DNA from: Leptotrichia sp. OH3620_COT-345
GTDB taxonomy: Bacteria; Fusobacteriota; Fusobacteriia; Fusobacteriales; Leptotrichiaceae
Assembly (NCBI RefSeq): GCF_003932895.1
Contig: NZ_RQYW01000018.1
Location: 1 to 44,580 of the forward strand
DNA length: 44,580 nt
Reading direction: 5' to 3'
The translations under genes and the position numbers were made by a program. The notes below the pieces were generated by a model. It worked only from the letters and a program-made list of their open reading frames with translations, did not search any database and was not told the DNA's origin. Positions within the stretch are counted from its first letter, which is position 1. Each line of letters opens with the position of its first letter. Positions 1 to 44,580 of the stretch are shown here, piece by piece.

Positions 1-243
1 CTTAGGTTTTACTTCTTCTACTCTTTCTTCTTCCAATATCACACTTTCTTCCAACATTTCTCCCGATGTGCTCTGCTCTTTTTTCATCTTCTTTTCAGAA
101 ACCTTCTTCTCTTTTACAGGTCTTGTCATTTCTCTCTGTTGCTTATAATAATCTTCTCTTGCTTTTCTTAATACATCTTTTGCACTATCCGCTATAATCA
201 ATGCACTTATTGCAAGTATTCCCGCTATTACCGTCTTTTTCAT
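1..243 (-). CDS. Small exported charged protein, adhesin-operon type (3' part cut by window edge)
   Basis: The first 81 residues are visible; the rest lies beyond position 1. The N-terminus is a signal peptide (MKKTVIAGILAISALIIA) followed by ADSAKDVLRKAREDYYKQQ and then a Lys/Glu-rich stretch. This is clearly paralogous to the 140-residue protein at 43767-44189, which has ADSAKEILKRAREDYYRQQ at the same place. Start: ATG with AGGAGG five bases upstream. Upstream lies a decayed FadA-like C-terminus, mirroring the gene order at the right end of the window, so it is probably an early gene of a second adhesin/autotransporter operon. Molecular function is unknown. The acidic/basic helical composition suggests a periplasmic or surface coiled coil that accompanies the adhesin; this is inference. 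High confidence that it is a gene, low on its role. Confidence 0.85.
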   Translation of the reverse strand, partial: MKKTVIAGILAISALIIADSAKDVLRKAREDYYKQQREMTRPVKEKKVSEKKMKKEQSTSGEMLEESVILEEERVEEVKPK

Positions 244-331
244 TTTTCCTCCTTAAATATTTTTTATTTTGTCTATATCTCATCTTAAATCAATCTTCCT
301 AGCACTAGCAAAATTTATAAATTTGTTTAGA

Positions 332-377
332 ATCCGGTTATTGGAAGTATGAGAGAGATAATCAACATTCACAAGAC
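332..377 (-). repeat. Dispersed repeat, copy F (partial)
   Basis: Lies directly after the stop of the decayed FadA-like gene. On the minus strand it reads CTCTCTCATACTTCC then AATAACCG, matching copy E at 44372-44415 (GCCCTCATACTC then GTTATCCG), which follows the FadA stop at the other end of the window. Only the stop-proximal core is recognisable. Confidence 0.5.
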
Positions 378-452
378 TTAATTCATTACCTATAATATCA
401 TTTCAAGTTCACTCATCTCCTGCGCTTCCTTTTTAAGAAAAACATTAAATTT
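378..452 (-). pseudogene. Decayed C-terminus of a FadA-family adhesin
   Basis: Reading the minus strand from about 452 gives FNVFLKKEAQEMSELEMIL, an in-frame TAG at 390-392, then VMN and TAA at 378-380. The intact gene at 44416-44580 ends KINELEAMLSVMN, so the ending SELEMIL*VMN is the same peptide with a nonsense codon in place of Ser. Upstream (to about 520) only short fragments in shifting frames can be read (for example NLREWQQNLMFFLKK in the next frame), and no start codon or signal peptide is evident. It stands just upstream of the small exported gene at 1-243, exactly as the intact fadA-like gene stands upstream of 43767-44189. FadA proteins are small helical-hairpin adhesins of fusobacteria. 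Moderate confidence because the match is short. Confidence 0.55.
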
Positions 453-775
453 TGCTGCCACTCTCTTAAATTAGACTTTCTTTGAAATGTCAAACAATTT
501 ACTAATGATAATATCGGCATATTTGTTAGTAAAAATAATCTATTTTTATATTTTTTTATTAAAAATTCATATATTTTTTAATTCTTTATTATTTCAAAAA
601 TTTTCTTAAAATAATTTATAAAATTTTATTTTAAATATAGTAAATTATCATTTGTTTTTATCATGAAAATATTTCAAAAGTACTCAAAGAATTTTAATCT
701 ATAATAAAAAATTTTTACATTGCTTTTATTATAATTAGTTTTTTATTATTTTTCTCCTTTATTTTTAAAAAAATA

Positions 776-811
776 ATCCAAAATAAAAAATTTTATTTTT
801 AAATTTTGGAT
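776..811 (-). terminator. Possible terminator after the AraC-type gene trio
   Basis: ATCCAAAAT (776-784) pairs perfectly with ATTTTGGAT (803-811) across an AT-rich interior. On the minus strand the stem is followed by ATTATTTTTTT. It lies about 170 bp beyond the stop of the last araC-type gene. The low GC content makes it a weak call; positions 453-775 contain nothing else I recognise. Confidence 0.4.
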
Positions 812-826
812 TTTTATTAATAAAAA

Positions 827-969
827 ATGACTGTATCATAAATCAAAAATAATTCTATAATTACAAATAGTACATACTAAAAACCAAACTTCAGTATTTC
901 ATTAGTTTTTATCAAAATACATAAAATTTATAATCTAATTTTATTTTCATATCTTAATGAAACAGTCTT
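827..969. repeat. Inverted-repeat pair bounding a 143-bp AT-rich segment
   Basis: ATGACTGTATCATAA (827-841) and the reverse complement of 955-969 (AAGACTGTTTCATTA) agree at 12 of 15 positions, sharing the core GACTGT-TCAT. The right arm ends 13 bp before the stop of the first AraC-type gene. The interior has no open frame. The arms look like the tips of a small non-autonomous element or old IS remnant, but I see no clear target duplication. Confidence 0.35.
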
Positions 970-982
970 ATTTATAATATTT

Positions 983-1957
983 TCAATTAATTTTTCTATA
1001 TTTGTTAGGTAATACTCCAAAATAATTTTTAAATGATTTTGAAAATTTACTTGGATTTTCATATCCTGTCTCAGTTGCTATTTCGGATATGCTCTTATCT
1101 GTATTTAACAGTAATAATCTCGCATAATCCATTTTTTTCTTTCTTAAATATTTTGTTATTTCTATCTTCTCTGCTTTTAAAAATGCCATTTTCAACTGAT
1201 ACCTGCTAATATTCAAAGTTTCACATAATTCTTTTACGGAAGGTAATTCTGCTATTTTATAATTTTCCAGAACGGCTTTTGTTCTGTCAATTATAATTTT
1301 ATTTGTTTTTTCAGGATTTTTATACTGTAAAATAAAAATTGCTGTAATCAACTGAAATACTTTTGATTTTAAAAACAAATAATCACTCATATTTTTTACA
1401 GATATATTTTTTATTTCTTCTGACAACAAATCAGTTTCTTCACTTGTTTTTCCGAAACGAAATTCATTAATTTTGAATATATCATTTATATCTTCTTTCC
1501 ATTTTACAGACTTTTTATTCATTTCTGTAAAGTTTGAAGCCACTTTATCTACATAAATATCAATAGACAGATATTCAAAGTCTTGACTATCTATCCTGTA
1601 TTTTTTCACTTTGTCATCTATCCTGTGTACTACTACATCACCTTTTTTTACATGATATTTTTTTTCGTATTCATCGTATTCAGAATAGAAAGTACATTCT
1701 CCACCTAAACAATACATAATTTCAAAATAATTAACCAAATCTTTCGTAGTTTCAAAAACTTCTTTTACCTTTCCCTTAAAATTTATAATGGACATTTCAT
1801 ATTTGCCTTCAAAATAATATCTTTCAAGTATTCCTTTTAATTCTTTAGATTTTTTATCTGCAATATGATATTTTTCACTAAATTCTTTTTCTTCTTTTCT
1901 TATTTCAAAAATTTTCCCTAATATTTTACCATAAAATTCATCTTTTCTTTTTTTCAT
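983..1957 (-). CDS. AraC/XylS-family transcriptional regulator (paralogue 1 of 3)
   Basis: 324 residues. The last ~95 form the two-helix-turn-helix AraC DNA-binding domain: PSVKELCETLNISRYQLKMA is the first HTH and SISEIATETGYENPSKFSKS the second, ending FGVLPNKYRK. The N-terminal ~220 residues contain a beta-rich sensor-like region (EIMYCLGGECTF, KKGDVVVHR, SIDIYVDK) shared with the two next genes; its ligand is unknown. It is last of three tandem paralogues on the same strand, separated by 74 and 172 bp. Start is ATG at 1957 with a weak TTGGA upstream; a TATAAT-like box (TTGTATAATTC) lies about 35 bp further up. The near-identical recognition helices of the three proteins suggest overlapping operators. 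The neighbouring adhesin-type module is a possible target, but that is inference. Confidence 0.9.
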   Translation of the reverse strand: MKKRKDEFYGKILGKIFEIRKEEKEFSEKYHIADKKSKELKGILERYYFEGKYEMSIINFKGKVKEVFETTKDLVNYFEIMYCLGGECTFYSEYDEYEKKYHVKKGDVVVHRIDDKVKKYRIDSQDFEYLSIDIYVDKVASNFTEMNKKSVKWKEDINDIFKINEFRFGKTSEETDLLSEEIKNISVKNMSDYLFLKSKVFQLITAIFILQYKNPEKTNKIIIDRTKAVLENYKIAELPSVKELCETLNISRYQLKMAFLKAEKIEITKYLRKKKMDYARLLLLNTDKSISEIATETGYENPSKFSKSFKNYFGVLPNKYRKIN

Positions 1958-2031
1958 TCCAATATGTTATTTTAAATTATTATATATAGAATTATACAAT
2001 AATTAATTACCTTTCTTTAAATTTTTATAAT

Positions 2032-3042
2032 TTATAACAGATCTATGTAATGCATTTTTCTATATTTATTCGGCAACATTCCAAAATAATTTTTAAAGGT
2101 TTCCGAAAATTTGCTTGGATTATCATATCCCACTTCATTTGAAATTTCGAGTATACTTTTAGTCGTAGTCAGTAACATTGTTTTTGCATATTCCATTTTC
2201 TTTTTTCTTAAATATTTTACTATTTCTACTCCTTCAGCATTTTTAAAGGCTCTTTGTAACTGATATCTGCTTATTTTCATTATTTTACATAAATCTTTTA
2301 TATTAGGTAATTCCGATATCTGATATTTTTCCAAAATCTTTTTTGCATTTTCTGAAATAATTTCTTCAGTTTCAATAGAATTAAACTGCAAATTCAAAAT
2401 TAAAATAATAAATTGAAACACTTTTGACTTGAAACTTAAATATTCATTTATGCCGTTTATTGAAATATTCTCTATTTCTCTTGAAATATTTTCTATTTCT
2501 TCATTTGTTTTTATAAAATAAACTTCATCACGTTTCAGAATATTTAATATCTTTTCTTTCCACTCATCGGCTTTTTTCCTATTCTTCATTTTTGAAAAAT
2601 TGGAAATCATTTCATCTAAATAAACATCAATAGATATCATATAAAGATCTTCCGTTTCAATTTCGTATTTTTTTATTCCGTTTACCGCTCTATGAATTAT
2701 AATATCTCCTTTTTTGAAACTGTATGTTTTCTTCTCTTTCACAAAATTTGATGTAAATGTATATTTACCATTTAAGCAATACATAATTTCAACAAAATTT
2801 GTAGAAATAGGAGGATTATTAAGAGTTTCTTTCATTTTTCCATCCAATTTAAAAATAGAAAGCTCATATTCATTATCTAAACGATATCTTTCAAATGTGC
2901 CGGTCATATTTTTGGATTTAATTCCTTTAATATAATATTTTTGGCTGAATCCTTTTTCTATTTTTTCTATTTTAAATAATTTACTTAACTGTTCTTCATA
3001 AAACTCATTTGTTTTTTTGATATTTTTCATTAGATATTTCAA
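2032..3042 (-). CDS. AraC/XylS-family transcriptional regulator (paralogue 2 of 3)
   Basis: 336 residues with the same layout as its neighbours: a ~225-residue N-terminal region (EIMYCLNGKYTF, FKKGDIIIHR, SIDVYLDEMISNFSK) and a C-terminal AraC domain (NIKDLCKIMKISRYQLQRAF, then SILEISNEVGYDNPSKFSET, FGMLPNKYRK). The start is uncertain. The long form begins with TTG at 3042, 16 nt after AAGGAG; the ATG at 3030 (MKNIKKTNEF) aligns better with paralogue 1 but has no Shine-Dalgarno at normal distance. A TATAAT box (CAGTATAATAAAA) lies about 90 bp upstream, so it may have its own promoter. Which signal it senses cannot be read from the sequence. Confidence 0.9.
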   Translation of the reverse strand: MKYLMKNIKKTNEFYEEQLSKLFKIEKIEKGFSQKYYIKGIKSKNMTGTFERYRLDNEYELSIFKLDGKMKETLNNPPISTNFVEIMYCLNGKYTFTSNFVKEKKTYSFKKGDIIIHRAVNGIKKYEIETEDLYMISIDVYLDEMISNFSKMKNRKKADEWKEKILNILKRDEVYFIKTNEEIENISREIENISINGINEYLSFKSKVFQFIILILNLQFNSIETEEIISENAKKILEKYQISELPNIKDLCKIMKISRYQLQRAFKNAEGVEIVKYLRKKKMEYAKTMLLTTTKSILEISNEVGYDNPSKFSETFKNYFGMLPNKYRKMHYIDLL

Positions 3043-3214
3043 TAGTATTTATTAATTTCTCCTTCCTGTTCACAAAATTGTATTTTTTGTCATAAAGATT
3101 TATTAGTTTTGACTATATATATATTTTTATTATACTGAATTTTTTTATTTCTTCTCCTCTAATAATCAAAAAACAATCTTAATTTTAAAAAAATCCAAAA
3201 TACTAAAACTTTTT

Positions 3215-4252
3215 TTAAATATTTTTTCTAAATTTATTAGGCAAAATTCCGAAATATTTTTTAAAAGCTTCTGAAAATTTACTCGGATTTTCATAGCCTA
3301 TTTCATTTGCAATATCAAGTATAGTTTTGTCTGTTGAACTTAAAAGAAATTTCCCATGTTCCATTTTTTTCTTTTGTATATAGTCCGAGATACTTATTCC
3401 CTCTATTTTCTTAAATGATGTATGCAGCTGATATCTGCTTATATTCATCATCTTACATAAATCTTTTATCATGGGCATTTCAGATATTGAATATCTTTTT
3501 ATAATTTCCTTTGTTTTATTTACAATTTCAAGACTGCTCACAGGCATTATTTCTACTAAATTTGTCTGCATATCTAATATCATAGGTAAAAGCTGAAAAA
3601 TTTTTGCTTTTAAATTTAAGTATTTGTTTATGCTTCTAATTATTGTAATATTTTGAATTTCTTTCATTAAAACTTCTATTTCCATATTCAGTTTTCCATA
3701 ATAAAAATTCCCGGGTTCAAATATGTTCAAATTTTTCTCTTTCCATTGCTTGATTTTTTCCCACCCTGTTATTTTAAGAAGATTTGAAATTAATTTATCA
3801 AGATAAAACTCTATTGTTATAAATTCAAAATTATTTCCCGAAATCTCGTATTTATTAATTTCACTACTTGCCCTTTGAATAAGAAGTTCCCCTTTTTTTA
3901 AATAAAAATCTCTTTGTATACCTTCATGAGTTAAAGATAAGAAAGTAGCCTCTCCACCAAAACAATACAGCAGCCTTATATTTTTGTAAGTACCTTTTGG
4001 GTTAATAAGTGTCTGTTTTAATTTCCCCATTGTCTTTAATATTATTATTTCGCATTCTTCATCTATACAGTATCTCTCCAAAGTTCCATTTAATATTTCT
4101 TTTTTATGATCTTTTATTTTTTGTCCGTTAATCAGATATTTTTCGCCAAGTGACTTTTCAACTTTTTGAACATCAAAAATTTTGTTAATCTGGTTATTAA
4201 AAAATTTATCCATTACTCTTCCGTGCTTTATTTTCTCATTCTTTTTTTTCAT
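3215..4252 (-). CDS. AraC/XylS-family transcriptional regulator (paralogue 3 of 3)
   Basis: 345 residues, first transcribed of the trio. N-terminal region: NIRLLYCFGGEATF, LKKGELLIQR, TIEFYLDKLISNLLK. C-terminal AraC domain: MIKDLCKMMNISRYQLHTSF and TILDIANEIGYENPSKFSEA, ending FGILPNKFRK. It has diverged most in the sensor half (EIMYC has become RLLYC) yet keeps the second HTH almost unchanged, so ligand sensing seems to have moved more than DNA recognition. Start is ATG at 4252, with AAGGA abutting it and AAAGGA about 12 nt upstream. A GAGTATAATTT box lies about 35 bp above the start. An adhP terminator separates it from the upstream gene. Confidence 0.9.
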   Translation of the reverse strand: MKKKNEKIKHGRVMDKFFNNQINKIFDVQKVEKSLGEKYLINGQKIKDHKKEILNGTLERYCIDEECEIIILKTMGKLKQTLINPKGTYKNIRLLYCFGGEATFLSLTHEGIQRDFYLKKGELLIQRASSEINKYEISGNNFEFITIEFYLDKLISNLLKITGWEKIKQWKEKNLNIFEPGNFYYGKLNMEIEVLMKEIQNITIIRSINKYLNLKAKIFQLLPMILDMQTNLVEIMPVSSLEIVNKTKEIIKRYSISEMPMIKDLCKMMNISRYQLHTSFKKIEGISISDYIQKKKMEHGKFLLSSTDKTILDIANEIGYENPSKFSEAFKKYFGILPNKFRKNI

Positions 4253-4452
4253 TCCTTATTCTTTTTCCTTTATACAAAATTCTAATTATTGTTTAAAATT
4301 ATACTCCATTTTTTTAGGTTTTTCTACTCTTAAAACATAAAATAATCCAAATTAAAAAAATAGTCAATATGTTATTTTTATTATCTTAAAAATTAATTTT
4401 TCATTTTTTTAATTTTTTATTATTATAAAATAAAAAACATTATTATTTGTAC

Positions 4453-4489
4453 AATAAAATATGAGGGCAAATACAAATGCCCTCATATT
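4453..4489 (-). terminator. Intrinsic terminator of adhP
   Basis: A perfect 12-bp stem (4458-4469 with 4478-4489, core ATGAGGGCA/TGCCCTCAT, 8-nt loop) starts 14 bp after the adhP stop and is followed on the minus strand by TTTTATT. Confidence 0.85.
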
Positions 4490-4502
4490 AAAAATATTTT
4501 CA

Positions 4503-5549
4503 TTAATGTTGATGACCACATCCACATGTTTTTTTCATATCAAGTACCATACGTCCCTGTATTTTTCCTTCTTCCATTTCCTTAAATACTTCAGGAGCTT
4601 CTTCCAGTGCTCTTTTTTGAACCACAGGAACAACTTTTCCTTCAGCACCGAATTGGAATGCTTCTTCCAAATCTTTTCTCGTTCCTACTAATGAGCCGAT
4701 AACTTCTATTCCATCAAGAACTGTTTTTACAATCGGTAAATCCATTGTTTCTGACGGCAATCCTACTGCAACAACTTTTCCTGCTGCACGAACTGAATCA
4801 ATTGCCTGATTGAATGCAACTTTGGATACTGCTGTGACTACTGCCGCATGTGCTCCTCCATTTGACATTTTCTTGATTTCAGCTGCAGGGTCCGCAACAT
4901 TTTTACCATTAATAATATAATCAGCTCCTACTTCTTTTGCCAATTTCAGTTTGTCATCATTAATATCTATAGCTATAACATGAGCATTAAATACATGTTT
5001 TGCATATTGGATAGCAAGATTTCCCAATCCTCCGCATCCATAAATAGCAATCCATTGTCCCGGCTTTACATCCGAAACTTTTATCGCTTTATAACATGTC
5101 ACTCCTGCACAAGTTATACTGCTTGCTTGAGCCGGGTCTAATCCTTCAGGTACTTTTACCGCATAATCGGCCGTTACAAGACAATACTCCGCCATTCCTC
5201 CATCAACTGAATATCCCGCATTTTTCACTGTTCTACAAAGAGTTTCTCTACCCGTAGTACAATATTCACATACTCCGCATCCTTCAAAAAACCATGCAAT
5301 ACTTACTCTGTCACCAATTTTTAATGTCGTTACATCCGGAGATACCTCTTTTACTATTCCTATTCCTTCATGTCCTAAAATTCTTCCGGGAACTTTTCCG
5401 AAATCTCCATTCGCCACATGTAAATCAGTATGACATACTCCACAGTATTCCACTTCAACCAATGCTTCTCCCGGTCCCACCTTCGGTATTTCTCTTTCAA
5501 CTATCTGAACTTCCCCTGTACCTTTTTCATTTACAACTACGGCTTTCAT
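4503..5549 (-). CDS. adhP: Zinc-dependent alcohol dehydrogenase, AdhP type
   Basis: 348 residues, the usual length for the medium-chain, zinc-dependent alcohol dehydrogenases that interconvert ethanol and acetaldehyde with NAD(H). Visible residues: catalytic zinc ligands C39, H60 and C147 (CGVCHTD, GHEG, CAGVTCY); structural zinc cysteines C91, C94, C97 and C105; dinucleotide motif G171-C-G-G-L-G176; D195 at the end of the second Rossmann strand, favouring NAD over NADP. An unusual C-terminal tail, CGCGHQH, could bind metal or simply be a lineage extension. Start: ATG with GAGGAGG seven bases upstream. It is monocistronic, with its own terminator. Codon use and base composition are visibly less AT-rich than its neighbours, as expected for a highly expressed fermentation enzyme. 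A role in fermentative NADH disposal is inferred. Confidence 0.95.
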
Positions 5550-5994
5550 ATCTGTTCCTCCTCAATAAATATAATTTAATTTAATTAAATAATATATGTT
5601 AACTTATTATTTACCTACTTCAGTTATTCTTAATTATCCTTTTTATATAAAATAATTGCTATAAACAGAGGTTTTTTGTGATTTCAAATCATTCGTTTGA
5701 ATATATATTCATATATTATAATTTTACCCCTTTTTTTAAAAAAGGTCAAGTTATTTTTTTCATTATATAATTTTTTTACTTAATTTAAACATCAAATTTT
5801 ATTTATATTTTGCATTTTACGTTATTTCTAATTTCTTTGAAAAAGATGAGTTATCCTATCTATTCCAAACATCGTAAAAATTTTTTTATTTTTAATATCA
5901 AACGAACATTTTAAGCATTTGTAAAATTGAAGTTTAAATATTTTTTAAACTTCTTTATAAAAAATATAAAAAACTGTCAAATTATTTTTTCTGC

Positions 5995-6036
5995 TTCTAA
6001 AAAAATTAAAAAATGGCAATATATTCCTATAAAAAA
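5995..6036 (-). repeat. Dispersed repeat, copy G (partial)
   Basis: The plus-strand core atggcaatatattcctat with an A-run resembles the stop-proximal end of copies A-E (caat, then tcct, then an A-run) and, as in most of them, abuts the stop codon of the preceding gene. The rest of 5550-5995 is AT-rich without an open frame; a faint further match to the repeat body (ccaaacatcgtaaaaattt, around 5866) may extend the copy. Weak call. Confidence 0.35.
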
Positions 6037-6079
6037 GGGGAAATCCTTCTATGTTTCTACATAAAATTTCCCATTTTTT
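6031..6079 (-). terminator. Intrinsic terminator overlapping the end of the DUF1439-like gene
   Basis: GGGAAAT (6038-6044) pairs with ATTTCCC (6066-6072), extended by A6/T6 on the outside. On the minus strand the stem runs into TTTTTT. The upstream arm is inside the last codons of the gene. Confidence 0.75.
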
Positions 6080-6588
6080 ATATACATATTTTTAATTCTA
6101 ACTTTATTTTTTTTACCATTTTTTTCTTTTTCCATAATTTCTTCCTTGTATCTATAAACAGGAGACATTTCCACGTAACCTGTTATAATTGATTTTAATA
6201 TGTTTTCCGCTTTGGAATCAGCCCTTTGATTTCCTTTTTCATCAAGAATTTTATCTACAGATAAATTTGTCAGGTACAATTCTTCTTTTTCCTTATCATA
6301 ACGGATTCCGCTACTCAGATATATTTTCCCTTTACTCTTTCCGTCAAGCACAATAATATCATAATCAGTTTCTATAAATATTTTTTCACTTTCAAAATTT
6401 ATTTTAGGATTTTTCATTGTCAATCGTGCAATTAAAAAATTTTTTATTATGGGAAATTTTTGTTCTGCTCTCTTTTGTATAATTGCTTTCGGTATATGTA
6501 AAATTTTATTTTCAAGAAGATCACATGATATTATTCCAAATAAAATCACTATTATAATTACTACTCTTTTTATCAAACTTGTCTTCAT
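6049..6588 (-). CDS. DUF1439/YceB-like lipoprotein
   Basis: 179 residues. The N-terminus has a hydrophobic signal segment and a lipobox, FGIISC, with C22 as the predicted lipidated residue. After it come PKAIIQKRAEQKFPIIKNFL and an alternating beta-strand pattern (KINFESEKIFIETDYDIIVL, KGKIYLSSGIRYDKEKEELY). This resembles the DUF1439 (YceB) lipoproteins, small lipid-binding-type folds tethered to an envelope membrane. The family has no established enzymatic role. Start: ATG with AGGAGG spaced six bases. It follows uvrA on the same strand but a hairpin lies between, so it is probably a separate unit. Family assignment is from pattern recognition and is only moderately secure; the lipoprotein call is firmer. 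Confidence 0.75.
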   Translation of the reverse strand: MKTSLIKRVVIIIVILFGIISCDLLENKILHIPKAIIQKRAEQKFPIIKNFLIARLTMKNPKINFESEKIFIETDYDIIVLDGKSKGKIYLSSGIRYDKEKEELYLTNLSVDKILDEKGNQRADSKAENILKSIITGYVEMSPVYRYKEEIMEKEKNGKKNKVRIKNMYIKNGKFYVET

Positions 6589-6617
6589 TTTTTCCTCCTT
6601 AGTATGATATTCTATTT

Positions 6618-6672
6618 TTAAAATCCCGCTTTGCCGTATATTCCATCTAATTGAAAATACAGTTCAGCGGGA
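6618..6672 (-). terminator. Probable terminator of uvrA
   Basis: TCCCGCT (6624-6630) pairs with AGCGGGA (6666-6672). An inner stem (GTATATTC with GAAAATAC, one mismatch) stabilises the loop. On the minus strand the outer stem is followed by TTTTAAAAAT. It sits about 100 bp after the uvrA stop and just upstream of the lipoprotein gene. Confidence 0.55.
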
Positions 6673-6772
6673 ACTTTTCAGAAAATGATAATTTATTTTA
6701 CCTCATTTTTCTTAGTTTATTTTTATAATTTTATCTGAATATTCTTCAATTTATAAAGTTCATTACAATTTT

Positions 6773-9598
6773 TTATTTCAAATATTTTTTTAAAAATTTT
6801 CCTGTGTGAGATTTTTTGGATTTTACTATTTGCTCCGGAGTTCCTTTGGCTATAATTTGACCTCCTCTGTATCCCCCTTCAGGGCCCACATCTATTATAT
6901 AATCGGCAAATTTTATTACATCGAGGTTATGTTCTATTACTAATACCGTATTCCCTTTTTCTACCAATCGATCCAATACAATAAGTAATTTCCTTATATC
7001 CTCAAAATGAAGTCCCGTTGTAGGCTCATCAAGAATATAAATAGTATTTCCTCTTGATATTTTTGATAATTCAGTTGCCAATTTTATCCTTTGAGCTTCT
7101 CCTCCTGATAAAGTGGTAGCAGGCTGCCCAAGTTTAATGTAATTCATTCCCACATCTATCAATGTTTGAAGCTTTCTTTCCAGACTTGGAACAGCTTTAA
7201 AAAACTCATAAGCTTCTTCTACTGACATATCGAGGATTTCTGATATACTTTTTCCTTTATAATGCACTTCCAACGTTTCTCTATTGTATCTTTTACCTTT
7301 ACACACTTCACATTCTACATATACGTCAGGGAGAAAATTCATTTCTATTTTATTTATCCCTGCTCCTCCGCATGCTTCACACCTTCCTCCTTTTACATTA
7401 AACGAGAATCTTCCCTTACTGTATCCACGCACTTGTGCATCTTTCGTTTGTGCAAATAAATCCCTTATATCATCAAATATTTTTGTATATGTTGCAGTAT
7501 TTGACCTTGGAGTTCTTCCGATAGGAGATTGATCGATATCTATGACTTTTTCCAGATTTTCCAAACCTTCTATTCCTCCATTTTCAAGAGGATAAAGTTT
7601 CCCTTTATTCAATCTGTTATGAAGCTCAGGAAAAAGTGTCTGATTTATTAATGTAGATTTCCCACTTCCTGATACTCCCGTTACCACAGTAAACACTTCA
7701 AGTGGAATATTAATTGTTACATTTTTTAAATTATTCCCTTTGGCATTTTTCAGCTTTATTTCCTTGGATGCTTTTCTCCGTTTTTCAGGTACTTTTATCC
7801 CTTCTTTTCCATTCAAATATTTCGCCGTAAGTGACTTCTTATTTTTTAGAACTTGATTCGGAGTTCCTGCTGCTACTATTTCTCCTCCGTATATTCCTGC
7901 TCCGGGACCCATATCTATAAGGTAATCCGCTTCTCTCATAGTATCTTCATCATGTTCTACTACAATAAGTGTATTTCCTATATCTTTAAGGTCTTTTAAA
8001 GCATCGAGAAGTTTTTCATTATCCCTCTGATGAAGCCCGATACTTGGCTCATCCAAAACATATATTACTCCTGTTAGACGGCTTCCTATCTGGGTTGCCA
8101 ATCTTATTCTCTGGGATTCTCCTCCTGATAATGTTTTTGTCATTCTTGCCAATGTCAAATAATCAAGTCCGACATTTATCATAAATGAAAGTCTTTCTTT
8201 TATTTCTTTTAATATTTCTGTAGCTATTTGTTTCTGTTTTTCCGTAAGCTGTATATTTTCATAAAATTCAAGAGCTTCCGTCACACTTACTTCAGTCAGG
8301 TCGATTATGTTTTTGTCATTTATCGTAATTGCAAGCACAACATCTTTCAATCTTTTTCCGCTACATTTTTTACATGTTTTTTCAGTCATATATTTTGCTT
8401 CTATTTCTTCTTTTGTAGATTCTGAAGCTGTTTCCCTATAACGTCTTTCAATATTCCTTATAATACCGTCAAACTCTTTTTTACCGTTATAACTGAAACT
8501 GTCTCCTGACCATGAAAATTTAAATTGTTTATCACTTCCGTAAAATATAATATTTCTTTCTTCATCTGTAAGTTCAGATACTTTTTTATCCAGATTTATT
8601 TTATGTGCTTTTGCCATTGCCTCAAAAAGTTCCCAATTCCAACCTTTCTGATTAGAAGAACCGGGAAATAATATCCCCCCCTCTCTAAGAGAAAGATTTT
8701 CATCAACTATAAGTTTATTTTCATCAACTTCAAGGTTAGAACCTAATCCATTACAGGAATCACATGCACCATAAGGAGCATTAAATGAAAAGAGCCTAGG
8801 CACAACATCAGGAAATATTACTTCAGGATGCTCGGAACAGGCAAAATTTTCACTGTATTTACTGTCTTTTCCATTTATATTCGTTATAATTTTTCCGTCT
8901 GAAAGTCCTCCGGCAGTTTCCACAGCTTCGGTCAATCTGCTCAGAAAGTCTCTATCTTCCTTTTTAATTACAAGTCTGTCTACAACTACTTCAATGTTAT
9001 GTCTTTTATTTTTATCCAAATCAATATTGTCATTTAAATCAAGTATGTCTCCATTTACTCTTACTCTCTGAAACCCCTTTTTCTGAAGGTTTAAAAATAA
9101 ATTTTTATGTGTTCCTTTTTTTTCCGTCACAACAGGTGCCATTACTATTAATTTATCTTTCTCTTCAGTAGTGGCAAGTACATTGTCCACAATTTCCTGT
9201 AATGACTGCTTTTCTACTTTCTGACCGCAAACAGGGCAATGTGCTTCACCTATGTGTGCCCACAAAAGTCTCATATAATCATATATTTCTGTCATTGTAC
9301 CTACTGTGGATCTCGGATTTTTAGATACACTTTTCTGTTCTATGGAAATAGCGGGAGAAAGTCCTTCTATACTATCAAGTTCAGGCTTCTGCATCTGCCC
9401 TATAAACTGTCTTGCATAAGCCGACAGACTTTCAACATATCTTCTCTGTCCTTCCGAATATATAGTATCAAAAGCAAGGGAAGATTTACCGCTTCCTGAT
9501 ACCCCTGTTATTACTACAAACTGATTTTTAGGTATTTCAATATCAACATTTTTTAAATTGTGTTCTCTTGCTCCCGTTATTTTAATTTTATCGTTCAT
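6773..9598 (-). CDS. uvrA: Excinuclease ABC subunit A
   Basis: 941 residues, full length. UvrA is the damage-sensing ATPase of nucleotide excision repair; a dimer loads UvrB at lesions. Two ABC ATPase modules are visible: Walker A GVSGSGKSS (about 32-40) and GVSGSGKST (about 640), signatures LSGGESQRIRLA and LSGGEAQRIKLA, and Walker B segments YVLDEPSIGLH and YILDEPTTGLH. Zinc-module cysteines are present: CPVC and the CDSC/CKKC sets in the first half, CEAC and CEVC in the second. Start: ATG at 9598 with AAGGAA about ten bases upstream. No uvrB or uvrC is in the window and no SOS-type operator is obvious upstream. Confident call. Confidence 0.98.
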   Translation of the reverse strand: MNDKIKITGAREHNLKNVDIEIPKNQFVVITGVSGSGKSSLAFDTIYSEGQRRYVESLSAYARQFIGQMQKPELDSIEGLSPAISIEQKSVSKNPRSTVGTMTEIYDYMRLLWAHIGEAHCPVCGQKVEKQSLQEIVDNVLATTEEKDKLIVMAPVVTEKKGTHKNLFLNLQKKGFQRVRVNGDILDLNDNIDLDKNKRHNIEVVVDRLVIKKEDRDFLSRLTEAVETAGGLSDGKIITNINGKDSKYSENFACSEHPEVIFPDVVPRLFSFNAPYGACDSCNGLGSNLEVDENKLIVDENLSLREGGILFPGSSNQKGWNWELFEAMAKAHKINLDKKVSELTDEERNIIFYGSDKQFKFSWSGDSFSYNGKKEFDGIIRNIERRYRETASESTKEEIEAKYMTEKTCKKCSGKRLKDVVLAITINDKNIIDLTEVSVTEALEFYENIQLTEKQKQIATEILKEIKERLSFMINVGLDYLTLARMTKTLSGGESQRIRLATQIGSRLTGVIYVLDEPSIGLHQRDNEKLLDALKDLKDIGNTLIVVEHDEDTMREADYLIDMGPGAGIYGGEIVAAGTPNQVLKNKKSLTAKYLNGKEGIKVPEKRRKASKEIKLKNAKGNNLKNVTINIPLEVFTVVTGVSGSGKSTLINQTLFPELHNRLNKGKLYPLENGGIEGLENLEKVIDIDQSPIGRTPRSNTATYTKIFDDIRDLFAQTKDAQVRGYSKGRFSFNVKGGRCEACGGAGINKIEMNFLPDVYVECEVCKGKRYNRETLEVHYKGKSISEILDMSVEEAYEFFKAVPSLERKLQTLIDVGMNYIKLGQPATTLSGGEAQRIKLATELSKISRGNTIYILDEPTTGLHFEDIRKLLIVLDRLVEKGNTVLVIEHNLDVIKFADYIIDVGPEGGYRGGQIIAKGTPEQIVKSKKSHTGKFLKKYLK

Positions 9599-9749
9599 AT
9601 GATTTTATTTCCTTTTTATAATTTATTTATTCAATACGGATATTATTAATTTATTTTATTTATCTTTCGGTAACTTGTTTATTTTTTCAAAAAATATAGA
9701 TTTTCATTATTTTTCCTCATTTTTATTCTTTCATATATCAGACACATTC

Positions 9750-10163
9750 CTATTTCCCTTTATCTTGAAATTCAGGTTTTACAGCATTTTTATAAGGATC
9801 ATAATTATTCAGTTTGCACATAAATTCCTTTAAAAAAGAAATTTTATTTTCGCTATTCCACTGAATTAAAGACATTCCTGAAAATTCTTCACATTTTCCG
9901 TCATTTTTCATTATACATTTAAAATACCATTCTATGACAGTTTGACTTCCTTTATGGAAAAACTGTTTTATTTCCCATTTAAGCACATCTGCACGTGTAT
10001 TCCATTCATAAAACCAAAGTTTTATTTTTTCTTTTCCTTTATATTCAGGTCCCCAGCTTTCAGTATAAATAACATCATCTGAAAAAATTTTATCTATTCC
10101 TGTATCTTTCTTATGAAGCCACATATCAAACCACAGTTTTATAATTCTTTCTTTTTCTTCCAT
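9750..10163 (-). CDS. SnoaL-like / NTF2-fold protein
   Basis: 137 residues. The pattern fits the SnoaL-like group of the NTF2 fold, cone-shaped single-domain proteins that may be small enzymes or ligand binders. An N-terminal helix carries IIKLWFDMW. Then come FSDDVIYTESWGPEYKGKEK, the strand-forming WEIKQFFHKGSQTVIEWYF and the closing FSGMSLIQWNSENKISFLKE. The specific substrate is unknown. It has no signal peptide, so it is cytosolic. Start: ATG with a weak AAGTGA upstream. It lies alone between the mlaA 3' region and uvrA, with no functional partner evident. Confidence 0.75.
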   Translation of the reverse strand: MEEKERIIKLWFDMWLHKKDTGIDKIFSDDVIYTESWGPEYKGKEKIKLWFYEWNTRADVLKWEIKQFFHKGSQTVIEWYFKCIMKNDGKCEEFSGMSLIQWNSENKISFLKEFMCKLNNYDPYKNAVKPEFQDKGK

Positions 10164-10679
10164 AATTTCACTTCATTTATACTAATAATGACTCCTTTTT
10201 CATAATATTGAATATATGTCTAAATATTAACAGTGCAATAACTAAGGTTTCAAAATTATATATAGAAATATTTCCTTTGTCTGAACACTCACTTATTATA
10301 TTACTGATAAAATATATTGCATAAATTATAACATCCTTTATTTTCAATTTATAATTTGTAATATTTATATATAAATACTACAAATTAAAAAAACTAAAAA
10401 ATAACTAATCCCGTCAGTGTTTCTTTTCCGATAATATTCAGAGAAATTAAAAATATTCAGTTTCTCCTGGATTTTTATAACTTTCTGGCTATTCTATTTT
10501 CTCTACTTTTTTGATTTTCTTTTATTATAATTATTTTAAAATCTTTATTAGCTAAAGTAATATTCCATTAAAATCTATTTTTTAATTTCATATTTTTCAG
10601 ATTTCAGTTTATTTTCGGCAATATTTTAATATAAATTTATTTTCTAATCTAGTTTTTTAAAACAAAAATAAATAAGAAG
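10164..10679. other. 516-bp intergenic region, mostly featureless
   Basis: Very AT-rich; I see no supported gene. It contains the hairpin at 10352-10387 and a weaker one (GAGAAA at 10440-10445 with TTTCTC near 10460). A segment near 10618 (cggcaatattttaatataaa) vaguely resembles the dispersed-repeat core but is too weak to count. Confidence 0.5.
10352..10387 (-). terminator. Long hairpin downstream of mlaA
   Basis: AATTTGTA (10353-10360) pairs with TACAAATT (10379-10386), and an inner TATTTA/TAAATA stem closes on a TATA loop. The single A-C mismatch on the plus strand becomes a G-U pair in minus-strand RNA. No good U-run follows, so terminator function is only possible. Confidence 0.4.
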
Positions 10680-11678
10680 TTATTTTACTACCTGCAATTT
10701 TCTGTAATTATAAAATACTGCTTTCACTAAATCATATTCAAAAGGAGAATTTAAATCCCCATATCTGAAATCTACCAAAGATCGTGCATTAAGTCCTGTT
10801 ACTACAGGTCTTGTAAATCCATATACATTTTTATCAAATACACCTGTATCAAAAAACAGTTCTTTTTCAGCAGCTTTTCTTGCAGCTCCTTCCATTAAAG
10901 TATCAGGTACACTTCCTACAACATCTCTGACTGTACTTGGACCAATTACAGGCAATACAACATAAGACCCTGTCGGAACCCCGTAATATCCTAATGTATC
11001 TCCCATCGTTTCCCAATCTTTTTTTATACCTATTTTTGAAGCAACATCGGCTGTTCCCAATATCCCTACTGTAGAATTTACTACAAATCTTCCAAGTGCG
11101 TTAAATGCTTTTTTCGGTCTCAACTGTAGCAGTGAATTTACAACTGTAGGAATTTCCTTAAAATTATTATAAAAATTTGCTATCCCTTTTCTAACCGGTT
11201 TCGGAATTACCGCCTGATATACCCTCGAAACGGGATATGCCACTTTTTTATCAAACTGTGTATTAAAAGCATACATTCTTCTATTAAAAGGTTCAAAAGA
11301 ATCGTTTATTGTCATTAAATCAAACACTTTATCAGAAATAATATATTCTTCATTAAGCATATCTATATTACTGGCAATAATTCCGTATTCATCTTTATCA
11401 ATAAGTATATAACTGTTATGCTCTTTATCTTTATTCTTTTTATTGTATTTTATATTATTCTTTTTCACCTTATCTATACTTTTTCCCGGCTTCTCAATAA
11501 TATTTCCGTCTGTAAACTTAACAAATGTATCATCACTTAATTCATTTTCAATCATCTGCATTAATGCATTATTTTTTTCAGTATAAGGAATGAGAGCTTC
11601 AGGTTTTGCGGCTTCACAAATTCCCGCTGCTGTAATCAAAAGAGCTAACATAAATAACTTGTTCTTTTTATTTTTCAT
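10680..11678 (-). CDS. mlaA: MlaA (VacJ)-family outer-membrane lipid-asymmetry protein
   Basis: 332 residues. MlaA forms a doughnut-like channel in the outer membrane that removes misplaced phospholipids from the outer leaflet and passes them to the Mla pathway. The family region spans about 118-325: FEPFNRRMYAFNTQFDK, PKPVRKGIANFYNNFKEIPT, NSLLQLRPKKAFNALGRF, NSTVGILGTADVASKIG, ETMGDTLGYYGVPTGSYVVL and PVIGPSTVRDVVG. The N-terminus is a signal peptide ending AGICEAA; the Cys context is not a convincing lipobox, so it may be cleaved by signal peptidase I. There is a ~90-residue Lys/Asn/Asp-rich insert before the domain that typical MlaA lacks. The ATG is 2 nt after the stop of the hydrolase gene and its GGAGG lies inside that gene's last codons, implying translational coupling. 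No mlaBCDEF genes are in the window. Confidence 0.93.
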   Translation of the reverse strand: MKNKKNKLFMLALLITAAGICEAAKPEALIPYTEKNNALMQMIENELSDDTFVKFTDGNIIEKPGKSIDKVKKNNIKYNKKNKDKEHNSYILIDKDEYGIIASNIDMLNEEYIISDKVFDLMTINDSFEPFNRRMYAFNTQFDKKVAYPVSRVYQAVIPKPVRKGIANFYNNFKEIPTVVNSLLQLRPKKAFNALGRFVVNSTVGILGTADVASKIGIKKDWETMGDTLGYYGVPTGSYVVLPVIGPSTVRDVVGSVPDTLMEGAARKAAEKELFFDTGVFDKNVYGFTRPVVTGLNARSLVDFRYGDLNSPFEYDLVKAVFYNYRKLQVVK

Positions 11679-11680
11679 AT

Positions 11681-12979
11681 TTAATTTTCCTCCAATTTAT
11701 CTACCATTAATTTAGCAACATCTCTATGCCACAATACTCCTGTATGTCCTCCGTGAGGTATTATCACTTTGTTTTTAAAATGTTTATCAATGTATCCCAA
11801 TTCTCCTTCATTCATCAGTATATCATCTTTTGATGTTATAAATATTATTTTTTCACTATTATTCACTATAAAATCATGGCTGTTATCCAAACTGAAGTCT
11901 TTTACAAACTGCTCCATTGTCAAATCAGGATATTTGTATTTTTTCAAATATGGATATAAAATTTCTCTGGAATACTCATCAAAAGATACTGATAATCCTT
12001 CATGAAATTCCTTTGTTACTGAATCAAATCTTTTATATGTTTTTTTATCTGACAGTCTTCCCGTTGATTTATTTCCACTGAATACTTCTCCTGCAAATGT
12101 CATATTTGCTGAATAAAATCTGAACAGAAGCCCTGTCAACGCTTCAAAATCGCTATCGGTAAGTTTCAGTTTTCCCAAACTTGCAGTCAGATTTGTAAAA
12201 TCAACATCTTTCAGTTCTACTGTCTTATCGTATATTATTCTACTGAATATTCTATCAAAAAACTTTTCCAATCCCTTAGCATCATATATACCGTTTTTGA
12301 TTAAATAACTATCCAACTGTTTCGTTGCGGTAAGAATACTCACCGGGGTGTTAAGCAAAAGAGATTTATTTATTTTTATTTTACCTTTTTCTACATCTAA
12401 CTCCTGAATTAACAGTGACTGAAACCCACCCAAACTATAGCCTCCGATATTTATTTTACTTATTTTCATTCCTGATTTTTTTTCTTCTGCTATGGCTTTT
12501 ACCATCAATTCATACAAATGAGGAACTTCATCTTTTACATAGCCTGCATAGTTATTTTTACTTTGACTTACTATATAAGGCATTGTACTTGTAGAGCTGA
12601 ATGCTATGACATTATACCCTCTTTCATAAAAAACGTTAGCTATATACATGGACAATCCACTGTTATACAATGATCCTGTTCCTGAAATGAGGAGCATTAA
12701 AGGAGCCTCTTTCTTCTGTTTCCATATACCGTATTCATAATCGCCCCATTGTCTCAATATAGAAGGAATTCTCTTATTTGACTTAAATTTTTTAACTTGA
12801 GGACCTTTCGGATTCTTAAGTTTATGCCATTGCTCACTCGGTGTACCTAAAACTGTAGACATTATTGCATTGCCTTTATAAGGATAATCTTCAGCAATTT
12901 TAGATACATCAGTTTCATCAGCCTTTCCCATAACTGAAAAAATGGCAACTGTTACAATTAATAATATTTTTCTTAACAT
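11681..12979 (-). CDS. Exported alpha/beta-hydrolase
   Basis: 432 residues. A signal peptide (MLRKILLIVTVAIFSVMGKA) sends it to the periplasm. The nucleophile elbow is GYSLGG with S182. A likely oxyanion region is LMLLISGTGS at about 95-104, a plausible acid lies in ITSKDDIL, and the catalytic His is probably in HGGHTGVLWH near the end. Together these are the catalytic triad of the alpha/beta-hydrolase fold; the substrate cannot be read. It lies between smc and mlaA, 26 bp after smc and coupled to mlaA, with a clean AAGGAG before its ATG. A lipid- or acyl-ester substrate linked to MlaA-mediated phospholipid traffic is an attractive inference only. Confidence 0.85.
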   Translation of the reverse strand: MLRKILLIVTVAIFSVMGKADETDVSKIAEDYPYKGNAIMSTVLGTPSEQWHKLKNPKGPQVKKFKSNKRIPSILRQWGDYEYGIWKQKKEAPLMLLISGTGSLYNSGLSMYIANVFYERGYNVIAFSSTSTMPYIVSQSKNNYAGYVKDEVPHLYELMVKAIAEEKKSGMKISKINIGGYSLGGFQSLLIQELDVEKGKIKINKSLLLNTPVSILTATKQLDSYLIKNGIYDAKGLEKFFDRIFSRIIYDKTVELKDVDFTNLTASLGKLKLTDSDFEALTGLLFRFYSANMTFAGEVFSGNKSTGRLSDKKTYKRFDSVTKEFHEGLSVSFDEYSREILYPYLKKYKYPDLTMEQFVKDFSLDNSHDFIVNNSEKIIFITSKDDILMNEGELGYIDKHFKNKVIIPHGGHTGVLWHRDVAKLMVDKLEEN

Positions 12980-13005
12980 TTTTTCTCCTTTCGATTTTTA
13001 CATAC

Positions 13006-16000
13006 TTATACATCTACTGAAATTATTCTTGATTCTCCTATTTCCTTATTCATTGTAACTCCGTATAATCTGTGAGAACCTTTCATAGTTTCCTTATTAT
13101 GGGTTATAAGTATAAATTGAGATTTTTCTATAAATTTGTTTAAAAGTTTTACAATTTTTTTCGTATTTTCTTCATCCAATGCAGCTTCTATTTCATCAAA
13201 AAATGTGAACGGACTCGGTTTAAACATAAATATCGCCATTATAAAAGATACCGCCAACATCGACTTTTCTCCTCCCGACAATAAGAGGAGAGTCTGCTCG
13301 GGTTTGTTTTTATACTTTACACTTAATTCCAATCCTGTTTCGAGCATATTTTCATCATTCAGCAACCTTATAGCCCCTTTAGCTCCATTTAATATTGTCT
13401 TACACATATATTCAAAATTTTTATTAATTTCTTGAAATGCTGTAGAAAATTTTTCAATTATTTCATTTTCAATATCTTTTATTAATGTAAGAAGAGATTC
13501 TCTGCTTTCGATCAAATCCCTTTTCTGATCCGACAATTCATTATATCTCTTACTTTCCCTTTCATATTCGTCAATTGCTCCGAGATTTACACTTCCTATT
13601 TCCATTCTGCTTTTTTCATTCATGGAAAGTTTTCTTTTTATTGCCTGCATTTCAACTTCATTTTCAATTTTTTTATATTCAACATTCTGGAAAATATGAG
13701 GATTTTCAATATTTTCAAATTCAGTATTTAAATATTCCAGATCCTTTTCCGTTTTTGTGAAATTTTCCGATAATTTTTCATATTCACTTTTTTTAGCGAT
13801 CATTTTTACTTCAATATCTTTAATTTCTTTTATGAAATTTCTTTCTATCGTTTCATATTCTTTGATGTTTTTTTCAAAATCTCTTATTCTTTCATTCAGT
13901 TTTTCATTTTCATCATTTTTTTTTCTGATTTCTTCTTCTCTTTCGGCAATTTTCTTTTCAAAATCTATTTTCAGAATTTCCCTTTTTGTCTCAAATTCAC
14001 TTAAATCTGTCTGTTCATTTATAAGTTTAGTGTAATCTTTCTCTATTTCCTTATATCTTAACTTGTTATTATCCGTACGAACTTTAAGTATTTCATATTC
14101 TTTATCCAGTTCACTTAGCTCTTTCATATATATTGTCAGATTTTCAGATTTTTCAAGTTTATTATTTAATCCTTCTATTTTTAAATTATTTTCTGTAATC
14201 TCTTGCCGGATTTTTTCCATAATGTTTTCATTTTCAATTATTTTTTTATTCTTCAATTTTATAAAATCTTCATTTTCAGTTATTTCATAAGTAAGTGTGT
14301 CTATTTCTCTTTTTTTCCTGTTAAAATTTGATGTAAAACTGTCATACTCTTCAAAAAATTCTTTATATTCATTATCAAAAAGCCTGTATTCGGCTTCTTT
14401 TTCCTTTCTCTTTGCTTCTCCCTGTTTCAGCCTTTCATCTGTCTTTGCCGCTTCATTTTCTATCCTTTGCTGCTCTTTTCTGATAATCTCCATACTTTCA
14501 GTAATTAAATTCAGTTCTTTTTTTCTTTCCAACAGTTCGTCTTTTCCTTTTACGGAATGTCCTCCTGTCATTCTTCCTCTCGAAGTTATTATATCTCCTT
14601 CAAGAGTTACAATTCTATCATTGTATCCTTCACGCAAAAGTTTTGTTCCTGTTTCAAGATTTTTTACAACCAATGAATTTCCATAAACAAAATGTATTAT
14701 TTTTTCTATACTTTTATCATATGTTACAATATTTCTCGCAAAATCTATAACTCCCTCTTTTTTAGGAAGATTATCATTCACTTTAAAAGTTTTTATTCCT
14801 TCTACAGGTAAAAAAGATGCTCTTCCTATTTTTCTGATTTTCAGCTCTTCAATACATTTTTTACCAATTTCAATATTTGTAACTACTATATCCTGAAAAT
14901 ATCCTCCTGACAGCGTCTGAATCGCATCTTCATATCCTGACGGAATATTTATCAGATTTACAAAGGCCCCTATTACTCCGTCTATTTTTTTATTTAATAT
15001 ATATTTTGTACTTTTGACAAATGTCTCATTTTTTTCAATTATATTAATATTTGCTCGTTTTTTTGCATTTAGATTTTCATATTTATAGCTCAGTTCATTT
15101 TTTTCTTTATTCAATCCGTTATATTTTTTATGTAAAACTTCAATTACAGTATTTATATCCCGTATTTCATTTTCTACTGCATTTCTTTTATTTTCTTTTT
15201 CAATTTTCTTTTTTTCAAACTCACCTTTTTTTTCATTGATAGTATTAAATTCAGTTTCAACTTTATTTTTTTCATCTTCCAGACGTTTATTAGTATTTTC
15301 AGCAGTAAATATTCTTTTTTTTAAGTCTTCATTTTCTCCGGCTGCTTTTATTCTGTCTACTTCCAAATCTCTGTTTTTTTGAGTTTTTTCCTTTAATTCG
15401 ATTAAAATGGAATCTGTTTTATTTTTAAGCTGTGTCACTTTTTCATCAGCTTCATTTTTTTCTTTTTCCTTTTTCAAAAGAGCATCTGTTATTTTATCCA
15501 TTTCTTTCTTAGATTCATTTAATATTTCAATTTTTTCTACAATATCCTTTTCTATAACATCTTTTCTTTTCCGCTTTTCATTAGCTTCGGTTTCCAAGTT
15601 GGAATATTTATTTTTCAATTCTGCATACTCATTTTTAATATTTTCTATTTCCTTGTAAATATCAAAATTTTTATTTTTCTCATCTTCAAGTTTTTCATAA
15701 AATTTTTCTCGTTGTTCATTTATATCTTGAAGTTCTTTCTGTTTTACATTAAATTTTTTCTGAACTTCCTCTATAATATTTTTTAACTCTTCTCTTTCCA
15801 ATGAATATTTTTCCATTGCATTTTTTTTCTCATTTATATTGTATTCCAAAATCATGAGTTTATGAAGTTCAATTTTTTCAGTATACGTCTTGAAAAGTCT
15901 GGCTTTCATTCCTTCATCTTTCAGATACTTTACTCTTGTTTCCAAATCTTTTTCTACATAAGTTATTTTTTCTATTTCATTTTTTACTTCTTTCAGTTTT

Positions 16001-16536
16001 TTTTCGGAATCCTCTTTTTCAATTTTTGCCCTTTTAACTCCTGCCGCTTCTTCTATAATTTCTTTCAGTTCCTTAGGATTGGAACTTATTATCCTTTCCA
16101 CACGCCCCTGTCCGATTATGGAATATGCCTGCTTTCCGATTCCTGTATCCATAAAAAGATTATTTATATCTTTCAACCTTGCTTTTCTATTATTTATGAA
16201 ATATTCGTTTTCTCCGTTTTTATATATTCTTCTCGTAATTTTTACTTCCGAAAAATCAATATCCAGATATTTATCCTCATTTTCAATAATAAGACTTACT
16301 TCAGCCATGGATTTTGCCTTTTTATTCTTGCCTCCGGAGAAAATAACATCAGAACTTTCCTTTGCTCTTATGTTTTTATAGCTCTGTTCTCCCAACACCC
16401 ATAAAATAGCGTCTAAAATATTACTTTTTCCGCTTCCGTTAGGTCCGACTATAGATGTTATCCCTCTATTAAATTCTACAACAGTCTTATCTGCAAATGA
16501 TTTAAACCCTGAAAGCTCTAACGCCTTTAAATGCAT
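13006..16536 (-). CDS. smc: Chromosome segregation protein SMC
   Basis: 1176 residues, standard bacterial SMC length. SMC dimers with ScpA and ScpB form the condensin ring that organises and segregates the nucleoid. The N-terminal head has Walker A GPNGSGKSN (31-39) and the ELKEIIEEAAGV region. Two very long Lys/Glu-rich coiled-coil arms flank the hinge at about 505-640 (GVIGAFVNLINIPSGYEDAI, TLSGGYFQDIVV, GDIITSRGRMTGG). The C-terminal head has signature LLSGGEKSMLAVSF and Walker B FTFFDEIEAALDEENT. Start: ATG with GGAGG four bases upstream. It is the first gene of an operon with the hydrolase and mlaA; a -10 box lies in the inverted repeat upstream. Confident. Confidence 0.98.
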   Translation of the reverse strand: MHLKALELSGFKSFADKTVVEFNRGITSIVGPNGSGKSNILDAILWVLGEQSYKNIRAKESSDVIFSGGKNKKAKSMAEVSLIIENEDKYLDIDFSEVKITRRIYKNGENEYFINNRKARLKDINNLFMDTGIGKQAYSIIGQGRVERIISSNPKELKEIIEEAAGVKRAKIEKEDSEKKLKEVKNEIEKITYVEKDLETRVKYLKDEGMKARLFKTYTEKIELHKLMILEYNINEKKNAMEKYSLEREELKNIIEEVQKKFNVKQKELQDINEQREKFYEKLEDEKNKNFDIYKEIENIKNEYAELKNKYSNLETEANEKRKRKDVIEKDIVEKIEILNESKKEMDKITDALLKKEKEKNEADEKVTQLKNKTDSILIELKEKTQKNRDLEVDRIKAAGENEDLKKRIFTAENTNKRLEDEKNKVETEFNTINEKKGEFEKKKIEKENKRNAVENEIRDINTVIEVLHKKYNGLNKEKNELSYKYENLNAKKRANINIIEKNETFVKSTKYILNKKIDGVIGAFVNLINIPSGYEDAIQTLSGGYFQDIVVTNIEIGKKCIEELKIRKIGRASFLPVEGIKTFKVNDNLPKKEGVIDFARNIVTYDKSIEKIIHFVYGNSLVVKNLETGTKLLREGYNDRIVTLEGDIITSRGRMTGGHSVKGKDELLERKKELNLITESMEIIRKEQQRIENEAAKTDERLKQGEAKRKEKEAEYRLFDNEYKEFFEEYDSFTSNFNRKKREIDTLTYEITENEDFIKLKNKKIIENENIMEKIRQEITENNLKIEGLNNKLEKSENLTIYMKELSELDKEYEILKVRTDNNKLRYKEIEKDYTKLINEQTDLSEFETKREILKIDFEKKIAEREEEIRKKNDENEKLNERIRDFEKNIKEYETIERNFIKEIKDIEVKMIAKKSEYEKLSENFTKTEKDLEYLNTEFENIENPHIFQNVEYKKIENEVEMQAIKRKLSMNEKSRMEIGSVNLGAIDEYERESKRYNELSDQKRDLIESRESLLTLIKDIENEIIEKFSTAFQEINKNFEYMCKTILNGAKGAIRLLNDENMLETGLELSVKYKNKPEQTLLLLSGGEKSMLAVSFIMAIFMFKPSPFTFFDEIEAALDEENTKKIVKLLNKFIEKSQFILITHNKETMKGSHRLYGVTMNKEIGESRIISVDV

Positions 16537-16570
16537 TTTTCCTCCAATTTTATTTCTTTTGTTCCTATAT

Positions 16571-16802
16571 ATCGGGACAAATTATAAATTAAGAAATATA
16601 TAACTTATTAATTTTATTCCATTCTTTTATCTTTAAAATAAATTTTTTAAACAGTAAATATCTTATTTTAAAAAATTACTCAAAAGTTATAAAATACACT
16701 GATTTAATTTTTTTATAAAAACATATACTGCTTACAGTTAAAGAACTGTTTTAATTTATGAAAAAGATTTTTATAAAATTCAATTTATAATAAAGTCCCG
16801 AT
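16571..16802. repeat. Inverted-repeat pair flanking the smc upstream region
   Basis: ATCGGGAC (16571-16578) is the exact reverse complement of GTCCCGAT (16795-16802). Beyond a 2-3 nt difference the match continues as ATTATAAATT / AATTTATAAT. Each arm carries an outward-facing TATAAT ending 3-4 nt inside GTCCCGAT. The interior is AT-rich, non-coding, and contains a small hairpin ACAGTT/AACTGT near 16736-16751. It fills almost the whole gap between the epimerase gene and smc. Confidence 0.5.
16581..16586 (-). promoter_or_regulatory. Candidate -10 box for the smc operon
   Basis: TATAAT on the minus strand, 45-50 bp upstream of the smc ATG, followed by TTGTCCCGATATATAGG. No good -35 is visible at 16-18 bp. 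It lies within the left arm of the inverted repeat. Confidence 0.35.
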
Positions 16803-16832
16803 TTATTGTATTTTTAAAATTATATTTTTAGA

Positions 16833-17765
16833 TTATTTAGGATCGTATTCTGCATATTCTTTTAAGCCTTTATCCAGAGAATATCTATAATTCCATGAAG
16901 TATTTGCTTTCAAAAGAGTATTGTCAAGTCTTGAATCTCTAATGTCCCCTTTTCTTGGCTCTCTATAATTTGCTTCCTTTTCATATCCAAGATATTTTTT
17001 CATATAACCGAAAAGTTCGTTCACTGATGTCTTTTCATTTGTTGAGACATTAAGAGTAATGTTTTTTACATTTTCCACAGCACATAAATAATTTGCTTCA
17101 GCTACGTCTTTTACATATATGAAATCCCTTGTTTGTTCACCGTCACCATCTATAAATACATCTTGATCGGCTCTTATCCTGTCATTGAATATAGATACTA
17201 CTCCGGCCTCTCCATGTGCACTTTGTCTAGGTCCGTAAACATTGGAATACCTGAATATGACATAATCCAGTCCAAAAAGTTCATTATACATTCTTATATA
17301 ATGTTCTCCGAAAACTTTTGTAAGTCCGTAAGGAGCAAGAGGGGCTATTTTTGAATTTTCTGATGAAACACTTGATTCAGGTATTCCATATGCTGCCGCA
17401 GTTCCTGCAAATAATATTTTTTCTACATTGTACTTTTTACACATATCAAGGACATTAATAAGTCCCAGTACATTTTCATCAGCATCATAATAGACATTTT
17501 CCACTGATACGGATACACTTACTTGTGCTGCTTCATGAAATACATAACTTATCCCTTTATTTTCCTCAAAAACTTTGTCAAGTTTTTCTCTATCTCGAAT
17601 ATCAGCTTCATAAAATTTTACATTTTTTAAATGAAAAATATTTTCCTTTTTTCCTCCGATTAAATTATCGACTATTATTATTTCATAATTCTCCCTGTCA
17701 AATCTTTCAGCAATGTGAGAACCTATAAAACCTGCTCCCCCTGTTATCAGTATTTTCTTTTCCAT
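16833..17765 (-). CDS. NAD-dependent UDP-sugar 4-epimerase (extended SDR)
   Basis: 310 residues. Extended short-chain dehydrogenase/reductase of the GalE / UDP-GlcNAc 4-epimerase group, which inverts C4 of a UDP-hexose through a keto intermediate. Visible: GGAGFIG Rossmann motif (9-15), D33 for NAD ribose, Y146-x3-K150 catalytic pair (YGLTK), and T122 in AGTAAAYG at the usual Ser position. FRYSNVYGPRQ and GDGEQTRDFIYVKDVAEA are typical of this group. The exact sugar cannot be fixed from motifs. It is the last gene of the glycan cluster, its Shine-Dalgarno AAGGAAGG lying within the end of the preceding transferase gene (8-bp gap), so it is co-transcribed. It likely supplies UDP-Gal or UDP-GalNAc to the pathway. 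Confidence 0.88.
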   Translation of the reverse strand: MEKKILITGGAGFIGSHIAERFDRENYEIIIVDNLIGGKKENIFHLKNVKFYEADIRDREKLDKVFEENKGISYVFHEAAQVSVSVSVENVYYDADENVLGLINVLDMCKKYNVEKILFAGTAAAYGIPESSVSSENSKIAPLAPYGLTKVFGEHYIRMYNELFGLDYVIFRYSNVYGPRQSAHGEAGVVSIFNDRIRADQDVFIDGDGEQTRDFIYVKDVAEANYLCAVENVKNITLNVSTNEKTSVNELFGYMKKYLGYEKEANYREPRKGDIRDSRLDNTLLKANTSWNYRYSLDKGLKEYAEYDPK

Positions 17766-17773
17766 GTTTCTTT

Positions 17774-19054
17774 TTACCTTCCTTTTCCAAAAATCACTAT
17801 TGTAATAGTTTTCAACAACACTTTCATATCAAATAATATGTCATGGTGTTTTATATAATATAAATCATACTGAAGCTTTCTATATGCATCTTCCACGCTT
17901 GCTCCATAAGGATAGAGTACTTGTGCCCATCCTGTAAGTCCGGGTTTTACAGTATGTCTTAAATTATAATAAGGAATTTCCTTTTCCAGCTGCTGTATAA
18001 AAAATTCTCTTTCGGGTCTCGGACCTACAAAACTCATTTCTCCTCTAAGAACATTCCATAACTGGGGCAGTTCATCTATCCTTGTTTTTCTCATTATTTT
18101 CCCGAACCTTGTAACTCTGTTGTCATTTTTAGTGGCCCATTTAGGTCCGTCTTTTTCAGCATCTGTAGTCATTGAACGGAATTTCACTATATTAAATTTT
18201 TTATTCCCTTCTCCTATTCTTTCTTGAATAAAGAATATTGGACCTCTTGATTCTAGCTTTACTATTATTGCAGCTGTTAACATTATCGGAGCAACACATA
18301 TTCCTATAAGTAAAGCAAAAAATAAATCAAGAAGTCTTTTTGCTTTTAAGTTAAAATTATTATGATATATTTCAAATCCTGCATTTTCCAAAAACCATTT
18401 CGGACTTAAATGAGAAATTGGCAGTTTATTTTCATATGTTTCATAAAATTCGAGATAATTATAATACTGCAAACCTCCTAATTTATATTGGAGAAGTCTG
18501 TCAACAAGTTTAGGATCTACAAGAAGATTTTCAGTAAAATCCACTATTATATTAGGTTTTTTGACTTCACATATTTTTAAAATAGCTTTTTCAAGATCTT
18601 CCGTATTTCCTTTTAAAAATCCTATAAGTTTGTATTGTCCGTCATTTTCTATACTTTTTTTCAAGTCGTCAGTATAGTCATTTTCACCTATAAATACAAT
18701 TTTCTGTTTTTCCACTATTCCCATTATTACTACATATCTAAATACAATCTGAAATATGGAAATCGTTCCAAAAAGTATAATTCCTTCATTTAAGCTGAAT
18801 ATTTTGGCAAATGTCGTTATGAACATAAGCATAAAATTTATTACAATTACTGTTGCCATATCACGAAGTCTGTATCTACTTGCAGTAACATTGTATACAT
18901 TAGCAATATAATAAGCTATCAGTGCCGTAACAATTATTATTGCATTTCTAAAACCAAGACCTCTGTTTATTAAAAACAGTCCTATGAAATACACTGCCAC
19001 GGTTAAAAAACCGAATAAATATGAAAAATTTCTCCTTACTCCACTCACTGCCAT
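17774..19054 (-). CDS. Polyprenyl-phosphate sugar-1-phosphate transferase (initiating enzyme)
   Basis: 426 residues with WbaP/WcaJ-like architecture: about four N-terminal membrane helices (to ~105), a nucleotide-binding-like middle (KIVFIGENDY, about 117-205), a re-entrant hydrophobic segment near 240-265, and the C-terminal catalytic domain. Catalytic-domain motifs: GPIFFIQERIG, FNIVKFRSMTTDA, RTRIDELPQLWNVL-type (here TRIDELPQLWNVLRGEMS), FVGPRPERE and HTVKPGLTGWAQV. It transfers hexose-1-phosphate from a UDP-sugar to undecaprenyl phosphate at the inner membrane, the first step of repeat-unit assembly. Sugar specificity is not readable; the adjacent epimerase suggests galactose or an N-acetylhexosamine. 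Start: ATG with AAGGAAG upstream. Confidence 0.93.
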   Translation of the reverse strand: MAVSGVRRNFSYLFGFLTVAVYFIGLFLINRGLGFRNAIIIVTALIAYYIANVYNVTASRYRLRDMATVIVINFMLMFITTFAKIFSLNEGIILFGTISIFQIVFRYVVIMGIVEKQKIVFIGENDYTDDLKKSIENDGQYKLIGFLKGNTEDLEKAILKICEVKKPNIIVDFTENLLVDPKLVDRLLQYKLGGLQYYNYLEFYETYENKLPISHLSPKWFLENAGFEIYHNNFNLKAKRLLDLFFALLIGICVAPIMLTAAIIVKLESRGPIFFIQERIGEGNKKFNIVKFRSMTTDAEKDGPKWATKNDNRVTRFGKIMRKTRIDELPQLWNVLRGEMSFVGPRPEREFFIQQLEKEIPYYNLRHTVKPGLTGWAQVLYPYGASVEDAYRKLQYDLYYIKHHDILFDMKVLLKTITIVIFGKGR

Positions 19055-19093
19055 TTTTATCTTCCTTCTTTAATTATTTTATTATCAGTTTAC

Positions 19094-20173
19094 TCAAAGT
19101 TTACGTTCTGCCAGGCTAAATCTTAATTTTGAAAGCTTTAATATCATAAATCCGATTATATATGAAATAGCTGCAGTTACAAAAAATACAATTATTATAT
19201 AAAAAGGATAGTCCAATCTGTTTCTTATATTTGTTTTTTCCTGAAAATAGGATATAATCATCGGATGTATTAAATATACATCCAATGTTATAAGTGATAA
19301 TGTAGATACAAATCTCCTTATGCCATATATAATTTCAGATTTTTTACCTTTATCATTATCATCGTTATGAGAAAATTTCATTATTAATCCATAAAGAAAT
19401 ACAGACTGAAAAAATACTCCTATTGAATGATAATTATAGAAAAAATCTATAAATGCTCCATTTTTTACTGTAAAAAAATACGAAAGCCATATGCTTAAAC
19501 TTAAAAAAAACAAATATCCCAAAAATAAAAATATTTTATTCAGTTTTAAAGGTTTTTCTCCTATCAAATAACCGATAAAAAAATATCCGACATATTGTCC
19601 CACAGGACTATAAACCATAAATTTAGTTTTAAAAACAAATTCCAAAAACGGAATAACGATCATAAAAAATGCCCATACACATACAAAATATTTTATATAG
19701 CTTTTATGAATATTACTTACTACCTTTCTGAAAAAAGGAGTCATGATATAAATTCCTAAAATCATGTAAATATACCATAAATGATAGAAGATTCCTCCTT
19801 TAAAAAGGAGCATTAAAAAATTTTCATTTCCGGAATAGGGCCTGTTCAGGAAAGAAACTTTAAATACATAATAAATCATACTATATATTAGAAATTTCGG
19901 TATTATTTTTACAAATCTCTTTTTAAAAAATATCCCCACAGGCTCATCTTTTCTTAAAAGTAAATAACCGCTGACCATCACAAATACAGGAACACATACT
20001 CTGCTGACCGAATTTATAACATTTGACAGCATCCAATCCTTCATCGATACTCCTTTTCCATACATAAACAGCTCTCCTGCAACAATATGAATTAAAATTA
20101 CTCCGACCACTGCAATACTTTTTAAAATATCCAAATTATAAAATTTTTCATAATTATTGATTTTATGTTCCAT
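19094..20173 (-). CDS. Membrane acyltransferase, family 3
   Basis: 359 residues, about ten membrane segments. The N-terminus LDILKSIAVVGVILIHIVAG carries the conserved His (H29) in the first helix, and VSRVCVPVFVMVSGYLLLRK is the hallmark second motif of family-3 acyltransferases. These enzymes move acetyl or other acyl groups onto glycans at the membrane, for example O-acetylation of capsule or O-antigen repeat units. The acyl group and site are unknown. It lies within the glycan operon between a GT2 and the initiating transferase; ATG preceded by AAAAGGAG. Confidence 0.9.
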   Translation of the reverse strand: MEHKINNYEKFYNLDILKSIAVVGVILIHIVAGELFMYGKGVSMKDWMLSNVINSVSRVCVPVFVMVSGYLLLRKDEPVGIFFKKRFVKIIPKFLIYSMIYYVFKVSFLNRPYSGNENFLMLLFKGGIFYHLWYIYMILGIYIMTPFFRKVVSNIHKSYIKYFVCVWAFFMIVIPFLEFVFKTKFMVYSPVGQYVGYFFIGYLIGEKPLKLNKIFLFLGYLFFLSLSIWLSYFFTVKNGAFIDFFYNYHSIGVFFQSVFLYGLIMKFSHNDDNDKGKKSEIIYGIRRFVSTLSLITLDVYLIHPMIISYFQEKTNIRNRLDYPFYIIIVFFVTAAISYIIGFMILKLSKLRFSLAERKL

Positions 20174-20206
20174 TGATATACTCCTTTTAACGGTTTTACT
20201 AAAAGT

Positions 20207-20956
20207 TTATTTAGTTTTCTTAAGTGCAGTAACTGCATAATTTATAAAATAATAACAAGACTTCAAAAGTGAAAGTTTTTCCACTTCTCTATATATTTTC
20301 CATCGCACTTTGGCAGCTTCTATTTTATTACTTGATCTTGAATTATCCAATACTCTGTAAAACCCCAGATTTTCTTCAAGACCATGTATTTTCCCTGTCT
20401 CTTTTACAATTTCAAGCCAAAGAACATAATCTTCATTTTTATCTCTTTCCTTAAAATATCTTTTTCCTAATTTTTCAGTATCCACCATCACTGTCAGACA
20501 ACCTAAATAATTATTTTTGAGCAAATCATTATAACTTATTTCTTTTTTTATCTTTATTTCATTTATATGTTTTCCACTCTCACTTATTCTTGTATATCCT
20601 GTACAACTTATTCCTATATTTTTTTCTTTCATAAATACAATCTGTTTTTGAAGTTTATCTGATGTCCAGTAATCATCCGCATCAAGAAAAGCTATGTATT
20701 GACCGTCAGCAATATCAATAAGTGTATTTCTTCCTTTTACTACACCTACATTAATTTCAGAATTTATTATTTTTATCCTTTTATCTTTTTCTGAATATAC
20801 TTTTACGGCTTCATAACTGCCGTCACTTGAATTATCATTTATTATAAGCATTTCCCAGTTTTCATATGTTTGGGATATTACTGATTCCACAGTCTGTTTT
20901 ATAAATTTTTCTGCATTGTACATAGGTGTAATTATTGACACTTTATCTCTGATCAT
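20207..20956 (-). CDS. Family 2 glycosyltransferase
   Basis: 249 residues. GT-A fold: VSIITPMYNAEKFIKQTVES at the N-terminus, IINDNSSDGS for nucleotide binding, and the metal-binding D92-A-D94-D in AFLDADDYW. It adds one sugar from a nucleotide donor to the growing lipid-linked unit at the cytoplasmic face. The C-terminal NEDYVLWLEIVKETG region is common among capsule GT2 enzymes. Its start overlaps the end of the CDP-glycerol transferase-like gene by 14 bp, with CGGAG upstream of the ATG, so the two are translationally coupled. Donor and acceptor are not identifiable from sequence. Confidence 0.92.
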   Translation of the reverse strand: MIRDKVSIITPMYNAEKFIKQTVESVISQTYENWEMLIINDNSSDGSYEAVKVYSEKDKRIKIINSEINVGVVKGRNTLIDIADGQYIAFLDADDYWTSDKLQKQIVFMKEKNIGISCTGYTRISESGKHINEIKIKKEISYNDLLKNNYLGCLTVMVDTEKLGKRYFKERDKNEDYVLWLEIVKETGKIHGLEENLGFYRVLDNSRSSNKIEAAKVRWKIYREVEKLSLLKSCYYFINYAVTALKKTK

Positions 20957-22145
20957 TTTTTTCTCCGATTTTTGATAAAATTAATTCAAATACTCTTTTA
21001 CAATTTTCCTTATCCGTATATTTTAAAAATTTTTCTTTCAGCTCTTCAGATTTTTTCAATGTTTCTTTATCATATCTAAAATCATTTTCAGAAATTTCTA
21101 TTATTTTTTGAACACACTTCTCTATAGTATAAACTCCCAATCCGAATAAATCTTTATCCAAATCCACATAAGAGCCCACTTTTTCAGTATATTCTTTTTT
21201 ATCAAACTGAAAAAATACCACAGGTTTATTCAAATAATAAAAATCATAAGCCACACTTGAATAGTCAGTAATCAAAATTTCAGATTTCATTAATTCCTTT
21301 GTAATTTCAGCCTCTTTAGGAAGAAGATTTACATTTTCCCTTAATTTTATACTCCCGAAATTCCCTAAATAATTATGCATCAGCTGATGAATATATAGAT
21401 TAAGGGTTATTTCCTTTTTTTCAAGAAAATCATTTAGTTTTTCATCTGTAATAAGTCCTATTATGTTTTTAAAATATTTCGTGTCTTCTATTTTATCCTT
21501 TTCAGCTTTAATCCAGTTCCGCCATGTAGGCATAAACAGTATTTCTTTTTTTTCAATTTCCGTATTATAAAGCTTATCATATCTCGGATAACCTGTAACA
21601 AATATTTTTTCTTCATCAATATTCCACCAACTGTCTCTCTTTATAATTTTTTCATATTCCGAATCGCATATGTTAATATCATAAGAACGAACAAGTTCTT
21701 CAGCTATTTTTTCAGTTTTCCTGTTCATTGCCATTCTTACTTTAAAGCCTACTGTTCCATGATTAAGAAACACCTTCAAAGGTTTATAATGAAATCTGTT
21801 TATTATGGGAATAACAAACAGGTAAGGCACTATATCTGCTGAAATCGAATGGGAAAAAAGTACGACTTCCGCATTCATAAAATACAGATATGCTTTTACA
21901 CTCCCTTTAACAAGTTTTTTTCCGGGTATGAAATTAAATACCGGAGACTTTATATTTGCTATCCAAAATGTTTCTATTTCATTTTTGCTTCTCAAATATT
22001 CATACATTGCTCTTCCGTTATCTGCATACAACTCTCCCGCATTTCCACCTACAAGCCATATCTTCCTGTTTTTAAATTTATTTTTTGTAAAAGGATAAAC
22101 CAGAAAAGCTATCATCATATTTATAAGACATTTTATTTTATCCAT
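20943..22145 (-). CDS. CDP-glycerol glycerophosphotransferase-family protein (TagF/TagB-like)
   Basis: 400 residues. Family features: IWLVGGNAGELYADNGRAMY at the N-terminus, VVLFSHSISADI, NHGTVGFK with the catalytic-type His, VTGYPRYDKL, ILFMPTWRNW, and ILITDYSSVAYDFYYLNKPV near the C-terminus. In Gram-positives these enzymes transfer glycerol- or ribitol-phosphate from CDP-polyols to build teichoic acids; in diderms they attach polyol-phosphate to capsule or O-antigen. No tagD/ispD-like cytidylyltransferase is in the window. Start: ATG at 22145. A good AAAGGAG is 34 nt upstream, with a weak stem (ATAGC/GCTAT) between it and the start. Family call is strong; the donor is inferred. Confidence 0.9.
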   Translation of the reverse strand: MDKIKCLINMMIAFLVYPFTKNKFKNRKIWLVGGNAGELYADNGRAMYEYLRSKNEIETFWIANIKSPVFNFIPGKKLVKGSVKAYLYFMNAEVVLFSHSISADIVPYLFVIPIINRFHYKPLKVFLNHGTVGFKVRMAMNRKTEKIAEELVRSYDINICDSEYEKIIKRDSWWNIDEEKIFVTGYPRYDKLYNTEIEKKEILFMPTWRNWIKAEKDKIEDTKYFKNIIGLITDEKLNDFLEKKEITLNLYIHQLMHNYLGNFGSIKLRENVNLLPKEAEITKELMKSEILITDYSSVAYDFYYLNKPVVFFQFDKKEYTEKVGSYVDLDKDLFGLGVYTIEKCVQKIIEISENDFRYDKETLKKSEELKEKFLKYTDKENCKRVFELILSKIGEKNDQR

Positions 22146-22263
22146 TTTTCACATAGCTGAAACTATCGCTATTTTCTCCTTTCCATACATGTAAAAATAT
22201 TATGTTACATTAAATATAAACTATCTTTTGCATCTATTATATTCAAAAATATTATATCAATAT

Positions 22264-23103
22264 CTAACCTTGACATTTATACCGGCTATATCCCCTTATT
22301 CTTCCCTTAAATACTATTCTGTGATATCTTCTGTTTTTAGTAATCAGCATTCCCCCTACATTTCTGAACAGTCTTTTCCATAATTTAAAAATATATAGGA
22401 AATTTTTTCTGCACTTTACTTCTTTTTTTACTAATGCCCCATATCCGAGAGCATACTTATATGCTTTTTCCAAATCACCATAATTTCCTTTTTTAGCAGG
22501 ATGATAAATTATATCTTGAGCAAAATAATTCCCTTTAAATCCTTTATGAAGTAAAGTAAGTACATAATCAGTCTCCTCTCCACTCCCGAAATACGCCCCT
22601 GTTCCTAAATTTTCATCAAATAGGATAATATCCTCTAATGTATAATTTACAAAAAAAGTAATAGATTTTACTGTATGTTCTATATTATTTACTGTAAGCT
22701 CCATATCATTTTCAAACATTATCCCTGTTCCATAATCCTTATCTCTTTCAAGCGTTCTGCATGAATAAATCCTTTTATCTGCATTTCCTTTAAAAAATGA
22801 AACAACTTTTTCAAGAGTCTCTTCTTTATATTCACAGTCATCATCAGGAAATCCCACAATGTCCCCCTCCATCATGATTAATCCTTTATTTCTATTTAAG
22901 CTCAGTCCTTTCTGTTCACTTTTCATATATTTTATTTCAAAGAAATTCTCGTATTTTTTTATAATTTCGAAAGCTTCCGAACCTTGATTCTGATCAATTA
23001 TTATGAGTTCAAAATTTTTATATGTCTGATTTTCCAAACTTTTCAAAAATAAATCCAGTTCTTCAGTAACATTTATTGTAGGCATTATCAATGAAACTTT
23101 CAC
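22264..23103 (-). CDS. Family 2 glycosyltransferase
   Basis: 279 residues, beginning at a GTG codon with AGAAGGAG nine bases upstream. GT-A features: VSLIMPTINVTEELDLFLKS, LIIIDQNQG, and an aspartate cluster D87-D88-D89 in GFPDDDCEY as metal site. NRNKGL is the usual loop before it, and GSGEETDYVLTLLHKG the acceptor-side motif. The basic C-terminus (KRLFRNVGGMLITKNRRYHR) may touch the membrane. It is the first gene behind the promoter at 23210-23238. The specific sugar is unknown. Confidence 0.9.
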   Translation of the reverse strand: MKVSLIMPTINVTEELDLFLKSLENQTYKNFELIIIDQNQGSEAFEIIKKYENFFEIKYMKSEQKGLSLNRNKGLIMMEGDIVGFPDDDCEYKEETLEKVVSFFKGNADKRIYSCRTLERDKDYGTGIMFENDMELTVNNIEHTVKSITFFVNYTLEDIILFDENLGTGAYFGSGEETDYVLTLLHKGFKGNYFAQDIIYHPAKKGNYGDLEKAYKYALGYGALVKKEVKCRKNFLYIFKLWKRLFRNVGGMLITKNRRYHRIVFKGRIRGYSRYKCQG

Positions 23104-23209
23104 TTAAAACCACTCCTTCTAATTTATTCATACTTTTTCTTTTTCAGCTATTTATGTTATATTTCGGCATTATATAAATTTCAATTTTCCAAATTAAGTT
23201 TTATTTGAC

Positions 23210-23238
23210 ATTATAACATAAAATGTTGTTATTTTCCA
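23210..23238 (-). promoter_or_regulatory. Promoter of the second glycan operon
   Basis: On the minus strand TGGAAA (23238-23233) is followed after exactly 17 nt by TATAAT (23215-23210), preceded by TGT, giving an extended -10 (TGTTATAAT). It lies about 110 bp upstream of the GTG of the first gene. Confidence 0.6.
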
Positions 23239-23280
23239 TATGATTTGAATGTTGGATTTTTATTCCATATTTTCTTCCAG

Positions 23281-23450
23281 TATTCAAAACTTTCCGAAAA
23301 AATATAAAACCATAATAAATGGAAAAACTGCTGTCTAAATAGAAGAAGTTCCTAATTTTTCAAGCATAATGAATATTCTACAGTGAGAATTAAAAATTTT
23401 TTGGTAGAGAAAATATAAAGATGACAATAATCCTTCACAAATAAAAACAG
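23281..23450 (-). repeat. Dispersed repeat, copy A
   Basis: About 170 bp. The plus strand begins tattcaaaactttccgaaa and ends gatgacaataatccttcac plus an A-rich tail. The first ~100 bp are about 90% identical to copy B, 347 bp away. No open frame. It lies between the VWA terminator and the second glycan operon promoter. Confidence 0.75.
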
Positions 23451-23538
23451 TTTTTATTTCTCTATACCAATTCACATCTTTTCTAACATCAAAATTTTTA
23501 TAGAATCCAAAACATAAAAAATAAAACTCTTCTCTACT

Positions 23539-23577
23539 AAAAAAAAGAAAACCTTATACTTTGTTTATAAGATTTTC
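23539..23577 (-). terminator. Intrinsic terminator of the VWA gene
   Basis: Stem of 23547-23558 with 23566-23577 (core CTTATA/TATAAG, 7-nt loop), followed on the minus strand by eight T. The one plus-strand C-A mismatch becomes G-U in minus-strand RNA. Confidence 0.87.
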
Positions 23578-23627
23578 ATTTTATAGATTATTTTAAATAT
23601 ATATTTTAATCTTTTAAAATTCCTTGA

Positions 23628-23795
23628 TATTCAAAACTTTCCGAAAAAATATAAAACTATAATAAATAGAAAAACTGCTGTCTGAATAGAAGAAGTTTCT
23701 AATTTTCCAAACATAATAAATATTTTTGAAAGTTAAAAAATTTTAAGCCGATAACAGGTGTGTGAGAGCGGCAATGAATCCTCATAGAAAAAATA
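23628..23795 (-). repeat. Dispersed repeat, copy B
   Basis: About 168 bp, running from tattcaaaactttccgaaa to gcggcaatgaatcctcatag and an A-run, and touching the stop codon of the VWA gene. The half near the stop aligns with copy E at 30 of 39 positions; the far half is nearly identical to copy A. Confidence 0.75.
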
Positions 23796-23799
23796 ATTT

Positions 23800-24522
23800 T
23801 TATTTTCTCTTATTATAATCATCTTCTATTTCTTTTTTCCAAGTATCTTTCAATTCTTTACCTGAACGTATTTCCATAATTGCTTCATTTAAAACTTCAT
23901 AATTCTTTTTTGTACCGTGACTGTCAGATTTATAATTTACTGCCCTTGAAGGCTCAATACCAAAATTTCCGGCGGTTCCGATTGCATCTATATTTGCTCC
24001 TAAAAATAAAAATTCCCATTTATCTTTACTTTTCTGAGTTTCAATTAATTTTTTTACAACTTCAGCTGAATATTCCTTACTTGCATTTTCCATTCCGTCA
24101 GTAACTATAATAAATAATATTTTTTTAGCTTTTTCTTTATTACGGAGTTTATTCTGATTGGATTTTACTTGAGAAATTGTTTTTCCTATAGCATCAAGAA
24201 GAGCTGTGCCGCCTCTTACATAATAATCTTTATCTGTTATATGTTTCATTTCTGAAATAGCTATCCTGTTATGAAGAAGCTCATATTTATCGTCAAACAA
24301 TACAGTTGTAACAAATATCTGTCCATTCGTTTCTTTTTTCTGCTTATCAACCATTGAGTTATACCCACCTATAGTATCTGTTTCAAGTCCGGACATGGAA
24401 CCGCTTCTGTCGAGTATAAATACTAATTCTGTAACATCATTTTTTTTTCCTGTTTTATGAACACTTTTAGAAAATCCTAATATTCCCAAAATAATAAACA
24501 TTATTATTAAAATTTTTTTCAT
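23800..24522 (-). CDS. Exported von Willebrand factor A domain protein
   Basis: 240 residues from the preferred ATG at 24522, which has GGAGGT seven bases upstream; the open frame extends 35 codons further but without a ribosome site, and the residues there are not signal-like. The signal peptide is MKKILIIMFIILGILGFSKS. The VWA domain fills the rest: MIDAS D38-R-S-G-S42 (LDRSGSMSG), GGTALLDAIG with the threonine, and FIIVTDGMENAS with the second aspartate. Such domains bind Mg2+ and protein partners. It is monocistronic, between a repeat at its 3' end and a strong terminator further on. Role unknown; its place inside the glycan locus suggests an envelope function, but nothing proves it. Confidence 0.88.
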   Translation of the reverse strand: MKKILIIMFIILGILGFSKSVHKTGKKNDVTELVFILDRSGSMSGLETDTIGGYNSMVDKQKKETNGQIFVTTVLFDDKYELLHNRIAISEMKHITDKDYYVRGGTALLDAIGKTISQVKSNQNKLRNKEKAKKILFIIVTDGMENASKEYSAEVVKKLIETQKSKDKWEFLFLGANIDAIGTAGNFGIEPSRAVNYKSDSHGTKKNYEVLNEAIMEIRSGKELKDTWKKEIEDDYNKRK

Positions 24523-24720
24523 TGAAATTACCTCCAATATTTTATTGTATTCTAAGTATACATTATAAAAATTAAAGAAAACTGAAAATAAATTTTTTAT
24601 TGAAATAACTCGAATATTAAAATTCAACTTTTATTTTAATTTTATGTTTATATCATGGTTACAGTTTAATTATATTCTTATCTTAAAGTTATTTTCGTCA
24701 TTTTAAATTTTTTCCCCTGA

Positions 24721-24876
24721 TATTCAAAATTTTTAAAGCAAATATAAAAGAAAAAGGCCTTCTAAACAAAGTAAATTTAACATTTTTCAAATATAACAAA
24801 TATTTTTGTGGCCTAAGAAAATTTTGCAGTCAATAGTGAAACGTAAAATCAGCAATAAACTATCACAGAAAAAACT
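24721..24876 (-). repeat. Dispersed repeat, copy C
   Basis: The plus strand starts tattcaaaatttttaaagc and ends aatcagcaataaactatcac plus an A-run, touching the stop of the EEP-family gene. More diverged than A and B but the same order of blocks (tttttcaaatataacaaat in the middle). The remaining gap 24523-24720 holds the VWA leader with a TATAAT near 24573 and nothing else I recognise. Confidence 0.6.
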
Positions 24877-24877
24877 G

Positions 24878-25651
24878 TTATTTTATATCCACTATACTCA
24901 TATAAGGCAAATGATCACTTAATTTTGTCCATTCCTGAGTATCATCATTTATAAAAAAGCTTTCCTTTATTTTCCAATTGCCTGACAAATCACCTAAAAT
25001 ATAATCAATCCTCGGATCATCATTGTTCCTTATTCCTGCCTTATCTCCATCCAGATACATATCTTTCCAGTTTTGAGTAATCTGCTTGTAATATTCCGTT
25101 GTCGGAAGTATATTCAAATCACCGCTTAAAAACTTTATGTCTCCTTCCACAATTTCGGACATAATTAAAAGTGAATTCAATTCCTCATTTTTGGCTTCCT
25201 GTTTATAATCAAGATGAGTGTTTATTATTAATACAGATTTTCCAAAAACTGTTTTTTCTATTTTTGCTGCAATTACTTGTCTTTTTTCAATACCTATAGA
25301 AGGTAATTCGTAAGTCTGTATTGTTTCTATAGGATATTTTGAAACAAATGAAATTCCAAATTCTCCTGAATCAAAATCTCTTGATTTCTGGAAATAATAA
25401 TAATTATATCCCAGTTCATCAGCAATATCTTTAGTTATATCCTTTATATTACTCCTTTTCGTAAATTTATCCACTTCCTGCAATGCTATAAAATCAGGCT
25501 TGTATCTTTTTATACTTTGCCCTATTTTAGTACCGTTTGCAAGCCTTCCACCATAAATATTGTAAGTCATTATTCTAAACTCTTTTGCACTTATCGTCAA
25601 TGTTATAACTATAAATAACAATATCCTTTTTAAGCTTTTTCTCATATCCAT
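24878..25651 (-). CDS. Exported endonuclease/exonuclease/phosphatase-family protein
   Basis: 257 residues. A short signal segment (RILLFIVITLTISA) precedes an EEP fold: MTYNIYGG (metal Asn), ALQEVD (metal Glu), INTHLDYK (catalytic His), SGDLNILPTT (Asp/Asn), DPRIDYIL, and the closing SDHLPYMSI with the Asp-His pair. All catalytic residues expected for this Mg2+-dependent phosphodiesterase/nuclease superfamily are present. The superfamily covers DNases, sphingomyelinases and inositol phosphatases; export argues for an extracellular nucleic acid or phospho-ester substrate. It is last in the manC operon, 23 bp after a GT32 gene. ATG at 25651 with AGAGGT upstream. Confidence 0.9.
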   Translation of the reverse strand: MDMRKSLKRILLFIVITLTISAKEFRIMTYNIYGGRLANGTKIGQSIKRYKPDFIALQEVDKFTKRSNIKDITKDIADELGYNYYYFQKSRDFDSGEFGISFVSKYPIETIQTYELPSIGIEKRQVIAAKIEKTVFGKSVLIINTHLDYKQEAKNEELNSLLIMSEIVEGDIKFLSGDLNILPTTEYYKQITQNWKDMYLDGDKAGIRNNDDPRIDYILGDLSGNWKIKESFFINDDTQEWTKLSDHLPYMSIVDIK

Positions 25652-25674
25652 TTTTTACCTCTTAAAACTGTTTT

Positions 25675-26430
25675 TTAAAATTTAGTCCTTCTTTCTTTTA
25701 TAAAATATCTTGCCGTTATTCTAATTTTTTTTATTATTTTTGAAATTCCTTTAAGATGTTTAGTTTCTAAAAACAGTCTTGCTTTCAGACTTGTCCAGCT
25801 TTCATTCCACCAATGTATCCCGTATGTATTCGAAGTTATACATTCTTTTGAGAATTTTTCCTTAAAACCGTAAGGATAAAAATATTTTTTAGGATATATT
25901 GTTATTTCTCCTTCCTTCAACAAATTTTCTCTTTTTTCAGTTAAATTATACTTTTTCTCAAATATATAAGTAAATATTTTGGGAATTGTCCATAAAGGTT
26001 TTTCCCATATATCTTTTTCATAAAATTCTATCATATCTTTTAAAATTTCACTATGTTTTTCAGTACCGAATATTCCCACACTTATATGTTTTTCATCTTC
26101 ATACCCTATAAAAAATTTCATTTTTTCATTTTCTATTAGCGAAGTTATATCCTGTATTATTTCCATGTCGGTATCTACATATACTCCCGAGTGCTCATAC
26201 ATATAATGAACTCTTATATAGTCGGACATATATGCCCACAATTTTCTTTCACTGCATTCTCTGAAAAAACTGTTTTTTTTCAAATGAAAATCCATATCGA
26301 AATTCTTTTCATTTATTTCAATTATTTCAAAATCAGGAAGATTTTTCTGCCATGATTTCAGACATTTATAAAATATATCAGGCTTCGGGGCATTCCCTAT
26401 CCATACATAATAAATCTTTTTTTCTATCAT
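25675..26430 (-). CDS. Family 32-type glycosyltransferase (DXD sugar-binding)
   Basis: 251 residues. It matches the capsular-polysaccharide GT32 pattern: KKIYYVWIGNAPKPDIFYKC at the start, RKLWAYMSDYIRVHYMYEHS, then VYVDTDMEI with the metal-binding D86-x-D88, and a late GIHWWNESW. It transfers a hexose to the lipid-linked unit; donor unknown. The gene begins 53 bp inside the end of the polymerase gene in another frame. Its own GAGGG and ATG, plus the conserved KKIYYVWIG start, leave little room for a later start, so the overlap seems real. Confidence 0.88.
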   Translation of the reverse strand: MIEKKIYYVWIGNAPKPDIFYKCLKSWQKNLPDFEIIEINEKNFDMDFHLKKNSFFRECSERKLWAYMSDYIRVHYMYEHSGVYVDTDMEIIQDITSLIENEKMKFFIGYEDEKHISVGIFGTEKHSEILKDMIEFYEKDIWEKPLWTIPKIFTYIFEKKYNLTEKRENLLKEGEITIYPKKYFYPYGFKEKFSKECITSNTYGIHWWNESWTSLKARLFLETKHLKGISKIIKKIRITARYFIKERRTKF

Positions 26431-27814
26431 TATATTTTCCCTCTATTTTTCGATACATATAGTCAAAACTGCATATCAGTGTATAAACACTTATTAACAT
26501 AATCATATTTTTTATAAGAGCTTCTCCGAAAAACGAACCCCTCGGAATATAAAACAAATTCGGTATAAAATAATAGCTTACAAGAAGGAGAAATCTCTTT
26601 TTCACGACATATTTTTCATATTTCATTATCGTTATTCCCAACAATATCGAAATAATTATAATCCATAAATATCCCATATCATACATTTCGGCTATATAAT
26701 TTGAACCTATTCCCTCACCTTTTAAATATGCTGAAGGATTTAACATATATGTCAACCTGTCTGCTAGGGAATTTGTAGTGACCAGAGTTTCAGGCGACTG
26801 AGGCTTAAATCCGAATATTCCTTGAAATATGTAAGGATATGGACCGTAGCCGACTATTCTCGATTTAAAGTTTATCGTATACCCCAGTACAAGATAGCTT
26901 ACTCCTTGAGAAAAAAGAAAATTATACACAGAATTTATCAAATCAAGGGAAAATATTTTTTTGCTTCTTACAGATACGAGCAGCTGAGAAAATATGACCG
27001 TAAATCCTACAAGTTTTGTCATTGTTTTCATTTTTATTTTTATTCCGTATACTTTTGCATAATACCACATAATGAAAAGTAACTGTGTAAGAAATATTGC
27101 CCTTGCTCCTTTAAATGAATCCAGTAATTTTACCATCAAATATAAAGAAGAAACCGTCATAAATTTCTTTTTGGGAGGGATAGATATAAGAAATATAAGA
27201 AATCCTATTGTCATTACGGTTCCCGAACCTTTAGTAAAAAAAGGATATTCTACGCCTTTAAGTATTCCTGTATAATAAGCTTCATAACCTGCCTGTAATA
27301 TTACTTTCAACTGAATAAACATTTTATAAACCAATGCAGGTAGTGCCATTATAAACAGAAACATTCCAAAATCAGTATATATTTTTCTACTTTCCAATGT
27401 TACACGCGATTTCACAGTATTTTCCTTTTCACCTGTTATTCCTATGAAAAAGCCGAGATGAGTAAACAGGAGTACCAACAAAAATATATTTATTATTTCA
27501 TTTCTAACATCATAAAAAAAATAAAAATTTGCAAACTTCGTAGCCCATCCGAATTCCCTATATCCGACTATATCAAGAAATATTCTCGTAAAATTAAACA
27601 GAAACAGTGTATAAAGAAAAATCATATACGAATTAAGCCAATCCAGATAAATCTTTGCAGTGAAAAACATGTAAATATAGACCCCCATCAGCATATATTC
27701 CAAAAACTTCATTTCAAAAGCATCATTCGGAAAAACTATGACCGACTTTATAAAAAAGATTAAAAATATAACAAAAATATGTAAAATTAAAAATAATAAT
27801 TTATCTTTTTTCAT
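26378..27814 (-). CDS. Wzy-like O-antigen/capsule polymerase
   Basis: 478 residues with about eleven or twelve hydrophobic segments (for example LFLILHIFVIFLIFFI at the start and MIMLISVYTLICSF at the end) and a large loop around 310-385 containing YGPYPYIFQGIFGFKPQSPE and LNPSAYLKGEGIGSN. Topology, location between a flippase and glycosyltransferases, and lack of other motifs fit a Wzy polymerase, which joins flipped repeat units on the periplasmic side. Polymerases are poorly conserved, so identity rests on topology and context. Its last 53 bp overlap the GT32 gene. Upstream is AAAAGGAG followed by a 12-bp palindrome (GACTATATAGTC) and then AAGAG before the ATG. Confidence 0.75.
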   Translation of the reverse strand: MKKDKLLFLILHIFVIFLIFFIKSVIVFPNDAFEMKFLEYMLMGVYIYMFFTAKIYLDWLNSYMIFLYTLFLFNFTRIFLDIVGYREFGWATKFANFYFFYDVRNEIINIFLLVLLFTHLGFFIGITGEKENTVKSRVTLESRKIYTDFGMFLFIMALPALVYKMFIQLKVILQAGYEAYYTGILKGVEYPFFTKGSGTVMTIGFLIFLISIPPKKKFMTVSSLYLMVKLLDSFKGARAIFLTQLLFIMWYYAKVYGIKIKMKTMTKLVGFTVIFSQLLVSVRSKKIFSLDLINSVYNFLFSQGVSYLVLGYTINFKSRIVGYGPYPYIFQGIFGFKPQSPETLVTTNSLADRLTYMLNPSAYLKGEGIGSNYIAEMYDMGYLWIIIISILLGITIMKYEKYVVKKRFLLLVSYYFIPNLFYIPRGSFFGEALIKNMIMLISVYTLICSFDYMYRKIEGKYNDRKKDLLCMDRECPEA

Positions 27815-27869
27815 TTTTCTCTTACGACTATATAGTCATATCTCCTTTTCTGAATTTTCCGTTGCTTAC

Positions 27870-28754
27870 TTATTTTCTGTTCCGTACCTTTCTCCACATA
27901 TATATCCCTATAGGTAATCCCAATAATAATGATAACTTTGAATAACATTCTCTGTAAATTTTCTCAAAGGGATAACTCGCTATTTTAGCAAATTTATAAT
28001 AAACGGCATTATTTAAAATTCTATCTTTTAAAGACATTTTATGTTTGTTTCTCTCATTATGATAAAGTGCCTGCCCTTTAGGATTTCCAAGCAGTAAATT
28101 GTTATATTTTGCAGTAAGTCCGTCTTCATGATATTGCTTTATTTCTATTTTTTCATTTATATAAATCATTTTATATTTTTCGGCTATTCTGTTATAAACT
28201 GATGCTTCGGTAATAAATTTTTCTCCTTCAAAAACAGGAAATTTATATTTTTTTATTATTTCTGTCCTGAACATTAATCCTTTATCACCTTTTACACTAT
28301 ATTTATTATAAATATCAAACTGTGTTTCAATCATTTTATTATAGGGAAATTCTGTCCCGATGATTTTTCCGTCAGGATATATTGACAAATAACCCATCCC
28401 TGCAATTTCATCATTTTTCTCATATTCTTTCCAGTACTCCAATATAATTTCAAGACCATTATTTATATATTTATCATCGGAATCAAGGCATATAAACAAT
28501 TCTCCTATAGCTTTATCCAAAGCAAAGTTATATGCTCTCTGTTTTCCACCATTTTTTTCATAATAATATTTTATATCCAACTTATTTTCCTGCATAAACT
28601 TTTTCACAATTTCATCAGTTCCGTCTGTAGAACCGTCATCCACTATCAACCATTCAAAATTTTTATATGTCTGATTCTGAAGAGACATATACAATTTCCT
28701 CAATAATTCTTTTCTATTATATGCCGGAGTAAATACAGTAAATTTTATTTTCAT
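27870..28754 (-). CDS. Family 2 glycosyltransferase
   Basis: 294 residues. GT-A features: FTVFTPAYNRKELLRKLYMS, LIVDDGSTDGT, and LFICLDSDDKY with D91-S-D93-D as the metal site. YEKNGGKQRAYNFAL precedes it, typical of this subgroup. The C-terminal KLSLLLGLPIGIYMW is an amphipathic/hydrophobic segment likely to touch the membrane. It sits between wzx (18-bp gap) and the polymerase gene in the manC operon; ATG preceded by AGAGTGG. Donor sugar unknown, although GDP-mannose made by the operon's ManC is one candidate. Confidence 0.92.
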   Translation of the reverse strand: MKIKFTVFTPAYNRKELLRKLYMSLQNQTYKNFEWLIVDDGSTDGTDEIVKKFMQENKLDIKYYYEKNGGKQRAYNFALDKAIGELFICLDSDDKYINNGLEIILEYWKEYEKNDEIAGMGYLSIYPDGKIIGTEFPYNKMIETQFDIYNKYSVKGDKGLMFRTEIIKKYKFPVFEGEKFITEASVYNRIAEKYKMIYINEKIEIKQYHEDGLTAKYNNLLLGNPKGQALYHNERNKHKMSLKDRILNNAVYYKFAKIASYPFEKIYRECYSKLSLLLGLPIGIYMWRKVRNRK

Positions 28755-28772
28755 TTTCCACTCTTTCTCTTT

Positions 28773-30230
28773 TTATTTAACAATTTTCCCTTTTATTTTT
28801 AAGATAATATTGATTATTTTAACATACACTTCTTTGTTTATTATTAATTTTGCCACAATCACCAGATATACTATTTTCATAACAAATTTTGTCCAAGTAA
28901 TTTCATCACTTGAAAGGTAAAATATTACAGGATTTACTATTATAAGAAGATACATAAGAAATTTCCTGTAATTAAAGGATATTTTATATTTTTTCCTTAT
29001 AACCGCCATTTCCATCATTGCTCTGAACAAAAATGCCAGTAATGTAGTCCATGCTGCAATTATCGGACCTGTTTCAGGAAATTTCGGAATAAATATAAGA
29101 TTTCCTGCCAAATTAAAAATCATGGCAAATAATGTAAAATAAAAAATATATATACTGTCCTCATAAAAATGAAAAAAATAATCAAGACAATACAATGCCT
29201 GTATTACAATTCCTGCAAGTATAAGAGGCATATAATTTATAGCTTTCAAATAACTTTTTGGAAATATAAGGCTTATCCCTTCAGGAGCAAAAAGCTGTGC
29301 CAGTACACATACAAATGAAATAATAGCTATAAAATTTTCTACACTTCCTGTAATTTTAGGATTATTTTTATCTTTTTTCATAGCTTCATAAAATTCAGGT
29401 GTCCAACTATCTACAAAAGAACCTTTAATCACAGAAAATGCACGCCCTCCTGAAGCTGCAAGAGTATATCCTCCAACAGCTGCAAGAGAAACATAATTTA
29501 CTAATACAAGCCTGTCACTTAAATTTACAATTTGGTCCGTCAACTCTATAAAAATAAGAGGAATCCCATTTTTTAAAGAATATTTCATATGTTCAGCTTT
29601 TAATTTCAGTTTAAATTTCCTGAAATATCCTCTGAAATAATATACCAATATAAGCAAAGAAGACCCGAGATTTGCAACTTGATTTCCAAAAATACCCATT
29701 TTTAAATATTTTATAAAATATATAGCAAGTATATAATTGGAAAACAGGCTTAATGTACTCCCAAGCGCTACTTTCATATACATTCTCTTCATTCTAAAAA
29801 GTGTAATTCCTAAAGTATTTATAGCATTTATCGAAGCTATTAATATGGCAGTTGTAATTAAAGGACTGTATGTTATTTTATCAAGATTGACAATATATGA
29901 AAATAGCTTTTTAGCAGCAGGCGTAAGCATAAATATAAATAATGCTCCATTAAAAAGCATTATAACCAGAAATGACGAGAACATATAACTTCCCATTTCA
30001 TTTTCATTTTCTTTAAGGTCTACATATTTTTTCATTTGTGCGTTATAAATCCCAAGTCCCAGAATTATAGTAGCCATTGTTGTAACAGAATCGAGTGTTC
30101 CCGCTATTCCGAATTCTTCAGGTGTGAGTAACCTTGTTATAATGGGAAGAAATATGAGCGAGCCCATTTTTGTCACAATATTCATAAGAGAATAAACCAT
30201 TGTTCCTTTTAATAAATTCTTGCTGTCCAT
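28773..30230 (-). CDS. Wzx-type polysaccharide flippase
   Basis: 485 residues from ATG at 30230 (MDSKNLLKGTMVYSLMNIV), which has AAAGGGA a few bases upstream. A 12-codon longer form from a GTG at 30266 is possible but lacks a ribosome site. About 12-14 membrane segments and the MATE/MOP-like N-terminus KGTMVYSLMNIVTKMGSLIFLP, ITRLLTPEEFGIAGTLDS are typical of repeat-unit flippases. It moves the undecaprenyl-linked unit across the inner membrane for the polymerase. It lies between kpsF and a GT2 in the same operon. Confidence 0.92.
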   Translation of the reverse strand: MDSKNLLKGTMVYSLMNIVTKMGSLIFLPIITRLLTPEEFGIAGTLDSVTTMATIILGLGIYNAQMKKYVDLKENENEMGSYMFSSFLVIMLFNGALFIFMLTPAAKKLFSYIVNLDKITYSPLITTAILIASINAINTLGITLFRMKRMYMKVALGSTLSLFSNYILAIYFIKYLKMGIFGNQVANLGSSLLILVYYFRGYFRKFKLKLKAEHMKYSLKNGIPLIFIELTDQIVNLSDRLVLVNYVSLAAVGGYTLAASGGRAFSVIKGSFVDSWTPEFYEAMKKDKNNPKITGSVENFIAIISFVCVLAQLFAPEGISLIFPKSYLKAINYMPLILAGIVIQALYCLDYFFHFYEDSIYIFYFTLFAMIFNLAGNLIFIPKFPETGPIIAAWTTLLAFLFRAMMEMAVIRKKYKISFNYRKFLMYLLIIVNPVIFYLSSDEITWTKFVMKIVYLVIVAKLIINKEVYVKIINIILKIKGKIVK

Positions 30231-30367
30231 ACTTCCCTTTCTTTCATAATTTTTTCTGAATTTCACAATACTTTTTCAAACAGGAAAATTATATTTTCTA
30301 TAAATATATACTATTTAAATTATATAATTGTGAAAATTTTATAAAATTTTGTTTAGCAAAATTCGCC

Positions 30368-31339
30368 TTATCTCAGTCCTATCAAATCATGAATCCTTAT
30401 TATCCCGACTACATTTCCATTTTCCACTACGGGTAGGACATTTATCTGACTTTTTCTATTTTCCATAAGATTTAAAGCATCCATTGCCATTGCATCTTTA
30501 TCAATTGCAATAGGTGTATTTATCATTATATCCTTTGCTTTATATGAAAAAAACTTTTCTTTATGAACCAAAGCCCGTCTTATATCTCCCTCAGTTATTA
30601 TTCCCTTTAATTTCCCATTTTCTTTCCCCGTTTCCGAGATACAGACTGCTCCCATTTTTTTTTCTGTCAATACAAGCAGTACATTTTCTATTTCAGTATC
30701 TTCAGATAAAATAGGAAGTTCATTTCCTGTATGCATCAGATCAGATACAGTCAAAAGAAGTCGTTTTCCCAGACTTCCTCCCGGATGATACTTTGCAAAA
30801 TCATTTTCCGTAAAGTTTTTCATTTTCATAAGTACTACTGATAAAGCATCACCCATTACAAGAGTAGCTGTAGTTGAGCTCATAGGTGCGGTTCCCAGTT
30901 CATTTGCTTCTTTTTCAACCCCGATATCTATAACAAGCTTAGCATGTCTTGCTAAAGCTGAGTTTCTATTCCCCGTAAAAGCTACTATTTCTGCTCCTAT
31001 TTTTTTTATCGGTGTCATTATACTCAATATTTCATCCGAATTACCGCTATTTGAAATGGCAATGACCACATCTCCGTTATTTATCATTCCCAAATCTCCA
31101 TGTAATGCTTCGGCTGCATTTACAAAAATAGCGGTTGTTCCCGTTGAGGCCATTGTAGCAGCTATTTTTTTCCCTATAATTCCTGATTTTCCTATTCCCG
31201 TAATTACAACTTTATTATTTCTTATACTATTTATCATAACTGCAAGCTTTTCAAGTTCACCATTTATTTTATTTTTAACCTTTTCCAATTCAGAAATTTC
31301 AATATCAAAAACATTTCGAGCTTCTTTTAAAATATCCAC
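30368..31339 (-). CDS. kdsD: KpsF/GutQ-family sugar-phosphate isomerase (D-arabinose-5-phosphate isomerase)
   Basis: 323 residues, full length. An N-terminal SIS domain (VVITGIGKSGIIGKKIAATM at about 44-63, EALHGDLGMI with H80-G-D82, ISNSGNSDEILS, then TAPMSSTTATLVMGDALS) is followed by two CBS domains (DLMHTGNELP and IMINTPIAIDKDAMAM). The family converts ribulose-5-phosphate to arabinose-5-phosphate, the first step to Kdo. No kdsA, kdsB or kdsC is in the window, so its link to this glycan is through operon position only. Start is GTG at 31339 with AGGAGG upstream, 22 bp after manC. Confidence 0.93.
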   Translation of the reverse strand: MDILKEARNVFDIEISELEKVKNKINGELEKLAVMINSIRNNKVVITGIGKSGIIGKKIAATMASTGTTAIFVNAAEALHGDLGMINNGDVVIAISNSGNSDEILSIMTPIKKIGAEIVAFTGNRNSALARHAKLVIDIGVEKEANELGTAPMSSTTATLVMGDALSVVLMKMKNFTENDFAKYHPGGSLGKRLLLTVSDLMHTGNELPILSEDTEIENVLLVLTEKKMGAVCISETGKENGKLKGIITEGDIRRALVHKEKFFSYKAKDIMINTPIAIDKDAMAMDALNLMENRKSQINVLPVVENGNVVGIIRIHDLIGLR

Positions 31340-31361
31340 TTTTTTCCTCCTGCTTCAAAAA

Positions 31362-32459
31362 TTATTTTTTATATTTTTCAATTTTTCCAAGTATTTTCTT
31401 TATTTCCTGACTTTTTTCTTTACTACATACAAGTAGTGCATCTTCCGTATTAACTATGACAATATCCTCAAGACCTATTGTCGCTACAATTTTATGTTTT
31501 TCCTTATTTATTATTATATTTCCTTCAGATTCTATATCTTCATATTTTTCAGATTTAACAATATTTCCATTTTCATCTTTCGAAAATACATCTTCCAGAG
31601 ATTTAAAGCTTCCTACATCATTCCATCCAATATCCACCGGAATTACAGATACCAATTTTGTGTGTTCCATAACTCCAAAATCTATAGATATTTTTTCAAA
31701 TTCGAAAAATTCATTATATATATATTTACTGAGTTTTTCTCCATAAACTTCATCTATATTAATTTCATCTATTTTTTTCTTTATTTTATTAATAACATTT
31801 CTATGAGTTTCCATATATTTTTTAATTTCATTCAGTATAAATTCCGTTTTCCAAATAAACATTCCGCTATTCCACAGATAGTTTCCTTTTTCTATATATT
31901 TTTCAGCAGTTTCTCTGTTAGGTTTTTCCCTAAAACTTTTTACTTTATAAATTTTAAATTTCCTGTCAGATTTATTTGTGTTTTTCATATATTCAATATA
32001 TCCGTACCCCGTTTCAGGATAAGACGGCTTTATTCCAAGAGTGACTATAATATCACTTTCAGCCTTTTCAAAAGCAAACTTCAAGCTTTCAAGAAATTCA
32101 TTTTCACTTTTGATGAGGTGATCTGACGGTAATACTGACATCACACTGTTTTTATACATTTTTTGTATTATTAATGCAGCATATCCTATACATGCCGCCG
32201 TATCTCTTGCCATTGGCTCAAAAATTATATTTTTTTCAGGTATTTCAGGCAGTTCTTTTTTTATAATATCCAAATAAGCAATATTTGTAGAAATAAATAT
32301 TTTTTCCATAGGAATTAATTTTGCAACTCTATCTACCGTTTCCCTTATCATTGTCTTTTCAGATACAAGATCAAGAAACTGTTTCGGTCTTTCATTTGTC
32401 GATAAAGGCCAAAATCTGGTTCCGCTTCCTCCTGCCATTATTAATACAACTTTATCCAT
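31362..32459 (-). CDS. manC: Mannose-1-phosphate guanylyltransferase
   Basis: 365 residues: the nucleotidyltransferase domain and left-handed helix region only, without the fused isomerase domain of long ManC/AlgA proteins. Motifs: VLIMAGGSGTRFWPLS (signature loop), RPKQFLDL, EPMARDTAACIGYAAL, SVLPSDHLI, PSYPETGYGYIEY, FREKPNRETAEKYI, YLWNSGMFIWK and VDIGWNDVGSF. It makes GDP-mannose from GTP and mannose-1-phosphate. A separate mannose-6-phosphate isomerase and phosphomannomutase would be needed; neither is here. It is first gene of the main glycan operon, 45 bp behind an extended -10 promoter; ATG preceded by AGGAG. Confidence 0.95.
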   Translation of the reverse strand: MDKVVLIMAGGSGTRFWPLSTNERPKQFLDLVSEKTMIRETVDRVAKLIPMEKIFISTNIAYLDIIKKELPEIPEKNIIFEPMARDTAACIGYAALIIQKMYKNSVMSVLPSDHLIKSENEFLESLKFAFEKAESDIIVTLGIKPSYPETGYGYIEYMKNTNKSDRKFKIYKVKSFREKPNRETAEKYIEKGNYLWNSGMFIWKTEFILNEIKKYMETHRNVINKIKKKIDEINIDEVYGEKLSKYIYNEFFEFEKISIDFGVMEHTKLVSVIPVDIGWNDVGSFKSLEDVFSKDENGNIVKSEKYEDIESEGNIIINKEKHKIVATIGLEDIVIVNTEDALLVCSKEKSQEIKKILGKIEKYKK

Positions 32460-32503
32460 TTTCTTCTCCTATTAATTTCAAAGTATCTTTTTTTAATAAT
32501 GTT

Positions 32504-32512
32504 ATTATATCA
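32504..32512 (-). promoter_or_regulatory. Extended -10 promoter of the manC operon
   Basis: TGATATAAT on the minus strand fits the extended -10 consensus TGnTATAAT, 45 bp upstream of the manC ATG. No strong -35 is visible at 17 bp. The same nonamer precedes the aldo/keto reductase gene. Confidence 0.5.
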
Positions 32513-32584
32513 TTTTACGGTTATTTATACTATTAATTTATTTTTTCAACTAAAATTATTTCATATTATTCCCAATCCTCCTGA

Positions 32585-32750
32585 TATTTAAAATTTTTCC
32601 GGAAAAATATGAAATTACATTGTTTAGAAAATATCTATCTGAGTATAATAAATTTACTGTTTTTCAAGCATAATAAATATTGTTTAGGAGTTTAAAAATT
32701 TTATAATCATTATCGAGTGTATAAAAATGACAATAAGTCCTTTTAAAACC
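32585..32750 (-). repeat. Dispersed repeat, copy D
   Basis: About 166 bp, with blocks in the same order as copies A-C: tatttaaaatttttccgg, tttttcaagcataataaat, gtttaaaaatttta, then aaaatgacaataagtcctt. Unlike most copies it does not touch a stop codon; the nearest is 170 bp away at 32920. That gap is AT-rich with no supported gene. Confidence 0.7.
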
Positions 32751-32919
32751 GATTCTTCAGTTTGTTCCGGAAATTCTTTTTCCTTTTTTATTACTATGTC
32801 ATTTTTATATCTGATATTACAGAACTTATTTCAAAATTCAATTTTTCATATCTTTATATTTATTTTTAAAATTTTCAAATTCTTTTATCTTACTGCTCAA
32901 TCTTTTAATAAAATCATTT

Positions 32920-33258
32920 CTATTCTTTACTGCTAAGTTTTTCTTCGTTTTTTATTTCCCAATGTATAATCACTGTCATAATAACTCTTAAAATAACTAT
33001 TGCTGAAAGTATCATAACTTCATTCCATGTTCTTATTATCACCGTTTTCAGTATTTCCGATCCCAGTTTAAATTCTAGACTAAATGTCAGTGCTTTTGCA
33101 AATTCTATCCTTATAATAGAATTATTAATATCAAACTTTGATTTTATAAGATAGTACACAGCCTTTATCGTCGCTATAGCTATAATCATAACTCCTGTCA
33201 TTTCAAGTGTACCTGTTATATACGGAATAACTTTTTCCATTATATGTCCTATAATCAT
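32920..33258 (-). CDS. DUF1622-family small membrane protein
   Basis: 112 residues with three hydrophobic segments: LEMTGVMIIAIATIKAVYYL, a central amphipathic FAKALTFSLEFKLGSEILKT, and VMILSAIVILRVIMTVIIHW followed by E-K-rich tail. FAKALTFSLEFKLGSEIL and IIRTWNEVMILSAIVILR match the DUF1622 pattern, an inner-membrane family with no known function. ATG at 33258 with AAGGAG six bases upstream. It is 33 bp after the aldo/keto reductase and co-transcribed with it. Confidence 0.85.
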   Translation of the reverse strand: MIIGHIMEKVIPYITGTLEMTGVMIIAIATIKAVYYLIKSKFDINNSIIRIEFAKALTFSLEFKLGSEILKTVIIRTWNEVMILSAIVILRVIMTVIIHWEIKNEEKLSSKE

Positions 33259-33291
33259 ATTTTTCTCCTTATAATATTATTTTTAAATAAA

Positions 33292-34146
33292 TTATTCCAT
33301 ATCCAACGGCATTTTTTTGTTAGGTGACGGAAATTCATCTTCCAACAATTTTATATCTTCTTGTTCCAGATTTATTTTCAGACAGTTTACTAATTCCTTC
33401 ATATGTTCGATTTTTGAAGCTTTAGGTATGGAAAGAGTATTTTCCTTGTTTAACATATAACAAAGCAAAACTTGAATCGGAGATATATCGTACTTATTAC
33501 TTACTTTAAGTACACTATGAGAAGTTAGCAATTTTTTTTTTAGTCTTCCTGCCTGCGCAAGAGGGCAGTATGCCATTGTTATTATATTTTTTAAATCAGT
33601 ATACGGTTTTAATGAATATTCTATTCCTCTTGAACCAAGATGATATAAAACCTGATTGACGGCACATTTTTTTCCATCAGGGATACTCATCAATTTTTTT
33701 ATATCATCAATATCCAAATTAGACACTCCCCATTCTCTTATTTTTTGGATTTTTTTCAATTTTTCCATACATTCCACAGTTTCAGACAACGGCACTGTTC
33801 CTCTCCAATGTAGAAGATATAAGTCCAAATAATCTGTACCTAATTTTTTTAATGAATTTTCACATGAATTAAAAATATTGATCTTTCCCGCATTTTCAGG
33901 TAAAACTTTTGAAACTATAAATAGATTTTCTCTTTTATATCCTTTTATAGCTTCTCCAATAAGCCGTTCACTATTTCCGTTTCCATACATTTCCGCAGTG
34001 TCTATTAATGTAATCCCGTTATCAATAGCGTACTTTATACTGTCTATTTCCTCTTTTCTTTCTTTCACGGAATCTCCCATATTCCATGTTCCTATTCCTA
34101 AATTATAAATCTTTTTTCCATTTAATGTTTTTATATATTTTTTCAT
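33292..34146 (-). CDS. Aldo/keto reductase
   Basis: 284 residues. NADPH-dependent (beta/alpha)8-barrel reductase of carbonyl compounds. The catalytic tetrad is complete: D49, Y54, K80 and H113 (LIDTAEMYGNGNSE, FIVSKVLP, DLYLLHWRG). Later motifs WGVSNLDIDDIKKL, AVNQVLYHLGSRGIEYSL and IPKASKIEHMKELV also fit; the IPKAS loop binds the cofactor phosphate. Substrate unknown. It starts the two-gene unit with the DUF1622 gene, with AAGGAG before its ATG and an extended -10 box upstream. Confidence 0.93.
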   Translation of the reverse strand: MKKYIKTLNGKKIYNLGIGTWNMGDSVKERKEEIDSIKYAIDNGITLIDTAEMYGNGNSERLIGEAIKGYKRENLFIVSKVLPENAGKINIFNSCENSLKKLGTDYLDLYLLHWRGTVPLSETVECMEKLKKIQKIREWGVSNLDIDDIKKLMSIPDGKKCAVNQVLYHLGSRGIEYSLKPYTDLKNIITMAYCPLAQAGRLKKKLLTSHSVLKVSNKYDISPIQVLLCYMLNKENTLSIPKASKIEHMKELVNCLKINLEQEDIKLLEDEFPSPNKKMPLDME

Positions 34147-34174
34147 TTTTTTCTCCTTATCCTTTATTATTTTA

Positions 34175-34183
34175 ATTATATCA
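34175..34183 (-). promoter_or_regulatory. Extended -10 promoter of the aldo/keto reductase unit
   Basis: TGATATAAT on the minus strand, about 28 bp upstream of the ATG, in the context AAAAAATGATATAAT. -35 poor. Confidence 0.45.
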
Positions 34184-34244
34184 TTTTTTAAAATATATTA
34201 TTATAAAAATTTTATTCTTTAATGATTTCTTTAAAATTAAATTA

Positions 34245-34287
34245 AATAAAAAACAGTATACTACTTTTAAAATAAGTTGTATACCGT
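34245..34287 (-). terminator. Intrinsic terminator of the cdaR-like gene
   Basis: Stem between 34253-34265 and 34275-34287 (core GTATAC/GTATAC) with one T-T mismatch and one plus-strand A-C that becomes G-U on the minus RNA. It is followed on the minus strand by six T, then ATTT. About 100 bp after the gene's stop. Confidence 0.85.
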
Positions 34288-34388
34288 CTTTTCTTTGAAA
34301 GCCTGCTACTATATTATTTACTATTTATGTAATTCTGCTTTTTATCTTCAACATTTAAATTTTATAACCTAAAAAATATATAAAAAAA

Positions 34389-35477
34389 TTAATATAACAA
34401 CAATGCTAATTTTAACAATGAAAAATCAGCATAATTCCTTAAATCCAGTCTTGTTTTCTCATTAAATTTCTTTATTTGATATTGAAGTGTATTTTCATGT
34501 AAAAATAAAACTTTTGATATCTTTTTTATGCTTCCGTTATATTTTTCATAAGCATAAAATATTTTTTTAAATTCTTCTATTTCTTCATCTGTCACATTTT
34601 TAAATATCCCATTTAAAAATTCCATTTTTTTCTCCACTGAAATATCATATAAAAGTTTTCCATAACTCATACAATTATAAAATTTCCTATTTATTTTTAC
34701 CGTTTTTGCCCATGATAAAGCTTTCAAAGCTTCATTATATGATTCATGCAATTTTTCAAAATCTTTCTTGAAACTTCCTACTCCAAAAACAAGTTTTACT
34801 TGACTTGAATTTTCGACTTCTTTTAAAAATTCATTTACCTCCCTGAAATTTCTGTTTATAAGAATTCCTATAAATAGAAACTCGGTATTTACAAATATTT
34901 CTCCTTCATTTATATTGTTTTTTATAACTTTAAAAACCTTTCTTTTCAATTCCAGAAATTTTATTTTTTCATCTTTATACTCAATTATAATAACTACTAC
35001 GTTTTCAGACTTTTTTATTAAAAAATACTCTTTTGAAGTCATTGTCACTGAACTTTTTATAGCTCTGTTTTCTATCAAATCATTTACAATTATTTTCTGA
35101 TATTCATCCTCATTAATCAATTTTTCATTTATATATGCTTCTTTTATAAGAATTTCAGTCATTTTTTTTATAATATTGCCGTATTTTTTTATTTCTTCAT
35201 ACTCTCCTGAAATTCCTATAACTCCTACTACTTCATTTCTGAAAACTACAGGAAAATTAATTCCCTTTTTTGCTCCTATATATTCTCCGTCAACATTAAC
35301 AACTATTCTTTCTTTAGTTTTTACTGCAAGATATGCTCCTTCGTGAAATGAACCTACCCTTTCAGGATTCGTACTTGCTATTATTTCACCTTTCACATTA
35401 ATATAATTTAGATTTCTTCCTATAATATCTTTTAATTCCTTTACTATTTCCTGAGCAACTTCATCGTAAGTCAACAT
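34389..35477 (-). CDS. CdaR-family (sugar-diacid) transcriptional regulator
   Basis: 362 residues in the CdaR order. The N-terminal diacid-recognition domain is about 1-135 (NLNYINVKGEIIASTNPERV, SFHEGAYLAVKTKERI, GINFPVVFRNEVVGVIGISG). A GGDEF-like central region follows (SQVKLVFGVGSFKKDFEKLH, SYNEALKALSWA). The C-terminal PucR-type HTH is in the last ~60 residues (SIKKISKVLFLHENTLQYQI). Family members sense glycerate, glucarate or related diacids and activate catabolic genes. No such catabolic gene is beside it, so its target is elsewhere or different. It is monocistronic, with a good promoter and a good terminator; ATG at 35477 with GAGAGGA upstream. Confidence 0.9.
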   Translation of the reverse strand: MLTYDEVAQEIVKELKDIIGRNLNYINVKGEIIASTNPERVGSFHEGAYLAVKTKERIVVNVDGEYIGAKKGINFPVVFRNEVVGVIGISGEYEEIKKYGNIIKKMTEILIKEAYINEKLINEDEYQKIIVNDLIENRAIKSSVTMTSKEYFLIKKSENVVVIIIEYKDEKIKFLELKRKVFKVIKNNINEGEIFVNTEFLFIGILINRNFREVNEFLKEVENSSQVKLVFGVGSFKKDFEKLHESYNEALKALSWAKTVKINRKFYNCMSYGKLLYDISVEKKMEFLNGIFKNVTDEEIEEFKKIFYAYEKYNGSIKKISKVLFLHENTLQYQIKKFNEKTRLDLRNYADFSLLKLALLLY

Positions 35478-35553
35478 TTTCTTCTTCCTCTCATTTCCCT
35501 TTTCAGTTTTCCACTTTTAAAGGGCTTTATCTGTTTTTCATAATTCTATATTA

Positions 35554-35582
35554 ATTATAATTTTTAAAAATTTAAATTTCAA
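35554..35582 (-). promoter_or_regulatory. Sigma-70-type promoter of the cdaR-like gene
   Basis: TTGAAA (35582-35577), exactly 17 nt, then TATAAT (35559-35554) on the minus strand, about 77 bp upstream of the ATG. The hairpin at 35592-35631 sits directly upstream of the -35 box. Confidence 0.7.
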
Positions 35583-35591
35583 ATGTTTTTA

Positions 35592-35631
35592 ATAAGGTAT
35601 ATTTCAGAGCAAACTCCGAAATACACCTTAC
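35592..35631 (-). other. Long hairpin 4 of the post-autotransporter tract
   Basis: A 17-bp stem (35593-35609 with 35614-35630) closes on a CAAA loop (UUUG in the minus RNA). Two plus-strand A-C mismatches, and an extra outer pair at 35592/35631, become G-U in minus-strand RNA. No U-run follows at once. Confidence 0.6.
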
Positions 35632-35664
35632 ATAACTTAATAAGAATGAAAAAGAGTTAAATTT

Positions 35665-35687
35665 GCTGTTAAGGAATTTTTAACAGC
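35665..35687 (-). other. Hairpin 3 of the post-autotransporter tract
   Basis: Perfect 8-bp stem GCTGTTAA/TTAACAGC with a 7-nt loop. CTCTTTTTC follows about ten nt later on the minus strand. Confidence 0.5.
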
Positions 35688-35731
35688 CTTATCTTATAAT
35701 TCATATAATTATATAACTATAAAATTATAAG

Positions 35732-35767
35732 AGTATTACAATTTACCGAAAAATAAATTGCAATACT
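35732..35767 (-). other. Hairpin 2 of the post-autotransporter tract
   Basis: 14-bp stem (35732-35745 with 35754-35767, AGTATT-CAATTT/AAATTG-AATACT). The single plus-strand A-C mismatch is G-U on the minus RNA; 8-nt loop. Confidence 0.55.
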
Positions 35768-35798
35768 TTTACAATTTTTATCGGCTTTAAAAAGTTTC

Positions 35799-35839
35799 TG
35801 TCAGAGAGATTCTGAATTATAAAGAAAATCTCTCCGACA
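35799..35839 (-). terminator. Hairpin 1: probable terminator of the autotransporter operon
   Basis: 13-bp stem (35799-35811 with 35827-35839, TGTC-GAGAGATT) that is complete only as minus-strand RNA, where position 35803/35835 pairs G-U. It is followed by GAAACTTTTT and lies 60 bp after the autotransporter stop. Confidence 0.6.
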
Positions 35840-35898
35840 ATTTATTATTTCACGAAATTATTTAAATGTGTTATATGTTCAATACAATTATTGAAATA

Positions 35899-38800
35899 TT
35901 AGTATATAGCTCTGAAGCCTATTCCTCCTCTTACATTCTTTCCTTTTGTATCATAACCTGCATTGAATGTTATTCCGAATTTCTGATTATCTATTCCTAC
36001 ATTCAAATCTGCTTTAAAGTTTCCTTTTCTATTATCCTTTTCAGATCTGATATTGAAATATCCTGCATCAGTATATGCCACTTTAGCTTTATTTTTTACA
36101 TTTGCAACCTGTCCAAGTTCATTTTCATACCCGAGACCCAATGCTGCTGTAAATGTGGCTCTTTCTCCTATTATCTGTCTATACTTAAATTCTGTTCCCA
36201 CTTCAGGTTTTATAGAAAAATAATCATTTCCTTTTACTTCCAATCTTATTTCTCCATTTTTTTCCTTTACAGCTCCAAATTTCCCGTACTCCAGTTTCAA
36301 ATTTCCATATGGTTTTATGCTGAATTTTTCTCCTGTTCTAAATTCCTTGCTTATTTCATTTTTCAATGCAAGTCCATATGTATTATAAGTTGATTTTGCT
36401 TTAAAGATTTCATCTACTATCAAGTATCTTCTTTCCATTTCACTTCTTCCAGCAAATCCCTCTCCTGATACTGTCCAGTTAAGGCTTCCGTTATTATCAA
36501 ATGCTTTTGAGCTAAATACTCCGAGTTTCAGCATTGTTGTACTTTCTTTAGATTTTCCGATATCTTTAAATTTGAATCTGTTATTTATCACACCTGCATA
36601 CCAACCTGTACTATTTCCTAACTTAATTGTTTCATTTTCACTAACATAAGCCACACCATAAGCATTATTAGTGTAATTTATAACTCCTGCAGTATCTGTA
36701 TTATATTTTCCTTTTACTCCGAATGTAGTTATTCTGTTAGATTTTTTTGAAGTGTTTTCCTGCATTTTTCTTATATTATCAAACTCTTTATTCAGTAATA
36801 CGCTTGTTGAATTTAATCTCTGTTGTATATTTGCATATTGATGTCCCATCATCTGATCTATTGCTTGATAAAAAAGAACTTCTTCATTATTTCCTATTTT
36901 ATTCAATTTATTGAATACCGCTTTTTCTCTTGTATCTATCCCTTCAATTCCATATCTTTTTTCAAGTCCGTCAAGGAAATTATAAGTGTCTGTTTTTTCC
37001 ACAGGTGTTGCTTGATTTCCTGCATATTCAGTGTAAGGAATTTTTGCCATATATATTTTCTGAGGTGTTCCGTTTCCATCAATTATAGGTAATGCCATCC
37101 ATGTTAACGAAGCGGAATTAATGGACCACTCTATCCCTCTTCTTCCTTTCATAACTGCACGATAAGGATTCAGTATATTTTCTCCTACTTCTATATATTT
37201 ACCGTTCACTTTTTCTGCAGCTTCAGGCCCTATAAGTAATTCAGCTTTTTCTACCCCCAGTGCAGATAATCCGTTTATAGGATTGGTTCCTCTCAGTGTA
37301 TCTACATACATTCCAATTTTACTGATAAGCGGTTTTTCAATTGTTCCATATGTTTTATTTACTGAATCAATATTAGGTACAAGTATTCCGTTTAAAGTAA
37401 TTTCAGCAGTAGTTGAACCCGCCGGAGCAAATATTCTTACTCCTCCTGCACTTTTATCAAGAGGTTTTCCTCCCGTCGGATCATATTCTCCATCTTCTTT
37501 CGCTCCACTTCCTACTGTTATGTCACCGTAGTTTACTATTGTAACATTACTTAAAGGAGAATTTACTCTGTAAATTCCGAATCCCCCCGGAGAATCTATA
37601 TGAACTTTAGCACCGGCATGATTTACAAACTTGGAATTATTGCTTAACACTATTCCAACTGCTCCATTAACTGTCCCTGTTGTTCTTATTTCTCCATAGT
37701 TATGTCCTTCAGCACCTTCATCAAGATACATTCCTATAGTTCCTTCCGCTGACAGATATATCTTTCCATGATTTTCAGCTATTGATTTATTAGAACCTGT
37801 ACTTCCGGTTGCATACATTCCTATACTTGATATGCCGTTTACATTTATAACTCCTGTAGGACCGTTTACAACTTTTGCATAATCGAGATTTTTGTACCCT
37901 GCTGCCATTCCTATCCCGAATTTACTTGTTCCGGGATTTGAACTACCTACACTTATTGTAGCATTATTTGTAGCCGTTCCTCCATTTATGCTGTACATCC
38001 CGACATTCCCTATACCTGTTACAAAATCCATATCTGCATTATTCACTACTGTTCCGGCTGAGTATAGTCCATATGTTTCTCCAGCAGTAGATACCAATTT
38101 AGCATTATTTATAATACTTGCCGTGCTGTCATTTGAATAAAGGTATACCGATTTTTCTTTTAAAGATACATTTGAACCTATTACATTTGTAAATTTCGTA
38201 TTTCGTCCTTTAAATACATATCCATAAGAATTATTACCTATATTCATTTTACTTCCGTTATCGGTTATCTGAATTCCGTTAGAAGAATTTTCCGTAAATA
38301 CTCCTACAGCATTGTTATCTCCTATATTAAATGTAGTTCCTGCATTTATTTTAATATTGTCAGTTGCTACCGGTAAATTCTGCTCTGCTACACTGAATAT
38401 TCCTACTCCGTTTTCTCCAACATTGAATACTGAAGCCCCTCCTGTTTCTACGTCTTTTCCGTATATTCCGTATGAATTTTTTCCTGCTTCTATTATTCCG
38501 TTATTTACAATTTTTACATTTTGATCTTTTGTAAACATTCCTATTCTTAATACACTTTCATTTGAAGAATCTCCTATATCTATTTTTCCTGTATTTATAA
38601 GTGTCCCCATTTCAGAACCAAACATTCCTGCTGATAAATCTGCTTCTAATTTGATTATTCCACTATTTGTTAAAGAGGTAAACTTTTTACCTGCCATTCC
38701 TACAGCTTTCTGTCCTGACATTGTTATTGTTCCTGTATTTTGTGCTGCTATATTATGAATATTTCCTCTACTGTCATTATTTTCTACATAAATTCCTACG

Positions 38801-41800
38801 GCACTTTCACCATCAAGATTTATGAGATTATTATTTGTTGCATTTATATTTCCGTCTGTTCCCGTTGTCTGGTTAAATTCATTTATTTTAAGTCCTAAAG
38901 TATCACTTCTGTAGGATAATCCCAAAATTCCTATAGAATTTTTTCCTCCTACATTAATTGTTCCTCCATTTACAACATCAGAATCATTTACGGCATAAAC
39001 TCCGACTGCTCCGTCATTTGCAGCATTAATTCCTGATCTTTCAACATTTACAACTGCACCGTTATTTATATCTACTTGCCCATAGTTTATAAATAATCCT
39101 ACTGCTCCTGATCCTGCATCCGTTCTGTCTACACTTACTTCAGTATTATTTTGTAAAGTTATTCCTGTTTGATTTTTATTTGTCGCAGTGGCACTTGAGT
39201 TCATATCAATACCTACAGGAGTAAATATGCCTATAGAATTTAACTGTGTTCCATTCAGATGAGCCGTTACTTTATTTCCACTAATAAGGTTTACTTTTGC
39301 TTTTTGTACTGCCAGATACTTTGTAAATACATAGTCATCAGTACGATTCTGTGTCGGATCTGCAGCTATGCTTTTATCAATATTTTTATCTATTCTGTAA
39401 TCATCTAAACCATTTATTGCAGCTAACCTGTAATCTGTAAATCCGTAAGTATCTATTATCTGCATATTTGCGACTTTACCTTTTACGTTGTTAAACAGAT
39501 TTGTTGCACTTAATCCTCCTGTTACATCTCTTAGATTAAATACTGTTACATCATTTGAATAAATATGGGCTTTTGTATTACTGTCAGTAACAAGTGAACC
39601 TGCTGTTCCCTGTTCAAATCCTACTCCGTCACCTCTAAGTTCTATTTCAGCTCCTTTTATATTAACTGAACCTCCTCCACTTGTAAATACAGCATAACCG
39701 CTACCGTCATATTTTAATTTGGCATTTTCAAGATTAAGAATACTTCCTGTTCCTAAACCGTTCTGTCCTGTAGAAACAACACCTGAAGCCCCTTTTTTGA
39801 CTTCTATTTCAGCTCCGTTAAGATTAGCCGTAGCTCCTCCTTCGATATATACGCCTGTTCCTTTATCAGTACTTGCAGTATCATCAATTGTTATCTTCAT
39901 TGCCTTCCCGGCTCCAAGAACAGGATCTATTTTAACGGTTCCTCCGTTACTGTATATTCCCGTAGAGCCGTTTTTGGCATTTATTGTTGTATCTGCACCT
40001 CCATTAATACTCAAAGTTCCTTCATTATTATATATTCCCGTATTACTTTTTCCGTCTAAAGATAAAGCTCCTTCTAATGTAAAAGTTCCCAAATTATATA
40101 TTGCTGCACCCTGACTCCCTTTGTAGTTTATTGTTCCTGAGCTTTTTCCGGTATTATTTTTATCTATAGCTATTCCGATGCTTTTATTTCCATTAATTAT
40201 CAATGTTCCTTTATTTTCTGCCGTTGCTCCTGAAGTTGCTCCCACTGACAAAAAATTTCCTGCAGTAAGTCCGTAAAATTCATCCATTGTGGATGTCATT
40301 GTTTTTCCTGTATTAAAAGTTACCGTTCCTGTTTTTCCCGCTTGCATGAAAGTATTGTTTTTCTTTGCACTTGTTAAAGTAAAATCTTTATCTACTATTA
40401 TTTCATTTTTATCACTTCTTATTAAAACTCCCTTTGAAGCATCACCTCCGAAGTTAAATGTATCTCCTATTTTTACACTGTCCAGAGTAATAGCGTCCGT
40501 ATTTACAGTAGCTGTATCGGAACTTCTTAAAAACCCTATATTACTTTCCCCATTAACAAGAACTTGAATTTTTTCCAGATTTGAAATAGGATCTCCTGTA
40601 GATCTTCCTTGAGCTATTGCTAATCCGACATTTTGACTTCCATTCAGAGTAATAACTCCGTTTTCTCCTGAAACTGTTCCCATTGCATCATAATATGCAG
40701 GAGAATTTCCATGTCCAAAAGCTGATGTTGTAGTATAATCTTTCTGTCTATAACCGTAACTTTTAGTACCGTCTATTGTTATATTCCCCAGTTTCACATT
40801 TGTATTCGGACCTTTTAAATTAACATCCGCACTGTTTGAATGATAATGAAAATAACCGTAATCTACTCCGATACTGAGACTTGCATTTCTTCCTATTGAA
40901 ATACTTCCATCATTTATAGTTTCAGGTTTCTTTTTAAAATATGAATTTATATCATTTTGAAAATACTCTGTATCTATCATTATTCCAATCATATTTTCTC
41001 CACTGTTCATATTTATGCTACCTGTATTTCTTAATATTGAAGTAGTAATACCGTTATTTACATTGGGAACGGCCGAAGTTCCTCCTCCATGTCCCGCCAG
41101 AAGTTGATGTTCAATTCCTACAATTGTTCCTCCGCCTGTTGTACTCATATTTAAAGTTCCGCTTAATGTAAATGTTTTATCAGGGGCTGATACTGCTCCA
41201 TATTCATATGGATTTAAACTTATGAATAGCGGAAAATTACTTTTACTTGAAACTACGTTGTACACTCCCTGCACATCTACATCCCTATCATCAACATGAT
41301 TTATAAAAGCATTTAAAGCTACACCTGAAGCTCCCGGTGAAAGAACACTATTTCCTCCGCTATAACTTACATTCAGTTCTCCTCCTGTCCACGAAGTGTT
41401 ATTATTATTTATCTGTATATTTAAATCTGCTGTAGTACTGTAAGTACTCCAGTTTTGAGCAATTATATTGGTTCTTGGTAAACTTGCTCCCCCAGGTTGT
41501 CCAAATCCCGCTCCGTTGAATGTAATATTTACGGGATCAAATAATTCTATTGCCGGCTTAGGAGGAAGATCGGGTGCTTTAGGAGGAGCTACAAGTTTAG
41601 GTTCAAATGCAGGCAATATTATTGCAGGAGCACTTGGTACAGTAACAGGAGAATTTTTACTTACAAATCTTGGAGTTATCCCTGCATTCACTTTTATTGA
41701 TATGGGAGGTTCGGTAACCAGTTTTACACTGGCCAATCCATATCCCGATGTCAATCCTCTTCTATAATTTGTAGAGGAGGATCTTAAGTTTGTACCTGTT

Positions 41801-42288
41801 CCTAATAAATTATAATTCTCACTATCCAATGGAACATATCTGTTTATTTCATTAGTATCTCTTTCTAAAACCCCTTCAAAAGGATACTTTTCTTTTTTAT
41901 CTCCTTTTCCCTTATATGTTCCTCTCCATTCGTTATAATAATATCCTGCTCCAAATTGCCACGATTTCCATGGAGATTTTATTACCTGCTCTCCCTGCTC
42001 CATTAGTTGTATTAATTCAAGATTTGCATTTTTCAGTAGTCTGTTATTTTCTCTTTTTGCCTGTTTAAATGCTATATGTAAATCCTTTATCGATGTATTC
42101 AGTTCTTTTCTTGTCAACTTTATCTCATTCTCCGTATTTTTTACTTCAGGTGATGTCAATATATTTGAAAATGAAAACATACCCATTAAAAGAAAACTAA
42201 AAAGCAGACCTTTTGTATATCTTACATCTTTTGTCCTTTTGGCAAAAGCTCTTAAACTTTTTTCTATATTTTTCAGATTGTTATTCAC
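35899..42288 (-). CDS. Giant autotransporter adhesin (type V secretion)
   Basis: 2129 residues. The long N-terminus (NNNLKNIEKSLRAFAKRTKD, then GLLFSFLLMGMFSFS, about 1-42) is the fusobacterial autotransporter-associated extension and signal. A short coiled coil follows (50-100). Next come KSWQFGAGYYYNEWRG and a Pro-rich linker at about 213-252. The passenger (about 255-1830) is Gly/Asn/Thr-rich with recurring short beta-helix rungs (GKNSIGIL, GENGVGIF, NNSYGYVF). From about 1860 to the end is a beta-barrel ending FRAIY, an outer-membrane-insertion type terminus. It is exported by Sec, inserted in the outer membrane and likely displays the passenger as adhesin; the ligand is unknown. Start is GTG with AAGGGG ten bases upstream. 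Last gene of the adhesin operon, 23 bp after ompA-like. Confidence 0.93.
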   Translation of the reverse strand: MNNNLKNIEKSLRAFAKRTKDVRYTKGLLFSFLLMGMFSFSNILTSPEVKNTENEIKLTRKELNTSIKDLHIAFKQAKRENNRLLKNANLELIQLMEQGEQVIKSPWKSWQFGAGYYYNEWRGTYKGKGDKKEKYPFEGVLERDTNEINRYVPLDSENYNLLGTGTNLRSSSTNYRRGLTSGYGLASVKLVTEPPISIKVNAGITPRFVSKNSPVTVPSAPAIILPAFEPKLVAPPKAPDLPPKPAIELFDPVNITFNGAGFGQPGGASLPRTNIIAQNWSTYSTTADLNIQINNNNTSWTGGELNVSYSGGNSVLSPGASGVALNAFINHVDDRDVDVQGVYNVVSSKSNFPLFISLNPYEYGAVSAPDKTFTLSGTLNMSTTGGGTIVGIEHQLLAGHGGGTSAVPNVNNGITTSILRNTGSINMNSGENMIGIMIDTEYFQNDINSYFKKKPETINDGSISIGRNASLSIGVDYGYFHYHSNSADVNLKGPNTNVKLGNITIDGTKSYGYRQKDYTTTSAFGHGNSPAYYDAMGTVSGENGVITLNGSQNVGLAIAQGRSTGDPISNLEKIQVLVNGESNIGFLRSSDTATVNTDAITLDSVKIGDTFNFGGDASKGVLIRSDKNEIIVDKDFTLTSAKKNNTFMQAGKTGTVTFNTGKTMTSTMDEFYGLTAGNFLSVGATSGATAENKGTLIINGNKSIGIAIDKNNTGKSSGTINYKGSQGAAIYNLGTFTLEGALSLDGKSNTGIYNNEGTLSINGGADTTINAKNGSTGIYSNGGTVKIDPVLGAGKAMKITIDDTASTDKGTGVYIEGGATANLNGAEIEVKKGASGVVSTGQNGLGTGSILNLENAKLKYDGSGYAVFTSGGGSVNIKGAEIELRGDGVGFEQGTAGSLVTDSNTKAHIYSNDVTVFNLRDVTGGLSATNLFNNVKGKVANMQIIDTYGFTDYRLAAINGLDDYRIDKNIDKSIAADPTQNRTDDYVFTKYLAVQKAKVNLISGNKVTAHLNGTQLNSIGIFTPVGIDMNSSATATNKNQTGITLQNNTEVSVDRTDAGSGAVGLFINYGQVDINNGAVVNVERSGINAANDGAVGVYAVNDSDVVNGGTINVGGKNSIGILGLSYRSDTLGLKINEFNQTTGTDGNINATNNNLINLDGESAVGIYVENNDSRGNIHNIAAQNTGTITMSGQKAVGMAGKKFTSLTNSGIIKLEADLSAGMFGSEMGTLINTGKIDIGDSSNESVLRIGMFTKDQNVKIVNNGIIEAGKNSYGIYGKDVETGGASVFNVGENGVGIFSVAEQNLPVATDNIKINAGTTFNIGDNNAVGVFTENSSNGIQITDNGSKMNIGNNSYGYVFKGRNTKFTNVIGSNVSLKEKSVYLYSNDSTASIINNAKLVSTAGETYGLYSAGTVVNNADMDFVTGIGNVGMYSINGGTATNNATISVGSSNPGTSKFGIGMAAGYKNLDYAKVVNGPTGVINVNGISSIGMYATGSTGSNKSIAENHGKIYLSAEGTIGMYLDEGAEGHNYGEIRTTGTVNGAVGIVLSNNSKFVNHAGAKVHIDSPGGFGIYRVNSPLSNVTIVNYGDITVGSGAKEDGEYDPTGGKPLDKSAGGVRIFAPAGSTTAEITLNGILVPNIDSVNKTYGTIEKPLISKIGMYVDTLRGTNPINGLSALGVEKAELLIGPEAAEKVNGKYIEVGENILNPYRAVMKGRRGIEWSINSASLTWMALPIIDGNGTPQKIYMAKIPYTEYAGNQATPVEKTDTYNFLDGLEKRYGIEGIDTREKAVFNKLNKIGNNEEVLFYQAIDQMMGHQYANIQQRLNSTSVLLNKEFDNIRKMQENTSKKSNRITTFGVKGKYNTDTAGVINYTNNAYGVAYVSENETIKLGNSTGWYAGVINNRFKFKDIGKSKESTTMLKLGVFSSKAFDNNGSLNWTVSGEGFAGRSEMERRYLIVDEIFKAKSTYNTYGLALKNEISKEFRTGEKFSIKPYGNLKLEYGKFGAVKEKNGEIRLEVKGNDYFSIKPEVGTEFKYRQIIGERATFTAALGLGYENELGQVANVKNKAKVAYTDAGYFNIRSEKDNRKGNFKADLNVGIDNQKFGITFNAGYDTKGKNVRGGIGFRAIY

Positions 42289-42311
42289 TTTTATTCAACC
42301 CCTTATAATTT

Positions 42312-42854
42312 TTAATTTCTCTTTATCAGTTTAAATTCTATCCTTCTATTTAAAGCTCTTCCTGCTTCAGTGTTATTTGATGCAACCGGCTCCATCTCTC
42401 CTTTTGATTCAGTTCCCACTATTCTATCAGGAGTCAGTCCAAGTTCGAGTAATTTTTTCTTCGCATTTTCTGCCCTTCTCAATCCAAGCTTCATATTGTA
42501 AATGTCTTTTCCTTTGGAGTCTGTATGCCCCACCACTATTACATCATAGTCATTAACTGTAACATAATCTATCAGATTTTTCAAAACACCGTGATATCTT
42601 GGAGAAACCTTATCTTTATTAAATCCGAATTTTAGTGTCTCATCGCTTAAAACCACCGTCATCTCCCTGGGAAGATTTCCTTTAGAATCCTTTATTGCAT
42701 TTATATCTATTTCTTCCAATTCCAATGCATTTATTCTTAAAGTTTCTTCTCTTATCTGTCTTGCTGAAGGTTTTTTTTCAGCAAATATGGATAAAGAGAT
42801 CACTAATAAAGACAGTATCTTCACTATTGTGACATTTCTTGATTTTCTTTCCAT
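42312..42854 (-). CDS. OmpA-family peptidoglycan-binding protein
   Basis: 180 residues: a signal segment (ILSLLVISLSIFA), a ~45-residue linker, and one OmpA C-terminal domain (about 64-180), with no beta-barrel. Motifs: YDVIVVGHTDSKG, NMKLGLRRAENAKKKLLELG, IVGTESKGE and ALNRRIEFKL. D112 and R127 are the pair that binds diaminopimelate in peptidoglycan. It likely anchors the operon's surface complex to the cell wall. Start: ATG at 42854 with AGAGG seven bases upstream, overlapping the preceding lipoprotein gene by 31 bp in another frame. Confidence 0.92.
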   Translation of the reverse strand: MERKSRNVTIVKILSLLVISLSIFAEKKPSARQIREETLRINALELEEIDINAIKDSKGNLPREMTVVLSDETLKFGFNKDKVSPRYHGVLKNLIDYVTVNDYDVIVVGHTDSKGKDIYNMKLGLRRAENAKKKLLELGLTPDRIVGTESKGEMEPVASNNTEAGRALNRRIEFKLIKRN

Positions 42855-43081
42855 GCTTCTGCCTCTCTTTCAAGAGATTTATATTGTGAACTGTATTCTA
42901 TCTGCCCCTCATTTCTTAATTTTTCAAGATTGTCGGACGGTTTTACAAATTTATGTTCTTTTAAATACACTTCTATATTATCAAGTCTGTCTGTGTTATA
43001 ATTTATCAATTTTGTATTTGTACATGATATCATCAATATTCCCAATGCAGATATTACTAAAATTTTCTTCATTTTTTTCAC
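42824..43081 (-). CDS. Small lipoprotein of the adhesin operon
   Basis: 85 residues. Signal peptide with lipobox LMISC (C20 in the GTG-started form), then a short helical body (NLEKLRNEGQIEYSSQYKSL). Unknown function. Two starts are possible: GTG at 43081 or ATG at 43072. The only Shine-Dalgarno, AAGGAG, lies 33 nt upstream of the GTG but is brought to within four nt by a hairpin, which favours the GTG. The end of the gene overlaps the ompA-like gene by 31 bp. A small lipoprotein among the genes preceding a large adhesin suggests a helper role, unproven. Confidence 0.85.
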   Translation of the reverse strand: MKKMKKILVISALGILMISCTNTKLINYNTDRLDNIEVYLKEHKFVKPSDNLEKLRNEGQIEYSSQYKSLEREAEAWKENQEMSQ

Positions 43082-43085
43082 TATA

Positions 43086-43120
43086 AATACGGCTTTTAAT
43101 TTTTTTACCGTATTCTCCTT
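43086..43120 (-). promoter_or_regulatory. Shine-Dalgarno bridged to its start by a hairpin
   Basis: On the minus strand AAGGAG (43120-43115) is immediately followed by AATACGG (43114-43108), a 15-nt loop and CCGTATT (43092-43086), then TATA and the GTG start at 43081. The 7-bp stem is perfect. Folding would set the effective spacing at 4 nt. Confidence 0.5.
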
Positions 43121-43182
43121 TCATTTTTTGATATTTTGATATTATATTTATAATTTTTACTTTAATACTGTCTTACTGTTTC

Positions 43183-43656
43183 TTATTTTATTTTATCTTT
43201 AATTCCTTCCAATCTTTCTTCCATTTTTTCCAATGCTTCATTTGTTTTGTGGAATGTTTCTATGTTAGCATTTATTTCTTCTACTCTTCTCTTGATTCTT
43301 TGTACTTCCACATCCATTTTTTCACTTTCCGTCATATTTTTCTGTTTTGCTTTCATTGCTTTTATTTCAGATTTTTTCTTCATTTGAGCTTCTTTTTTCA
43401 TTTTAAGTTCCTCTGCTTTTCCTCTTTGAGACTGTTTTTTCAACTCATTTGCTCTTTTTTGTATGCCTGTAGGTGTATTTACATTTACAGGAATTTCTTC
43501 AGACATCATTTCTTCCTGTTTTATTTCCTTTACCTCATGAGTCTGTTTTTTTCTTGCTTCTCTCAGTAATCTTTCTACTGCCGGATCGGAATAACTTAGC
43601 TGAGTGATGGAAAAAAACACCAACCCCAATATTCCCATCATATTTTTTATTTTCAT
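43183..43656 (-). CDS. Exported coiled-coil protein of the adhesin operon
   Basis: 157 residues. Signal peptide (GILGLVFFSITQLSYS), then DPAVERLLREARKKQ and a long Lys/Glu/Met-rich helical stretch with heptad character (about 65-157: RANELKKQSQRGKAEELKMK, VQRIKRRVEEINANIETFHK). The short DPAVERLLREARK segment recalls the ADSAKEILKRARE start of the next upstream protein, so the two may be distant paralogues. Its composition and place fit FadA-like small helical adhesion proteins, but the FadA C-terminal signature is absent. ATG with AGGAGG seven bases upstream. Role unknown. Confidence 0.85.
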   Translation of the reverse strand: MKIKNMMGILGLVFFSITQLSYSDPAVERLLREARKKQTHEVKEIKQEEMMSEEIPVNVNTPTGIQKRANELKKQSQRGKAEELKMKKEAQMKKKSEIKAMKAKQKNMTESEKMDVEVQRIKRRVEEINANIETFHKTNEALEKMEERLEGIKDKIK

Positions 43657-43766
43657 CTGTTTTCCTCCTAAAATTTATTTATATTTTCCTTATTTCTTCA
43701 TTAAATCTCCTGCTTCTTGATTTATTTTCACTTATTTTTTTAATACTTTAAATCTCTCACTCAAAT

Positions 43767-44189
43767 TTATTTTTTCTTTTGACCTTTTTTAACTGTTTCT
43801 TTATGTGTTTTTTTCATTGCAGATTTTTTGGATTTTTTATTTTTTCCTAATACTTCATTATATCCTCCAAGCTCTTTTTCTTCCCTTTCCACACTTCTTA
43901 CAACTCTCTCATAAAAATCCACTCTATCTTTAGCTTTTATTGTATTATACTCCAATTTTTCCATTGGTGTCTTAGGTTTTATTTCTTTTACGGTTTCGCC
44001 TTCTATTATTGCATTTTCTTCAGTTATTTCTGATGAAACTACTTTCATCTTTTTTCTTTGTACAGGTTTGACCGTTTCTTTCTGCTGTCTGTAATAATCT
44101 TCTCTGGCTCTTTTCAGTATTTCTTTTGCACTATCCGCCATAAGAGATATACTTAATACAACCAATCCGGCTAATACTGTTTTTTTCAT
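43767..44189 (-). CDS. Small exported charged protein of the adhesin operon
   Basis: 140 residues. Signal peptide MKKTVLAGLVVLSISLMA, then DSAKEILKRAREDYYRQQKE, a Glu/Lys-rich middle, a predicted helix (PMEKLEYNTIKAKDRVDFYE, VVRSVEREEKEL) and an extremely basic C-terminus (KKSKKSAMKKTHKE, KKGQKKK). It is the full-length paralogue of the fragment at 1-243. The basic tail could bind anionic polymers such as LPS, peptidoglycan-linked glycans or DNA; that is speculation. ATG with AAAGGAGG upstream. It lies between the FadA-like gene and the 157-residue protein. Confidence 0.87.
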   Translation of the reverse strand: MKKTVLAGLVVLSISLMADSAKEILKRAREDYYRQQKETVKPVQRKKMKVVSSEITEENAIIEGETVKEIKPKTPMEKLEYNTIKAKDRVDFYERVVRSVEREEKELGGYNEVLGKNKKSKKSAMKKTHKETVKKGQKKK

Positions 44190-44371
44190 TTTTTCCTCCT
44201 TTAAATAAATATTTTACAACATACAATTTCTTTAAATTTCTTCACAATTTGATTATATTTGATATTAAATATTTTTTATTTCTTTTGACATATTTAATAT
44301 TTTTATTTATAAATTAATATCCAAGTAAATCCTTTCTCCACATTGTCACAGTCAACCAAGTTTCGGAGTTC

Positions 44372-44415
44372 ACGGATAACTTGAGTATGAGGGCTGCAAT
44401 GAGCCCTCATAAAAA
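44372..44415 (-). repeat. Dispersed repeat, copy E, with a perfect hairpin
   Basis: On the minus strand it starts right after the FadA-like stop: TATGAGGGCTCATTGC, then AGCCCTCATACTC and GTTATCCG. TATGAGGGCT/AGCCCTCATA makes a perfect 10-bp stem with a 6-nt loop. No U-run follows, so it is not a standard terminator. It aligns with copy B at 30 of 39 positions. The remaining gap to 44189 is AT-rich and shows nothing else. Confidence 0.65.
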
Positions 44416-44580
44416 CTAATTCATCACTGACAGCATTGCTTCAAGCTCATTTATCTTATGCTCTTTTTCTTTTATAAGTTTCGCTATATTTTTATAATAT
44501 GTGTCATAATTATTAAGTACTTTTTTGTATTTATCTCTATGCCATCTTACTTCCGAATCTTTTTTCAGTTTCTCAAATAC
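44416..44580 (-). CDS. FadA-family adhesin, C-terminal part (5' part beyond window edge)
   Basis: The last 54 residues are visible. They run from VFEKLKKDSEVRWHRDKYKK through VLNNYDTYYKNIAKLIKEKE to HKINELEAMLSVMN and TAG at 44416. The amphipathic helix with RW-x5-Y and the ending INELEAMLSVM is the C-terminal signature I associate with FadA-type adhesins, small antiparallel helical hairpins that assemble into filaments on fusobacterial surfaces. It stands upstream of four small envelope genes and the giant autotransporter, so it probably belongs to the same operon. The N-terminus and signal peptide are not in the window. Confidence 0.8.
   Translation of the reverse strand, partial: VFEKLKKDSEVRWHRDKYKKVLNNYDTYYKNIAKLIKEKEHKINELEAMLSVMN

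What the first reader, a model, noticed from the sequence alone, without database searches (positions are those of the whole stretch)
10680..16536. smc, an exported hydrolase and mlaA in one operon
Gaps are 26 and 2 bp, and the mlaA ribosome site lies inside the hydrolase gene, so the pair is coupled. MlaA removes phospholipids from the outer leaflet. A periplasmic serine hydrolase made in step with it could deacylate such lipids, or process another envelope ester. The MlaA here also carries a ~90-residue charged N-terminal insert that might bind the hydrolase. Control together with SMC would tie envelope upkeep to chromosome replication.
Basis: partly seen in the sequence, partly recalled or inferred. 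Interest (0 to 1): 0.5.

Follow-up and report, generated by a model that had tools for sequence, protein, structure and literature searches.

The report
Lipase–MlaA outer-membrane pair in Fusobacteria
This is the fusobacterial form of a recently described two-gene pair (MlaY, a lipase, and MlaZ, a membrane lipid extractor) that most likely destroys misplaced lipids on the bacterial outer surface, apparently without the usual lipid-recycling machine.

Summary
The layout is as described: smc, an exported 432-aa alpha/beta hydrolase and mlaA, gaps 26 and 2 bp, mlaA's ribosome site inside the hydrolase gene. MlaA follows the hydrolase in 76 of 78 hydrolase-positive genomes among 98 Fusobacteriota and in 79 of 80 loci of a wider sample; in three genomes, one each from three phyla, both are one protein. 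None of the 78 has MlaE; the five that do lack the pair; PldA is found in 0 of 98. Hydrolase-linked and unlinked MlaAs lie on opposite sides of one branch (100/97) and differ at a C-terminal FRY…SPFEY segment, close to the region that binds MlaC in E. coli. The smc link is local synteny; the N-terminal extension is family-limited. What I did not find in print is the stand-alone MlaYZ of Fusobacteriota, the fusions and the motif. Phospholipase activity here is inferred.

The parts
11681..12979 (-). MlaY-type exported alpha/beta hydrolase (432 aa)
   Evidence: ORF; homologue of the P. aeruginosa MlaZ-linked hydrolase, E 4e-43; AF2 model pLDDT 90.3; alpha/beta-hydrolase folds up to Z 19.1
12434..12436 (-). 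S182, putative nucleophile in GYSLGG
   Evidence: invariant in A1 (24 sequences) and A5 (33 sequences); follows strand 173-181
11825..11827 (-). D385, putative catalytic acid (least certain of the three)
   Evidence: at least 90% conserved in A5; in A1 not among the invariant or nearly invariant columns, N in some f1 rows with D at 386; follows strand 378-383
11744..11746 (-). H412, putative catalytic histidine in GGHxG
   Evidence: invariant in A1 and A5; follows strand 403-407
10680..11678 (-). MlaZ-type MlaA protein (332 aa)
   Evidence: PF04333 201.1 bits; on the hydrolase-linked side of the tree
10734..10769 (-). MlaA residues 304-315, C-terminal FRY...SPFEY segment that marks hydrolase-linked MlaA
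   Evidence: the positions that separate 48 linked from 13 unlinked MlaAs are 304, 306, 312, 313, 314; motif check on further MlaAs
11307..11609 (-). MlaA residues 24-124: N-terminal extension (variable charged part, then conserved 99-124)
   Evidence: present in 10 of 10 f1 rows, shorter in 11 Fusobacteriaceae rows
11689..11693 (-). GGAGG ribosome site of mlaA inside the hydrolase gene
   Evidence: sequence
12985..12989 (-). AGGAG ribosome site of the hydrolase gene
   Evidence: sequence
13006..16536 (-). smc (neighbour; not part of the lipid system)
   Evidence: TIGR02168 826.9 bits; not next to the pair in 14 of 14 Fusobacteriaceae genomes

Best explanation
The hydrolase and mlaA form an MlaYZ-type system. 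MlaZ, an MlaA-family protein in the outer membrane, takes phospholipids that have strayed into the outer leaflet and passes them, not to a periplasmic carrier, but directly to MlaY, a periplasmic alpha/beta-hydrolase held next to it, which cleaves them. In this phylum the pair works without MlaE, so misplaced lipids would be destroyed rather than returned whole. Shown here: homology to the Pseudomonas pair, strict gene pairing, natural fusions, a conserved triad in a confident model, and no MlaE match in any pair-bearing Fusobacteriota genome held. Inferred: the lipid flow, the direct hand-over, the phospholipase activity of this protein, and the docking role of the C-terminal segment.
For: Hydrolase aligns with the P. 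aeruginosa MlaZ-linked hydrolase over residues 20-427, 26% identity, E 4e-43. Adjacent pairs in 76 of 98 Fusobacteriota genomes (77 pairs); of 78 hydrolase-positive genomes the 2 misses are one at a contig end and one with the genes on different contigs (six weak second hydrolase matches, E 4e-5 to 9e-4, in genomes that also have a strong one were left out of the count). MlaA directly downstream in 79 of the 80 kept loci of 307 found; the miss ends 118 bp after the hydrolase (at least three of these loci are genomes of the phylum set, so the two counts overlap). One open frame for both proteins in L167 (Geobacter MAG), L126 (Nitrospirae MAG) and G035 (Fusobacteriaceae). 50 linked and 13 unlinked MlaA rows on opposite sides of one branch, 100/97. 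MlaY and MlaZ distances correlate over 54 pairs, r 0.857, highest of 1000 shuffles 0.157 (shared species history contributes, and two genomes enter twice). Model pLDDT 90.3 with the triad in order. MlaE in 5 of 98, none with the pair; PldA in 0 of 98 while the E. coli control matched. In P. aeruginosa, co-overexpression of mlaYZ but not of either gene alone lowered CtpA activity (passage), and MlaY and MlaZ are proposed to extract and destroy phospholipids.
Against: No activity data for any fusobacterial member. The hydrolase scores weakly against curated families (27.5 bits; no NCBIfam hit) and by sequence against solved structures (best E 0.17). P. aeruginosa MlaY is called an outer-membrane lipoprotein in a commentary (PMC10474453); none of 28 fusobacterial hydrolases showed a lipobox. 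The genes are unlinked in G067. MlaC was not searched for; MlaD was searched in 40 genomes only, with one borderline hit under the cut-off in pair-bearing G013. The cardiolipin paper's methods list the mutants MlaA, MlaZ and MlaY as PA2800, PA3238 and PA3239, which swaps the last two against the other papers, so its labels may be mixed.
Confidence: 0.8

Rival explanations
1. The hydrolase acts on another acylated envelope molecule (lipopolysaccharide, lipoprotein, polysaccharide ester), and MlaA presents that substrate or merely co-localises it.
For: The closest folds are general esterases, thioesterases and lipases (Pf2001 esterase Z 19.1, DcsB thioesterase Z 18.5), which say little about substrate. 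No fusobacterial substrate is known to me.
Against: Strict pairing with a phospholipid-extracting family in 79 of 80 loci, and fusions; loss of cardiolipin breakdown in P. aeruginosa MlaY mutants (abstract and passages of PMC11977310, with the label doubt told above).
Confidence: 0.12
2. MlaA here is a canonical MlaA that feeds an unrecognised periplasmic carrier and inner-membrane importer, and the hydrolase is an accessory.
For: MlaA family membership; a distant transporter could escape PF02470 and PF02405; MlaC was not searched for.
Against: MlaE, found in 5 other Fusobacteriota genomes and in 16 of 20 genomes outside the phylum, is missing from all 78 hydrolase-positive Fusobacteriota genomes; MlaZ-type C-terminus instead of the canonical one.
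Confidence: 0.06
3. SMC and the envelope pair form one regulated unit that ties lipid upkeep to chromosome replication.
For: 26 bp gap in the window; smc directly upstream in 12 of 14 checked pair-bearing f1 genomes, window included.
Against: 0 of 14 Fusobacteriaceae genomes adjacent; gaps of about 18-348 bp in 11 other f1 genomes; 9 of 10 f1 genomes without the pair keep smc.
Confidence: 0.03

Closest known systems
MlaYZ of Pseudomonas aeruginosa (PA3238-PA3239; [quoted passage not shown]
   Same: Same gene order and close spacing (3 bp in plasmid record L058), homologous hydrolase over nearly its full length, MlaA-family partner on the same side of the tree.
   Different: P. aeruginosa also has a canonical Mla pathway with its own MlaA; the fusobacterial genomes with the pair lack MlaE. 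MlaY is described there as a lipoprotein; no lipobox in 28 fusobacterial hydrolases. The f1 MlaZ has a longer N-terminus (110-129 against 69 residues before the conserved D). The plasmid record bears no PA number: I equate its hydrolase with PA3238 from its place before the VacJ/MlaA gene and from recall of the PAO1 gene order.
Canonical Mla pathway (MlaA-MlaC-MlaFEDB, E. coli)
   Same: MlaA domain; three distinct PDB MlaA sequences match at E 3.6e-20 to 6.8e-20.
   Different: No MlaE in pair-bearing Fusobacteriota; the window protein ends at the place aligned with E. coli residue 227, where the MlaC-binding tail begins.
PldA outer-membrane phospholipase
   Same: Same proposed job: removal of misplaced phospholipids by cleavage (passages).
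   Different: PF02253 found in 0 of 98 Fusobacteriota and not among the Pfam hits of the window hydrolase or its P. aeruginosa homologue.

Membership tests
MlaYZ system | Hydrolase homologous to MlaY over its length | tested here: met
   residues 20-427, E 4e-43; identity of the plasmid gene with PA3238 rests on gene order
MlaYZ system | MlaA-family gene directly downstream | tested here: met
   76 of 78 hydrolase-positive Fusobacteriota genomes
MlaYZ system | Partner MlaA groups with hydrolase-linked MlaAs, not with unlinked ones | tested here: met
   one branch, 100/97, 63 rows
MlaYZ system | Ser-Asp-His triad in an alpha/beta-hydrolase fold | tested here: met
   model and conservation; acid D385 less strictly conserved in f1
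MlaYZ system | Phospholipase activity fed by MlaZ | not testable with these tools
   no assay
MlaYZ system | MlaY anchored as outer-membrane lipoprotein (reported for P. aeruginosa; varies among homologues, so not taken as defining) | tested here: not met
   no lipobox in 28 of 28 fusobacterial hydrolases nor, by eye, in the window protein; pattern present in the P. aeruginosa and Skermanella hydrolases
Canonical Mla pathway | MlaE permease in the genome | tested here: not met
   no match in the window's genome
Canonical Mla pathway | MlaD in the genome | tested here: not met
   no match in the window's genome
Canonical Mla pathway | MlaC in the genome | not tested
PldA | PF02253 domain | tested here: not met
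   0 of 98 genomes; not among hits of the hydrolase

The most novel reading that the evidence does not exclude
The MlaA family has two partner codes written at its C-terminus. Canonical MlaAs end in a segment with DKY/DPY, followed in E. coli by a tail, that hands lipid to MlaC for recycling; MlaZ proteins carry FRY…SPFEY there and hand lipid to MlaY for destruction. Most Fusobacteriota run on the second code alone: a destruction-only outer-membrane asymmetry pathway that stands where other families of the class keep an MlaE transporter. In some lineages donor and enzyme have become one protein.
Probability: 0.4. Interest if true: 0.68.

Novelty: new variant of a known kind. Interest (0 to 1): 0.5.

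Why it matters
It says what MlaA does in a phylum of diderm bacteria far from Proteobacteria where the recycling permease is absent; a 2024 review passage lists MlaA as an outer-membrane lipoprotein of F. nucleatum (PMC11784454), but by clade and partner the fusobacterial protein is of the MlaZ kind. It also makes the question 'how does an MlaA protein choose between recycling and destruction?' testable with a dozen residues and natural fusions.

Tried and rejected
SMC coupling: rejected as local synteny. N-terminal insert as docking site: not supported, since partners without it pair as strictly. Viral contigs: 5 pattern matches, none a relative. Promoter and terminator scan of 10300-13400: 13 promoter-like sites against 17.0 expected, 1 terminator-like against 1.0, so no information. 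Sequence search of the hydrolase against PDB: best E 0.17; a fold comparison was needed. The viral structure library was not used. In the fold comparison of the fused protein the rows cover the hydrolase part only; MlaA chains are not listed there. That model came without an error matrix or coordinates, so pTM 0.80 is only weak support for a fixed arrangement; stretches under pLDDT 50 include the linker (452-488) and parts of MlaA (601-607, 609-639, 642-644). Residue co-evolution between the two proteins was not computed. Against the tail argument: 3 of the 13 unlinked MlaAs (L181, L182, L186) end without a long tail, so a tail as such is no general mark of the canonical type; only the DKY/DPY against FEY difference holds throughout. 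MlaAs left out of the tree and checked for the motif only: second MlaA of L189, and those of L207, L208, L209 and L205.

Literature. I saw titles and abstract starts, and passages of ten papers. (MlaY) lists 40 of 997 papers, mostly unrelated words; (MlaZ or MlaYZ) lists 8 of 8; one search found none. No listing or passage that I saw describes MlaYZ in Fusobacteriota or hydrolase-MlaA fusions. The library is open-licence only and the founding PNAS paper is not held, so it may already report a wider distribution.
Full report
What is there. Three minus-strand ORFs lie in a row: smc (13006-16536), a 432-aa hydrolase (11681-12979) and mlaA (10680-11678), with gaps of 26 and 2 bp. The GGAGG of mlaA (11689-11693) lies within the hydrolase gene. 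SMC and MlaA match their families clearly; the hydrolase matches Abhydrolase_1 only just. The window is contig C18 of a 2.5-Mb genome, 99.56% complete. Its family (f1 in the tool's labels) is unnamed; I take it for Leptotrichiaceae from recall and genome sizes, not from a call. Family f4 is Fusobacteriaceae: two of its contigs have the lengths of named Fusobacterium and Cetobacterium records, and the tree labels give that family.

Is the pair real? Among 40 relatives the hydrolase and MlaA occur in the same 28 genomes. Among the 98 Fusobacteriota genomes held, a hydrolase match is found in 78 and MlaA in 77. In 76 genomes (77 pairs) MlaA follows the hydrolase on the same strand within 500 bp (six weak second hydrolase matches were left out). 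The two misses are G052, where the hydrolase runs into a contig end, and G067, where both genes exist on different contigs. In 26 genomes read in detail and one F. vincentii record, the start of mlaA lies between 17 bp before and 4 bp after the end of the hydrolase stop codon; a 27th genome has a fusion (start codons are my choice). In the wider collection of one genome per species, 307 relatives were found with a query made of Fusobacteriaceae and P. aeruginosa sequences, and the best 80 were kept; 79 of these 80 have MlaA directly downstream, and the other ends 118 bp after the hydrolase. The sample was drawn by hydrolase similarity, many are Pseudomonas, 227 were not seen, and at least three loci (L094, L095, L097) are genomes of the phylum set. 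By record or tree labels they come from Fusobacteriota, Pseudomonadota, Thermodesulfobacteriota, Nitrospirota and, for one 'Deltaproteobacteria' MAG, Myxococcota. Plasmid records show the pair in P. aeruginosa and Skermanella; in a third P. aeruginosa record the match is in two pieces and no hydrolase gene is annotated.

Fusions. In L167 (Geobacter MAG), L126 (Nitrospirae MAG) and G035 (Fusobacteriaceae) hydrolase and MlaA are one open frame, with linkers of differing length and sequence. Three phyla and unlike linkers point to separate events, though assembly errors cannot be excluded; the other two genomes of the G035 genus show one unfused pair (G078) and no pair (G077).

What the hydrolase is. 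It aligns with the hydrolase that precedes the VacJ/MlaA gene of a P. aeruginosa plasmid record over residues 20-427 (26% identity, E 4e-43). That record bears no PA number; I equate the two genes with PA3238 (MlaY) and PA3239 (MlaZ) from their order, from PA3239 being listed as a VacJ protein and from recall. The AlphaFold model, from 33 sequences, has mean pLDDT 90.3 and pTM 0.89; S182, D385 and H412 follow the expected strands. S182 and H412 are invariant in both large alignments; D385 is at least 90% conserved in one and N in some f1 rows of the other, where D follows at 386, so the acid is the least certain member. The nearest solved folds are esterases, thioesterases, peptidases and lipases at 10-16% identity; Foldseek's list also holds monoglyceride lipases and a bacterial membrane phospholipase A, 6i8w. 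The fold does not fix the substrate.

What MlaA is. In a tree of 63 MlaA rows, 50 hydrolase-linked and 13 unlinked ones fall on opposite sides of one branch (100/97; 100% of 200 bootstrap trees; two fusobacterial genomes enter twice). The unlinked rows are the best MlaA of those 13 of 30 fetched loci that have no hydrolase beside it. So MlaZ looks like an old, separate lineage that stays with its hydrolase. Comparing 48 linked with 13 unlinked proteins, the positions at least 85% conserved in the linked with that residue in at most 20% of the unlinked are 304, 306, 312, 313 and 314 of the window protein, the FRY…SPFEY segment near the C-terminus; F313 and E314 are present in 98% of linked rows and in none of the unlinked. 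The linked row without them is L126, a fused protein in which a short stretch is missing there. Four other linked rows have FEY without the P (L089, L090, L097, L149). In one search none of the unlinked canonical-type MlaAs has the motif, four of them new (L207, L208, L209, second MlaA of L189), and all newly fetched linked ones have it (L211-L216, seven MlaAs, L216 being the L097 gene again). The one unlinked MlaA that has it, FRYYQSASPFEY, is that of G067 (L205), whose hydrolase lies elsewhere in the genome. So the motif goes with presence of the hydrolase rather than with adjacency. E. coli MlaA has SDPY at that place and goes on with a further tail; MacRae et al. report that its residues 226-251 are predicted to reach MlaC and that deletions 238-251 and 244-251 abolish binding (passages). 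The window protein ends at the position aligned with E. coli residue 227. But 3 of the 13 unlinked MlaAs also end without a long tail (L181, L182, L186). A docking role for SPFEY is my inference.

What is missing. MlaE is found in 5 of 98 Fusobacteriota, all without the pair: the single members of f2, f3, f5 and f6 and one genome of f4 (G073, a fragment at a contig edge). MlaD was searched in 40 genomes: clear hits in 2 (G024, G025, which also have MlaE) and one borderline hit below the cut-off in pair-bearing G013. PldA is found in 0 of 98; the E. coli control matched. MlaC was not searched. Fifteen genomes have neither the pair nor MlaE: ten f1 genomes of 1.2-1.9 Mb and five f4 genomes, several of them incomplete. 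Of 22 genomes reached through loci, two are Fusobacteriota without MlaE; of the other 20, 16 have MlaE and four MAGs (L104, L126, L138, L149) show none, so elsewhere the pair usually coexists with the canonical permease.

Mechanism. Papers that cite Guest et al. say that in P. aeruginosa MlaZ removes misplaced phospholipids and passes them to MlaY for destruction (passages), and that MlaY mutants do not degrade cardiolipin after sphingosine treatment (abstract and passages). That last paper, PMC11977310, calls MlaY a PldA homologue and an integral membrane protein, which the sequence does not support, and its methods pair the names MlaZ and MlaY with PA3238 and PA3239 in that order, against the other papers, so its labels may be mixed. 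By homology the window pair should do the same work. Because pair-bearing Fusobacteriota lack MlaE, lipids taken up by MlaZ would have no known way back whole; what happens to the products is open. The single-chain fold of the L167 fusion gave pTM 0.80 over 701 residues; by my rough estimate that would be hard to reach if only the hydrolase part were placed, but no error matrix was available. Neither protein of the window has a convincing lipobox by eye; a scan found none in 28 hydrolases and a possible one in 6 of 27 unfused MlaAs of other Fusobacteriota, so attachment to the membrane probably rests on MlaA's own shape.

SMC and the insert. smc lies directly upstream in 12 of the 14 pair-bearing f1 genomes that were checked (window included), is elsewhere in G004, and cannot be judged in G020; it is adjacent in 0 of 14 Fusobacteriaceae. 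Gaps, from aligned ends, run from about 18 to 348 bp in the 11 others. The N-terminal extension is found in 10 of 10 f1 rows, is poorly conserved over residues 24-98 (31%) and better over 99-124 (54%), and is shorter in the others.

Verdict. A fusobacterial MlaYZ, probably the only Mla-type pathway in most of the phylum. The kind is known; the stand-alone setting, the fusions and the C-terminal code are what I did not find described in the papers I could search.

Noticed in passing
L057 and L061 (Skermanella plasmids): The pair sits in a row with an RND adaptor, an RND permease and a hypothetical protein upstream and a TamB-domain protein downstream, as if lipid bridging, extraction and cleavage were one cluster.
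   Followed up: no
L126:4908-7199: The fused Nitrospirae protein lacks the stretch that holds the SPFEY motif, while the other two fusions keep it.
   Followed up: partly
L213 (G081): Two hydrolase-mlaA pairs in tandem.
   Followed up: no
L189 (G104, Geobacter): An MlaZ followed by a second MlaA of the canonical type on the same strand.
   Followed up: partly
L062 (P. aeruginosa plasmid record): The hydrolase match is in two pieces and no hydrolase gene is annotated, while the VacJ gene is; possibly a broken copy.
   Followed up: no
G021:C1:920684-924306: The smc region of this relative comes as two pieces, each with an in-frame stop; sequencing error or decay not resolved.
   Followed up: no
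PMC11977310: The paper describes MlaY as a PldA homologue and integral membrane protein, and pairs MlaZ and MlaY with PA3238 and PA3239 in the order opposite to other papers.
   Followed up: partly
window 9750-10163, minus: A 137-aa SnoaL_2-like protein follows mlaA after about 500 bp.
   Followed up: no

What the first reader, a model, noticed from the sequence alone, without database searches (positions are those of the whole stretch)
35592..35839. Four hairpins in tandem after the autotransporter gene
Four separate stems of 13, 14, 8 and 17 bp lie within 250 bp between the autotransporter stop and the cdaR promoter. One terminator would be enough. In three of them every plus-strand A-C mismatch is a G-U pair in minus-strand RNA, so they are selected as RNA on the operon's sense strand. 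Possible roles: a structured 3' UTR that stabilises a very long mRNA, a processed small RNA, or stacked terminators shielding cdaR. Only the first has a modest U-run.
Basis: partly seen in the sequence, partly recalled or inferred. Interest (0 to 1): 0.55.

Follow-up and report, generated by a model that had tools for sequence, protein, structure and literature searches.

The report
Hairpin-rich tail of an autotransporter mRNA
Downstream of a large surface-protein gene, the messenger RNA can fold into four hairpins that probably form its untranslated tail and stopping zone; the cluster is unusually tight for this genome but otherwise of an ordinary kind.

Summary
The four hairpins are real and lie where stated. 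Transcription order (minus strand): A 35839-35799, B 35778-35721, C 35687-35665, D 35630-35593. The 421-nt gap folds at -111.3 kcal/mol as minus RNA (z -9.6; plus z -5.9). A, B and D pass a strict palindrome test; none of 1019 intergenic regions in 1.93 Mb of the same genome holds three, and the tightest other triple spans 552 bp against 247 here. About 0.9 such region is expected from the background rate, so it is extreme, not impossible. The A-C/G-U argument is a tautology as worded, but the strand asymmetry behind it exists (6 G-U to 1 A-C) and is general here (92:21). Of eleven related autotransporter genes none has more than one strict palindrome downstream. No homologue of the tract was found in 97 other phylum genomes (DNA) or 32 other family genomes (covariance models), so covariation is untestable. 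Best reading: a structured 3' UTR and termination zone ending at D, insulating the cdaR promoter. Ordinary in kind; termination unproven.

The parts
35899..42288 (-). autotransporter gene, 2129 aa (Pfam Autotransporter beta-domain), upstream of the tract in transcription
35799..35839 (-). hairpin A (H4 in scripts): 13 WC + 2 G-U, -18.5 kcal/mol, starts 59 nt after the stop codon; U5 displaced, poor terminator score
35721..35778 (-). hairpin B (H3 in scripts): 25-position AT-rich stem; 16-pair core 35767-35732 firm, outer part competes with an alternative hairpin 35731-35693
35693..35731 (-). alternative AU-rich hairpin (17 pairs in the MFE, mean probability 0.37-0.51), exclusive with the outer part of B
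35665..35687 (-). hairpin C (H2 in scripts): 8 WC, -7.4 kcal/mol; no U-tract directly after it on the sense side
35632..35664 (-). pyrimidine-rich linker (CUCUUUUUCAUUCUU) that can pair with the cdaR Shine-Dalgarno region or with the end of the autotransporter ORF; neither pairing significant against shuffles
35593..35630 (-). hairpin D (H1 in scripts): 15 WC + 2 G-U, -21.8 kcal/mol, followed by UUAUUAAAAA; best candidate 3' end of the autotransporter transcript
35554..35582 (-). sigma-70-like promoter TTGAAA-17-TATAAT (11 of 12) upstream of cdaR, 10 nt past hairpin D
   Evidence: consensus match only
34389..35477 (-). cdaR-like regulator (Diacid_rec + HTH_30), downstream gene

Best explanation
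The tract is the structured 3' UTR and transcription-termination zone of the autotransporter gene. RNA polymerase leaving that gene transcribes hairpins A, B and C, whose stems lack good adjacent U-tracts and would act at most as pause or weak release points and as barriers to 3'-5' exonucleases. Most transcripts would then end just after hairpin D (near 35590-35585), a strong stem with the best U-tract of the four, leaving a tail of about 310 nt and keeping read-through out of the cdaR promoter ten bases further on. Shown: the stems, their excess over chance, the strand asymmetry, the U-tract ranking, the position of the promoter-like site. Inferred: that transcription reaches D, that D terminates, that A to C slow polymerase or protect the RNA.
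For: Minus-strand folding far beyond shuffles (z -9.55) and stronger than plus (z -5.91). G-U over A-C 6:1 on the sense strand here and 92:21 over 73 palindromes of score 15 or more in co-oriented regions of the same genome, the sign expected when stems act as RNA. D has the best sense T-score (2.57) and a recalled d'Aubenton-Carafa index of -15.9, close to the hairpin after paralogue L041 (-14.5), while A, B and C score -71.9, -38.3 and -74.6. A starts 59 nt after the stop and D ends 10 nt before the promoter-like site, so the stems fill the space between gene end and next promoter. In Fusobacterium nucleatum term-seq found mainly stem-loop plus poly-U ends, median 3' UTR about 62 nt, 16 over 300 nt among 663 termination sites (PMC11005410, passages).
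Against: No hairpin here has the canonical U-tract that most paralogues carry; D is below the background median (2.57 against 3.24), and the simple scan lists no minus-strand terminator here. No RNA data exist for this locus. No homologue, so no covariation. The clustering could be the tail of a random distribution (about 0.9 such region expected).
Confidence: 0.55

Rival explanations
1. Relic junction: the hairpins are left-over terminators of genes that once stood between the autotransporter and cdaR. Gain and loss of accessory genes stacked several eroded terminators in one gap, with no joint function.
For: Both sides look accessory: cdaR has no match in the 2 congeners held and the next gene only a 35% match in one, while the neighbouring polysaccharide block 24878-32516 matches at 79-86% DNA identity (G002 over most of it, G001 over part). 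The U-tracts of A and C are displaced or absent.
Against: Stems are still nearly perfect (A, C and D have no mismatch other than G-U), which decay should have spoiled. No gene remnant was seen, but I looked only at ORFs (a 25-aa and an antisense ORF).
Confidence: 0.2
2. Chance: three long palindromes happen to fall together in one of the genome's intergenic regions.
For: Poisson expectation 0.4-0.9 region with three.
Against: Tightest other triple in the fetched 1.93 Mb spans 552 bp against 247. Chance clustering would not make the single stems accidental: each is far beyond shuffles.
Confidence: 0.1
3. Source of a 3'-UTR-derived small RNA: processing leaves a stable fragment ending at D, with the pyrimidine-rich linker 35664-35632 as seed, which could pair with Shine-Dalgarno regions or autotransporter mRNAs.
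For: Stable stems on both sides of an open linker; in the folds the linker pairs with the cdaR SD region (16 pairs) or the ORF end (15 pairs). sRNAs that repress autotransporter operons exist in F. nucleatum (FoxI, FoxJ; PMC11005410, passages).
Against: No conservation found; pairing with the SD is matched by 36 of 300 shuffles and 19 of 267 background genes, with the ORF end by 74 of 1000 shuffles. D is not a strong terminator.
Confidence: 0.08
4. DNA-level operators: palindromes B and D bind a regulator (CdaR or another) upstream of the cdaR promoter.
For: D ends ten bases upstream of the -35 element; the arms of B are also direct repeats of each other at 78%.
Against: Mismatches are biased 6:1 to the kind that RNA pairing tolerates; no arm of B or D recurs clearly above dinucleotide-shuffled controls in 1.93 Mb (6 shuffles each, so a weak control); upstream regions of 7 cdaR homologues (of 12 loci returned, own locus, fragments and weak matches left out) hold 1 strict palindrome in all, of different sequence.
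Confidence: 0.07

Closest known systems
Hairpin-cluster intrinsic terminators (Gupta and Pal 2021, PMC8355165; abstract, passages and the section on poly A/U trails read)
   Same: Several hairpins in one inter-operon region, first one within 80 nt of the stop (59 nt here), U-tracts absent or poor; F. nucleatum is one of their 13 genomes.
   Different: Their clusters need gaps under 15 nt; the gaps here are 20, 33 and 34 nt, unless the uncertain hairpin 35731-35693 forms. Their stems are mostly 4-10 bp; three here are 13 or more.
Canonical intrinsic (Rho-independent) terminators, as after most of the 11 related autotransporter genes
   Same: Stem on the sense strand between genes; D has a short U-tract.
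   Different: In 10 of 11 paralogues a stem has a T-score of 3.45-5.2; here four stems, none above 2.6.
Tandem terminators of strongly expressed bacterial operons (recalled, from no call)
   Same: More than one stem between two transcription units.
   Different: In the textbook cases each stem carries its own U-tract.

Membership tests
Canonical intrinsic terminator (each hairpin) | stable stem on the sense strand | tested here: met
Canonical intrinsic terminator (each hairpin) | U-tract directly after the stem | tested here: inconclusive
   Not met for A (0.17) and C (0.61); B 2.35 and D 2.57 are intermediate, background median 3.24 of 69. The simple scan found no minus-strand terminator in 35000-36500.
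Canonical intrinsic terminator (each hairpin) | RNA 3' end maps there | not testable with these tools
   no RNA data held
Hairpin-cluster termination unit (PMC8355165) | gaps under 15 nt between hairpins | tested here: not met
   gaps 20, 33, 34 nt from the coordinates; would be met for B core, alternative hairpin and C if 35731-35693 forms (P 0.37-0.51)
Hairpin-cluster termination unit (PMC8355165) | first unit within 80 nt of the stop | tested here: met
   59 nt
Known structured RNA family (Rfam 15) | match at gathering score | tested here: not met
   with E up to 10 only sub-threshold matches, mostly eukaryotic miRNA families
Conserved 3'-UTR-derived small RNA | conservation in relatives | tested here: not met
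   0 of 32 other family genomes with two single-sequence covariance models; DNA search of 98 phylum genomes gave, outside the own locus, only short matches of 39-52 bits in 22 genomes (ten inspected)
Conserved 3'-UTR-derived small RNA | discrete stable transcript | not testable with these tools
   needs small-RNA sequencing
Dispersed palindromic repeat (REP/MITE-like) | several copies in the genome | tested here: not met
   own-genome DNA search: 3 other short matches, all in the stretch after D; arms of the hairpins not clearly above shuffled controls in 1.93 Mb

The most novel reading that the evidence does not exclude
A species-specific regulatory RNA from the autotransporter 3' UTR: fragment C-linker-D is released by processing and its CUCUUUUUCAUUCUU seed pairs with the Shine-Dalgarno of cdaR in read-through transcripts (silencing them while the cdaR promoter's own mRNA escapes) or with the similar 3' coding ends of the paralogous autotransporter mRNAs.
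Probability: 0.05. Interest if true: 0.5.

Novelty: new member of a known kind. Interest (0 to 1): 0.2.

Why it matters
If right, it is one more case of a gene whose transcript ends in a multi-hairpin zone without a strong U-tract, in a lineage where most related genes use a single U-tract terminator. It would be a natural test of whether stems without U-tracts terminate transcription or only protect the RNA. The genome-wide count (G-U over A-C, 92:21) is a small general result: intergenic stems in this genome carry the mark of function as sense RNA.

Tried and rejected
Homologues for covariation: DNA of the intergenic region in own genome, 40 genomes of relatives, own included, and 98 phylum genomes, own included. 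Outside the own locus only short matches turned up; the ten inspected are AT-rich pieces in other contexts, the best (L005, 75% over part of B) without the B palindrome. Plasmid collection: none. Patterns of hairpin D: 0 exact in genome contigs, 0 degenerate in viral contigs; the window's own or very near records may be left out there. cdaR protein in genome contigs: 70 pattern stretches, none confirmed. Single-sequence covariance models of C-D and A-B in 33 family genomes: only the window itself.

Read-through silencing of cdaR by SD pairing: present in the fold, not significant. Pairing of the linker with the ORF end: 74 of 1000 shuffles as good. Dispersed repeat or operator motif: not supported. 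Small ORFs in the gap: only a 25-aa plus-strand ORF and the 175-aa ORF antisense to the autotransporter. MFE against length-matched regions: the window's excess per nt was reached by 1 of 103 co-oriented regions of 330-520 bp, with 10 shuffles each.

Limits of the background: the gene caller is a simple longest-ORF one, so some 'intergenic' regions hold RNA genes or miscalled ends; regions under 40 bp (60 bp) were dropped; 23% of the genome was not fetched. The d'Aubenton-Carafa T-score and index are recalled, not taken from a call; for paralogue L025 my trimming leaves an A before the U-run and understates its terminator. Stems after the paralogues scored were picked by eye.

Full report
What is there. 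The finding lies in the 421-bp gap between a 2129-aa autotransporter gene (35899-42288, minus; Pfam Autotransporter) and a cdaR-like regulator (34389-35477, minus; Diacid_rec and HTH_30). Both genes read on the minus strand, so minus-strand RNA is sense on both sides. In transcription order the hairpins are A 35839-35799, B 35778-35721, C 35687-35665 and D 35630-35593 (scripts call them H4, H3, H2, H1). The region folds at -111.3 kcal/mol on the minus strand, z -9.55, 0 of 100 shuffles as stable; on the plus strand -83.9, z -5.91. Ensemble pairing is firm for A, the core of B, C and D; the outer part of B competes with an AU-rich hairpin at 35731-35693. Single-hairpin energies on the minus strand are -18.5, -21.6, -7.4 and -21.8, each better than at least 999 of 1000 shuffles.

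Is it more than chance. I used a strand-neutral palindrome test (at least 11 Watson-Crick pairs, loop 3-15, score 15 or more). A, B and D pass; C does not. In 1000 shuffles of the region 996 had none and 4 had one. As a genomic control I took 97 stretches of the same genome (1,934,303 of 2,516,687 bases, C18 not among them). Of 1019 intergenic regions of at least 40 bp, none has three; among 740 co-oriented ones, 675 have none, 61 one, 4 two. Over all 181 such palindromes in the fetched DNA, coding included, the tightest triple spans 552 bp; here it is 247. [quoted passage not shown], 40 stretches). The MFE excess per nt over shuffles ranks second among 104 length-matched co-oriented regions, the window included. 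So the single stems are certain and the cluster is the most extreme seen in the fetched DNA, but one such cluster per genome is within reach of chance.

The strand argument. The right count is G-U against A-C on the sense strand: 6 to 1 in A, B and D. The same count over 73 palindromes of score 15 or more in co-oriented regions of the genome is 92 to 21, so sense-RNA constraint is the rule for such stems here, and this locus follows it. Seven mismatches alone are weak evidence (binomial 0.06).

Terminators. After trimming to the last G-C pair, the T-scores (d'Aubenton-Carafa, recalled) are A 0.17, B 2.35, C 0.61, D 2.57; the median of 69 strict palindromes in co-oriented regions is 3.24. Other own-genome matches were dropped because they do not reach the gene's end or sit at a contig end (L031 and L033 gave no downstream sequence). 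Of the 11, 6 have one strict palindrome and 5 none; stems with T-scores of 3.45-5.2 were found after 10 of 11, and L025 gives 1.96 with my trimming. So neither gene length nor gene family explains four hairpins.

Conservation. cdaR has no match in the two congeners, while the polysaccharide block at 24878-32516 matches them at 79-86% identity, in G001 over part only; the junction autotransporter-cdaR was therefore found only in this species among the genomes held. DNA searches of 97 other phylum genomes gave only short matches, and the ten inspected are AT-rich; plasmids gave none; Rfam none at gathering scores; two single-sequence covariance models found only the window among 33 family genomes. 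Absence of homologues means that covariation could not be tested; it is not evidence against structure.

Mechanism. The best-supported reading is a structured 3' UTR and termination zone: A, B and C as pause sites and nuclease barriers, D as the likely 3' end, ten bases before a TTGAAA-17-TATAAT promoter-like site for cdaR. In F. nucleatum mapped ends are mainly stem-loops with poly-U, the median 3' UTR is about 62 nt and 16 exceed 300 nt among 663 termination sites (PMC11005410, passages), so a tail of about 310 nt would be long but not unknown. Hairpin clusters as terminators without U-tracts have been proposed from RNA-seq slopes in 13 genomes, F. nucleatum among them (PMC8355165; abstract, passages and section on poly A/U trails); the spacing rule of that definition is not met here (gaps 20, 33, 34 nt). 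I therefore do not file it as a member, though it may work alike.

Rivals. Relic terminators left by gene turnover at an accessory junction (0.2), chance clustering (0.1), a 3'-derived small RNA (0.08), DNA operators (0.07). The linker between C and D can pair with the cdaR Shine-Dalgarno region or the autotransporter ORF end, but shuffles do as well in 36 of 300 and 74 of 1000 cases.

Verdict. Real, local and found in this species only among the held genomes; ordinary in kind; the decisive evidence is RNA 3'-end mapping.

Noticed in passing
window 32521-32712: Dispersed repeat of about 120-190 bp with more than 15 further matches in the own genome (for example on C1, C2, C3, C4, C9, C10, C13-C15 and at window 23281-23745) and others in congener G001, at roughly 70-80% identity; it lies upstream of the mannose-1-phosphate guanylyltransferase-like gene.
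   Followed up: no
window 44331-44421: Short segment with many matches in congeners G001 and G002 at about 74-97% identity (query 160-250); perhaps a shared leader or promoter of surface-protein operons.
   Followed up: no
window 33292-35477: cdaR and the aldo/keto reductase gene have no good match in the two congeners although the neighbouring polysaccharide genes (24878-32516) do: perhaps an accessory insertion.
   Followed up: partly
L126:4103-4608 (own genome, contig C8) and the 3' end after the paralogue in L025: A pair of hairpins (first stem TCTAACCTTTTTTGTAAAAAAGGTCAGA) occurs twice in one gap; a similar stem follows another autotransporter gene.
   Followed up: no
L088:1878-2211 and L113:17094-17480 (own genome): Two intergenic regions as strongly or nearly as strongly structured as the window's, in stretches without an Rfam match at gathering scores.
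   Followed up: no
own genome contigs C8, C15, C23, C30, C32, C33, C34: Autotransporter beta-domain matches at or near contig ends, suggesting that the assembly breaks in similar paralogues.
   Followed up: no
window 42312-43656: OmpA-like gene and a weak FAD-I-family match (34.2 bits, cut-off 35) upstream of the autotransporter; operons pairing fadA3 genes with autotransporters are described in F. nucleatum.
   Followed up: no
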